From Sialis fuliginosa (lineage: Eukaryota > Arthropoda > Insecta > Megaloptera > Sialidae), in the NCBI GenBank assembly GCA_961205875.1, contig OY540820.1, positions 11,470,001 through 11,534,000 of the forward strand: a DNA stretch of 64,000 bases. Direction: 5' to 3'. The notes under the pieces are model-generated. The model worked only from the letters and a program-made list of their open reading frames with translations. It was not told the DNA's origin and searched no databases. The translations under genes and the position numbers were made by a program. Of the stretch, positions 1 to 64,000 are shown in pieces; the stretch's first letter is position 1, and each line of letters starts with the position of its first letter.

Positions 1-515
1 TTATAATTTACTTTTGAAAAGCAATTTTATAAAAATAAAACATATCAAAGCATAAGACTTGCTGTATTAATTTTAAAAGCTAAAAAAGTTATTCTAGATT
101 CAATAAAGGCAAATAAATACATAGTATTTATTGTTTTACCTCAAAAGATGTTGGTGCTAAAAACAAAAATCGAAAGGAGATCAATGCATATATATTATCA
201 CAAATAACGCCCTTAGTAATAATTAGACCAACGAAAAATAGAAGTAAACATATTTTACAATGTTTAGTTTAGATCTAAAATTTAAAAACGCAAATTATAA
301 AGTTTTATTTAGGAAAAATATTTATAATCATGGTCCCCATATCCAAATCATTTTCATATAGGTAATATAAAGTTCAAATATTATTTTTATATAATTTGTT
401 ACTCCCTAACAGCAATTTTATAATAAAATGCATTTATATACAAAACATATCAAAGAATAAGTTATTAATATTATTTTATTGAATACATGTAAAATTATTA
501 CTATTACAACACTTT

Positions 516-3500
516 TTATTTTTCTAAACCATATTGTATCATCACCAGCTCATACGTGACTATAGTAGAGGTAATCTGAAAAAGAATATATGTAAATATA
601 TAATACAAAAATTACAGTAGCACCTCACAATAACGACATAATTGGGACCGGACCCTTGCCGTCAAGTGGAAAACGCCGGTAAGTGAATTATGTTTTTTTT
701 ATGCCTCGCGAGTGCCTGTAAGTAAAACTACATATGTACTAATATAGGTATATTAAATGTGTAATAACACAAACAATAAAACAAAAACAGAAAGGGCAAT
801 TTTTACTCTTAAATACATATATATTTAATATGTATATGATTTACAACTGAAAAAGGAATAGAAAAATTAAATTTTCAATACAAATACGGAGATTAAAGTT
901 ACAAGTGCCGTTATTGCGAGGTGCTATACTGTATAATTATTATTGTTAATAATAATGGCGTATCATTTTATAGTTTAGTACTGTAAAAATCAAAATGTTT
1001 AATAAGGTACTGGCACCAGTCTTGGATATGACCCCAGTAATGGCTATTTTTAATTAAATGTACTGAATTAGAAATATTTATTGATATTTGATTACTACCA
1101 TCTCTGAATATTAATCTATATACATTTATCTGTCTTACAGCGTGATTTAATGACAATCGGCCAAAAGGTGTCAAAATGGTGGACATTTAAACTAACTATT
1201 AGTATAATTTATTTATTAAATTATTATATTATCATAATATCTGCTTTGTGTAAAATTGCTTTACATTGCATGTTTCAAATTTGACGATTCTTTCTTTTAT
1301 ATCTTTTGTGTTGTAGCACTTATCATTTTGTAATCATTAGCAATTTACTTTATCTATTACTATAGAAAAAACATAAAATAAACAAAATAAAAGGCTATAA
1401 TTTATAAAACAAACTATATTTGTGAACTTTGGTAATTAAATTGATAAAATAAAAAATTACTTATTTTATTAGTAACATTAGTTCATGAGAATTACAAAAA
1501 CAGTAAACCTTAGTCTTATAGCGCCCATAACTGGTGCCAGTACTTTAATAGTATGACTATTTTATTTTACAGATTAAAATCCATAACATGATACGCGACT
1601 CTTTTCGAATAAAAAATTACCGAAAGAATAACGTCTCTTCGAACAGAAAAGTATCTCAATCCTGTTAAAGCTATAACTTCTGCCATTATTTGATCTACAA
1701 ATCTGGTTAACTAAAATAAAGTTTTTAATAAATTATTTGACAATGATTTTCTTTCTATATATTAATTAATTCTATGCTACTTTCAGATTGTTTCATGATT
1801 TTCTTATGTTTAAGCGAAGAATTATACATAATGTATGTATATCGTCATATAAAATATAAATCTTCATATGACTATTATCCACGTTTTTAATTACCTCTAC
1901 ACAATTTGTAGTGAGAAACATATACTTCAATGGAGATCTGCTTTCTTCATGAATTCTTGAAGCATAGATAATCACCATCAAGAATCTGGATATTAGAAAT
2001 GCCAAAGAAAAATAGAAATATATAATTCGAATTAAAGATTTTCGAGGTCTGTAATCAGAAAATAATATAAAATAGCAGACATAAATTAATTATTATTTAA
2101 AAATTTATTGGTTTGTATGTGGTATGTAATATACAGAAGTGTAGTCCAGTGTTTCTCAACCGGACGTGGGTCAGGTCTCATCTCGTCCGAGACTGAGACG
2201 ATAACGAGAAAAGTATCCTCCCGATGTCTTTATCAAAATATATAAAAACTATTTAAAATAAATAAATAAATGTATTTATTGTGATATACATAATATGATA
2301 AAAAGGTAAAATATTTATAAACAAAATATATAAGAAGGGAGGAAGTGGGGCAAAACGGAACGTACCTACAAACAAAAATTATATTTGAAAAAAATCATTT
2401 TGGTAAGAGAAGTTATTCTAACCAGTAAAGAAAAGCATTAGTTTCAATATAATAATGCAACATTATATGTGTAATAAAATTCAAATAAAAAGTATGATAC
2501 ATTGCCCTCACATTCTATCAGAGGCCCCTACGCTAGAATTTTCAAGTCCAAAGCAAAGGAACAAAACGTAGGACAAGATATTATGCATACTATCGATGTA
2601 CCACATACTATTTTCTATTACATCTTCTACACAAAGTTCAAGTATATGCTGTATTTTATGGGAAAAATAGCATGTTGTTGGTCAGTCAAAAAACAAATGA
2701 ATCTCTCGCCATTTAAATGCATTTATATTTGGTCGAGTTTGAAACATATTTCAAAATGAAAAAAATTCCAATGCAATAATTTAACAACAAACAATAAAAA
2801 GAGAAAAAATAAGGCACCGTTCACTATAAAAACCTAGGGTACTAAAAAGTAGAATCCAACGCTGAGTATATGACTATAAAAATAATCATTAAAGTGATAA
2901 AAAGAAGCAAATCCGTGTTATTATTTATAGTCCTATTTGCTTCTGAACGGTTTTAATATAGAAATTTTAAATATACTTACTCAAAAACATGAAAAAGAGA
3001 GTTAAGTACAAAATATAGATCAATTGAAAATGACAAGACGACAATGAACGATATTTTTTTATTCACTGAACGCCATAAATTGTATACACGTGTATAATCT
3101 ATTCTAATTTCTTTCCATAGAGAGCTTGGTATCTGCAAATAATTTTTAAATTAAAATTCACAGAAAATAATTCGGAAAACAATTTAATTTATCTTATTAC
3201 TGATATTCGTATATACATACTACATACATTTATATCGTTCAACTCGACAATTGTTTTAATTCGTTGAGTGATTCTTGCAAACTCTTCAGCCAAGCATATA
3301 CTTATAATAACAATAAACAGATCTGTAAAGTTCCACATGAACGTAATGATAGCGTTCATGATAGCTAAAATTCCACCTATCCATCTACTGTAGGGTAAAA
3401 CGTCGAACACAAAGCCAAAGTTATGGTGAAACCAGATATCAAACACGGAGCAGTTCGATTCAGATACGTCTTTACAGGCTGTAGCTGTTGAGTTGAGAAT

Positions 3501-6500
3501 AGAGAAAAGATGTTCAACTAAAATTCATTTTACTTTGTTATTCGTTAATAATTTCTAAACTATTAACAAATATTGTAACCCAGAAAAAATTTTTTAGTAG
3601 TAGTTAGTAGTATAGTTGCAATTGTTGGTAAATTGCATCTAGAGAACCAAATCACTACGTTTGTTTAAAATTTAAACAATATCACCATTCACCATTGATG
3701 AATATAAAATGTTAAACGTGATTTTTATCGAATTTATGTTACGTATATTTATTTAAAATCATAGGATAGTTTTTTTTTATTTCTCATAAGAGAAAAGCTG
3801 AATTAAAATAAATAATTATCTAATAAATAGTAAAACTAATATTTGAAGCTATTGAATCAATGTTCTATATTTTTAGTATAAATGGGTTGAGGTATTCCTC
3901 GGAAAATTAAAAAAAATCAAGAAAAAGCCAAAATTTTGTAAATAACTAAAAGAAAATTATAAAAAGTTCCATTCAAAATACTGAAATAATTCACACATAG
4001 CAAACCTTGTTGCTCACCGAGAAATATCTCGAATTTTCGATTAAAAAGACAGCTAAATTAAAGAATTTATAAAAATAATATTTTTAAAATGTCAGAAGTT
4101 ACTTAGCAGTAGCACCATAGATAATTGTAAAGAAGAAGATATATATTATACTTTAAGGAGTTTCCTGAGATACAATCGGGCGCAAAAGTACATAAAATTT
4201 TTAATTCTCAAATATCTACGTATTACAAATAAAAACCATGAAGATAATTGATAATAACAATAAGTTGCATTGAATACTTACTTATTTTTAACTATTTTTC
4301 AACTTTGTAGACGTTTTTACATTATATTTGCATATTTTCTGTTTTAAGAAACAAAACTTTTGACAGTGAAAATGTCCTGAATCTATCTTCTTGAAACTAA
4401 ATTTTTCTAATAATTATTAATTTATTTATTGACTTACATTATTAAATCTCATTTACATATCATTAAAAAGTTAAGTGTATAGTCTATATACTACAAATAC
4501 AAATATTTTTTAATTATTGACGTTAATATTTAGCATTCATAGAAAAGAGTTGATCGTGACAACGCTGTAATATTAATTCATTTTTCTCAAATTGGCAGCA
4601 CACTATGACATTGTGAACAGTTCCTGTCAGATGTCAATACGTTATTTTTTATCCCTTTTTCACCAGAAAAGAAGTGTTTAGAAATTAAAAGCAAATTATG
4701 CAGCAGAGCTTTGTATAAAAATGTTAATTGGAGCGGTATATATTACAATATAATAATTATTTTAATTTTACTTTCATCAATTTAAATAGTGTTATTCTTT
4801 TATATTGAAATGTCATCAGATAAATATCTCTTGAATCAAATACATAGCAGCAAATATTCATTATTAGTATTACTATTTTATATAATTCAGTGGTATTGTT
4901 TTATTTTGAAATTTAATTAATACTATATATTTTATATTTAATAAGTATGACTTGGCTCTCATTTCAAGTATATTATTGTTTATAAGAGTGACAAGGATAT
5001 AGATATGTTATCACTGGTTTCCATGTGATTACTATTTCAACGTTGCCAGATCTTTTCGTTTGGTGAAGCATATTTCACGTAAATCGTCATATTATAATTA
5101 ATTCTACAAAAACGGTGTAGAGGAGGTCCATAAAACTTCAGAAAAACATTCTATTATATTGAAACTATATACACAAAAAAATTGAGAAAAGCTTAACCGT
5201 TTTTTCTATTTTTATTTGATTTTTATATCCGGTGATACATGTATTTCCCATTAAAACCAATGTTAAACTAATGAAAGTTAGAATCATTGTAACTCATAAA
5301 CGGTTTAGTGAATCCATTTGAAATTTATTGTAGTGTATTATGGAGTATGAAGGAACCTAACAACAAATTTTCATTAATCTGTAACCGTTTTGAAATATGT
5401 TTGAAATCGATCAGGAAACTCCTTAATAATTACCTGCAGCAACAATGCAATATAATATTACAATAACTGTTGTGTTCTTCTTAACTTTTTTCGTAGATTT
5501 ATACTTAGCCAAAGCTTTCTCTAGCTTACACCAATCGTGTACTAATTGTGGCCACTTGCGAGCCAAAATAAAAAAAGAGACGCAAATAATAAATACACAA
5601 CCATAAAATATTATACCAGCTGAAACATAATTTTTATATGAATAATTACATTAAATATTGTTTCATATATCGACAAAATATCTGACTCATTTTCAATTTC
5701 CTTCTAATGCATGATTATATTCATTAATTACACAGGCCGACAAAAAATTATTTTTGTACTGGTGTCTCTACTTCAATAAGTGATTTCGGAGTTTTTTGGC
5801 GCGCTGAAACCGAATCCGTCACGTCAGTTTAAGAATTTATTACCAAGTAGATCTTTCCTCTTTAAAATGAATTTTTATTTTTTACTGTACGATTTTTTTC
5901 ACCGAAATATACAAATTCGAATATATGATATTTTTCTTTATATAGTAGGCACAGTGACACAATGGACTTTACTATATTATATTAAATATAACAATAACTT
6001 CAAAAACTAGTTTATTTCGGTGAAAAAAAATCGTACAGTACAGTAAAGTAAAAATTTATTTTAAAGAGGAACGATAGTACTACTTCTTACCATGAACAAA
6101 AACTTTAGAAAAAATTTACCTATTTGGTAATAAATTCTTAAATATTACCAAAACCGTCATTTTGGACACTATTAGGTTAGGTTATATCAAAAACCTGACG
6201 TGACGGAGCAATTTGGGCAACGGATTCGGTTTCTGCACGCCAAAAGCCTCCGAAATTACCTATTTAAGTAGAGACGACAAAAATGATAAAAATAGATAAA
6301 ACTATAAACAGTTTTGCATTGTTGTAAGAACAAACTGTATCTACTAGAACTGGATCAACAAGCTTTTAGTTTTTTTCTACTAGATTTTTACAGACATGCA
6401 ACTTCTTTTATTATTAATTGAAATAAATTGGGAAAATATTGCTCCATCTAACTAATAACGGACCAGTACATCGCTAATACAAACCTACAAATCCTATATT

Positions 6501-6788
6501 TATTCCAGAAACTATTGCATATCTGGTATATAAAACGCTTACAGCTCCTGAACATGAAATAATAAATAGACAATATAAAACTCTGAAAGATCGCCATTTA
6601 AAATGTAGCTCTGTTGTAGGATCTTGAGATGATATTCCAATGACCGGAAGTATCGACAGGCATTGTGCCACAATTAACATTACCCATACTGACTCATGGA
6701 ATGAATTCCTTGGATAGTAATTATCTTCTGAAACTTTTTTATTAGAAGTAATAATAAGTGTGTCTGATTTTCGATCATTCAATGACAT
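516..6788 (-). CDS. Sugar-type gustatory receptor GrA (7 exons, complete)
   Basis: A seven-transmembrane ligand-gated channel subunit of the insect sugar-receptor clade (Gr5a/Gr64-like), expected in the plasma membrane of taste neurons. Exons, in transcript order: 6485-6788, 5434-5619, 3228-3517, 2981-3132, 1895-2048, 1621-1710, 516-575. They sum to 1236 nt (411 residues plus stop), with GT-AG borders and compatible phases throughout. Residues 24-60 carry the N-terminal block FHESVWVMLIVAQC, followed by a serine- and glutamine-rich SSQDPTTELHFKW stretch. The loop after exon 3 has DLFIVIISICLAEEF, and the last exon has the family signature as TYELVMIQY (399-407), with Y in place of the usual final F. 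A poly(A) signal AATAAA lies at 475-480 on the minus strand. The gene is the downstream member of a tandem pair with GrB. Family assignment is strong; the ligand is unknown. Confidence 0.9.
615..931. mobile_element. Short pogo/Tigger-like MITE in the last intron of GrA
   Basis: The ends are inverted: CAGTAGCACCTCACAATAAC on the left and CGTTATTGCGAGGTGCTATACTG-type on the right (the right arm carries two extra bases). TA dinucleotides flank it at 613-614 and 932-933, the expected Tc1/mariner/pogo target duplication. The matching intron of GrB lacks it. No coding capacity is seen, so it is non-autonomous. Confidence 0.65.
1004..1547. mobile_element. MITE family E, copy 1
   Basis: About 540 bp with inverted ends of the form AAGGTACTGGCACCAGT...ACTGGTGCCAGTACTTT. 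It lies in the last intron of GrA. The interior matches copies at 17.4, 36.0, 45.1 and 50.1 kb. Any reading frames inside it recur only because the repeat recurs, and I do not regard them as genes. Confidence 0.75.
5764..6275. mobile_element. Fold-back element in intron 1 of GrA
   Basis: The two ends are long inverted copies: GTCTCTACTT...GGCGCGCTGAAACCGAATCCGT on the left pairs with ACGGATTCGGTTTCTGCACGCC...AAGTAGAGAC on the right, with a second inner inverted block around 5857-5920 and 6009-6075 (TTTCACCGAAATA against TATTTCGGTGAAA). Intron 1 of GrA is 865 nt but only 163 nt in GrB, which fits an insertion after the duplication. Confidence 0.75.
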
Positions 6789-7049
6789 TGTCTAAAAGCA
6801 AACGAATATATGTCTTAATAAAAGATGTTCAGAAGCCAAACTAAATAAAACTAAACAAGCTGTCCCAGTGTCGACGAAGCAAGTTTTTATATCGAAAATA
6901 GAGATAGATTTGTTAATTTTTCAAATATTTCCGTAGTCACATGAATATTATTGAGATAACGACATCGTTCCCACATTTCTGAATTTTTATTTTAAAATAT
7001 CAATATTTTTCATTATATTAATTGTATTTAATTGTTATTTATTATATTT

Positions 7050-7090
7050 TAGCCTGATGATAATTCTGTGAATCGATAGCTTGTGTTTAT
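7050..7090 (+). ncRNA. Degenerate hammerhead-ribozyme-like core
   Basis: CTGATGA at 7054-7060 is followed by a short hairpin (AATTC-TGT-GAATC with one mismatch) and GATAGC, where an intact core would have GAAA. It is very similar to a better preserved copy on the minus strand near 25.1 kb and is followed by a shared tail containing TGACGTTTCGACAA. It is probably the decayed end of a retroelement; activity is unlikely. Confidence 0.35.
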
Positions 7091-7984
7091 AAATTTCTTA
7101 ATATATAATTTCTGACGTTTCGACAAACAAGTTGTTTTTATTTATTTGATATATACTTACATTATTCTCTATTATTTTTTAAGTCAATACTATTTTACTT
7201 AACTTTTCTTCTAAGAATACTATCGTCAAGTTCTTAACAGAGATCAGTCACTATTAAAAATATTTTTTTTAAATAAATCAATTTTATTTACGTTTATATC
7301 GAACAATTTTTTAATAAACTTATTATTATAATTCTGACATGAAATGGTGTGGAGTTGTGTACAATAGTACTGCTTATCATTGATCAAAACATAACATACA
7401 TACTTCTGTGCATTCAATGTAATTGCAAAAGGTATAAATATATCAATTTTTATTTGCAGTAAATAATATATTTGTATTGTGTAGGTACTTTTCTTTTACT
7501 CTGTGTGTGTATGTCTGTCTGGTTATCTGTATGTGTATATCTGTTTGCCTGTGAACGCTCTACAGCCAAAACGGTGAGACTTACAAACATGAAATTTTAA
7601 ACTTCTTATATAATATAATTATATAATATAAGTTCTTATATACTGTTGATGTGCACCTACTAAACCGGAAACGGATTTCGAATTATTTTTGAAACGGTGC
7701 ATAGTAGGAAAAATATTTTAGTTTAAAGTTATCGAAAATGCTCTTATCTATAATTTATATTCTGTTCATTTTTTTCCGAAAAATTTTTTTTTAGGAAATA
7801 ATCGATTTTCTTTAATTTTTGAATTTTTCGAATTATTTTTTAAACGGTACGTATTAGAAAAAATGTTATAGAGTAATATGCAGTTCAAATATTATATTTT
7901 ACTTCCCAAATATAAAACAAATCAAAGCTTAAGTTATTATTCTTTTATTGAATACAGACAAAATTATTACTATTACAAAACTTT

Positions 7985-10900
7985 TTATTTCTCTAAACCA
8001 TATTGTATCAATACCAACTCATATGTGACTATAGTAGAAGTAATCTGGAAAAGAAAGTATGTAATAAATATATAATTCAATTATAAGTCATTGTAAATTA
8101 ATAATGGCGTATCATTTAATACTTTAGAAATCACAAAGTATAATGATTGTATGACTATTTTATTTTATAGATCAAAATCCATAGCAAAATTACCGAAAGA
8201 ATAACGTCTCTTCGAACAGAAAAATATTTCAATCCTGTTAGAGCTATAACTTCTGCAATTATTTGATCGACGAATCTGTTTAACTAAAATTAAATATTTA
8301 ATTAATTATTTGAAAATATATGTACAGTCAAATGCAGAAGTGATTTTCCAGTTTGTATTCATTTTCATTCATCACAAACTTAGTAGGCTCCTCCCATTTG
8401 ATTATTATAATATTTAAATCATTTCTCCATATACCAAACAAAGACAGATATTTTGAAACTCATTTGCTAGATAAAAAACTACTCTTTGTTTATAATACTC
8501 ATATATATTTGTGCAATTCAATTATCATACATAATCATAGTAAATAACCATAATAAGTATATAAGAAATTAGATAAAAAAAGCAAAATTTGTAATAAATA
8601 ATAAATCATTATTTGAAATGGACGTATTTTTCATTATTATCTTCTCTTTTACTCATTTTGTCATCCAGTCCGCGCGCGAACTTTGTAAAAATTTACAACC
8701 CGTTCGCTGTCCGCCGCAGTAGGCCGCTTTCTGTTTGACCAGAGTTCGCTGCTGCCTGTGCGTTTGACAGAGCCTTTCTGACATTTAGACAATTAATTTG
8801 TTATTATTCATAATACATATCGCCATGTATATTATACATTTTTTAATGACTATTATCTACGTTTTGAATTACCTCTACACAATTTGTAGTGAGAAACATA
8901 TACTTCAATGGAGATCTACTTTCTTCGTGAATTCTTGAAGCATAAATAACCACCATCAACACTCTGGATATTAGAAATGACAAAGAAAAGTAAAAATATA
9001 TAGATCGAATTAAATATTTTCGAGGTCTGTAATCAGAAAAGAAAAAAAAATTATCTAAATTAATTATTTGAACATTTATTGGTATGTAATATGTAATAGG
9101 TATATAGAATAGGGTGGTTTTTTTTTCGGTCCCATTGGCCTATATTTTAGCTTTGGATCAAAAGTCGTAGATCAAACCTATGAACGGCGCAAACCGAGAC
9201 TTTTTCCCATTGAATAGCTCGTTGAAAAAATTAATTTATTTTAATTTCTTACAACAGCATATTATAGAGAATTAAATTTCATACAAAAAAGATCGCAAGT
9301 GTTCAATTCATAGATCTAGTATTTTTAAAGATATTCGTTTAAAAATTATCATAAAAATAAAAATTCAATTTTTATAATAATTTTTAGATAAACATATTTT
9401 TAAAATTACTGGATTTATGAATTAAACACTTACAAAATATTCTTTTAAGTTTTCAAAAAATGTTATTCACGCGTAAGTAAAAAAGAAATTTTTCCCATGT
9501 TAAATGGGAAAAAGACTCGGTTTGCGCCGTTCACAGGTTTGATCTACGAGTCTGAATTTTTACAAATTTAACTTTTGATCCAAAGCTAAAATATAGGCCA
9601 ATGGGACCGAAAAAAAAACACCCTAATATAGAAGTGTAGTTCAGTCTTTTCAACTAGGCATGGGTAATATTGGGTAACCTCCCGGTTTGCAGTTCTAATC
9701 AAAATATATTAAAAACTACCGTTTTTGTCAACATTTTTTTACCTTACCTTTGACCTCATTATGAGTTTTTATCAAAATAGTTTTAATTTAATAAAAAGTA
9801 TATGACTATTAAAATATTAAAATACTCTTCAAAAACAGGTAAAGTGATAAAAAGAAGCATATCCATGACAGTATTTAGTCATATTTGTTTCTGAAAGTTT
9901 TTAATATAGATACATACTTACTCAAAAACATGTAAAAGAGAATTAAGTACAAAAAATAGATCGATTGAAAAAGATAATATGACAATGAAGGATATTTTTT
10001 TATTCACTGAACGCCATAAATTATATACACGTGTATAATCTATTCTCAATTCTTTCCATTGAGAGCTTGGTATCTATAAATAAATATTAAATTATTAGAA
10101 TTCACAGAAAATAATTAGAGAAACTATTTAGTATATCTTATTAATTAATTATTATACAGTAAAAGCTCCTTATTCGCGCTTCCTTCATTCGCGTTTTCAC
10201 TATTCGCGGATTAAAAAAATGCGACCCAATTCCTATATTCGCGGCTAATGATTTCTTTATTCGCGAATATAATCAGTACATACATATGTAATAATAAAAA
10301 GGAAAATTGATCCGTCTATGGAACGAAGTCTTATTTTTAAGAGGCAAATTGCTAATGCCACTGCTGAATATCAATCTGAATTGAAGGAGCTTTTAAAAAC
10401 TGCCAAGCAAGAAAAAATTACAAAATTCTTTAAACCATTGCCTAAGCCTGAAGATAATAATTATTCAATATGGTCAAAAACTTCAATTAAATTGATTTTT
10501 TATATTGTATTTGTTTATTTATTTTGTCACCTAGGAACGTATCCCCTATAATCCCATATAAATTACCTTTCCGTATTCACGGTTTCTGTATTCGCGGCAT
10601 ATTTATGGAACATATACCCCGCGAATAAAGAGCTTTTACTGTATTCGTTTACATACTTTAGTATTTTTCAACTCAACAGTTGTTTTAATTCGTTGAGTGA
10701 TTCTTGCAAACTCTTCAGTCAAGCAAATACTTATAATAACAATAAACAGATCTGTAAAGTTCCAAATGAACGTAAAAATAGCGTTTATGATAGCTACAAT
10801 TCCACCAATCCATCTACTGTAGGGAAACACGGCGAACACAAAGCCAAAGTTATTGTGGAACCAGATATCTAACATTGAGCAGTTCGATTCAGATACGTCT

Positions 10901-12519
10901 TTACAGGCTGTAGTTGTTAAATTGAGAATAGAGAAAAGATGTTCAACTGAAATTAATTTAAATTTATTATTCGTTAATAATTGTTTAACTATTGACTAAT
11001 ATTGTAGCCTAGAAAATATTTGTTTTAAATATTTCAGTGGAATTGTTGGCAACTTGCATCCAGAAGTAAATAAATATCTAGATTGCCGTTATAGGATCGG
11101 AACAAAAGACAGACATGGACAAAAGGCCGACAAGGACAAAAGTCGACTTCCAAAAGTCAGACATTGACAAAAGGCCGACATGGATAAAATGCAGATGAGC
11201 AAGTTATATTAATTACAAATATCTTAGAGAAACAATAAATAATCGCAGTATTCAAGTATTTATAATCATACCATGTTGGGAAGTTGATTGTCTCACCCCA
11301 ACCCACGGCTTCTAATTTACTTTAGCGTTCTAACATTTTTTTTTGGGGGGTATGTGGGTCATGTCAATTAATGTATTATTTAATTTTCTTTAACGTTATA
11401 ACTAATACGATAATTATTTTTTGTGGGGGCAAATTAAAATTTATAAAAAATGACCCACACCCCCCCCCCCTCCCGCCAAAAAAAATAAATAATACAATAT
11501 ATTTTTTTTGGCTTTCGGGATTCTGCCTTTTGTCGTAGACCCGTTTGTTATAATTAAAATATCACCAACATTTTAAACGTGATTTTTGTCGAATTTGTGA
11601 TGAGAAATTTATCATTATTATAAGAAAAAACCTTATTAAAACAATTATTTAATAAACTTTTTTTCGAAAAGCTAAAATTTGAAGTTGTTGAAACAATGTT
11701 CTATATTTTTTTGTTTTACCTATATAAATTAAAATTTTGATAAATAACAGTTAAATTCAAGAATTTAGAATCACTTAATACAAATATTAGTTATGAAAAA
11801 AATATTTTTAACATATCAGAACTATAGGTTATTGTAAATAAGAACATATATAATATATTTAATAATTACCTGCAGCAACAATACAATATAATATTACAAT
11901 AACTGTTGTATTCTTCTTTACCTCTTTCGTGGATTTATATTTAATCAAAGCTTTTTCTAGCTTACACCAATCGTGTACTAATTGTGGCCACTTGCGAGCC
12001 AAAATAAAAAAAGAGACGCAAATAATAAATGAACAACCATAAAATATTATACCAGCTGAAACATAAATTTTAGAATATTTCTAACTCATTTTCAATTTTA
12101 ATAAAAAAAAGAATGAATGTTTAAAAATAAATAGGGTAAATATTGTTCCATCTAACAAATAAAATTTTTATTACAAATTTTGTTGTGGCACACGGACTAG
12201 TATTGCGCTAATACAAACCTACAAGTCCTATATTTATTCCAGAATCTATTGCATATCTGGTATATAAAACGCTTGCAACTCCCGAGCATGTAATAATAAA
12301 TAGACAATATAAAACTCTGAAAGAACGCCATTTAAAATGTAGCTCTGTTGTAGGATCTTGAGATGATATTCCAATGACTGGAAGTGTCGACAGACACTGT
12401 GCCACAATTAACATTACCCATACTGACTCGTGGAATGAGGCCCTTGAATAATTTTCTTTTGAATCTTTTTTATTTGAACTAATAATAAGTGTGTCTGATT
12501 TTTCTTCTTTCGATGACAT
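7985..12519 (-). CDS. Sugar-type gustatory receptor GrB (7 exons, complete)
   Basis: Close paralogue of GrA. Exons in transcript order: 12219-12519, 11870-12055, 10657-10946, 9922-10073, 8873-9026, 8194-8283, 7985-8044. They total 1233 nt (410 residues plus stop). Exons 2 to 7 are exactly the same length as those of GrA (186, 290, 152, 154, 90, 60). In the exon-4 peptide 45 of 50 residues are identical to GrA. The C-terminal signature is TYELVLIQY at 398-406. A poly(A) signal lies at 7944-7949 on the minus strand. Intron 3 holds a pogo-like element and intron 4 a fold-back element, neither present in GrA. No frameshift or internal stop was found, so it appears functional. Membrane taste receptor; ligand not predictable. 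Confidence 0.9.
8322..8620 (+). repeat. Dispersed repeat, copy 1 (GrB intron 5)
   Basis: This intronic stretch recurs in inverted orientation at 59838-60095, including the shared strings CATCACAAACTTAGTAG and GATATTTTGAAACTCATTTG. It runs from GTACAGTCAAATGCAGAA to GAAATG. Element class is unknown. Confidence 0.6.
9111..9624. mobile_element. Fold-back MITE in intron 4 of GrB
   Basis: About 100 bp at each end are inverted copies: left AGGGTGGTTTTTTTTTCGGT...CCCATTGGCCTATATTTTAGC, right the reverse complement ending ACACCCT at 9624. A second inner block (GATCAAACCTATGAACGGCG and its inverse) extends the arms. AAT flanks both sides. It has no coding potential. Confidence 0.75.
10157..10641. mobile_element. 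Internally deleted pogo/Tigger-like element in intron 3 of GrB
   Basis: Inverted ends CAGTAAAAGCTCCTTATTCG and CGAATAAAGAGCTTTTACTG, with TA duplications at 10155-10156 and 10642-10643. Inside, 10318-10461 encodes the last part of a transposase C-terminal region (MERSLIFKRQIANATAEY...) that is nearly identical to the longer copy at 55328-56050. Relative to that copy about 250 bp are missing. Intron 3 is 583 nt here and 95 nt in GrA; the 488-nt difference is almost exactly the element plus its TA duplication. Confidence 0.85.
11105..11545. repeat. GACAAAAGGCCGACA-rich repeat in intron 2 of GrB
   Basis: Short imperfect units of the type GACAAAAGGCCGACATGG are repeated around 11107-11200, and a GGCTTTCGGG...CCTTTTGTCG stretch occurs near 11515-11545. 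Poly-C and poly-G tracts lie between them. It looks like a degraded mobile element; class unknown. Confidence 0.4.
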
Positions 12520-12635
12520 TGTCTAAAAGCATACAAAAATAAGAGAGATTCAGAAGCCAAAATAATTAATATTTTATAATAAACCGAAAACTGAAAGTTT
12601 TATTAACAGTACGTATAGGTTTACAGAAATACTCT

Positions 12636-13140
12636 ATCTATATATATAAAGCTAAACGTGTCTCTGTCTGTCTGTCTGTCCGTTAGTGCGCTTATCACTC
12701 GAGAGCCATGGCTCATAATATCATAAATCGGATAAGTGCACTTATCCGATTTATGTGTTTTTTTTAATTCATAGGTACGTTCTCTGGCCAGGTTATAGGC
12801 TATATTTTGTTACGTTAGGTAACATAACAACTAAGCAGTGACGATAATAGTAAATCAAGTCGGAAAAAAAATTTTACCGTCGGCGCACTGTTTTGCCTAA
12901 AGCGTCCAATATTGAACAAAATAATGTGTTAAAGAATTGTGTAGAATCAAAAGATCTACAATAAAGTCTGTGACACCATATATCTAACTTTTGAATTTAA
13001 GCCACGACTGCTTTTATGTTAGAAATAAAATTAAAAATATGTGGGTTCTGTTTACGTGGACTTATGACCTGCAAAACATCAATCCTTATCGAAATAAATG
13101 ATTTCATCGTCATAAGTACTTAATGTAGATATAATTTGCC
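12636..13140 (+). repeat. Dispersed repeat with CTGTCTGTCTGTCCGTTAG leader
   Basis: Upstream of GrB. The region 12636-13030 recurs inverted at about 39330-39688 (shared TAGTAAATCAAGTCGGAAAA and CTATATTTTGTTACGTTAGG). The region 13015-13140 recurs inverted at about 41390-41515 (TGGGTTCTGTTTACGTGGAC). A short palindrome around TCGGATAAGTGCACTTATCCGA sits at about 12727-12750. Element class is not determined. Confidence 0.6.
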
Positions 13141-14289
13141 CTTTACAGAATCCAATTTGGTCTAATTTTCGAATCAAACATGTTGTTATTAAACTAAATC
13201 AAATCAAAGTTTATTGTTCTGTAGTTACAGAAAAGTTACTAAAAAGGTGTTTAATTACAATAAGAATTTGGGTACTAATACAAAATAAAAATAATCAAAA
13301 TTTGTAAAAAAAAAAACTTGTAAAAAGCCTCAATTTTAATGAAGTTTTTTACAGTATTTTTAAATATTTTGAATTTTTCTTTTTTTCCATTTGTCTGGTA
13401 GCTTGTAGTAAATTAAACCGATATTTGAATTTATATCTATGTTAATCCTAAATTTAGGCACGCTGATTTTTTTTCTAATATTATAATTGTGAATAGCTAT
13501 AATTTAATTATTATATTATTAAATGTACTTACCTTTTCTGTATATTCAAGTGAAATTGTTCTGAGGTGAAAATCCTTAACAGGTCGGTCGCTCTATCAAA
13601 AATATTTTTTTATAAATGATTATTATAATTTACATAAAATATATCGAGCAATGTTTTTAATATAAACATATCATTATAATTCTATGAAATGGTGTGTTTA
13701 CAATAGATCTGCTTATCATTAATCAAAACATATATTTGTGCATTAATGGGTTTATAAAAAGAATAATTAATTATTTACACTGAATAACATATTAATTATT
13801 TATTTTATGTTCTTATACGCAAATAGGTACTTTCTTTTTACTTGATTGTTTACATTATTGATATTATTTATATTTTATAATAAACCTAATTCGAACTTTA
13901 CATGAAAGGCAAAATATTAAAATTCATTAAAAGTTGAAAGTTTTATTTAATTCTTTATGAATATATCCATAAATTAGTGTAGTAAATTCATTTTTTCTAT
14001 ATAGAGCTATAAAAAAAATGCAGCACTATTTTGTATGAGGGTACATTCCCGTTTCACCCTCTTTAATGATAAGTTTTTTTTTCAATATTAAATTTTTACA
14101 AAAATAAAGGCAGATAGTTGTGTTTTTTTATTAATGGTTATATACAACACAGGAAAATAATGAATTACATTTGATATTTAAAATTCATTCATTAAGATAT
14201 GTCTATTACCTACAAGACGTTATATTAAACAAACCACAAACTGATAAATATTAATTTTTATTTCAATACTTATATTTTTATCGTATATA

Positions 14290-17200
14290 TTATGTACTAT
14301 TTTTTGTGCCGTTCACAGAAAGCAAGTATTTTTTTAATTCTTCTTCGAGTTCTTGATTTTCCAAAAATTCATGAATTTGAATCAAAACTATTTCATACGT
14401 TGCTATTGTTCCAACAATCTAAAACATTTGTATTTAAAAATAATTTAAATATTACACAACTATAAATATTTATAACTTTAACAACCACTATTGATTCATG
14501 TTTCTTTTTAATTGATGTAAACACTATTAACATTCATTAGTGTTTAAATGAATATAATCGATTTGGTTTCTGAAAGACCCGTATACCTACATAAGAAAAT
14601 AATATGTTCTTACAGTTAATATGATCCCTCGATGTATGGAAAACAAGTTACACCCCGTCAATGCCGTTTCCCCAATTGTGATATGTTGAGCAAACCTATG
14701 TATCTAAAAAATAACAGCCCTTATTAACAACATATTTTTAATATTTAATATATCTAATAATCTTACTTCTGGGTAGTATTCATAGCAAGAGACATTATAC
14801 AAATAAGGAAGAGGATAATGACTGGCTTCATGAACTTTAGAAATCGCTAAACAAACTGCTAAAATACGTCCAGTTAGATAGCTAGTTGAAATTAGCAAAT
14901 ATATTATCTTTAATGAATCCAGTGGTCTAAAATTAATAATAAATTATCAGTAAAACCCGTAGTTTTGCTGACGCATGTTTAAAAAACAGTTCAGAATAAC
15001 GTGAACTACAATACAGAAATAAAACAAAAGTAGATTCCAAGTTTAGTAAATACACGGGTTGCCTCAGTAGCTTTTGACCAATCAGCTTGGGCACCCCAAA
15101 TGACGTATTTTCCCCTTCTCGCACCGAGTTACAAGGCTATATTTGTTGTGATTGGACACACCATTCCCCCTCTCCACATTTGGGAACCCCAGATGACGTA
15201 TTCTCTCTCTCACGCCAAGCTACTGAGGCTACTTTGAGTAGATTCAAATGTGCATCAACCTTGAAATGGTAATGGGCAGGACCCACAGAACTGGACAAAG
15301 AGATCGTGAAGAAGTTGGCGGGATGATATCAGGAAAGTATCCGGTACTCAATAGTCAAGAAAAACTGGGAATCGAGGAGTGTGGCGAAAATTAAGGTAGA
15401 CTAATATCCAGTGGTGAGCTATGAAATTTTTAATAAAGAACTCACTCATAATTAAATAATAAAAGTCAATATTAATTATATGGTTTCTTTATAAAAATAA
15501 CACATAATATACCGTATATGAAAATGGTTACCAAAAATAACGAGGGGCTCGCAAATTATAGAATAATTTAACAAAGGTCTCGCGCTAGTCCCCTACAGCT
15601 CACCACTGCTAACATTTGTTTAAAAATAGAATATATAAGGAATATGTATTTACTCGAAAAATCTAATCATTTGAATCGAGATCGTGTAAAGGTTACTGAG
15701 AAACGATAAAAAAATCAGTTTTGACATCATGCTGTTTACACTTTTCACAAGATTTGTAGCTCGAGCGTAATCCATGTGTATATTCTTCCAAAATATTTCA
15801 TGTGTTATCTAAAAATAAATCACTATAAAACTATTCATAATAAAAATCTCTTATAAAAATTAATTACCAAATTTTCCGATTTAGTTGCAATTTTAATAGT
15901 GTTTGTAAGCCTACTAAACTCTTCAGCTAAACCTAAGCTAATTATTATATTAAATATGTCCATGAAGTTCCAAAGAAACGTGCAGACGGTATTGAAAATC
16001 TATAAAAATAGCAATTAACTTGTTATATTATAAAAGAAGTTGATATCGTCTCGGTTCGTCTAGTTAAAATTTCAGTCAGTCTAGTCTCGGCCGAATTTTA
16101 GCCAATCTCATCTCAGCGTTCATCCCTAATTGTTTTATTTTAGACTCATTGTCAGTAACTTCACTTTTACGTTCGATATTCCTTAGAATTAAAATTGAAG
16201 ATTAAATCATCCCTTTTTTTTATTTTTTCCCAAAAAAATATTTTTAGTATAAAACTATATTACCTGTACTAGCAACGCCAATATGAGGGAGAAGTCGAAA
16301 TAGTAAAAAATGTGTCCAAAGTACCGATTATAATATTTCTCTGCGCATTGTTCAGTACAAAAATAAATATCTTTACTCCCAATAATGGATATTGTCATTG
16401 CAAATATGTGTTCAACTAGTAAAAAAAATCAATACTATTATTAGTATTTATTATTATTAAGGTCAATTGGGGTATGGTCCAGGAGGTAACTGGGTTATAG
16501 GTCTTATCCTTATATTAAGATTTTCATCGGCAAAAATTATAACTTGGTGAACAAAACTCCAGTGCAAATGGTGAAACTGGAGACTGGTGATAAAAATATA
16601 TTAGAACAACATTATTTGTATGTTTTTTTTATACATATAAAGTTTATATTCAATATGATATGGTATTTGCAGTTACCTAAGGAAATCGATTCAATTACAA
16701 CAATGATTTTTACAAATGTTCTTTTCAAATTTCTTGTATGTTGGTACTGTTTGTAACATATCTCCAATTCTTCCCATTCTTTCATCAATGTTGGCCACTC
16801 ACGGGCAATTTTAAGAAACAATATAGTTATGATATTAATATTAATCCACCAAATTACACCAGCTAAAAAATAAATGTAATTTAATTGATACATATATACA
16901 CATAATAATTTGAAATAACCATTTAATGTCGGGCATTATAAAGAATTAGCTTTATAGCAATAGCAATAGCTAAGCTGCGCTATCTGTAAGTTGACAAATC
17001 AACATTAATTTACTTAAAAATTTAGAGAAGTGGTAATTAATAATGTAAGTGCCAAGGATTTTATGAGGTATAATTGTCACTACTGCTTGTACACTGATTT
17101 CTTCTTAACGCACATGCATTCAAGTCATTAATATAAACAAGACCATAATTTTTATTTAATATCCCGCAGATAGCGTTAGTTGATCTTATTGTCAATAAAA

Positions 17201-18402
17201 ATTTCAATCTTCAACTATAAGGGGCACGCTCATATATTTGAGAACTTAAAATAAATGTTTAGTTCTACATATTATAGTAAACATATTATTGTGCCGTTTC
17301 TACGTAAGTATCGGCAAAGGAGGTTCATATTCATAAAATATGTAATAAATTCAGTTTAATTCATAAATACTCATATAAAAATATGTCATGTTTAAAGTTC
17401 TAATTTAAAAAGTAAATATATAAGATAAAGGCACCAATTATGGCCGCTATAAGAGCAAGTTTTCGGTTTTTTGGGCTTGTTTTTTGTAATTCTCATGAAC
17501 TCATGTTAGGTAATAATAAAACAAGTAACTCTTTATTTAATCAATTTAATTACCAAAGTCCGCAAATATAGTTTGTTTTTTAAATTATAGCCTTTTATTT
17601 TGTTTTATTTATTTTATGTTTTTTCTCGTAATGGATAAAGTAAAACCAGTAATGAGCACGCAGTGATGGACACTTGCTAATGATTACAAAATGGTAAGTA
17701 CTACGACACAAAATATATAGAAGAAAGAATCGTCAAATTTTAAACAATGTAAAGCAGTTACTATGATAATATAATATTAATAAATAAATTATACTAATAA
17801 TTAGTTTAAATGTCTACCATTTTGACACCTATTGGTCGATTGTGATCAAATCACGCTGTAAGACAGTTAAATGAATATAGATTAATATTCAGAAATGGTA
17901 GTAATCAAATATCAACACATATTTCTAATTCGGTACATTTAATTAAAAATTTGTCATTACTGGGGTCCTTTCCAAGAGTGGTGCCACTACCTTATTTATA
18001 GTTTTAAAATTAAGAACACATGTTTTAAGTAATAGTAAAATCGGCACTTAAACGTAGGTTTTACTTTTTAAATAAATTAAAAAAGAAAATATACTTACAA
18101 ACTCTAGAAACACTAAATCCTTCTCTAAACATTTCGGTTGAAGTAGTGAAACAAAAAATTATGCTACCCAAAATAATTATTAAACTATATAGGGTTTTTA
18201 TCGACATCCAGCTGAAATATAAACTCTTCGCTCCGTTTTGGCGAGGGTTTTTGTATATAGGTATTGCTCCTACACATTGCCCAACAATTAAGGGAATATT
18301 TATAGCTGAAAGAAATGATTTTGTATTTTTTGTACGTGGAAATTGTTCGAACTCCATTTTAAAATTTTTTTTCGATTTGTTTTTATTTTTTAAGAGCAAC
18401 AT
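14290..18402 (-). CDS. Sugar-type gustatory receptor GrC (8 exons, complete)
   Basis: A third receptor of the same clade, more divergent than the GrA/GrB pair. Exons in transcript order: 18099-18402, 16677-16862, 16264-16415, 15868-15999, 15654-15808, 14767-14926, 14614-14703, 14290-14418. The sum is 1308 nt (435 residues plus stop). Exon 2 (186 nt) and the penultimate exon (90 nt) keep the GrA/GrB lengths, but the 290-nt exon 3 of those genes is split here into 152 and 132 nt. DIFNIIISLGLAEEFSRL matches the family block before the cytoplasmic loop. The C-terminal signature is TYEIVLIQI (400-408), followed by a 27-residue acidic and lysine-rich tail missing from GrA and GrB. A methionine at codon 16 (MEFEQF) is an alternative start. 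A poly(A) signal lies at 14257-14262 on the minus strand. Intron 5 contains a LINE fragment. Confidence 0.88.
15040..15290. repeat. Intronic repeat with CAGCTTGGGCACCCCA motif
   Basis: Within intron 5 of GrC, two related blocks (GGGCACCCCAAATGACGTAT and GGAACCCCAGATGACGTAT) follow each other. A third, inverted relative lies at about 48030-48100 in the SLC16-like gene (ATACGTCATCTGGGGTGCCC), and a weaker one near 60417-60475. Class unknown. Confidence 0.45.
15306..15425 (+). pseudogene. Remnant of a LINE reverse-transcriptase C-terminus
   Basis: One forward frame reads RSWRDDIRKVSGTQ, a stop, then SRKTGNRGVWRKLR, a stop and TNIQ. This resembles the conserved RWxDDI...G...W...A.DR..WR..EAY tail of many insect non-LTR retrotransposon ORF2 proteins. 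Stops and a frameshift upstream show it is dead. It sits inside an intron of GrC. Confidence 0.5.
17422..18000. mobile_element. MITE family E, copy 2
   Basis: Opposite orientation to copy 1. The left end AAAGGCACCAATTATGG and right end GTGGTGCCACTACCTT are diverged inverted repeats. It lies in intron 1 of GrC, just inside the exon 1 donor. The interior includes the shared block CAAATCACGCTGTAAGACAG. Confidence 0.7.
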
Positions 18403-18633
18403 TTTAAATGTTAATAGACAAGTATGTTTTATTTACTTTATTTATAAGAGAATACTATACATAAAGTAGGTACTACCGATTTATTTATTTTGCACGCAAA
18501 TAGTTATCATGAAATGTAAATAATTAATGTTATAGTTCTATCAAACGGAACTACATAAACAATGTACCATTAATAATATATTAATATGTGATTTTATTAT
18601 GATTAATTAGACACGAATATAATAATGGGTTGA

Positions 18634-19884
18634 TACGGAGAATAGGGGTACAAGCTTTCACAACTGTCAAAAATACTCAAAAATCACTTACATAGTTACA
18701 TAGAATAAAGTTGATATCATGTGAGACCAGATTCATTTGTTCACAATTGTAATTTGACGTTTATTGATATATATGTATGTAATTCAAATAATTTTTTGTA
18801 TTTTTATATTAATTAAATTCATAAAATGTTGAAAATAAGTATTTTTAATTTGTTTAATTTAATTATATTATAGAAATTAAAATCATAAATAACATTAATA
18901 ACGTACATGTTTATTTATTTTTAAAGTTAACAAAATTATGAAGAATGTAAAAATTATTAAATAACAGAATGATGATGATGGTGATTGCTGATTGTTGTCG
19001 GCTGGATAGTTCCTTTTTTAAAAAATATGCATTACTTTTTATTATATCAAATTAAAACATTTTCGCGTCAGCGAAAATGTAGTAATGTTATGTACTATAT
19101 TGTCTTTAGTATATTGAATATTGATGTTCTTTTGTATAGATTTCTTGAATGTGGGGCTTATAAACTATAGTTTAAAAAATATGCGTTACTTTTTATTATA
19201 TCAAATTAAAACATTTTCGCGTCAGCGAAAATGTAGTAATGTTATGTACTATATTGTCTTTAGTATATTAAATATTGATGTTCTTTTGTAAGGATTTATA
19301 TAGGTATGAGTTAAATTATAGATTCATATAAATATTTAATTGTTTTCACATAAAAACAAAGTAGGTGGGTATTGGCAAACAAACAAATAAATGAGATCAC
19401 AAATTTTAGTTATATTTTCCTTAAGTGTGTTTTTGTTAAATATTTACTAACAATTAATAATTCAAAATTAATTGTATAGAAGATCTTGTAATAATAATGT
19501 TGTGTTGTGTAATATATGGTGATACTAAAGAAGAAAAATACAGTGAGTTTATGATTTTTCTATTATCACAGACATACATTTTTGACATGTCGTTAATTTG
19601 ATATAGTAGATAAACCTGTAATAGTAAAATATTTTGTCAAGTAAAAAACCTCATTATCATTTATCATTGATTTGATATAGTAGATGTACCTGTAATAATA
19701 AAATATTATGTCAAGTGAAAAACATCATTATACAGATAATATATTAAATAGCGATATGTCAAAATTGGATAAAAAAAACACTAGTTTACACGTTACTATA
19801 GATACAGCACAAATTCTACTTCATTCTAACATACCAACACCTACTTTTTGACATTTGTGACAGCTTGTACCCCTATTCTCCGTA
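18634..19884. mobile_element. 1.25-kb fold-back element with internal tandem duplication
   Basis: The ends are inverted copies of TACGGAGAATAGGGGTACAA, extending through AGCT...CACAA.TGTCAAAA. Inside, a block of about 125 bp starting at 19017 is repeated at 19171 (154-bp spacing) with few differences; each carries the perfect hairpin CATTTTCGC-GTCA-GCGAAAATG. A second pair of direct repeats (TTGATATAGTAGAT...ACCTGTAATA) lies near 19605 and 19675. No coding region. It fills most of the gap between GrC and the ankyrin gene. Confidence 0.7.
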
Positions 19885-20087
19885 CTTACCTAATGTATAC
19901 CCACTGTATTTCTCGAATTAAAAAAAATGTATTGATATTTAATAATATTTTCCAGACATCTATTGATATTTAAGTGTACTACCTTAACGCTGTGAAGAGG
20001 TTTGAAAATAAATAAAAGTACTAGTAATAACCACTAGATGGCAAAAATATAAATGTCACATGGACGTCGTTATTATAAATAATATTG

Positions 20088-20145
20088 GTAAGAACAAAAT
20101 TGTATTTATTTATTGGATAATCTGTAAATAATTCTCTATTTTCAG
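20088..20145 (+). other. Probable 58-nt intron in the 5' leader of Ankrd16
   Basis: The donor GTAAGA at 20088 and a pyrimidine-rich acceptor ending TTTTCAG at 20145 bracket a minimal-size insect intron, 26 bp before the start codon. There is no transcript evidence. Confidence 0.55.
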
Positions 20146-20171
20146 GTCACACGTAGTTCACTATTTACAAA

Positions 20172-21155
20172 ATGGAAATTCATAAAAAGGTTTTTAGAGC
20201 ATGTCACCATAATAACCTAGAATTATTGGACAAATTGTTACTTGACAATAACATTCGTCATTGGAACATATTGCGACAAGCTCATACAGGAGATACTTGT
20301 ATACATATTGCAGCAAAAGCAGGGAATGTTAATGTTATTGAGTATCTTTTAAATTTTTGTAATCCTCATGAAAGCATTGATATAGGTAACAATGATTCAA
20401 AAACTGCACTTCATGAAGCTGCACAATCCAGTCAGTTTATGGCAGTAAGATATTTAATAAATAATGGTGCAAATGTAAATGCGTTAAAACGTTCTGATTG
20501 GACACCGATCATGCTTGCATGTACGAAAACAGGAAATGATGCTTTCAAAACAGTCCAAACACTTTTACAATACAATGCATCAACTTCTTTGTTTAACAAA
20601 GATGGTTGGACAGCTATACATTTAGCAGTGAGAAGTGGTGACTATGAAATTGTGAAAATGTTAATAAAATATGACTTAAATAGTATGTTTTTTAAAAGTA
20701 GGACTAATCGAACAGTTTTACATACAGCCTGCTTCCATGATCGTATACATATAGTGAAACTTATCTTAAATAGTTATTCTTTTGACTTAGAAGATAAAGA
20801 TGACTGTGGAAATACATGTTTTCTTGATTCAGTTTTAAGTGGCTCGATAAAGTTAGTCAATTTTCTTGTTTTTGATGTGGGCGTTGAGAGATATGTAGTA
20901 AATAATGTTGGTTTCAATGCGTTACATATAGCGTCAATGTCAGGTGATATGAAAATGGTAGAATATTTAGTTACGGTTCTTGTATTTGATCCTAACAAGT
21001 TAAGTACTGGAGTAAATGCTGTTACTCCTCTACATTGTGCAGCAAAAGGAAATCATAAAAGCGTTCATAATTTACTTATAAGGTTAGGTGCAAATGAAAA
21101 AATTATGGATAGTTTTGGTCGGACAGCTTCTGATTATTTAGATGGTGACACGTAG
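20172..21155 (+). CDS. Ankrd16: ANKRD16-like ankyrin-repeat protein
   Basis: Encodes 327 residues made almost wholly of ankyrin repeats. About nine are visible, starting near residues 3, 40, 76, 109, 144, 179, 212, 247 and 285, with typical TALHEAA, TPIMLAC, TAIHLAV, TVLHTAC and TPLHCAA cores. The order and spacing match vertebrate ANKRD16: RYLINNGANVNALKRSDWTP and LFNKDGWTAIHLAVRSGD correspond to conserved ANKRD16 blocks. In mouse, ANKRD16 binds alanyl-tRNA synthetase and takes mis-activated serine onto lysine side chains; transfer of that role here is inference. The CDS has no intron, but a 5' leader intron of only 58 nt is likely at 20088-20145 (TTG|GTAAGA ... TTTTCAG|GTC). The ATG at 20172 follows a short spliced leader. 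The gene stands alone on the plus strand between the Gr and SVWC arrays. Confidence 0.85.
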   Translation: MEIHKKVFRACHHNNLELLDKLLLDNNIRHWNILRQAHTGDTCIHIAAKAGNVNVIEYLLNFCNPHESIDIGNNDSKTALHEAAQSSQFMAVRYLINNGANVNALKRSDWTPIMLACTKTGNDAFKTVQTLLQYNASTSLFNKDGWTAIHLAVRSGDYEIVKMLIKYDLNSMFFKSRTNRTVLHTACFHDRIHIVKLILNSYSFDLEDKDDCGNTCFLDSVLSGSIKLVNFLVFDVGVERYVVNNVGFNALHIASMSGDMKMVEYLVTVLVFDPNKLSTGVNAVTPLHCAAKGNHKSVHNLLIRLGANEKIMDSFGRTASDYLDGDT

Positions 21156-21209
21156 CAAGTTTAATATATAGTCATTAAAATAACTACAGTACCTACCTAA
21201 GTATATTCA

Positions 21210-21600
21210 ATATACAAGGTGTTTCAAAAAGAATGAACTGATTTCATTATGCAATATTTTATTAAGGAAAAGTAATACACAACTCCAGCCAAGGCACAAG
21301 TATTCTACTCATAGTCAATATCGAATCGTCTTCGAAAAACACGCTGCCCTGTGACAATCGAATTTGTTTTCGTGAACTCAAGAACGTAGAATGCCTTTTG
21401 CTAAGGACTTGCCATTCAGAGGGTAAATAAACAACTGAACATTACTGAAGGAACGACTGTGACAGCTATTCGAAACTTAGAAAACTCTTCTTTCAAATGG
21501 TCACTGACTCATTTCATGACGATGCTTGAGAACTTAAGCAATTTCAGCCTGTATATCATTTTGAACATAATAATTTTTTAACAGTGTAATATTTTGCACA
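21210..21600. other. Gap between Ankrd16 and SVWC 1: probable degenerate repeat
   Basis: The stretch begins with GGTGTTTCAAAAAGAATGAA, reminiscent of transposon flanks, and shows scattered unusually GC-rich coding-like composition but no open frame. I cannot identify it. Confidence 0.25.
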
Positions 21601-21755
21601 TATGTTGTACATACATACTTATCTGTATAAAAATGATCATATTTATACATACATAGGAATTGTCTTTTATTTATTAAATAATGTAGCTTATTGTATTGTT
21701 TTGTATATCTAATGGAAAGTAAATAAGAAATAAAAATTTAAGAAGTAATATTTTG

Positions 21756-24700
21756 TTATGTGTTGCATTGAATTGTCGCACAGCATTCCGGAAATGGTTT
21801 ACTTGAGTCAATGGGAATCGGGACACATTGAGGATCATCTTGACTTGTTCCGCAACTGGAAGTAAATAATTATATCTGTATATCATCAAATCACGTTCAT
21901 ATTTACTTGAAAGTAAATGTACATAATTCCGGCTAAGTACATAATTACGGCCTATTTTATTAAAAATTAATAAATAAGAGATTTCATTGTCGTTACTTCA
22001 GATTTCGAAAAATAACCAAACATAGATTCAATTCAATTAATATCTTCTATGAAATCTCTTACAGTTATTAATATGTACATTTACCTTAATTGTAATTTTT
22101 ATAGAATATTGTAGATATACACAGATTACAAACAAAAAATAATGAGTTAATATTTTCTTAGTTAAAATAGAGTTTGGGTTATTTGGGTAGAAAAGGACTG
22201 AAAGGAAATTAATCTCTGTTTTATAATCTTTAAATAATTTACACGTGTTAAAAACAGAATCTTACAATTAGTTATAACTTTAAATATACCTACAGCTGGA
22301 GCAACAAGTTTTTTTTTTGCTTTAAGCAAAAAAAATTTTGCGTGCTTAAAATTCTTTAACATCTTAATTTTACAAAAAAAATATATATTAAATTTATTTT
22401 TATTATCATGTGTGTTAAAATAATATATTTAAATAATAAGAATTCTAAAATGTGTAGCTATCGATATTATTTGGATTAGTGGAGCGGTGTAAAAAAAGTA
22501 GTCATTACCCCCTCACTGAAAATATTGAGGGGGGGCAGTCTTTCTGCCCCCTGCCTTCCCCGGCTCCGGAGCCACCAAATGGAACATAAAATATCGATAG
22601 TTATATTCTCTATAATTTTTATAAACAATCACTAAACCGGAAACGGGTGTTTACTATTGTCAATTTTTTAAATTTTCGAATTATTTTTGAAACGATGCGC
22701 AAAAAAGTGTTTTATATAGAAATTATCGAATATATAATTATCTACAATTTTTGTCCCATTCATTTTTTAACATCCTTTATGATTTAGCCAAAAAGATTTT
22801 TTGTTTTTTGTACCTACACAAATAATTAAAATTTAAAATCACCCACACTGTTCACTCTCAGTATTATGTAAAGTACAGCTAGTACCTACTATATATAAAT
22901 ATGTTTATTTCATATACATGGGTATAAGAAAGCAAAAATCTTACCGGCATGGCTATGGCACCCTTAAATTCAACAATGATAAGTCGGTAAGACATAGTAT
23001 TAAATTAGTTAAGTCAATATATTTCTTATTTATTTTTAATAATACTGCATAATATTTCACATATATTTTGATAAACAAACGTAGTACATAATTAAAATAC
23101 AATAAATAACTTATATTTTCATCAAATTAACATTTATATGAAGAACAACAATCAGGATAAGGTTTAGATGTGTCCATCGATATCAAGACACACGGTGCAC
23201 TTACGTACATGGTAGCACATCTGAAAACATTTTACAAATCAGTACGTAGTAAGTACAGTAATACTCCGTTAAGCCCGGCGCACACGACGCTAGATTTGCT
23301 GCTAGTTTGTTTGCTAGATTCAATGCTGGTTTTCAAGCGTGTTTCGGCGCTGGATTGTTGTCATGGTTTCAATGTGTGTTGGCTTCACACGATCCTTGAT
23401 TTTTTAGATGGTTTTGATGCGTGCAAAGTGACAGTTCTAATATCAACATAATACTGTAGTGGATATGGTTTATGAAAATAAAAAAATCCTTTGGGTGAAT
23501 AATATATAATTAATGTTTATTAATTTCAACAGTTAAACTCAATGATCTAAGTTTAAAATTTCACTACAATTCAGTTTTCTCACATTTATTTTTTACATTC
23601 AGGATCGATCTTATAAGGTATGTTTAATAAAACTCACATTTGAATATTTGTAAAATGGACATAATTATTTCTTATGATTTGTACGAACAGCTGTTACAAA
23701 AGTATACGCTATGACGCCATGTTTGTTTATGACGTTTATGCTCACGTGACATTATAATATTTTCTGATTGGTTCTTGCTCAAATCTAGCAGCAAATCCAG
23801 CACGAAAAATAGCCCCGGTTCTATTCTGAAATCTAGTATGATAGCACGCAGCGTAGCAAGCAGTGACGTCATTTCCAGCACAGAAACAAGCCCGGTTGCC
23901 AGCACAGCAACCAGCAAGCAAACCAGCAGCAAATCTAGCGTCGTGTGCGGCGGGCTTTACGCTATATATGAGACCGAAAAAAACCCGAGTAAAAAAAAAC
24001 AAACGGCCGTGCTATGGCCGTGGTGCATTCACTGTTTCACAAACAAATCTAGTGGTGCGGCCATTCGCGACTCCGACTATACGGCAACACTAGGTTTGTT
24101 TGTGAAACAGTGAATGCACCACGGCTGTACGGCCGCACCATGACCATAACACGGCCGTTTGTTTTTTTTACTTGGGAACCGCGTAGGTTGAGGTACATCT
24201 TTGTATATAATTTTTTTTAATTAGAGTCAAGGGCTAACTAAAACACCAATGCATATAGAAATATAGATGAGCTACATAAAACGAAGTTATTTCGTCCAGT
24301 GACGCACCCGGAAAAAAATTCGAGGGGGGGGGGTAATTTTTTAATTACTTGTACTTTTTAATTTGTATGTACAATTGATAAATTAAATAATATTTATTGA
24401 CAAAGTCGGGAGGTTAACCCCTAAATCCCCCTCCTTGGGTGCGCCACTGATATCAACGTAAAAGGCTTTATAAAATCTAACAAACTCGTCTTTGAGTACG
24501 TTTACACAGCGCTGTTATTCCGGTTTTATTATAACCGATGTAGTTAAACCGTTTCAAGTGGTGCTGTTTACACATACGAGAATAAGTGACGTCAGCTGGA
24601 GTTATAATTCCGATTTGAAATACACTATAAGTAAATTCGATGGTGTACCAACAAGAAATCGCAAAAATATTTCGTCTCTTTTACGTCCACGAATCACGTT

Positions 24701-26294
24701 TCTTTTGTTTTCCATCTCTTCGTCTCGGGTGTTTTAACTATATTTTAACTGACGACGCTTTTTCAAATGTTAATGCGAAGTGCATTACGATGAAATCCTT
24801 ATACTCCGTAGATACTTTTTTGAGGTATAACTATGTCCATGCAGTTTACACGCATTTTTATGCCTGCTCTATTCCGGTTTACTTATGCTATTCCCGTAGA
24901 CCAAGAAGAATAGCATAACTAAACCCAATTAAAACTTTTTTCTTATTTTGCTAAAAAAATAGGTATCTATTGCTTTTCAACAATTTTGGTCTGAATAATT
25001 GATTATTATTTAATAAGCAAATAAAGGACATTAGGTAACATTTTAAAATAAATATTATTTTAGAGATAATAACAAATAAATTGTCGAAACGTCAAATTTA
25101 TTAAAGAAATAAGTATTCGCAAGCTTTCGATTCACAGAATCATCGTCAGGCTTTCAGAAGGAAATAAAATATGAGAGAGATGTTGTATTCTCAAATATAT
25201 TTAAGTAGCTACGGGAATTATTTTATTATTTAATATATTTAACGTCATTATATTATATTATTATTTTAGAGATAAATAGGTAAGGATGATAACTAGGTAA
25301 GGATTAAAAATTTCAGTTTATTAAAATATTTTACCCTATTCCAGTCAATGTGAAATCTGCGTTGCATTGAATTTTCTCACAAAATCCAATTAACTGTTTT
25401 GTTTCTCCTGGTACCATCACCAAATTGTGTTTATCCCAGGTACACCTACGATTGATCTCTAAAACATATATAAAATATTTAAGTTAAGAGGTATTCTCAA
25501 ACGATTATTTATATGCTAGATAGGTGCCTATATTTAAAAGTCGGCGTAGGTATATACAGTAATTTTATAATCACTCGAAATACTGACGTATCTAGAGGGG
25601 GTGGCTGTATACACGAAAATATCATAAAATATAATTGAGCATTCAAGAAAAGAAAAATCCATTTCACATTTAATTTTTGTATGAAAAATGCTTTTTAGAA
25701 ATGCATTTTCTTCTCAAATTAATTATTCTGTTGTTGGACCCCACATCTTTTCGCGGGCCCCAAACCGCTAAGAAGTTTAATATTTTGATGTCAATTTTTA
25801 TAATAATTTAACGACTCGAACACAAAACAACTTTATGACTCACCACGCCGTGCTACCCTAGCTCTAGGCCCCAAGCTAACCCTGTTAGAGCCCTCCTTCC
25901 TTTTTGTGAGGGTCATGAATATTATTAATTATAATTTATTTTGAAATATAAATAGTATGAAACTTATGTTATTTTTGTAACTCCGAAGAATAAAAACCCG
26001 GGAAAAAATTTCAGATTTGAATTGATCAAATCAGATCTTGATAGATCTGCATTTTGAGACAACATCATATTTTTTTCACTGGTTTTTGATCTGTGGAGAC
26101 CTGCAAACATCTACAACGACCTACAAAGATTTTTTTCAGATCTGAATTTTTTTCCCGAGAAGGTAAAACAATTTAATATAATAGAAATATGATATTAACT
26201 CACTCGCACTATTTGATGCTGGCACACTATAGGTATACCCATGTATAAAACCAAAATACAAAACGAACAAAAATGTAGAGAAAGTGATCTTCAT
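21756..26294 (-). CDS. SVWC-domain secreted protein 1
   Basis: Small secreted cysteine-rich protein of the single-domain von Willebrand factor C type. Exons: 26204-26294 (signal peptide), 25335-25458, 21756-21855. They total 315 nt (104 residues). The leader MKITFSTFLFVLYFGFIHG is a clear signal peptide; a second, upstream in-frame ATG at 26351 would only weaken it. The mature part has eight cysteines in the order C, C-x4-C, C, C, CC, C, with the ending PFPECCATIQC. Intron phases (1, then 2) and the 124-nt middle exon match the paralogues. The last intron is 3479 nt and is filled with repeats. The middle exon runs straight into TAA if unspliced, but the distant third exon restores the full domain in phase. 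Function by family: extracellular, possibly immune or stress-induced. Confidence 0.75.
22455..22615. repeat. Short palindromic repeat flanked by TATCGAT
   Basis: The block is bounded by CTATCGATATT and ATATCGATAG inverted ends and contains a small inverted pair (CCCCCTCACTG...GAGGGGGGGC and GGGGGCAGTC...CTGCCCCC). It lies in the last intron of SVWC 1. Likely a small MITE. Confidence 0.4.
23268..23962. mobile_element. Fold-back element in SVWC 1 intron 2
   Basis: The ends pair: AAGCCCGGCGCACACGACGC followed by TAGATTTGCTGCT on the left; the inverse AGCAGCAAATCTAGCGTCGT followed by GTGCGGCGGGCTTTAC on the right. The interior has short GCTGG/CCAGC-rich units. No transposase is seen. The locally high GC produces overlapping open frames on both strands that I do not accept as genes. 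Confidence 0.65.
23990..24178. repeat. Inverted repeat GGCCGTG...CACGGCC
   Basis: Two arms, about 24003-24050 and 24090-24165, carry inverted copies of GGTGCATTCACTGTTTCACA and of AAACGGCCGTG. Separation is about 45 bp, so the RNA or single strand could form a long hairpin. It directly follows the preceding fold-back element. Confidence 0.55.
25100..25152 (-). ncRNA. Hammerhead-ribozyme-like core
   Basis: On the minus strand: CTGACGA (25143-25149), an unpaired T, a perfect 5-bp hairpin GATTC-TGT-GAATC, then GAAAGC. Hammerhead cores read CUGANGA-stem II-GAAA, so N7 = C is allowed. One extra base between A9 and the stem is atypical. It lies in intron 2 of SVWC 1 and shares its tail (TGACGTTTCGACAA) with 7.05-7.14 kb. 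Penelope-like retroelements are known to carry such motifs. Confidence 0.4.
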
Positions 26295-27302
26295 TTTGAT
26301 AGAATTTTGAATTAAAAAATTCACAATAATTTCACGTTCGTTAAATTTCACATAAAATAAAATACTTCCATTAATTTATACTAAAAAATTACGACTAATG
26401 ATTTATCATTCTGACAGTTTACAGTACATTTGTTTTATTATTAACTGTCTTATATTTCATAAAACATTTTATGTTTAGATTATTGAAAGTATTCAGTTAC
26501 CTGGAAACGTATTAAAATATTTTTTAAATTAATTAAATATCATAATTAATCATAAAAGTACCTATACCCACTCAAATTAATTCAAGAACTTATTTATTTA
26601 TTTTAGTTTATTTAAAAAAAGATATTCACTATTTTTTAACGTACTATAATTCTCATATCACCAATACTATATTGTGGAGTTTTGACCTTAAGGTCATGAT
26701 AAAAATATATTCAGTATTTATTGTTTTTACATTTGTATTTAAAATATATATTGGAACATATTAAAAAAGTTATTTTTCTAAATTATGTTTAATTCACCTC
26801 TGGGCATTTTTTTATTATTCATTTATCGTCAGAAATTTTATTTTCAATCAAATGAAATAATAGGTAAACATAAATTATTTATCAATTCTTTTTTTGTAAC
26901 ACAAAACTAATATGATTGCATCGTAATAACAAAATGAAATATGTATATAGGTATTAATCGATTAATTTTTTAAAACAAAACAAATAACTTTTTATGTATC
27001 TTTATTGTGTCTTTATTAATTTATGAACATTTGTTATTTAGTGTTATGATTTTCAGCCAGTACATTCATACAATATTTTTTTTCAATTGTTGATAATATA
27101 AAAACTGCATAGTTGAATGGTATTTTCTTTTATAAATCATATTGTTTTCTGAGTTTTCTATATACAAATTTTCATTGCCTTTTTTAATGTTCTATGCTTT
27201 CTTCATTGTCATCACATTATAATAATCCGAATCCCAGTTTATGCTATATATGTTTATGAATTATTATAAATTATTAATGTTGAAAATCATTTATTTGATG
27301 TA

Positions 27303-28228
27303 CTAAAAACTTCGTGGGCATACAATTTTAGGGCAGCACTTTGGATAATCTCTTGACGGGTTTATTTCAGTTAATGTACAATGCGATGGGGCTCCTATTA
27401 AACCACAGCTAGAAAAATAAATTATATTTATTAGAACAGGGGTTCTCAAACTTATATGAACCGGGATGCAATCGACGCTTTAATCAACTTGGAATACACT
27501 GTATAACTGAGGTTCTAAAAGGGAGCAGCACTTTTACAGCTACAGTAGAAAGGGTTGGGTGTATATTTTACACTGATAACCAAAACTGTGTTAATATTTT
27601 TCTGTTAAAATTCATTTTCAAAGAGGTATCATTGGTATCAAAAATTCCTCATTGTTCGTTTCTCGGTGTGTAATATTTTTAAATTTTTCTAGGGACCCAC
27701 CAAAACTGACCCACGCTTTTTTAGAACCTCTGTATTAGAATATAAAACATGAATATTATATAATATTACCTCATTACAGTTATCGATAAGTCACCTTGGC
27801 ATGTTAATTTCAGACATTCGTCTCTTTTATGAAAATCTTGGCCAGGATACATTACCTCATTAAGTTCTCTGTAGAAACATTTTCCAGGGTACGCTGAAAA
27901 CCAATTATTTTATTATTATTATTATTGTTTATTTAGACTCTTGAAGCATTGAAATCATAATCTCTTCAAGTTTTATGTTTTTTGTTAGGTTTTTTTTATT
28001 AACTTTTGAAATTAACGAGAGACAAGTGTCGAATAATACATAGACAGTCTTGTCTCAATCTCGTATAGTGAAAATTGAAGCTGTCAAGTCTCGTAAATAA
28101 ATAACGTTTTTTTTTAACAATGTATTAAACTTACGATTAGGGACTTCAGGCGGTATAACCCAAACAGCTCCATTTATTTCCACATAAAACAAAACAGCTA
28201 ACAATAAAAATGTAATTCCCTTCTTCAT
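27303..28228 (-). CDS. SVWC-domain secreted protein 2
   Basis: Exons 28135-28228, 27770-27893 and 27303-27408, total 324 nt (107 residues). Signal peptide MKKGITFLLLAVLFYVEING, then AVWVIPPEVPNPYPGKC. Eight cysteines follow in the SVWC spacing, with DECLKLTC in the middle and YPKCCPKIVC at the end. Exon 1 ends in phase 1 and exon 2 in phase 2, as in the other four genes. No frameshift. Compact introns of 241 and 361 nt. SVWC proteins include Drosophila Vago (induced by viral infection) and La1-like peptides of chelicerates; the function of this one is not known. It differs from SVWC 3 mainly in the last exon. Confidence 0.85.
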
Positions 28229-28689
28229 TGTTAAATTTTTTTTGTATTATATTATGTACCACAGATATATTTAAAATGAAGTAAATATTATAATATAAAA
28301 TCCATGGTTCATATATAGTCTAAATGTAACCATTTTTTAAATAGATAATTAGTTTTCTTAATATCCCGGTTATTAATATCTCAATACATTTTATTAAACA
28401 TATTGTACAGAGTGACCACATTATATATTTTAATATAATATATGCACCTAAAGAGGAAAATAGATTCGATCCCTCGCCTAAAGGTAACACCAATTTTTCA
28501 ATTAGTTCAGGTTATTGAGATATTCCAACCGAAAAGTGCCAAAAATAATGATTTTGGGTATATTTATGAATACTTTATACCTAACATATATTACCATTGG
28601 AGAAAGTATTTCGTAAATAAACAAAAGTTTCTTTTATTTTCCCTCCTATACTTTTTTTTACTAATAAACTATTTTTATTAACCTACCCC

Positions 28690-28880
28690 CCCCCCCTTCC
28701 CCCCATTTAACTCAGTAACTACTGGCTAAAAAATTGGTAATGAGGCTTTAGTGAGACTACAAATGACAAATACTAAAGTCAATAATATCGATTCAAATCT
28801 TGAAAAAATAGGGAGGGGTGTCATAGAATTTTAATTAGTAGAATATGACACCACTTGCAGTTGTTAGTGGCTCCAAACAG
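28690..28880. repeat. Dispersed repeat also present at the window's right end
   Basis: Shares TTGGTAA.GA.GCTTT, GACAAATACTAAAGT.AA and the TAGTAGAATATGAC block with about 63755-63960. It follows a poly-C tract. Class unknown. Confidence 0.5.
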
Positions 28881-29689
28881 TTAACGTAGTACGTACTTCG
28901 GAATCCGATTTTTTTTAGTAAACCTAGCTAGTCGGTTTAGAGAAATTTGACTGTATATTTTCAAGACGTTTAAAAGATATACGACATAAAAATGAGTTAA
29001 AATAATTTCATAGAAAAGTAAAATTTAAAACATCCTATAGTATATTTAATTAGTTTATTATTATGTAAATATATTATATAATATTTGTCTTATGTAATAT
29101 TAATTTGCAAGCACGTATAATTATTATGCATGTATTATATATACAAAAAAACATTATTGTGTTATTTATTATTTCTAAAATTTGCAATTCTACCTACAGA
29201 CTATAATGACTATCGTATTTCAATATTAATATAGTTCATTTGTAAATATTTATAATGAAAAATAATTAAAGAGAAATTATTTTTATATTTACCTATTACA
29301 TATTATTATTATGTAATAAAGCAATCATCATTAAAAATTTCTATTAGGTAATAACAATTTAAATATTCTAAATCATTATGTATAAGATATTACCTTTATT
29401 TTATAGGAGAATGGTTTTAAAAAATATATTAGTTATATTTAATCTAGAGGTATACCGGAATTCCGGCCGGTACTTACGATTTAGATTTAAAGTGAATACT
29501 TTAACGTCACTACTATTATATTATTACTTTTATATTATATTATTATTGACACTATAAATGTAATTACATTCGATCGAAAAGAACGTATGCTATACAAATA
29601 ATTTAACGAAATTATAGAAAAGGTTTTACGAAGCTGTAAAAATTGCAGAATATGTAGAAAATACAATTTTTATAATGTAATGTATTTTC

Positions 29690-30120
29690 TTAAAGAAATC
29701 TACTATATATAACGAAGTGCCCTGACTGACTGACTGACTGATAATCATTTTTTTGACCATTTCCACTCATCGGAGAAACTTGAAATTTGGTATATACATT
29801 CCTTGGGGGTAAAAAATAACAACTAGTGGGCCTTTTTTGAAAAAGTTTATAAATGGGGTAACAAGGGGCCCCCAATTTTTCAAAAAAAAAGTTAGAATTT
29901 TTTTATTATTTTTTTTATATTCCTTGGGCGGTATAATGTAAGGTTCAAATTTCAGATTTAAAAAAAAAGAAAAAAAAAGGAAAAAAAAAGTTTTGATGTA
30001 AAAAAGTATCAAAACGAAAACCGATATTAGATTTTTTTAATTTTTTTCAAATACTTTGGTTAATTGACAACCATAAACCCGTGTCTGATTTTTGAAAAAG
30101 ATATGTTAAAGAGGAGAAAA
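29690..30120. repeat. Repeat DNA with (GACT)n and poly-A/T tracts
   Basis: A run of CTGACTGACTGACTGACTGA is followed by CTTGAAATTTGGTATATAC, a phrase typical of insect Helitron/SINE-like repeats, and by long A-tracts. The intergenic space 28229-33699 holds no exon that I can support apart from the repeats listed. Confidence 0.4.
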
Positions 30121-32484
30121 TAAACAAAATACGTTTACATATAATGCGCTTTAAGCATTTACTAAATTAATTGCAAATGTCGTAACTATGGATACATTAT
30201 ATTTTATTGATTATTTTAAAAAAATTTAAATGTCAGTGGCCATTTAAAATTTTGAAGTGAACAATAAAATATAACAAAAAAGAAATATAAAGAACATAAC
30301 GAATGAAAAAATATGCACAACTCTAATGTAATATATAATTAAAATTTTCATAAATAAATTTGACAAAAAAATTGAAGACAAACAATTACAGCATTCGGAC
30401 ACAATTCGACCAACATTCGGCGATAGATATGTGTTCCCGGTACAAATAAAAATTAAGTATATAATGACATTTTTTTAATCTTAAGTCATTGAATTATCAA
30501 TATTTTTACTTTCATAGGTATAGGTATTTTATTATATTTATTTGTAATCATAAATATCAGAAGAATTTATATAATTTCAAATTAACATTGTAATTTTAAA
30601 TGATATTATTTTAATTGTTGTTTGAAACTGTATATCTGTCATCTTTACCCAATGTACTAACCTAAAATGTACATTTACAAAATTAAAACAAGATGTTGAT
30701 TTATTGCAAATTGTTACGAAAGCTTCATTCAATTGACAAGACCTATATTTGATTGTAATTAATTAATTAATTGTACAAAGGGTGTACGAGTATCTACAAG
30801 AGCTAATAATGTATTTATATAGACACATTGATGAATTTTTGAAAGACACGAGCAGAAAAACCAAAAATGAAATTATTTTTAATATTCATAAAATGTTCAA
30901 ATCATGTAAGTACATGATGTAATACAATACATGTACCAGAAGTCATAAAATAATTTTTTGTCGTTGTCATATCAGAAACAAATGTCATAATATGTATTTA
31001 GTATGCAATATATTTTCATACGACAAGAGTTGAAAACGCATCGTAAACAAATATACAGGTAATCCTCGACTTTTGTCTTTGTCTCTTTCTTACATGCACA
31101 TATTACATAAATGAAACAAACAGTTCCGGGAATTTCCCAAAAATGTAATTTATTATTATTTATGTAGATATTTTTGGGAACCCGCAACTGTTTGTTATGT
31201 ATAGAAAATGCGATTCGCTTCACATCAAGGAAAACGTCCAAAGCAAAAATATGTACATATTGTACGTGTTAACTTACAACTTATTCTATTTACGATCGAT
31301 GTTTAGAAACCTATCTCGGTTGTAAGTCGAGGAATACCTGTACTACGATATATAACGTATGTCTTATCAGTTTAAGCGTAAAAAATATCAAAGTTAATAT
31401 TCAATGTTTTTAAATGCTGCGAGAAGTTCAAACATGCTTGACTGATTTAAATTTACTTTTTTCCTTATTTTATATATTACTTACAAAATAACCAAGACGT
31501 TCCATTAAAATTTCAGGATTTGTGAAGTGTTCTGTCGTAGGAAAAGTTTAGGAAGCACTGTTCTACATCATACTTCAATATCAACCAAATTGAGTTATTG
31601 AGGGTAAAAAATATATTGAAAAAACCTCATAGAGAAACCATATTTAGTTTGTGCAATAAAGTTTTAACAGGTACGATTTTTCTAAAATATCTTAAAATTA
31701 ATAAAATTAAAATTGATAAAAACCCAGCTCTAATGAATAAATAAGAAAGCACTCCGTCACAGCACTATATTATTCCGTCGCGGGAAAGTACCTACCATAT
31801 AGGCCAGTCAGGATCCACTCAGGGCTAGCTACGTCACTGGTTACGATACTATATTATTGTTGGTTACGATATTTCATAAAACAGATATCGGTGCTTAGAA
31901 TACATTGTCTGGAGGAATACGATAAAAGTTTTAACAGATTTTTTAGCGGAAAAGAGAATTTTGTCGCTTATATATGAGATTTTTAGAATCGATAACTCAA
32001 TTTCGCAAAAAGTATATCTTACGATACTTTGCCTTGGATGGGACGATATAGAAATAATTTAACCAGGTATGTTATAATTTAGGTATATAAAAACATAGTA
32101 CCTAGCCATGGAATACGGAATTTTATAATTTACGGTTTCAATATTTTATTTTATTAATTTAGGTTACTATGATTATGTCTCTTTAAAATATTTTGTCGAA
32201 CAATTAAATGATTTTTGACACATATTAACAATTAAATATTTTGAAATGCCTATATTGATTGAAAATTTAAATATGAAGAAACATTTCACTTCTATGAAAG
32301 GTAAAATATCGAAATTAATTATTAGGTTTGGTGTAAATTTTTCGAAACACAATTTTTCGAATCACAATTTTTCAAATCAAAATTCTTCGAATGAACAATT
32401 TTTCGAAAAATTTAAGTTTTATTGTTCAAATTTTAATTAGTTAATAAAATATTAAGTAAAGTAATATTTGGACATTTTACGATA

Positions 32485-33438
32485 TCCATACTAATATTAT
32501 AAATGCGAAAGTGTGTTTGTCTGTCTGTTTTCTGTTTGTTACCTTTTCACGGCTAAACCGCTTTACCGATTTTGATGAAATTTGGCAGTGAGATAGCTTG
32601 CATCCCGAGGACGGACATAGGCTATTTCGTATCTTAAAAATTCAACCCCTAAGAAATTGCAAGGGGGTAGAAATTTTTTAATTTTTTTTAGTAATTATTA
32701 TTTTACCCCCCGATACATATGAAGGGTTGTAAGTGGTTTTATTCGATCCGGCGGGAAAAATACCACGGGGGCGTAGGTTTTAGGGGGCAAAACAACCCTC
32801 TATCTCGCATAGGAGCCGAGATATTTACGATTTTGTATAATGAAAGAAAACTAAAAATAAGAAAAATTTAATATTTTACCCCCTGTCACATATGAAGAGT
32901 TGTAATTGATTACATTCGATCTGGCGGGCAAAAATACTACGGAAGAGGGATTATTAGGGGGACAAAACAACCCCTTATCTTACATAGGAGTCGCGACTTA
33001 TATTATAAATGCGAAAGTGTATCTCTCAGTCTGTCTATTTGTTACCTATTCACGACTAAACTGTTTTACCGATTTTGATGAAATTTGGCAGTGAGATGGC
33101 TTACATCCCAAGGACGGATTAAGGCTATTTCATATCTCGAAAATTCAACCCCTAAGGAATTGCAAGGGGGAGGAAAATTTTAATTTTTTTTTAGTAATTA
33201 ATATTTTACCCGTTACATATGAAGGGTTGTAAGTGGTTTTATTCGATCCAGCGGGAAAAATACCACGGGGGTGGGGGTTTTAGGGCGGAAAAACCCCTCT
33301 ATCTCGCATAGGAGCCGACACATTTACGATTTTGTATAATTAAAGAAAACTAAAAATAAGATAAATTTAATATTTTACCCCCTGTCACATATGAAGGGTT
33401 TCGAAATCCACGCGAGCGAAGTCGCGGGTAGCAGCTAG
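32485..33438 (+). mobile_element. Helitron-like element (two internal units)
   Basis: It begins with TC at 32485-32486, then CATACTAATATTATAAATGC, and ends CTAG at 33435-33438. Twelve bases or so before the end is a hairpin CGCGAGCGAAGTCGCG. The flanking bases are A (32484) and T (33439), as expected for Helitron insertion between A and T. Two similar units (about 32487-32990 and 33000-33420), each with TATTATAAATGCGAAAGTGT and GATTTTGATGAAATTTGGCA, are in tandem. No Rep/helicase is present, so it is non-autonomous. Confidence 0.75.
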
Positions 33439-33699
33439 TACCATATAAAACAATGTTATATTTAAAATATAATAGTAGTAACGTTAAACGTGAATTCCGG
33501 CCGGAATTCCGGTACACCTCTAATTTAAGTGCAAATATAGCAATCCACTTTAAGTTAATATTAATACCTAACTGCTCAATAAAGTACTTAAATAATAACA
33601 AATTTTATTTTGTTTTTATTATGTCTATATTTTTATCTATACATATAAATACAATTTAATCCTGCAATTCTTGTTTGATGTATTGACAAAACATTCCAT

Positions 33700-35329
33700 T
33701 TATGGACAAGAAATTTTAGGGCAGCAATCTGGATACCGTTTTGAATAATCTTTTTGAGTAACTTTACATGGTAGATCAGTGTGTACTGACCCACAGCTGA
33801 AAAAAATAAAATAAATAATTATAATAAAGGACGCTCATATGTAATGTTAATGTATATCAATAGATATAGAGCATGGACTGCATGTGCATCTGGTTCGAAA
33901 AAAAAGATACAGAAACGTAATAATTAACACACACAACTAAATCGGTATAAGTGTTTATTAGAATATGGCAAAAATGTCAGTTATCATGTCAATTTAAAAA
34001 CTATACAAAATAGATCTTCAATCGAAATTATGCCATGATGTTTCCCCCTCGAAACCATACAATTTTTACCAATAACATTTTTTTTCTAAAATGCATAGCT
34101 CCCGAAATATTTACTTGCAACAATTTAAAATTACACTTAATAAATATTACAACTTACCCCATTCCTGTTAAGCTCAAGTCGCTATTACACACCAATTTCT
34201 CACATTTATCCATTATGAAATGTTCATCATTGGGTTTCATTTTTAAATTAAGGGTCTTGTAGTAACATTTTCCAGGGTATACTAAAAATTAGCATATTTT
34301 TTATGTATAAATATATTTTTTATAAAAAAAACAAAAGTGGTCAAATTGCAAATCTTGTTATTATGACTCTCTTGGTGAAGATAAGTGGTTACGAACCTTA
34401 CTTATCTTGAGCTTCAATAGAACAAAATTACAAGAGACCTAATATGTAGAATATGTTATAATAAAACAGCCAAATGCGTGTTGAGCACGCACATGATAGG
34501 GTTTCGTAGTCATCCCCACTACGATTAATAAAAAAGAGTTATTTCAAATTTTTTCATTATAATTTTCATTGATTAATTAAAAACTACATTCTGGATTTTT
34601 TCCAGATTTTTTGAATTTATAGTTTAGAAATTAGAGGGAGGGGGGACGTTAAAATCGATAAAATCAAAAGGTCATATAACATTTTTTGTTGCATTTTAAG
34701 AGACCTATCTAAAGATACCCGCAATCAAAAGTGAAAAAAAAAATGTGAGTACACTTTTTAGTCTATGGGAGCGGGCCCCAAAAATTTTTTGACAGTATTC
34801 GTTATAATTTTCTGTGATAGTACTAATTAAAAGCTACATACTGGATTTTTTTCAGATTTTTTACATCAATAGCTTAGAAAATAGAAAGGGGGGACGCTCT
34901 GATAACGATGCAAATATATTGTGACTGAAGGGTAAAATCAAAGACCCTAAAAAGAAACTTATCAATCTATGGGAAGGGAGTTTAAATATTTTTTTTCAAA
35001 AATCTCATCATTTCTGTTTTTGGGTTAGTCCATATACAAAATTTCATGTTAATTCAAAAACATGTTTAATTGAAGAACGAAAAAATTGGAATTTGGTATT
35101 TGTTTAATTTAATCTTATTTCATGCAGTAGAGGTCAAGCGCAAATTTTACAATGTCATAATTTATAATAAATACAGAAAAATGAATTGATCTAGAAAATA
35201 CGTTTTAAAAGGTTTTTATATATAGGTATACTTACGAATTGGTAAACTAGGTCTTATTTGATAAAGATATCCATTTATTTCCACATAAAATAAAAGTGTT
35301 ACCAGCAGAAATGAAAGTCCGTTTTTCAT
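33700..35329 (-). CDS. SVWC-domain secreted protein 3
   Basis: Exons 35236-35329, 34158-34281 and 33700-33796, total 315 nt (104 residues). The signal peptide MKNGLSFLLVTLLFYVEING is nearly the same as in SVWC 2, which suggests recent common descent. After YPGKC the middle exon has DKCEKLVC and LTGMGC, and the last exon ends RYPDCCPKISCP. All eight SVWC cysteines are present. Intron phases match the family. Intron 1 (954 nt) holds a repeat with two similar GGGGGGACG blocks (34630 and 34890). Predicted secreted; role unknown. Confidence 0.85.
34480..35000. repeat. Repeat in intron 1 of SVWC 3
   Basis: It contains TGCGTGTTGAGCACGCACAT followed by GATAGGGTTTCGTAG, a sequence type common in insect MITEs. 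Two imperfect direct units then follow (AAAAACTACATTCTGGATTT and AAAAGCTACATACTGGATTT, each followed by TTTCAGATTTTTT and a G-rich block). Confidence 0.45.
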
Positions 35330-36014
35330 GATTCGAAATGAATGTTTATACTTTGTACTAGAAATACCACATTTGCTTTGAAATAGCAATGACAATATTA
35401 TTTACATTCACAGTTTATATACGACTACTCATGTTTAACATAATAATATGTTTGTGCTCATCTAATTTTAATCATTTTTAATTAATGGATTTTTATTATT
35501 TATATTTTAATAGTGCATGAACTTTAATCAATGTACAGCGTGAGACAAAAAGAGTTTTTAATATTTGTTCTTAAATATCAAATCAATAATCAATTAATCA
35601 ATAAAAAAATAAGAAGTAGAAAGGAACAATTGCATTAAAAGGTTTTTATTGTTTTATATGTTTATTTGACACCTATTGAAGGGGAGGGGGGAGGGTAAAA
35701 CTAGTCACTTTTCAATGTTTTTTGTATAACTCGAAAACTAAGCAGAATTGGGCAATTTTACAAGAATAATTTTTTATAGAAAATTGAATTTCCCATCAAA
35801 TTAAAGGTTTAAAAAATAAATTTTATACAAGAAATATTTAAAAAACAAACCAAAAAAATATAAAAAAATCACAAATTTTTACTAAATTGTAAATAAAAAT
35901 AGGCATAGGAAATGCTTTGGAGAAAAAAATTAGAGGTCATGCCCGTCAAAATGGCTGGTCGAAAAAGTTTTTTCGATGAAAATTGGCTGTGATATAGCCA
36001 TTCAATCAATAGCC

Positions 36015-36475
36015 TATACGTGGATTATTGTTTAATTAAATGTACTAAATTAGAAATATTTGTTAATATTTGATTACTGCCATTTTTGAATCATAATCTA
36101 GAGACACTTAACTGCAAAACAGTTTAATTTATGACAATCGACCAATGATGTCAAAATGGAGGACATTTAAACTAGTGTAGTCTATTTAATAATTATTATA
36201 TTAGCATATATGTTTTACACTGTTCCAAATTTTTTTATTCTTTATTTTATAACTTTTATGTCGTAGTACTTATCATTTATAATACTTATCATTTTGTTTT
36301 CAACTGGGTGCCCATTACCGGTTTTACTTGGTCCATTATTGGAGAGAAAAAATAAACAAAATAAAAGGCTATAAATTAAAAAAACAAACTATATTTGCTG
36401 TCTTTGATATTAATGAGTTCATGAGAATTACCTTGTTCTTAAAGCGTCCAATACTGGAGTCAGTACCTTTCATAT
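36015..36475. mobile_element. MITE family E, copy 3 (degraded)
   Basis: The interior matches the family (AATTAAATGTACT.AATTAGAAATAT, GACAATCGACCAATG.TGTCAAAATG). Only the right end (AATACTGGAGTCAGTACCTT) still resembles the terminal repeat; the left end is lost. It lies between SVWC 3 and SVWC 4. Confidence 0.6.
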
Positions 36476-36841
36476 GTGAACAATCTTTCCTGATAGGTAT
36501 CTATCTACTATTTAAAATGAATTTTTAATACCTCTGCATTTAAATATGAAAAATAAGTAGTTTTATGATAAAATATTTTTCAATAAAAATACAATATTAA
36601 TGTTAATATTTATTAAATAATATAAGTGAATATATATGTGTCATTCTCAAGCAAAAAAAAACCACATCCAAATAAATGTGTTGAACACACAGAAAAATAG
36701 AGTAAACAGGAAGTTACAAGAATTATTTATAGATTTTTTTGCATTTGAATGACTTTTATAAGTAGTTTAATTATATAATACATATATACCAAAAAATCAT
36801 AAGTTTAGAGTATAATATTAATTTTAAATCACAGTTTTAAT

Positions 36842-37445
36842 CAGGGACCTGAACTTGAACCCGAACCCGAAACCCAAAAACCCCTTATTTTTAATTAACC
36901 TGAACCCGAACCGTTATATTTCAAAGTCTACGAACCTGAATCTGAATTCGAATCTTTTCATATATTTTTAAAAGATTCAATAATTTAATTCTAATATTTT
37001 TCTCCAATGATTTTTAAAAGAGATTATAAAATGTACTAACTGGAAATCTGTTTGAATTTTATTGTTGACTTTAAGTCCTCTACAAAAATTTACATATTTT
37101 TTACTTTGTTTTTTAATTCTATAACTGAATTACATTTCAATTTGCAAAAAAATCTGAAAAGTAGAGATTTCAATCTTTAAAATATTATTTATTTCTTGTC
37201 CCTTTTCTAGCCATATTTTAAAGGCTATTAATTTTTTTTTCTTCAGAAAATGTTTTATTTGTAAATTATAATTTTTTTTTCGAACAAAATAATTTTCTTT
37301 CAATTACAAATTTGAACCCGAACCCTAAAAAGATAACGGTTTTTAACCTAAATAGTTTGCACCATGCTGAACCCAAACTCGAACCTAAATTTATATTTGA
37401 ACCCGAAAAACCCGAACCATAAATAAATTTCGGTTCAAGTCCCTG
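36842..37445. mobile_element. hAT-like MITE with GAACCCGAAC repeats
   Basis: 604 bp. Starts CAGGGACCTGAACTTGAACC and ends GGTTCAAGTCCCTG. Flanked by 8-bp direct repeats GTTTTAAT (36834-36841) and GTTGTAAT (37446-37453), one mismatch, which fits hAT insertion. Both ends contain clusters of GAACCCGAA. No transposase. Confidence 0.75.
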
Positions 37446-37470
37446 GTTGTAATGATTATGTCAACAAAAC

Positions 37471-38840
37471 TTAAGGACATTTTGGCTTAGGACAACATTC
37501 TGGATATGGCAATGAAACATCTCCGTCCGTCATAAAACATGGAGGCTTTACAGCCATTAAACCACACCTGAAACAATTGAAAATAACATTATAAAATACA
37601 TAAACATATATTCTTTTTCCCTCCAATAATAAATGTAAAAATTGTTATAATAAAACAATAGATACCAAATATACTATATTATCATAAATGTATTAATAGT
37701 TATTACCTATATAAGTAGAGATTGGAAAAATAGTTGTTATTTTCAATAAAATAGTTGCTAGTTGAATTTTTTTTCGGAAAATAGTTGGTAAATAGTTTTT
37801 TTTTACAATTTAATAATAATTAGTGCAAACGAAGCAGTAAAAAGTGTCGTAAATAGTTTTAAAATAGTTGGAAAGGTAGTTGCAAATAGTTGATTTCAAA
37901 TTGTGTTCAATCAAACCAGTTTTCTGAAAACGGTGGAGATATGTAATAAAAAATTACAATAAATGCATTTTTACGCAATAGTTGAAAAATTATTTTTCCA
38001 ATCTCTAGTAATAAGTAATTATATGAAGTTTAAAAAAAAATCCTTGAATCAATTATTATTATTTTCATGATCATGTAAGTATTAGACAAAAAAAAACAGC
38101 AACATGGTGTATGGATATGGATATTATATGACAATGCCCTCTTTATCAAACTAACAAATAAATATTTTTTTAGTTGTATTTACCCTGTTCCTGTAATGAA
38201 CAAATCTTCATCACATTCTAACTTCTCGCATGATCCAATAAGTTGATGCACTTCGTTGGGCTCCATTATCAGATCTTTTTCTTCATAGTAACATTTTCCT
38301 GGATAAGCTAAAATATATAAACATAATAATAATATTTTTATCATAAAACATGAGTTATTTTTAAAATTAGTACAAGTTCAATTATGAACAATAAAATAAT
38401 AATAGTAAAATACCAGACATTAATTGTACATGAATTTTTTTAAAGAAATATTTAAGTAAATTATTTTTATTTGTATTAAAAATATAGTAATAAAACTAAA
38501 ATTAAAATCAATAACTAGCATCAGTGAATCAGTTCACGACGCCCTTAATGTTTCAGTAATTTTTCACTGAAGTACTCAATGGTTCTATTTATTTCGTAAT
38601 TAGATTTCAGCAACTTGCATGAAAAATAATACACATAGTAAATTGAAAGATTATTTTTAATTTGATACTTTTCATACATTTTATAGGTAAGGTGCCTTTT
38701 TTATTTCAATTCTCATTTTTAAGCTAATAAAAAAGAATAGGTAAGTACTTACGTTGAGGAAATTCAGGATCAATTTGATATATGTACCCTTTTGCAGATG
38801 AAAAATAAACAACAAATAAAAAAACAAATATCAGTTTCAT
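37471..38840 (-). CDS. SVWC-domain secreted protein 4
   Basis: Exons 38753-38840, 38184-38307 and 37471-37567, total 309 nt (102 residues). Signal peptide MKLIFVFLFVVYFSSAKG, then YIYQIDPEFPQPYPGKC. The middle exon carries GSCEKLEC and ITGTGC, and the last exon ends LPYPECCPKPKCP. All eight cysteines and both intron phases (1 and 2) are kept. The short C-terminal exon has the same length (97 nt) as in SVWC 3. The second intron carries a small fold-back element. Predicted extracellular; function unknown beyond the family. Confidence 0.85.
37716..38007. mobile_element. Fold-back MITE with ATAGTTG repeats in SVWC 4 intron 2
   Basis: Ends TAGAGATTGGAAAAATAG and ...TATTTTTCCAATCTCTA-type inverse copies. 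The interior is rich in AAATAGTTG units. 292 bp. No clear target duplication beyond AATAAG-like flanks. Confidence 0.6.
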
Positions 38841-39065
38841 TGTTCTTTAATTTATTACAACTCTTAGAAAATATTTGTTAACAAAAATTTTGTAATAAAA
38901 TATAATGATTTTATCAAAATAAAGTACCTATGTTTCGATTAGTATGAACATTAATAATGAAATACTTAATAAAAATGATAAAACTTATCTACTTGAAAAT
39001 ACATATGACCAAGCTAGGCTCCCCTAAAATTTATTTTAGAGTGCAATGCAAGTTTTATATACATA

Positions 39066-39112
39066 TATTAGTAGCTGTACCCGCGCGGCTTCGCCCGCGT
39101 GGACTGTGGAAT
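39066..39112 (-). mobile_element. Orphan Helitron-like 3' end
   Basis: On the minus strand: a hairpin CGCGGGCGAAGCCGCG followed by CGGGTACAGCTAC. This is the terminus of the Helitron-like family, with the last base of CTAG changed. The rest of the element is not evident. Confidence 0.5.
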
Positions 39113-39282
39113 TATTGTTTAGGTTTTTTGAAAAATATAGTTGAATTAAGTACAAACACGATTAATTATTATCGTAATAAATTACCTAAAAAAAACGAAT
39201 CAGAACTAAAATTACAAATAATTTTTGTTCTGTTCAAATTTAAAAGTTAATAATATAATAATTGAAAACAAAATAAACAACT

Positions 39283-39690
39283 GTCGGCCGAGCGCAGAAT
39301 CTTCCCTCTGCCTCCACGACACTTTTTTTCTTTGTAACATAAAAGCAGTCACTGTGGCTTAAATATAAAAATTTGACATATGGTGCCGCGGATTTTATTT
39401 TAGATCTTATTCTACACAGTTCTTTAATACATTATTTTGTTCAATATTGAACGGTTTAGGCAGCGTACTGCAAAATAGCGCGCTGGCGGCAAACTTTTTT
39501 CCGACTTGATTTACTATTATCGTCACTGCTTAGTTGTTATATTACCTAACGTAACAAAATATAGCCTATAACCTGACCAGAGAATTAAAAAAGAAACCTC
39601 GTAAATCGGATAAGTGGTTATCGAGTTATAAGCGTACTAACGGACAGACAGACAGACAGAGAGACGTTGAGCTTTATACATATTAAGAAT
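39283..39690 (-). repeat. Dispersed repeat (inverted copy of 12636-13030)
   Basis: On the minus strand it starts near 39688 with TATAAAGCTCAACGTCTC and (CTGT)n and continues through the TAAGCGGT.. and AACTAAGCAGTGACGATAAT blocks found at 12.7-13.0 kb. It lies between SVWC 4 and SVWC 5. Confidence 0.6.
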
Positions 39691-39942
39691 AATCCATATT
39701 TATTTATTTATGTATTTATCAATTTAATTCTAAGAAAATTGTTTCATTTTACTTCGATTTTTATGCCAAAATCTGTATAAAAGATATATTCCGTTTATAT
39801 AATTAAAAATAATAAAAAAATTTATAACCCTTTTACCCGTTCATGTATGCGGTTATATTGCCAAGTATGAAATATAATGATATAATTATTAACTCGCAAT
39901 ACAACGAACAATTATTTGATAGAGTGGGGGAATGTTGTAAAC

Positions 39943-41223
39943 CTTACAAGGGAAGATCCCCCGGTGCCACTCTCGGATTTTAATGAAACTTGGTAAAAAT
40001 GTTAATCAGGTAAAAATTAAGGACACCTATTTTTTATTTGTGTCCGTTTTTAAGTTTAGGTGGTGAATTGAGGGTAAAATTTTAAATTTGTAAATAGCTC
40101 GTAAACCGCTTGGAATAGTAGCTTGAGTATAGTAAAAAATTTGTTTGATATTATAAAAGCTATAAAATAGCATAAATGTGGTACCCTCTACAATTTTTAT
40201 TTGGGAGGTATAATGGACACCCCTCAGTTTTTTTCCAAAATAATTATTTTTTCTTTCATAAATCAATAGAGTGTAGTATTCTAAATACAATGATATAAAA
40301 TTTCAAAGTAACGTATCTTCAAATATCGGAGATATTGGCAGTTTTGCAGTCCGCATGAATGAATATTTTCATTGCCTTGGCATGAATAGTTTTAAAACAA
40401 TTTTTTCATAAGGGAGGGGGGGTGAACCAGGGCGACCACCCGTGGCACCAAGTCAGGTGGGGAGGCGCACAATGGGGCATCAGTGACTTTTTTTATTCAA
40501 ATCAGTATGCAGGCTATAATTTTTGAGTAAACTTTTTTAGAGTCTGTAGGATCGCGCCAAGCTAAGATATTATTCAACTTATTTATTAATTTATCAATTG
40601 TAATTTGTTAATAATAGGGGAAAGGGGTCTCGATGGTCTTAGGGCATTTGATAGCCTTAAAGTTAATGGTGTAAGATATATTTTTAAAAAAAGTTGGAGT
40701 CTGTAGGATTGCGCCAAGCTGAGATATTAACTATTCAACTTATTTGTTAATTTATCAATTTTAATTTGTTAATAATAAGGGAAGGAGGTCTCGACGGTCT
40801 TAGGGCATTTGATAGTCTTAAAGTTAATAGTGCGCTTTATGCCATATACTTTATACAGTGTATGGCGGTCTACAAAAGTGCCGATATTTCCGAAGTTTAA
40901 AGATACATCACTTTAAAATTTTATATCATTATATTCAGAATATTACATTTGATTTATGAAAGACAAAACAATTATTTTGAAAAAAAATTGAGGGATGTTA
41001 TATCTCCCAAATAAAAATTGTAACATTTATGCTAATTTATAGCTCTTGTAATATCAAACAATTTTTTTAACTATACACAAACCACTATTCCAAGCGGTTT
41101 ATGAGCTATTTACAAATTTAAAATTATACCCTCAATTTCAAACAGGCACGTATAAAAAATAGGTGCCCTTAATTTTTTACTAAGTTTCATTAAAATCCGA
41201 GAGTGGGGATCTTTCCTTGTAAG
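39943..41223. mobile_element. 1.28-kb fold-back element with tandem core
   Basis: The arms are 300-400 bp and inverted: CTTACAAGG(G)AAGATCCCC at the left pairs with GGGGATCTTTCCTTGTAAG at the right, with TTTTAATGAAACTT, TAAACCGCTTGGAATAGT and TCCAAAATAATTATTTT blocks inverted in register. The core has two direct copies of about 140 bp (from 40540 and from 40697, both starting GAGTCTGTAGGAT.GCGCCAA). The left edge of the core (40425-40560) is related to the hAT-like insert at 45552-45785. No coding capacity. Confidence 0.75.
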
Positions 41224-42129
41224 TAATGCTAATTATTATACTGAACCTATTATAGTTAACGTAAATGTAATTATTGTACGTAAGTAAGATCATTAGTTAT
41301 GACAATTTCACTATGCACGAACGAACTTGATGAAAATTTAAAGAAATTATTTAAAATTATTTATTTACTTCAAGTAATTTCCTAAATTATAAGACCAAAT
41401 ACTTATGACGATTTAATAATTTATTTCGATAAGAATTAATGTTTTGCAGGTCATAAGTCCACGTAAACAGAACCCACAGATTTTTAATTTTCTTTGTAAC
41501 ATAAAAAATAAATATGGAAAATTGCGCACAGTTACCCGTTGTACACATTACTCGACCCCCCCCCCCCCCCTAACACTTTGAACAGTATGAACTGTAATCT
41601 CTTTATCAACTTATTTTAAATATAATATATACATGACCTAAAGGTGAAATCAACAGTTTTTAATTTAATTCATATTTATCTTTGCAAAATAAATAATGTT
41701 AAATATCAAAATATTTATATGATTTATGTTTATGCATTACATATGCAAACAAATACACATTGATGTAACAAGTGTCCTAATTTATATTATTTTCATTCGA
41801 TTTCGATTTTAGAACGATTGATTATACGTCAACTTCAACTTCTTATAACTATGTAAACGTTTATAATATTTTTTCAAAATACATATGGGAGAAACAATAT
41901 TAACTTTAATTTTTATAAAAACTTTTTTTAAACAATCTAACTAAATTATGAAAATTCAGAATATTTAATATTTTATTTTTTTTATTTTCGAATTATAGAT
42001 CTCTGGATCACAGACCCATATTTATGCAAAAAAAAATAATAACAGGATTGTTAAAATTATAGGTAGGTACATAAATAAATTGTGCAAATATAATATAATT
42101 AATACTTAATTTCATAATAATAATAGGCA

Positions 42130-43604
42130 CTACATTCTGTTTTTATGAGAATAATAACACATCATACGTGAACAGCAACGTGGGAATTTTTTCATAAGAT
42201 CTCCTGGAACTACCTCACAACCAGGGCGCATTTTAAGTTTTCCACACCTAAAAATAAATAAATATTAGTGAGTAGAACTTATAATCCATTCCATTAATTC
42301 CCTGTTTTTAATTAAACTCTTAAGAAATTAAAACATCCTGAAAAACATTTAATATAATCGTGCAGTATATAAATTTTAAAATTATAAATTTTCCGCATTA
42401 TTACGAAAATAAGAAAGAGGGTCAATTTCCGCTGATTTGGTTATACATTTTAACATACCAAATGCCTTGGTCCTTAGCCCCCCCCCCCCACACAGAAAAA
42501 TTAACAAGTTCCGCCCAGGCATAAAATGATTTTTCTCAAGGTCGCTATGGGTACTAACATTTAAAAAAACATTTTACCCTGTTATACGATAGGCTAGTTT
42601 TTTTGCAGCCAGCTCTTGGTCTAATAGATGCTATTTTGCTTTTATGGAGTTTCCTGATCGATTTAGAAACATATTTAAAAACGGTTACAAATTAATGAAA
42701 ATTTATTATTAGGTTCTTTCATACTTTTTATTTTAAACTTAAAAATTGATATTTATTAATGAATTAACATATTTTCAGTTTTTGATTAATAAATAATTGA
42801 AAACAATTGTTTTGATTTAGCATTTCCACTACATACAGACTTGTTGATAAAAACACAACAGCAAGTTTTTAAAAAGTAACTAACTTACAATAAGTAGTTT
42901 TGTGCAGGGCCGTAACTAGAGGCTCTGGGGTCCTGGGGCAGCAAGTGACCGTGATGCAAAATATATAATGATATATAAAAATTGAAATCTTGCCGACCCC
43001 AATTTTTACGCTGCTGCGGTCTCTCCTTTTGTTTGGGGAGCCCAAGGCACTACCCCAGTGGTAGTTACGGCCCTGGTTTTGTGTGTTTTAATCGAGTTAG
43101 TATTTTGCTGGTTTGGTGGAAACCCGTATTAAATGTATACAAAAATAAATGAAGTATTTACATTTGCATGTACAAAAATCCCCCGGACCTACAAGTAGCG
43201 ACTTCGCACACTTCTCCAGGTTGATACATATCTCCAACATCCAGTCTTACATTGTGTTTTTCCCAAAAACAATGTCGAGGCACTAAAAGAAAAAATAATT
43301 TCATTTAAACTAGACTTATTTGGTTATAATAATACAATAAAATCTTAAACTAAAAATACACCTTAACGACAATAAAACAATGTCACTCGACACGTGTTTC
43401 GACTTCACAAGAAGTCCTCATCAGACTGGAACTGTTAGGTTTCTTTTTGTGAAATCGAAACACGTGTCGAATGATATTAAGTGACTTAAAAAAACACAGT
43501 CCCTTCGTTTTCCAGTAGTAATATAATAAGAAATTTTACTTACAGAACCCCTGAATTTGCACAAAACAGAGTAAAAAGAAAGAAATCAAACACAGCGTAT
43601 TCAT
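42130..43604 (-). CDS. SVWC-domain secreted protein 5 (divergent)
   Basis: Exons 43544-43604, 43162-43282 and 42130-42247, total 300 nt (99 residues). Signal peptide MNTLCLISFFLLCFVQIQG is followed at once by FLPRHC, so the N-terminal spacer found in paralogues 1-4 is absent. The domain keeps eight cysteines: HC, GEVC, VATC, QMC, RPGC, RCC and MMC. A C-terminal tail YYSHKNRM replaces the usual ending just after the last cysteine. The middle exon is 121 nt rather than 124. Phases 1 and 2 are conserved. It is the outermost and most divergent member of the array, next to the SLC16-like gene. Confidence 0.8.
42905..43075. mobile_element. hAT-like MITE with perfect 8-bp target duplication
   Basis: 171 bp in intron 2 of SVWC 5. 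Ends CAGGGCCGTAACTA and TAGTTACGGCCCTG are perfect inverted repeats. GTTTTGTG flanks both sides (42897-42904, 43076-43083). A degraded relative lies at 61613-61750. Confidence 0.85.
43372..43500 (-). ncRNA. Hammerhead-ribozyme-like core in an inverted repeat
   Basis: On the minus strand: CTGATGA (43418-43424), an extra G, a perfect 6-bp hairpin GACTTC-TTGT-GAAGTC, then GAAAC, a short ACGT loop and GTC. This is the order of a minimal hammerhead (core, stem II, GAAA, tiny stem III, GUC cleavage triplet). Stem I is weak as read. A partial inverted copy (TCGAAACACGTGTCGA) lies at about 43455-43472. It is in intron 1 of SVWC 5. Likely derived from a retroelement. Confidence 0.45.
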
Positions 43605-44883
43605 TTTGACAAACTAATTATCATATAGAATAATTGAAACTTAAATCATATATTAAATTGTTTAATATATGCTTAAATACATGTCCCATTTTTTGAGTTG
43701 GTGTAAGATTGACTTATAATACCATGCTTGATTGATAAAAAACAAAGAAATGCTTGTAGTAATTAAGTATTAATTATTATATTAATAGTAATAATATTAT
43801 TACGAATAAAATACGTATCGAAATTAAATATGATATGAGTGGGAAATAGAAAGTTGTATTTGCATTCATGTATGTCTTCATATAGGCAACTTATTATAAT
43901 CTTAAGTAATTATTTAGCCTAACATAAATTTAATAATATCAATATTAATTTTTAAATTACCAGATCTATTTATTAAATAAATTTATTGAGGTACCTAGTA
44001 TACATAAATAAAAACAATAAATATTTGATTTTTATTTCACCCAACAAATATCTTATAACTATATGACAATATAAAGGGGATATTGTTAAAATATGTATGA
44101 AACGTTTCCCCTTATAAAACACTTCAATAACTTAACCTACATGATCATATTAAAAATGTACATTTGCCACACAATGAATAATATATTGATTCAACAATCT
44201 AATTTTGTTATCACTTTCGATTGTCAACAAAGAAAGCAAATATGAAATAATCTCATATGAAAGAGAGATAAAACATACAGATAAAATTTTATCTCGATAT
44301 TTGTACACGTACAATATAGGTGCTCATTTCAACAATATTTTGTAGTGCAGCATATTTAAAGTTACATTGTTTATTAAATAAATGCAAACGTTTAAAAATG
44401 TTTAATAATAGAAAAATAGTGGAAGTGAAAAATAGTTTATTATAAAAATTGCAAGTAACATACTTTTATTTATATACAATATAAATAATATAAATATAAA
44501 TCCAATAATAATAAAATTAATGTTATCTTTTTAATTATTATTAAAATATACGTGGGTTGTGTTCTTTGAATTGAAAAAAAATTGAATTGTGAAATCTATG
44601 GAAACATATAATACATTTTCAGCATATTAAAAATATCCAATTATAATTTTTTTTAAAGATTGTAATAATATCTACCCATAAAGTTTTTTATTTAAATTAA
44701 TTCTTGTTAATTCATCCTTTTTAGGCTTAAACTAAACATTAATAATGTGGAAATTAGTATGAGTATAATATATTATTATCATTTAGATAAAAATAAAGTG
44801 ATATTATTATAATCAACGAACAAAACAATAAACTATGCCCTAATGTAAACAATACTAGAGAAAGAAAGAAAATAAATATAAAA

Positions 44884-47800
44884 ATGTCAGACCCGGACGC
44901 GACTGGGGCCAGTGTAGGCGTTTCACAACAAAGGCCTAGAAATAACCTTAGGATAGACATGGTTGTAGGAACTCAACCGGAACTTGGTCCTGTTCCTCCG
45001 GATGGAGGATACGGTTGGATTATTCTCGCAGCATGTTTTCTTATACAAGTAATAATTAATTTATAACATATAACAATTCCATATTGAATATAATATGTGT
45101 GTATATAGTATATACAAACTAAAATAAAACACATAAGGTACTGGCACTAGTTACGGCCGCTATAAGAGCAAGGTTTACTGCTTTTGTGATTGACGGGATT
45201 CTGTTTTGTAAATCTTATGTTACTAATAAAACAAGTAACTCTTTATTTAATCAATTTAATTACCAAAGTCCGCAAATATAGTTTTTTTTTTATTATTTTA
45301 TGTTTTTTCTCCAATAATGGATAAAGTAAAACCAGTAATGGTCACGCAGTGATGGACACTTGCTAATGATTACAAAATGATAAGTACTACGACACAAAAG
45401 ATATAAAAGAAAGAATCGTTAAATTTGAAACAATGTAAAGCAGTTATAATAACTAATAATGAACAAATAAATTTTACTAATAAATTAGTTTAAATGTCCA
45501 ACATTTTGACACCTATTGGCAGATTGTTATCAAATCACGCTGTAAGACAGTCAGAGCCGGCCTTAGCAAATTTTGCGCCCTGTACGAATTGATAAATTAA
45601 CATATAAGGTAAATAGTTAATATCTCGCGATCCTACAGACTCAAACTTTTTTTTAAATTACATTCTGTACAATGATTTGAACCGAAAAAGTCACTTATGC
45701 CCCATTGTGCGCCGCCCCATCTGACCTGACGCCCCCGGGCGGTCGCCCTGGTTTGCCCCCCCCCCCCCCCCCAATGCCGGCGCTGAAGACAGTCAATTGT
45801 ATGTAACATTCAAAAAAGTTAGTAATCAAATATCAACAAGTATTTCTAATTCAGTACATTTAATTAAAAAATAGCCATTACTGGGGTCATATCCAAGACT
45901 GGTGCCAGTATAAGATAGTAAATTATTTTGGATAGTTTGAGACACTTATTGTACAATTATGTACATACGAGTACTAAGTTCATACTCAGAAATATAATAT
46001 ATTTGTTCGATGTACTTTATCAAAAATATAAGTAATTGGCAATAGAACAAACTTTATTTTATTTTATGATAAGGAATATTTGTTTAGTGATTTAACTATT
46101 TGTAGAATAATCACTATAATGTATTTTTTAATTTTAATCAAAATAGATATAGCTAAGTACTCTGTAATCCATTTTGTATAAAAAAATGACTTAAACTGAT
46201 CGTCCGATAATTATTTGAGGTGTTTAGCTATTCCAATTCGTCCCTGATACTCCGGAGGTCGCGTGATCGATTCGCGTGCTTCCAGTTCCTCGGAAGAAAT
46301 AGTTTAAAAAATATATAATTAAAACCGGTAGGAATCATATAAAAATAAAGTAATTTATGGCATTAAAAATTCATAAAATTATTCAATATTCAATAATCTA
46401 AAAAAACATTTTTTCTATGCGTTAAATTTTAATTATTTTAAAACTGTATGTTTTATTAATTCACCACTATAACAATAAATCTTTATACTCCACGTTCCAT
46501 CGTTCAATAATGCCAGCATAATTGTTAGGGTAGTGTAATAGTGTCACTATAATATTTATTAGCTGATTAAAAAACGGCAGCGGCAAATAGATAAATTGCG
46601 ACCCTTCATTTAATAATATTAAATCATTGAACCCATTCACCCTTGTATCCATTACTGTTCATTACTGTACATACGTACATACATACATACACATAACTAA
46701 ATTAGTTAAAGACAAACGATATACATACATAATTATCGTTTTATATGCTTTAGTGCTTTCAATTGATTGCATTTCTAATATAAGTTAAATTATTTTGTAA
46801 AAAATGTTTTAATATTATTTCTTTTTTAACTTTATTATTTTGATACATGATACATCATTTTACCGTGTATTTTGGGTTGGCAGCAATTTTTCGGAAGGGT
46901 TTTCTTAGGGGGTTGGCCGCAAATCTAAAAGTCAGTTATAAAAAATGTCACAATAAAGTTTAAGCGTTGCCATTTTTCAAATCATTGAATAATTGACTTT
47001 TATATGGTGGCAATGGATTATATAAGTTTTTCGAAACCCATACGAACAATTATACAAAAAAAATGTAATTTTTTTCTTCTTCTTTTTCAGATAATTGCAT
47101 CAAGCATTTTAAGTACTCTAGGACGATTTCTGTTATTTTCATCTATCGAAAGCTTAGACGATAAATTAGTTCATATATGGGATTTTGAAATAACAGTAGT
47201 TCCAATATTCTATTTGGTCTCATGGATTCTAACAGGTTATTTAATTACAATATTTAATTAATACACTTAATTCCGCTAACATCTTCAGTGCTACATAATG
47301 ATTCATAATGACAGAGTATACATAAAATAACTGTTTTAATATTTCAGATACATGGAGTGGAGCATCGGTTACAATTACCAGCAGTCCAAGACAAATTGCT
47401 ATTTCAAGTGTCTTATTAATTTTTGGATCTTTTATAGCAATTTGGTGTGCAGAAATTTATAAACAAACTGTTTATATGTATATTATTGTCGGAATACTCT
47501 TAGGTAATTAGCAATTGACAGTTTCTTAATTTCAACGTTTGAAACTTTAAATCATATAAATTGAAATACTCTTAAAATATTTGCTATATAGTCTAGTTTT
47601 ATATACAGTCGACTCTCGATAATTTGAAACTCAAGGGACCAGAGAAAAAGTTCAAATTATCGAGAGTTCAAAATAATAAGAGTTCAAATAACCAAGAAGA
47701 AGTTAGGAAAAAATTCAAATAAACAAGAGTGACTAAAAATACGTACATATTTTATTTATTTTTTATGTCATTACAAACACCATATATCTCTTTTCGTTTT

Positions 47801-50749
47801 GTGGACTAAAAAAAAATTGCAAATTAAAACTAGCCCACATGCTTTTCGGATATCGATATTGTTGATGTACAATACTTTATTTAACTAAAAAAAATTGTCA
47901 AAATAAATTTAAATTTTAACACTAGATTATATATCAATATACTCATAATCCGTTTCATATCAAGGTATGTAAAGTACAAGGTAGCTCAGTAACTCGGCGC
48001 GAGAAAGGTAGAAAATAGAAAAGGAGAAAATACGTCATCTGGGGTGCCCAAGCTGATTGGCCAAAAGTTACTGAGGCAACCTGTGTATTTACTAACCTTG
48101 GTTAACTCTTTTTTATATAAAATAGTATATGTAAATTTTAATATGTCTTGTTTAATCTAAAATTCGAATGCCTTTTGTGGAGTTAGTGGATGTATTTAAT
48201 TACAATATTTACTTTCAGGTATTGGTGTCTCGTTTCTAACACAACAGTCACATGTACTACTTCAAAAATACTTCATGAAGAAATTGAGGTTTGCTAGAAT
48301 GGCTGTACAGTTTGGTAATATGTTTGGTTTGATATTGGTGCCAGATTTCATAGTAAATCTTATTATGCATCATGGAATTATCAACACCACGTTTTTCTAT
48401 TCAATTTTTCTTGCGTCAGCTATAATCCCAGCATTGTTTTTTACTAATCCAAAAATTGCACCTTTAGTAAACACTCAGTCATATGTTTTACTTCAAGTAA
48501 GTATCCGGGTTTATACAAGCTGAATAAAAATTAAGGAACATTGTACAATTTAAACCTGCGATTGTCAACCCCCGACATTTTGGCCAACTCCAGCCTACGA
48601 GACTATTATATCTATCTGATAGTTAAATTGTGGCAAACAAAAAGTGTTAATATTTTCAATTATAATAAATGTCCCTTACTTTATATTCACATAAGTACAT
48701 ACCGGATTTTTTTTAAATACTTTCCAGTGGATTATTTCTAATAGAACAAAATGTTTCGGACAAATGTTTCATTACTTTAAGGGCGCTTAATACTGACACT
48801 ATGGGTTAAAAACCTTAATCCATATTTTTTGTTGCAGATTCGGAGTTTATAAAAAAAATAAAAATAACTTTTGTTTGATACACTTTTTCTGAAAATGTGA
48901 CAGTATTAAGCGCCCTTGAAACCATGAAACATTTTTTTCTGAAAATTCATTATTTTAGAAATAATCCGCTGGAAATTCTTTAAAAAAAAACACCGGTATA
49001 TAAAATATAATGTATTTGAAATTTAAACAGAATACACCAAGTGAAGAAGAAAATGAAATATTTAAGAAAAGCCATTCCAATACTGGCGAAGTAAATAGTC
49101 AAGATAGTTTGTCAAACGCATCCAGATTAAACTGGGTCTCTTTTGATGAAGAAGAAGAAATCGACCATTCCCAACTACAAGAAATCAAAGATGTTGATTC
49201 TCCAAATCAAACAAATATATCTTCTGATTTACTTGACTTAGATTTCAAATTAAATACTGCATCTAGTAGTAATACAGCCAATGAAGTAACTAACAATTCT
49301 CAAGAAAAACAATTGAGTCCAACGCGGAAGAAAATACAAGACAGTTTTTCAGAAGGAAACATTGTTAACAATGATAATTCAAGATCGATAAATAATCAAA
49401 ATGGGCCTCTTCCTTTATATTATGATCAAAATACGGAAGACAATACATATTCTATTGACAATAATCAAGTTTACAATTCAATATCTCATAATATAACACG
49501 ATCAGAAGTAAATAATGCATTACCTATTCGAGAAAGTTTTAAACAGTTTTTGAATCCAGCGTTTTATAAATATTTGTTAACTTACATAACAATTAAACTA
49601 TCGTTATTTGTCTTCTGGGTATTAGGGCCAGTTGTTGTTTACCAAATAAATGACCAGCTTGATTTACATCAAGTAACCTATTACTTGTTAGTAACAGCTT
49701 TAATAGGCACATTTATTGCCATGTTGGGTGTTGCAGCAAAAGTTAAAAATGAAAGAGTTAGTCTAATGTTAGCACTTACGTTTTCATTGGCATTTTTTGG
49801 ATTTGGAGGTATTTGATAGAAATTAGTTGAAATATGGTAAATACCCTTACAATTAATTGTAATTTTAGAAATAACGTATGGGGTCAATTTAATAACTTGG
49901 AGAACACTTGGAGCTACGTGTGCTGTTACAGCTTTACATATGTTTGAGCCGTTCTTTGACAGACTGTTACAACAAAGTTCAATCTATGTGGATAATCGAC
50001 ATCATTGGTTGATCAAAGCAACATCTGGAATTGTTATCTTGATTTTCTTATGTAGTTCAAGTAAGTATATTAACTATGCATGAGTATAAGTAGTATCTAT
50101 GTATAAGGTACTGGCACCAGTCTTGGCAAGGACCCCGGTAATGACAAATTTTTAATTAAATGTACTGAATTAGAAATATGTGTTGATATTTGATTACTAC
50201 CATTTCTGAATAATAATCTATATACATTTAACTGTCTTACAGCGTGATTTGATGGCAATCGGCCAATAGGTGTCAAAATGGTGGACATTTTAACTAATTA
50301 TTAATATAATTTATTTATTAATTATTATATTATTATCATAGCAACTGCTTTACATTGTTAAATTTTACGATTCTTTCTCTTATATCTTTTGTGTCGTAGT
50401 ACTTATCATTTTGTAATCATTAGCAAGTGTCCATCACTGCGTGATCATTACTGGTTTTACCTTTGCCATTACTGGAGAAAAAAACATGAACAAAAAAAAG
50501 GCTATATTTTAAAAAACAAACTGTATTTGCGGACTTTAATCCAAAAATAACAACAACGAAAACTTGCTGTTATAGCGTCCATAACTGGTGCCTTTACCTT
50601 ACTTTTTTTTAATTTATATGTATTTTTTATCTTTAGATTTGGAATTTAGTTCGATTATGAACATTGTTGGATTTTTGCAATTCGTTACAAGCATTGTTTG
50701 GTACGTAAGTATATTTTGGAAAATTGTCAAGTACAAATTTTGTATGTGA
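44884..50749 (+). CDS. Monocarboxylate-transporter-like protein (SLC16 family, 7 exons)
   Basis: Plasma-membrane major-facilitator transporter, by family a proton-linked carrier of small monocarboxylates or related solutes. Exons 44884-45048, 47091-47235, 47348-47503, 48219-48496, 49031-49808, 49869-50060 and 50637-50749 join in phase to 1827 nt (608 residues). The SLC16 signature before TM1 is PPDGGYGWIILAA (DGGYGW at 40-45). A second, weaker signature is KYFMKKLRFARM (from about 172). Exon 5 encodes a hydrophilic, Asn/Ser/Glu-rich loop of about 170 residues (about 249-421), matching the large TM6-TM7 loop of SLC16, then further membrane helices. AATAAA lies at 50799-50804. It is divergent: TM4-6 lack several usual glycine motifs, so the substrate is not predictable. 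Introns carry two MITE-E copies, a nested hAT element and a fold-back element. Confidence 0.85.
45134..45914. mobile_element. MITE family E, copy 4 (interrupted)
   Basis: Ends AAGGTACTGGCACTAGT and ACTGGTGCCAGTATAAG. Same orientation as copy 2. It is split by a hAT-like insertion at 45552-45785. It lies in intron 1 of the SLC16-like gene. Confidence 0.75.
45552..45785. mobile_element. hAT-like MITE nested in MITE E copy 4
   Basis: Starts CAGAGCCGGCC and ends GCCGGCGCTG. A perfect 8-bp duplication AAGACAGT flanks it (45544-45551, 45786-45793), and this sequence is part of the host MITE (CTGTAAGACAGT), which proves the order of insertion. It contains a poly-C tract. Related sequence occurs near 40430-40570. 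Confidence 0.85.
47609..47760. mobile_element. Tigger-like terminal fragment in SLC16 intron 3
   Basis: TA followed by CAGTCGACTCTCGATAATTT, then a nearby inverted copy AAATTATCGAGAGTTC and further AGAGTTCAAAT units. It resembles the ends of pogo/Tigger elements. The second full terminus is not found, so it is a truncated or rearranged copy. Confidence 0.45.
48700..48998. mobile_element. Fold-back element just upstream of SLC16 exon 5
   Basis: The two arms are inverted: TACCGGATTTTTTTTAAA...GGGCGCTTAATACTG on the left and CAGTATTAAGCGCCC...TTTAAAAAAAAACACCGGTA on the right, each including TTCCAG.GGATTATTTCTA. The right edge is only about 32 bp before the exon 5 acceptor. A single-arm relative is at about 56570-56660. 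Confidence 0.65.
50103..50608. mobile_element. MITE family E, copy 5
   Basis: Ends AAGGTACTGGCACCAGT and ACTGGTGCCTTTACCTT. Same orientation as copy 1. Lies in intron 6 of the SLC16-like gene, ending about 30 bp before exon 7. Confidence 0.75.
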
Positions 50750-50809
50750 CATTTAAAATTAAAAAAAATTTTGAAGAATGAATTTGTACTAAATATTTTA
50801 ATAAAATTT

Positions 50810-52080
50810 TTATAAAAGTTTGTATTGTTTTTTCAATAAATAATATTAAATACTAAAAATAGAAACACTTAAATATATATAATATTCTAAAGCAACGTTA
50901 ACAAAATATTCATCATCAAATAAAAAATTATCATATCAGTAATATGTATCTTTGATTTTATTGAAATAGGGAAAATAATATAAATTTGTGTTCGATAATA
51001 TTATTTAGATTCTATATCCAGATTAAAAATAATAAAACGAATAGTCATTTAGATGATAAAAACAAATAGAATTGATCGATTTCAAATAAAATACGTATTG
51101 TGAATGTCTAAAACAATTTTGTTCTTGTATTTATATAGACGCATGACACGCATGTCCAATTTCTTGACAAATTGTTTTTTACATTTTGATATGACATTCT
51201 AAATTGTTTATACAATTTATATGTCATTATTTTTAAGAACGGTATCACTTTTTATAATATGTATAATAGTCATATGGAAATAACTATACAGAAATCATTT
51301 ACGTATTCATAAACATTATATTATGTTACGAATCCAATCATTACAAGATAAATAAACTTAATGTTACTATATTTTACTAAATATTTATACTACATAAAGT
51401 TCACTTTACATTTTTGTTACATCATTATTATATATATTATAATTTAAAAGATGCATGAAGCTAAAACAAACTACTGTTTATATGTTAATAGGCATGACGC
51501 CAGTAACAAAGTATCACTGAAATTATGATTTTAAATAATGGAATAAGTTAAAACGATTCTAAAAAATGTATTTATTTTTATATTAAAAGCGAGATTAATA
51601 TGATTTTTGTTAAAATAAAAACGCAAAATACAGCAATCCGCCATGTTTGATAAAACACCAGCAGAGTGGATGACGTCACGGCTACGTAAACGTCATTTTT
51701 GTTTCATTAATATATCCGCACTGTTTATAAATTATTTTGTGGTTTTAATTATCAATTTGCTCAGTTTTGTATTACCAAAAGTAAAACCGAGAAATATTAG
51801 TGATGGAACAAGGATTTATTATAGTTGACAAGGAGTGTTTACATAAGCGTGACGTAAAAAATGCGCTATGACACTTGCGAGCGTTTTGGCGTCAAATTCA
51901 AAATTAGTTTTAAAAGGGTTAATTTTTGTGATTAAACCTTAATTTTCTGCAGAAATAAGCATTTTTTTGGAAATAAGAGACACGCAAAATCATTATAAAA
52001 TAGTTTTTAAAAATTAAGCATCATGCCTATTGCAATAATTTTAAATTTTGGATGTCAACTTAAGATTATGAAGTTGACAC
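50810..52080. other. Intergenic AT-rich stretch between two convergent genes
   Basis: Nothing recognisable apart from the poly(A) signal of the SLC16-like gene at its left edge. No repeats shared with the rest of the window were noticed. Confidence 0.4.
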
Positions 52081-52084
52081 GTAC

Positions 52085-52921
52085 TTATTTCAATTTATGT
52101 GCTGGAATTTTAACAATCTTTTTCGTTGACCTTAATCCACTTCTTTCTGCCATTGTACTCAAAGGCATTTGATGTGTCCAGAACTGTTGTCTCTGGCTAA
52201 CATACTCCATTGCTCGACAAGCTTCTTTAGCCAATCCAGGATCACGTAACTCAGGATGTGTTGCTAATTGTGCAAAATATAATCTGTCAGTTTCAAAGGC
52301 CCGCAATAAACCATCGTTGCTACCGGTAACTGTCATTTTATGCCAATCGGTTAAATGATTTAAGTCATTTTTATTACTAGGAAATTTAGATTTTTGTACA
52401 ATAGGGACACTTGTTCGTTTAATATTCTTGTTCACATTTACTTCCTTTTTTTTATTATTTTCTTTTACTGGGCGTACACATTCAATAACTGTTTCCTTAC
52501 TAACTTCAGACTGTGTTGAAAATTTTTCTTTCGTAGAAGAAAATCTTTCATTAAAGTCTCTATCTAATTGCAACAATCTCCGTTCTAGTTCTTTATAAGA
52601 TTCTTCTGATAGATCTGTGTTGGCATATCTCCGCAATTTTTTTTTTTTTAATTTGTTATTAACTTGTATATTTTCTATTAGATTTGCATTTTTGTCAATA
52701 TTTTCATTCATTTCATTATTTTCATTTGTATTAATATCTTCCGTATCTTCTTCTTCTCCTTCTTCTTCATCTTCTTCATCTTCTTCTTTCTTGATATTTT
52801 CAGTATCTGTGTTCTCTTCTTCGACATTCTGCTCTATATCATTGTCGACAATTCCTGTGTTAATTTCTGCCGTCAGTTTCTTTTTCTTTACTGCTTTTGG
52901 TTTATTATTTCCTGAAACCAT
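52085..52921 (-). CDS. Uncharacterised acidic/lysine-rich protein
   Basis: 278 codons in one open stretch, ending 163 bp past the last recognisable block. I do not recognise the family. Residues 1-20 are lysine-rich (AVKKKKL). Residues 25-90 are highly acidic and low-complexity, with runs of E and D. From about 95 (KKKKLRRYANTDLSEESYKE) the chain looks structured: a probable helical segment ELERRLLQLDRDFNERF, a lysine-rich linker, and a conserved-looking C-terminal block (about 195-278) with DWHKMTVTGSNDGLLRAF, LATHPELRDPGLAKEACRAM and QRQQFWTHQMPLS. No signal peptide or membrane segment. The start is uncertain: the sequence around the ATG (TTATGGTTTCAG|G) also looks like a splice acceptor, so upstream coding exons are possible. 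It lies 3' of the TTC25-like gene on the same strand; any shared ciliary role would be speculation. Confidence 0.7.
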   Translation of the reverse strand: MVSGNNKPKAVKKKKLTAEINTGIVDNDIEQNVEEENTDTENIKKEEDEEDEEEGEEEDTEDINTNENNEMNENIDKNANLIENIQVNNKLKKKKLRRYANTDLSEESYKELERRLLQLDRDFNERFSSTKEKFSTQSEVSKETVIECVRPVKENNKKKEVNVNKNIKRTSVPIVQKSKFPSNKNDLNHLTDWHKMTVTGSNDGLLRAFETDRLYFAQLATHPELRDPGLAKEACRAMEYVSQRQQFWTHQMPLSTMAERSGLRSTKKIVKIPAHKLK

Positions 52922-53443
52922 AAATCACTTAATTGACAAAACAAAAACATGGTGTTTTTAAAACAAGATGCATAAGTTTTCATTAAAGATGGCATTGTTT
53001 CCGTTTTGCCAGTATGGTGTAAACACTAAACAAGTAAGTACCTATAATAATGATTACCAAATTAGGCATTACATATTTTTACATTACTCATATAAGTGTT
53101 ATATTATTAAAATTTAAAAATACATTTGCCCCATTTCACAAACGATAAATATCTTAAAGTTGTAAATCAGATAAGGTAAAGTATCTGCTTAAGATAAAGA
53201 CAGATAGTTATTATTATATTCGGAAATGAGATAGCTAATTATATGGTAGATAATATCTTGTTTATTAAAATTGGACATGAATTAATTAATACATTCCAAT
53301 AACATCAGAACAAACTTTTATTCTCTAATCATAAGAGTTTCAACAATGTCTATTTTGATGAAAATAAGACGTGGAAAAATATGCAAGTTTATGTTTCAAC
53401 GATTCTTCAAACTTTACAGTAAATAATTGAAAGCTTGAAATAT

Positions 53444-56400
53444 TTAAGTACACGATAATTTTCTATAAATACCAGCATATATACTGTCATCTATCTTCAA
53501 TTTAACTGAAGGGCCTATACTATTCTCTATCGCTTCCTGTGCGGCCTTAACTCCCAAGAATGAGGCTCGCAGTTTGGGTCTAGCACGAAGTGCACGTTGA
53601 TGCATCATCAGACTTTGCTCAAACTGCCCCAGGTAATACAGCGCTTCGGCTTTATGGTGGAGAGCGCAGGCGTCACGGCGTTGTAAGCGCAAGGCCTGCT
53701 CGGCATCGATTAGGGCTCGGTCAGGACGAGACAGGAGAAGGGAACACTTGCTACGCGCTAGCCAAGCGCGCTTGCTGCCTGGGTTTAACTCGATAGCCTG
53801 CAAGGTATTGTGACATGTTAATGATGGCTGGAAATAGTGAGACCCATGTAATAATTCCCATTTGCTATTGATATATTTTGACTTTAACTAAAATCATTAC
53901 ATTCCAATAATTTTTGCTGATTTGGATTTTCAGCAGAGGTATTATAAAAAAATGCATAATTTTTTGTAACAATTATAAGTTTTTAGTTAAAAATATCGGT
54001 ATGGAGAACCATACATGACTTCCATGTTCTTTCCATCTTTTTAAATAATTTTGAAATATACATTTTTTGAAAAATATTTTATTTATATAACCTACTATTA
54101 TGAATATAGATTTCGTAATACATTTGTATATAAATATTAGTTTTCTAATGTCCTATTGTCAAAAATATAATACACATTCGTATAATAACTAATTTAACAA
54201 TATGAATTTCGTTGCATTGGTTTCCAAGGCAACGTGAATTAATAACGTATTAATTAGTATTTAAAATTTAAATTTTGAGGGTGGTTTTCACCCCTTCAAT
54301 AGCTGTTTAAGCACGTATAAATAATAGGTGTCCCTTAGGTTTAATTGAACTACAAATTTACTAAGTTTTATCAAAATTAGTGAGATAATACTCGTAACGT
54401 TCACTTTTTAGACGATAAAAGTTACAAAATTTCGAATATTTCCAAAACCCCACATCTGATTAACACTAAAATCAATAGGTCTGGGGTACTCACTGAAACA
54501 AATATTTTCCCCAAAAATAATTCAAATCGGTGCATTTTTACAGTAGTTATCGTGAACGAAAGAAAATTCTACATCCACACAGATACTTTTCTTTAAGTTT
54601 TGAAGTTAGTACAATCAGAATCTGCTCTTATCTCGGACACGATTTTTTAATGATATTACAATACTTCCATTTTTTCAGAACATGGAAGTAAAAATGAAAA
54701 TAAAATCTTCAAAAGTGTACATTTTCAGCATCAAAATGTTTTTTAATTTTTTTAATTTCGTCTTCGATTTATTTCATAAAACATCTTACCTTATCAAAGA
54801 ATTGTATAGCAACACTAGGCTGCATCTGCAACTCACGTAATCCCAATTCTAGAAGCGCATCTGGGTTTGCGTGATCTGGTAATGCACTCTTCAGTACTTT
54901 CTTGTCAAAAATCTTGCGATGTTTCTGCTGTTGCTTAAGTGATTGTTTGATATCGGCCGCGCCCGTGCAAACAGCGGCAGCTCGATCTTTGTCTGTGTAT
55001 ATCTCAAGAGTTGGTTTCTCAACATCAGTTGATGCTTTAACCTTGTTCTTTCTACGTCTTTTTTTAATTTCATTTTCATCTATAGTTACAATAATAATGT
55101 TGATATTAAAAAAATATATCTTGAATTTTGATTTTAACTACCTTTTTTACACAAAACCGATATGATAGAAACAAGATCTTTTAATAAGGCTTCACGCTGA
55201 GATTGGATTAAAATTTGACGAGACAAAACAGAGACGATATCAACAGGCTTTTTAACACGATGAGACCGAGAATAAACAGCTTCAATTTTCTCGGAGTGAG
55301 ATCGAGGAGATTGTCAATTGTTAAATACAGTAAAAGCTCCTTATTCGCGCTTCCTTCATTCGCGTTTTCACTATTCGCGGATTAAAAAAATGCGACCCAA
55401 TTCTTGTATTCGCGGCTAAAGATTTCTTTATTCGCGGATCTAATCAGTACAAATTCAAACTTTGACTGCAAACATAGCCGAAATTGCGAATGGAATAGGA
55501 CGAGATGGGTTCGAACAGATAGAATCAAGTGACATTCAGGAATTGCTTGAATCGCAAGATGAAGATTTGACTGAAACTGACTTGGAGGAAATGTTAAATT
55601 CACAGCCCATTGAAGAAGAGGCTTCAACAAGCACTGGAAACGTGACATTTAATTTGAAAAATCTTAGTGAAGGTTTAAGAATGGCAAATGAGCTTTGTGA
55701 TTTCTTTATGAAAATTGATCCGTCTATGGAACGAAGTCTTATTTTTAAGAGGCAAATTGCTAATGCCACTGCTGAATATCAGTCTGAATTGAAGGAGCTT
55801 TTAAAAACTGCCAAGCAAGAAAAAATTACAAAATTCTTTAAACCATTGCCTAAGCCTGAAGATAATAATTAATCAATATGGTCAAAAACTTCAGTTAAAT
55901 TGATTTTTTTATATTGTATTTGTTTATTTATTTTGTCACCTAGAAACGTATCCCCTATAATCCCATATAAATTACCATTCCGTATTCACGGTTTCTGTAT
56001 TCGCGGCATATTTATGGAACATATACCCCGCGAATAAAGAGCTTTTACTGTACAAGATCGAGATGATTATTCAGTTATGAAAAATGAGACAAGATAAAAT
56101 TTTCCTAACTTTCATGTGACTCTACTTAAAATTGGCAATAAATATGTATTTTAATATGGTTCTAGTTTCCTGATACAATGTAAACAATACTAACCATATG
56201 CTTAAATTAAAATAAAGTTTGAATGCATTTATTTTTTCATAAAAAAAGAAAGGAATTGTCGTGAGAATGAAACTTGGTCACGTTTCGGTTTCGAGACGAT
56301 ATACAAGCCAATATTTTCATGAAATGCAAAATCCGAGGCGAAAAGAGACTTATTAAAATCTTGTCTCGCGTGAAATACTATTTTTTAAACCAAATCGTAT

Positions 56401-57663
56401 TCTTATAGGTTTTTTATTTATCAGTGAACTCTTCAGAATTTGTGCGTTATTATAGTTATGCATGCATTTTCTAAATTACTGTGGACTGAAAATTGTCGAT
56501 TCTACAATAAATAATATAACTATATCGTAGCTGCAATATATTGATTGATTTGTAACCCCCTCGAAACTATGAAACTTTTGCCCAACATTTTTTCTGAAAA
56601 TTCGTTATTTTGGAAATAGTCCGCTGGAATGTCTGAAAAAATACTCGGTATAATATTGAGAGCTTATTCCACTACTTAATAATAGATATCCTATGTAGGT
56701 ATTATATATTAGGCAACAAATACAATAAATATATTTTTAAAAGCCAAAAAAACTAATATAGGACATATTACAATTTTTATTTCTATCCGTGCATGCTAGG
56801 AAGGACGGAGTAGGGGAAGTCAGGTAGATATTTGCTCCGCCCATTAATTTTAAGCCGTCCGGTAATCAAAATATCTTATGCCGGGTGTTGTAAAGAAATT
56901 CCTCTCAAGATAGTAAAAAAAATTCTCTTTACATAGGCACTTTTACAAAGGCAACAATTACGTTTTTAAAATACATAGCATAAACTTGAATTAATTCAAT
57001 AATGATACCAATTTATGTATAAATTGAAAATATGATTTTTAATGTCAAAACTCGTTTTAAAACATTATTATATTTATGCATTATTAGTTCAGATATTAAA
57101 AAAAGATCAAATAATAGTTTATAAAAAGAATTATCCTCAAAATATACTCACGGAATCACGCATGAGAAAAATGTACTCACGCACGGTTGTTTTAATTTGA
57201 CTTACGATCACGCCCGCTCACGATTCAATATTTGAAAATCGCTCACGCTCACGCGGGTCACGAACGTGACCCGAAAAATTCACGACCCGCGCCCAGCTCT
57301 AATTAGGATGATAACCAAAATAGACAACTTATATACATATGATCTAAATCTACTTTACCTGAATATTTAGTTTATTTTTTCCTACAATAAACTAAATTAA
57401 GTAAAATACTAACTACATTTAATCATTTCTGGATCCTGGAAAGCCGTAAATAAGTCCATTGAACTATTCGATGCGTGTCTACTGATTGTTGCAACTAAAG
57501 TTGGTGTTTTCTTTTTCAAAATATTGGTCTTCATTTTCTCAGGCGATTTTGGAGCTTTTTCAACTTTAGCTTCTTCATCGTTGATTCTTACGTAACTTTG
57601 GATCAGTTCTGTGGCTTCTTTGGTATTGAGGATATTTCGAACGTATCCTTGCATATTCGTCAT
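53444..57663 (-). CDS. TPR protein resembling TTC25/ODAD4 (outer dynein arm docking)
   Basis: Three exons join in phase: 57417-57663, 54790-55079 and 53444-53797, total 891 nt (296 residues). The C-terminal exon is tetratricopeptide-repeat sequence: AIELNPGSKRAWLARSKCSL, ALIDAEQALRLQ, KAEALYYLGQFEQSLMMHQR, followed by KAAQEAIENSIG. The run ARSKC, DAE, KAE-LY--G-FE, and KAQEAI-NS-G is the arrangement in vertebrate TTC25 (ODAD4), which helps anchor outer dynein arms on axonemal doublets. The N-terminal 180 residues are basic (EIKKRRRKNK) and predicted soluble. The first exon is joined by phase only and is less certain. The protein is much shorter than vertebrate TTC25 (over 600 residues), so either the later TPR/tail is lost or further 3' exons were missed. 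In insects such a gene would be expected in sperm or chordotonal cilia. Confidence 0.72.
54270..54490. repeat. Fragment related to the 39.9-41.2 kb fold-back
   Basis: In intron 2 of the TTC25-like gene. It has AAGCACGTATAAATAATAGG followed by TGTCCCTTAG and ACTAAGTTTTATCAAAATTAG, matching the right arm of the 39943-41223 element. No second arm is evident. Confidence 0.4.
55328..56050 (+). mobile_element. pogo/Tigger-like element with transposase C-terminal remnant
   Basis: Inverted ends CAGTAAAAGCTCCTTATTCG and CGAATAAAGAGCTTTTACTG, TA duplications at 55326-55327 and 56051-56052. The reading frame 55462-55872 (136 codons, ends in a stop) is an acidic stretch with SSDIQELLESQDEDL, then GLRMANELCDFFMKIDPSME, and a lysine-rich tail KITKFFKPL. 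This resembles the C-terminal region of Tigger/jerky-type transposases, downstream of the DDE domain, which is missing. 723 bp, non-autonomous, in intron 1 of the TTC25-like gene. Confidence 0.85.
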
Positions 57664-59830
57664 GTTTGTTATTTTGTTGTTTATTTATCTGCTGTAAAAA
57701 ATGTATATGTAAATGTACTTACAAATTATAAAAAGTATACGTAATTATTAAATAAATAACTGTATAATAGGTTCTACTTCTTCTGGATTAATTAATTTGT
57801 TTTACAATACTTTAAACAACCTAACAGTGAAGATATTGAGAAACATTTTAACTTTTTTCTTTATTTCTATAATATAACCAAAAAAAAACTGAAAATAATG
57901 AAAATTATCAGTCCAATATAATCAAAATACAGAATATATTTTCTAACTAATATTACACTTTTTTAAGATTAACATTACTTTATTAAGTTATTACTTATAT
58001 GTAGTAAAATAAAATATTAGTTTTAAAACAATTTTTATCTTGACTTACGTCATAAAATATAGTGTTCTTATAAGATATTCTTTATCAACGACTGTCAAGC
58101 CACTAAACTTATGTTAGCGTGCGATTCTCTTTTGTCTAAGTTTACCCCCTTCCCATCCTCACTGCAACCCCTTTATGTTATGCTGTCATATTATATACAT
58201 ACATACATGATCATAAAGTAACACAACACATAAATGTCTTTAATTTTTTTAAATATTTTTTTATTCATTCAAGTGTATAGATCAGAAGTTGGCAAATAGT
58301 TAAAAAAAATACAGATAGGTAGAATAAAATAACATTGCTGTATACCTACTTACTGTTTAATAAAGACCTATATAATAGATTAATGAATGAAATATATCTT
58401 CTTCAAGATAGCTCATATATGGTTTAAAATTTTATATATCAGATACAGTTAAATTTAAAAAATTGAATACTCAATGTGTTTTATTACGAATTTAAAAATT
58501 AACCTGAAATTTTGACACCCATTATATAAGGACGTTTCTATTTTTCATAAAAAACTGTAGTAGTTTTATTAGAAGAAATAATCAATATGTATACAGTATA
58601 CACGAGTACTTATAAAAACAACACATTTATAAACATAATGTTGATAGTTGGAAGAAATTAGGCTGAAAGGTGTAATAATCAGGACAAACTACAAACATAT
58701 TATATATATATAAGAGTTCCAACGAACGACTGTGGGTACAGGGCCAATATCCCCTCCCATTGTAGGCAGTTAAATAGCAAATGTACAATTAACATTATAA
58801 ATTACTGAACAATTTGTATTTAAATTATAAGCACCCCTTGAAGTAAAAAGTAGGGTTTCGCATGACACTAGATTTAACTGTACCTCGTTTACGATTTATC
58901 TGCTATTTAGACTGTGTCATGCACTTACATATCAAACCACACAAAAGCTTAATTTAAGATATCAACGTTTTTGATGCGTTACTGTACTGTACTGTTCATA
59001 TTTTGCACGAATTTACTGCAAGTTAAATCAAATCTAACCGGTGACACACTGGCGTGACCAGCTTTTTTTAGAAAGGGGGGGTTAAAAAAATTATAAATAT
59101 ATTTTATAAGTAAAAAATGTCTTCAATTACATCGATGAACCGTAGCTTTTATACATAATTAATAATTAACGAACCTATTTTCACGTTGAAATACTAATTA
59201 TTGACAATATCTTAAAACCGAGTCTCAGATAGATTCTCGACGAGATATAAAATTAGGTTAATATTCTTTAGGTCACCTGAATCGTTCCTGTTTTGTTGGA
59301 TTCAGTAAGTATATTATTTTAAAAATAAATTCTTTACATTATTTACATGAATCAAAATAACCATAACAAAAAGTGTATATATGTCAAACCATTTTGCATT
59401 CTAAAACAAAAGTAAATGATGTTAAAAAATCTTATTACCCTAGATATTGCATATAACAGTCAACAAAACTTACATCAATCTAAATTATGTATATATAAGT
59501 ACATATATACTCGTACTTCTTTTAAAATGCAAATATATAATATAGGTATAGTATAACATAAGGTCTATATGTATTCCTTGTGCATATACGGTGTGTCCCA
59601 GGATAGATTTTTTAATCAGTAGGTCGCGTATATAACGTACAGTCGCCTGCAAAACTCGTCTGCCACCCTAAAGGTCAGAATTGCTTACAACAGATTCCTT
59701 TAAAGACAAACATCATCGGTTATCTTTTTCTAGGGTGGAGCTTATATAGTTATAACATTTTAAATAAAAACAAATATACATTCTGGCTGTATTGACAAAA
59801 ATGTCAATAAATAAATAAAAAATAAAAAAT
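57664..59830. other. Upstream flank of the TTC25-like gene; no gene seen
   Basis: AT-rich DNA with short low-complexity runs, including (CATA)n near 58195 and (TA)n near 58705. No coding exon or familiar repeat can be supported. Confidence 0.35.
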
Positions 59831-59837
59831 ATACATT

Positions 59838-60095
59838 CATTTCAAATAATGATTTTTTTATTACTTTTGTTATTTACTATGATTATGTATAATAATTTAA
59901 TTGCACAAATACATATGAGTACTATAAACGTAAAGTAGTTCTCTCTCTAGCAAATGAGTTTCAAAATATCTATCTTTGTTTGATACATGGAGAAATGATT
60001 TAAATATTATAATAATCAAATGGAAGGAGTCTACTAAGTTTGTGATAAGTGAAAATGAATATAAACTGGAAGACCAGTTCTGCATTTGACTGTAC
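59838..60095 (-). repeat. Dispersed repeat, copy 2
   Basis: Inverted copy of 8322-8620. Both carry AAACTTAGTAG.CTCCT and CATTTGATTATTATAATATT, so an insertion-like repeat of about 260-300 bp. Apparent open frames in it are not genes. Confidence 0.6.
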
Positions 60096-60959
60096 TTCGG
60101 AACCTTTATGGCATACACCCGTTTATGCCTTGACCGAATTATTTCTTATTTTTTTTACAATTTTGCTTACAAAACATCCTGAAGAAGACCAAATGGACTG
60201 ATTTTGGTGTATCTTATAGTTTTACATCAAGCAGGCTCGATCTCCAAATGTCATTCCGAAATAAAGAAGCTATCACAGGCAATTTGGTCTATTCGGGAAG
60301 TGTAATTTTTACTATTACTAAATTGGCAATACGTTCTGTGATTTTCAAAATTAAATAAAGGAATTTTTTGTAATTAATATTCTATTATACATTTCTAACA
60401 TTTGAATATGTCTTCGTGGTGACGTCAATTCCAGGGCCAACGCTGATTGGTCAAGTAGCTGATGAGATTACCTTGTCTTTATATACCTTGACTTTTACCT
60501 ATATGAAATTAAAACTATAGAATATTATTAGCAACACATATAGAGGTTTTACCTTTTTTCATATTCAAATATCTATCAATTCAAAATAATAATGCGCATA
60601 GCATAATATATATTGTGAAATTTATATTTACAATAATGTAATAGAATAATTAATTATTCATGATTTTATTTAAAAGTATGTCAAGGAGCACAAAAAATGT
60701 TTTATTTATATTGATCAGCATTGTGACATGTATCGAACTCTACTTTACCGATATGAGTTACTTTTTTATTGTACCGCTAGATGGCGCGCACGTCATTTAT
60801 ATTTGTGCTAAACAGAAACAGAAATTGATTTTTTATTTGTATAAACAGGCACGTAGGCAGTTTTTAATTTCCGTTCTATTAAGAAAAATACTGTCGCATT
60901 TTAAAATCAAGACACTTTCTTTTTCAATAATAGCCATAACATATATATTTTTATAATAT

Positions 60960-61760
60960 TAGCCGGCCTTCGAAACATCGAGGTCCAAGGTCAAAAGATT
61001 ATTTCAAGAGGCCCTGAAAAATATATATATAGTCGTAGGTTTCTGCCGCCTGGGGCAGATGGAAAATTTGCCACCCCCCTCCCCTTGCACTATATGCTAA
61101 ATATAAAAAATTAAAGACTTTTTTTTCGAATTTACCGTTGGCAATCCACAATGTTGCTCCTTTCTAGTAATTTTGATGACCCTTTTTTTTGGTTGCAGCT
61201 TCAAATTGGCCGCCCCCAATCCACAATTTTTCCGCTCTTAACAAACTGCCGCCCGGGGCTAATGCCCCCCCCGCCAAAAAGAGTTCAATTTTCTTTTTAA
61301 CAATAAAAATGATTTTATATTTTATCGTATTATACCGATTTTGTTCAACTATATACTTATAATCAGATAGAGGGGGGGGGCTAGGAGGGCCACATGGCCC
61401 CTAGACCTTAGGGGCCCTATACATTTTAAGGATAATACGATATATGTTAGAAATTAACAAGTGTGCTGGGACACCTCCCTAGATACATAATAGGGGGGTG
61501 GAGCGAGACTGCGGCACTAGGGCCTATTGTGTTCTCCTTAAGGTTTCTAAGACCCCCGTTCTACTCTGCAAATGTCTGCAATGCTGTGCCAGAAGGGACC
61601 AGGTGGGTGTACCAGGGTCGCAACTAGAGATTCTGGGGCCTCAAGGCAACAAGTGATCGAAGGACACTTTATCTCTCCACTGTTGTTTGTTCGGAAGCCC
61701 CCTATACTCGGGAGGCCCCGAGCACTGTCCCGGTGGTAGTTACGGCCATGGACTATGCCA
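60960..61760. repeat. Cluster of GC-rich repeat fragments
   Basis: Several short GC-rich blocks (GCCGCCTGGGGCAGATGG, GGAGGGCCACATGGCCCC, CAGGGTCGCAACTAGAGATT...GGTGGTAGTTACGGCCATGG). The last (61613-61750) is a decayed relative of the hAT-like MITE at 42905-43075, without matching target duplications. No gene. Confidence 0.5.
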
Positions 61761-63500
61761 TTTAATTTATGTGAAAAATATATGTTGTTTGTCAATGCCC
61801 TCCCTCCTTAAAAAATACTTGTTACGTCAATTAGTTATATAGGTATAGGAATTAGAGAGCGCCCATTAATTACGTAAAGCTTTGGGGCAGAGGGGAAGAA
61901 CGAGGTCCATCAAACCTTACGAATTCTTACATGAAAGGAGGATTGCCCCCAATTTATTAAAAAAAAACAAGTAAAAACGGCAAAATCATCTTTTCTTATA
62001 AAGGATGCCTAATATGAGACCTATAACTAGTATCTTGCATGTTTTCATCGTTTTTTTCACGATGGACAATATTCATGGGTCCAGCGATAACACTTGGTGC
62101 GCCACTGGATCCATTACTCATCATGCCTGTCTTTCGAATAGTAGCAGCCACAAAATAGGAATTGAGCATCAGCGTCACTATATGTTAAAGATAATTAATA
62201 TTAAGACACTCAAAGTGTCTCATATTTAGAACTTTCGAAAAAGTTTAAATATTTTTCGAGGGTAGGCATCTACAAAAATCTCTGAAGATATTATTGTTAA
62301 AATATTATAAATAGTTATAACACCTTCCTATAACATGCACTATAATGTACAGTTAGACTTACCTTTCTTACTATAAATAATCCAATCAGTACACTTTAAT
62401 AAAAACTTTAAAAATAATAAAACAGAAAACTTCATACAGTACCTACACAAAGGGGCTCATTGTCAGTTAGAACTATCAAATTCATCAATACAGTGTTGTC
62501 GACATGACTTAAGTACATTCTGATTCATACTTTGGTTAAATGCGTTGTATTTAGTCTATTTTACAAGTGTCTCATATTAGGGCAGGGTCTCATATTAGGT
62601 TCCTTTACTCTACTTACGTACCTATCAGTAAAATTAATCATATTTATATTATAGATACCTTTAGGCATGACCCACAAAGGGTTAACTGTTAACCGTTAAG
62701 GCGGGCACCCATGCTACAGTTCTCACGAAGACCTCTAAATTCTAATTTATTTCATTTTTTTTTTATCTCTATGTTCAACATTTATCATTCGTTGAACTGT
62801 AACTACATCCTTATTAACTTTCCTTCAGATATCATCAATCATTAAACTAAAAACTATAATTAGTAATTATACGAATAAAATTAATTCAACAAAAAAAATA
62901 CAGTGTCCTTTATCGGGAGGTTCCCTATTAACTGCATTCAACAAATCCCACCAAGCGAAGGGACTTATGTGGCCAGTTTTGTTAGACGGCGGGCGTGGTT
63001 ACCTTTGGCCACACCCAATAGTGAAAGCGTAGCGAATAGGATACATCGAATTACCCCACAGTATGTGATAGTTGTACTGGAGGGGAAATGAAGGTCGTTT
63101 ATGAAAGGTGAAAAACATTTGTGAATATTAAAAATACCTACGTATTAACTTTTTAATGTATTCTGTTTTATATGCCTCACATCATATCTTACGGTTTTTA
63201 GTCTTGATATTAGGTAAGTCAAAACTACATTAATGAAGTGCAGGTTTTGATAAAACATTAATATTAAGTAGGTAGGTACTTATATTACTTCTTACTCAGT
63301 AACTACGCGAAAAGTTTGTTTTGGATTTTTATTTATTGGGTTACAAATTCAAAACAGAAAACAATACATTTATTCAGACAGGCAGTGGCGTGTTGTGAAA
63401 ATCCGGGGCCTCAAGCAGAACAAATATTTGGGGCCCCATTTTTTTGTCAAATATTTTTTTTATATGATAAGTATAGGTATGTATGTAGTATGTAATGTAT
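61760..63500. other. Intergenic region without recognised gene
   Basis: AT-rich with scattered GC-rich patches; no splice-competent exon with familiar protein sequence was found on either strand. Confidence 0.35.
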
Positions 63501-63529
63501 GATAGAGGAGCTAATGCAAGGTAAAAAAA

Positions 63530-64000
63530 TATTTTTTATACCAAGGCATGTGGCACGTCAAAATGTATAACCAAAACAGTGGACTTTGACCCTATTTCTT
63601 ATTTTTTTCTAAATCAAAAATTAAAAAAAATGTATACCAAGGCGTGTCAAAATGTAAATCTCAATCAGTAGAATTTGACCCTATTTTTTATTTTTTTCTA
63701 ACTCAAAAATGGCGCCAGCAGAAGTCCCCTAGTAGTATTTTACTCACCCTCCCTCTAACTCTGTAACTCTTGGCACAAAACATCTGAAAAAATTGGTAAC
63801 GAAGCTTTGATGGGACTACCAACGACGAATACTAAAGTTAACAATATCGTTTTAAATTTTTGTAGAGGCGTCATATAATTTTTTATTTTTATTTTCATAT
63901 CTAGGCATGTGGGGTGTCAAAATGTAGATCTCAGTTAGTAGAATATGACCCTATTTTTATTTTTCTTCTTACTAAAAAACGGTGCCTTTAGGGGGCTCCA
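63530..64000. repeat. Degenerate tandem repeat, about 100-bp units
   Basis: The phrase CAAAATGTA...AGTAGA.T.TGACCCTATTT recurs near 63560, 63655 and 63920, preceded each time by CCAAGGC.TGT or CTAGGCATGT. The intervening part (63750-63870) matches 28690-28880. The array continues past the window's edge. Confidence 0.55.

Follow-up and report, generated by a model that had tools for sequence, protein, structure and literature searches.

Layout of the gene array

The window, which is the whole stretch of 64,000 nucleotides of Sialis fuliginosa DNA that was analysed here, contains five SVWC genes arranged in tandem and head to tail on the minus strand at 21,756–43,604, with 1.0–5.5 kb between the stop of one gene and the start of the next. 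Each gene is composed of three exons, and the introns are of phase 1 and then phase 2 in all five. The first exons (61–94 nt) are signal-peptide-like, each with a methionine and a hydrophobic stretch as judged by eye, the middle exons are 124 nt long in four genes and 121 nt long in one, and the last exons terminate 0–8 residues past a CCxxxxC motif. The spliced models contain no stops and no frameshifts and give precursors of 99–107 aa, each with one 67-residue eight-cysteine domain. A first-pass annotation of this DNA had described five minus-strand three-exon genes that splice in frame, with phase 1 and then phase 2 introns, a middle exon of 121–124 nt and a last exon closing near CCxxxxC, and all of these features were recovered in our models.

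Gene 1, the last in the row, begins with a signal-peptide-like exon at 26204..26294, which ends in phase 1 at a GTGAGT donor, and continues with a middle exon at 25335..25458, which encodes the N-terminal SVWC subdomain with three cysteines and ends in phase 2; its last exon is treated separately below. The first, middle and last exons were located at 28135..28228, 27770..27893 and 27303..27408 for gene 2, at 35236..35329, 34158..34281 and 33700..33796 for gene 3, at 38753..38840, 38184..38307 and 37471..37567 for gene 4, and at 43544..43604, 43162..43282 (the 121-nt middle exon) and 42130..42247 for gene 5. All of them lie on the minus strand and were placed by both the gene models and a profile census, where the first exon of gene 5 gave the weakest of all exon matches (21.6 bits). 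All 10 donors are GT and all 11 acceptors are AG, a count that is true by construction because the splice sites were picked by eye to fit; the real test of the models is the agreement in phase together with the open frames.

The census was performed with a profile from six proteins (the two possible products of gene 1 and one of each other gene) against the six-frame translation of the window, and returned five first, five middle and six last exons. The exon scores of 21.6–60.6 bits, with the next match in the window at 6.5 bits and the best among 20 first-order Markov random windows at 12.2 bits, are partly circular, as the true exons helped to build the profile, while the Pfam matches given below are independent.

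Family membership and cysteine pattern

All six possible proteins matched the SVWC profile PF15430 at 47.6–62.6 bits, against a cut-off of 27, with E values from 2.1e-12 to 4.2e-17. The first-pass annotation had read the genes as SVWC paralogues with signal-peptide-like starts and had proposed this very comparison as a check, and its family assignment is confirmed for each of the six. The cysteine spacing, C-20-C-4-C-10-C-8-C-13-CC-4-C, is the same in all six proteins, and intron 2 splits the codon just before the fourth cysteine in all six coding models, which comprise five distinct middle and six last exons. The SVWC domain is described with eight cysteines in one source (PMC13115929) and with a cysteine number of normally ten in another (PMC4434525); the gene 5 protein has ten cysteines in total, two of which are within its signal-peptide-like exon.

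It had further been claimed that the paralogues have clearly different loops between the cysteines, as expected for separate targets. The loops do differ in sequence, but their lengths are identical in all six proteins, and the step from loops to separate targets found no support here, neither in loop length nor in substitution rates. Among the 15 pairs of last exons (NG86, 30 codons), dS was computable in eight and exceeded 1.5 in seven of those, with genes 2 and 3 as the one unsaturated pair (dN 0.53, dS 0.74), and dN was lower than dS in all eight computable pairs. With dS either not computable or higher than 1.5 for 14 of the 15 pairs, the exon-3 dN/dS is uninformative, and positive selection is unsupported by these exon-3 pairs, a comparison of little power.

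The array thus consists of members of the known SVWC family, and its tandem layout looks ordinary because the family has many genes per genome. In Drosophila, 13 or 14 SVWC genes are counted depending on the source, with grooveless included (PMC13047442, PMC5977223), and the fly genome likewise contains several SVWC genes with a single domain.

Relatives were also sought in other sequence collections. A profile search of viral contigs gave 28 pattern matches, and a profile of three of the five genes gave 31 in viral contigs and 49 in prokaryote genome contigs, none of which was a relative, and a tblastn search of phages with the gene 4 protein alone gave no match. The null results in viral and prokaryote contigs are what one would expect of an intron-containing insect gene.

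Sequence surrounding the array

The window is AT-rich, with a GC content of 28.55%. It is insect-like in that three of the ten open frames submitted to Pfam matched Trehalose_recp, an insect sugar-receptor family, at 10.6–18.4 kb. The matching parts are at 10639–10995, 12211–12522 and 18064–18432 on the minus strand (region 10636–18432), and look-alike receptor frames were seen by eye at 3189–6791. These parts of putative sugar gustatory receptors suggest a second tandem array beside the SVWC array. Just past the end of the SVWC array, an ankyrin-repeat open frame runs uninterrupted for 332 aa from stop to stop on the plus strand (20157–21155).

A direct repeat of ~410 bp with 89% identity was found between genes 2 and 3 (32490–33400). 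Among the repeat pairs with one copy at 20–44 kb, a dispersed repeat of up to ~400 bp, 78–80% identical, was detected at 1045–1240, 17546–17950, 36027–36413 and 50148–50537. No match was obtained when the window was scanned for Rfam families and for tRNAs.

Two candidate last exons in gene 1

Gene 1 has two candidate last exons on the minus strand, a distal one (3a) at 21756..21855 and a proximal one (3b) at 23127..23220, between the middle exon and 3a. The earlier model of gene 1 ended in 3a, which is intact, and had skipped the nearer and also intact exon 3b. The two exons are ~1.3 kb apart, are identical at 13 of 30 residues and differ at 37 of 90 nucleotide sites. Each has an AG acceptor, a compatible phase, five in-register cysteines and an intact frame, and the stop follows directly after the final cysteine in 3b and two residues past it in 3a. 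AATAAA was found 81 or 93 nt past the stop of each last exon, where 2.3 occurrences are expected per 700 nt.

Some further elements were observed around exon 3b. An internal donor-like GTAAGT follows ATGTAC within the exon, probably by chance, since splicing from it would produce an exon of 16 nt whose phase does not fit 3a. In intron 2 of gene 1, an inverted repeat at 23267–23961, with 88-nt arms that are 80% complementary and 519 nt apart, starts 46 bp upstream of the 3b acceptor and is probably a mobile element; beside it, nested palindromes at 23992–24169 (42-nt arms 95% and 35-nt arms 91% complementary) resemble a foldback element.

With six last exons and five fronts, either the two last exons of gene 1 are alternatives or there was a sixth gene that is now missing its front. 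Alternative last-exon use by gene 1 would be the simplest reading of the pair. In simulations (20,000 runs), the share of runs in which an unconstrained 3b kept its frame and five cysteines fell from 16% at 0.1 substitutions per site to 3.2% at 0.2, 0.65% at 0.3 and 0.03% at 0.5. This control starts from a single sequence, evolves it under a simple substitution model and permits intact relics below ~0.2 substitutions per site (3–16% of runs). Given this decay and the number of sites at which the two exons differ, a long period without constraint is unlikely for either 3a or 3b.

A history in which 3a is what remains of a sixth gene in the row, whose exons 1 and 2 were recently deleted, and in which gene 1 uses 3b only, has a real chance of being correct, well short of even. 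Elsewhere in the array each copy is a whole gene, and 3a may derive from a separate lost gene because 3a and 3b do not appear to be clear sisters. Out of 1000 bootstrap replicates, 3a grouped with 3b in 331 (codon positions 1 and 2), 179 (amino acids) and 504 (all sites), and with the last exon of gene 5 in 365, 668 and 351, respectively; two of the three measures thus place 3a with gene 5, but the third favours 3b (504 versus 351), and the trees do not decide. The profile census and tblastn found no other first or middle exon between 21,856 and 23,125. This is in line with a deleted front, but it also leaves no remnant of exons 1 and 2 to attest a sixth gene, as the best tblastn match in the gap had an E value of 0.025 and covered one cysteine only. 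Furthermore, 3a retains its acceptor, frame, five cysteines and stop, all of which drift would soon break unless the loss was recent.

That gene 1 uses 3a and that 3b is a dead exon is very improbable: 3a is ahead of 3b in its pyrimidine tract (9/13 versus 7/13) and in its score with the window's own profile (42.1 versus 38.7 bits), and the mobile-element-like inverted repeat begins close to the 3b acceptor, but 3b is nearer and intact with a normal TTTTCAG acceptor, and the gene 1 protein scores higher against PF15430 with 3b than with 3a (56.7 versus 51.1 bits).

For alternative last exons in gene 1, a direct precedent was sought in the open-licence literature, the available text of which reports no SVWC gene with such exons; alternative last exons are reported among lacewing venom genes generally (PMC12758981).

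Proposed correspondence between exons and structural lobes

A profile search of PDB matched 6rpt_F and 6rqj_E, each with an E value of 2.4e-5 over profile positions 19–103 of 104. Both are structures of CirpT1, a tick salivary complement inhibitor (PMC6955305), which was the sole solved relative found by sequence. The third match of this search, 6gkv (E 0.77), is unrelated, and a single-protein PDB search, which gave three chance-looking matches near residues 10–31, was superseded by the profile search.

The structural report assigns residues 2–56 of CirpT1 to an N-terminal domain, which is joined to a flat C-terminal domain by a hinge and one disulfide, and describes a target interface formed by most of the C-terminal domain plus contacts of an N-terminal strand and loop (PMC6955305). 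The fourth cysteine of the array proteins aligns to CirpT1 residue 57 (offset 21, fixed by His7, Tyr23 and Asn59), which equates the last exon with the C-terminal domain. The junction of exons 2 and 3 would then coincide with the subdomain boundary of CirpT1, a match that is taken from one distant homologue and could be coincidence, and with the junction at that boundary a spare last exon would swap the whole C-terminal subdomain. As the cysteines are split into three and five between the two exons, full pairing of all eight would require at least one disulfide between the two lobes, as is seen in CirpT1.

Possible roles of the encoded proteins

The first-pass annotation had inferred a lineage-specific expansion of secreted immune or environmental-response factors. 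The sequence does not choose among the roles reported for SVWC proteins. It is quite conceivable, on the doubtful side of even, that the array proteins are developmental factors or belong to tissue secretions (saliva or venom, seminal fluid, gut lining), and are not immune signals. Members of the family have been reported from lacewing venom (PMC12758981), among tiger beetle seminal fluid candidates (PMC4434525) and in the fly larval peritrophic matrix, where they are classed as immunity/defence (PMC8035744), grooveless is an SVWC gene with a role in fly thorax morphogenesis (PMC13047442), and CirpT1 comes from tick saliva (PMC6955305). On the other hand, nothing seen in the sequence favours any one tissue.

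The immune reading in its strong form, in which the array encodes Vago-type antiviral cytokines that act via integrin and JAK-STAT, appears unlikely. Vago of Drosophila, Culex and Bombus is a secreted protein of the same family, with a single SVWC domain and eight cysteines (PMC13115929, PMC5040954, PMC5977223), and SVWC proteins have been reviewed as antiviral or immune signals and as pattern-recognition receptors (PMC13115929). The similarity of the array proteins to Vago is at the family level only. The array precursors are 46–61 aa shorter than bumblebee Vago (153 aa; PMC5040954) and fly Vago (160 aa; PMC5977223), where the Vago figures are reported lengths and serve as description rather than as a formal criterion, and the RGD or KGD integrin motif reported for Drosophila and Culex Vago (PMC13115929) is present in none of the six array proteins. 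Vago orthology of the array genes is not supported by their sequences.

Two kinds of short motif could nevertheless be cited for a Vago-type function. The gene 5 protein contains LDV, which is an integrin-binding tripeptide of other proteins, and xGD triplets occur in the proteins of genes 2, 4 and 5. A scan of the 800 bp before each of the five genes with consensus strings gave a STAT-like TTCNNNGAA in two of five (those of genes 2 and 3) and an IRF-like GAAANNGAAA in one of five (that of gene 5), both near chance. None of the five upstream regions has a kB, Dorsal, Rel or ISRE motif, an absence that counts against Vago-type regulation with low power and says little because at most 0.1 of each is expected. 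EcR and HSE consensus sites were also not found within these 800 bp, and GATA sites, which are common everywhere, were present upstream of four of the five genes.

Proposed explanation and comparison with known systems

We propose that the array holds five insect genes for secreted, two-lobed SVWC proteins that are extracellular binders mainly via the C lobe, with alternative last exons in gene 1, and we put the chance of this explanation at about even. The products would be secreted, and by homology to CirpT1 their domain would fold in two lobes with a hinge between them, where exon 2 would encode the N-terminal beta lobe and exon 3 the flat C-terminal lobe. To judge from CirpT1, they would probably bind another protein or a microbial surface outside the cell, mainly by the C lobe. 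Gene 1 would use both 3b and 3a and so yield two proteins with a common N lobe and different C lobes, which would differ in about half of the folded domain.

Somewhat more tentatively, at a little less than even, we suggest that gene 1 encodes two secreted SVWC proteins whose C lobe is swapped by splicing and that the C lobe is an exchangeable recognition module. Since intron 2 lies before the fourth cysteine in all five genes, splicing could in principle combine each middle exon with any of the last exons of the array. Partner choice among SVWC proteins is presented as an open question in a 2026 review (PMC13115929), and isoforms that differ in the C lobe alone would, if the proposal is true, allow a direct test of whether target choice lies in the C lobe.

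Compared with CirpT1, the array proteins have eight cysteines that align with its own, and CirpT1 provides the two-lobe fold with its hinge. In contrast, the C1–C2 and C5–C6 segments of CirpT1 are shorter, its C3–C4 segment is longer by one residue, and it inhibits vertebrate complement C5, a role that is not implied for the array. Compared with the SVWC family as modelled by PF15430, all 66 model positions are covered in all six proteins, which also have the eight cysteines and a signal-peptide-like N terminus, and the difference lies in one array gene with two candidate last exons. The array otherwise adds new members to a known family, and the duplicated last exon at what would be a subdomain boundary is its one unusual feature, of modest novelty.
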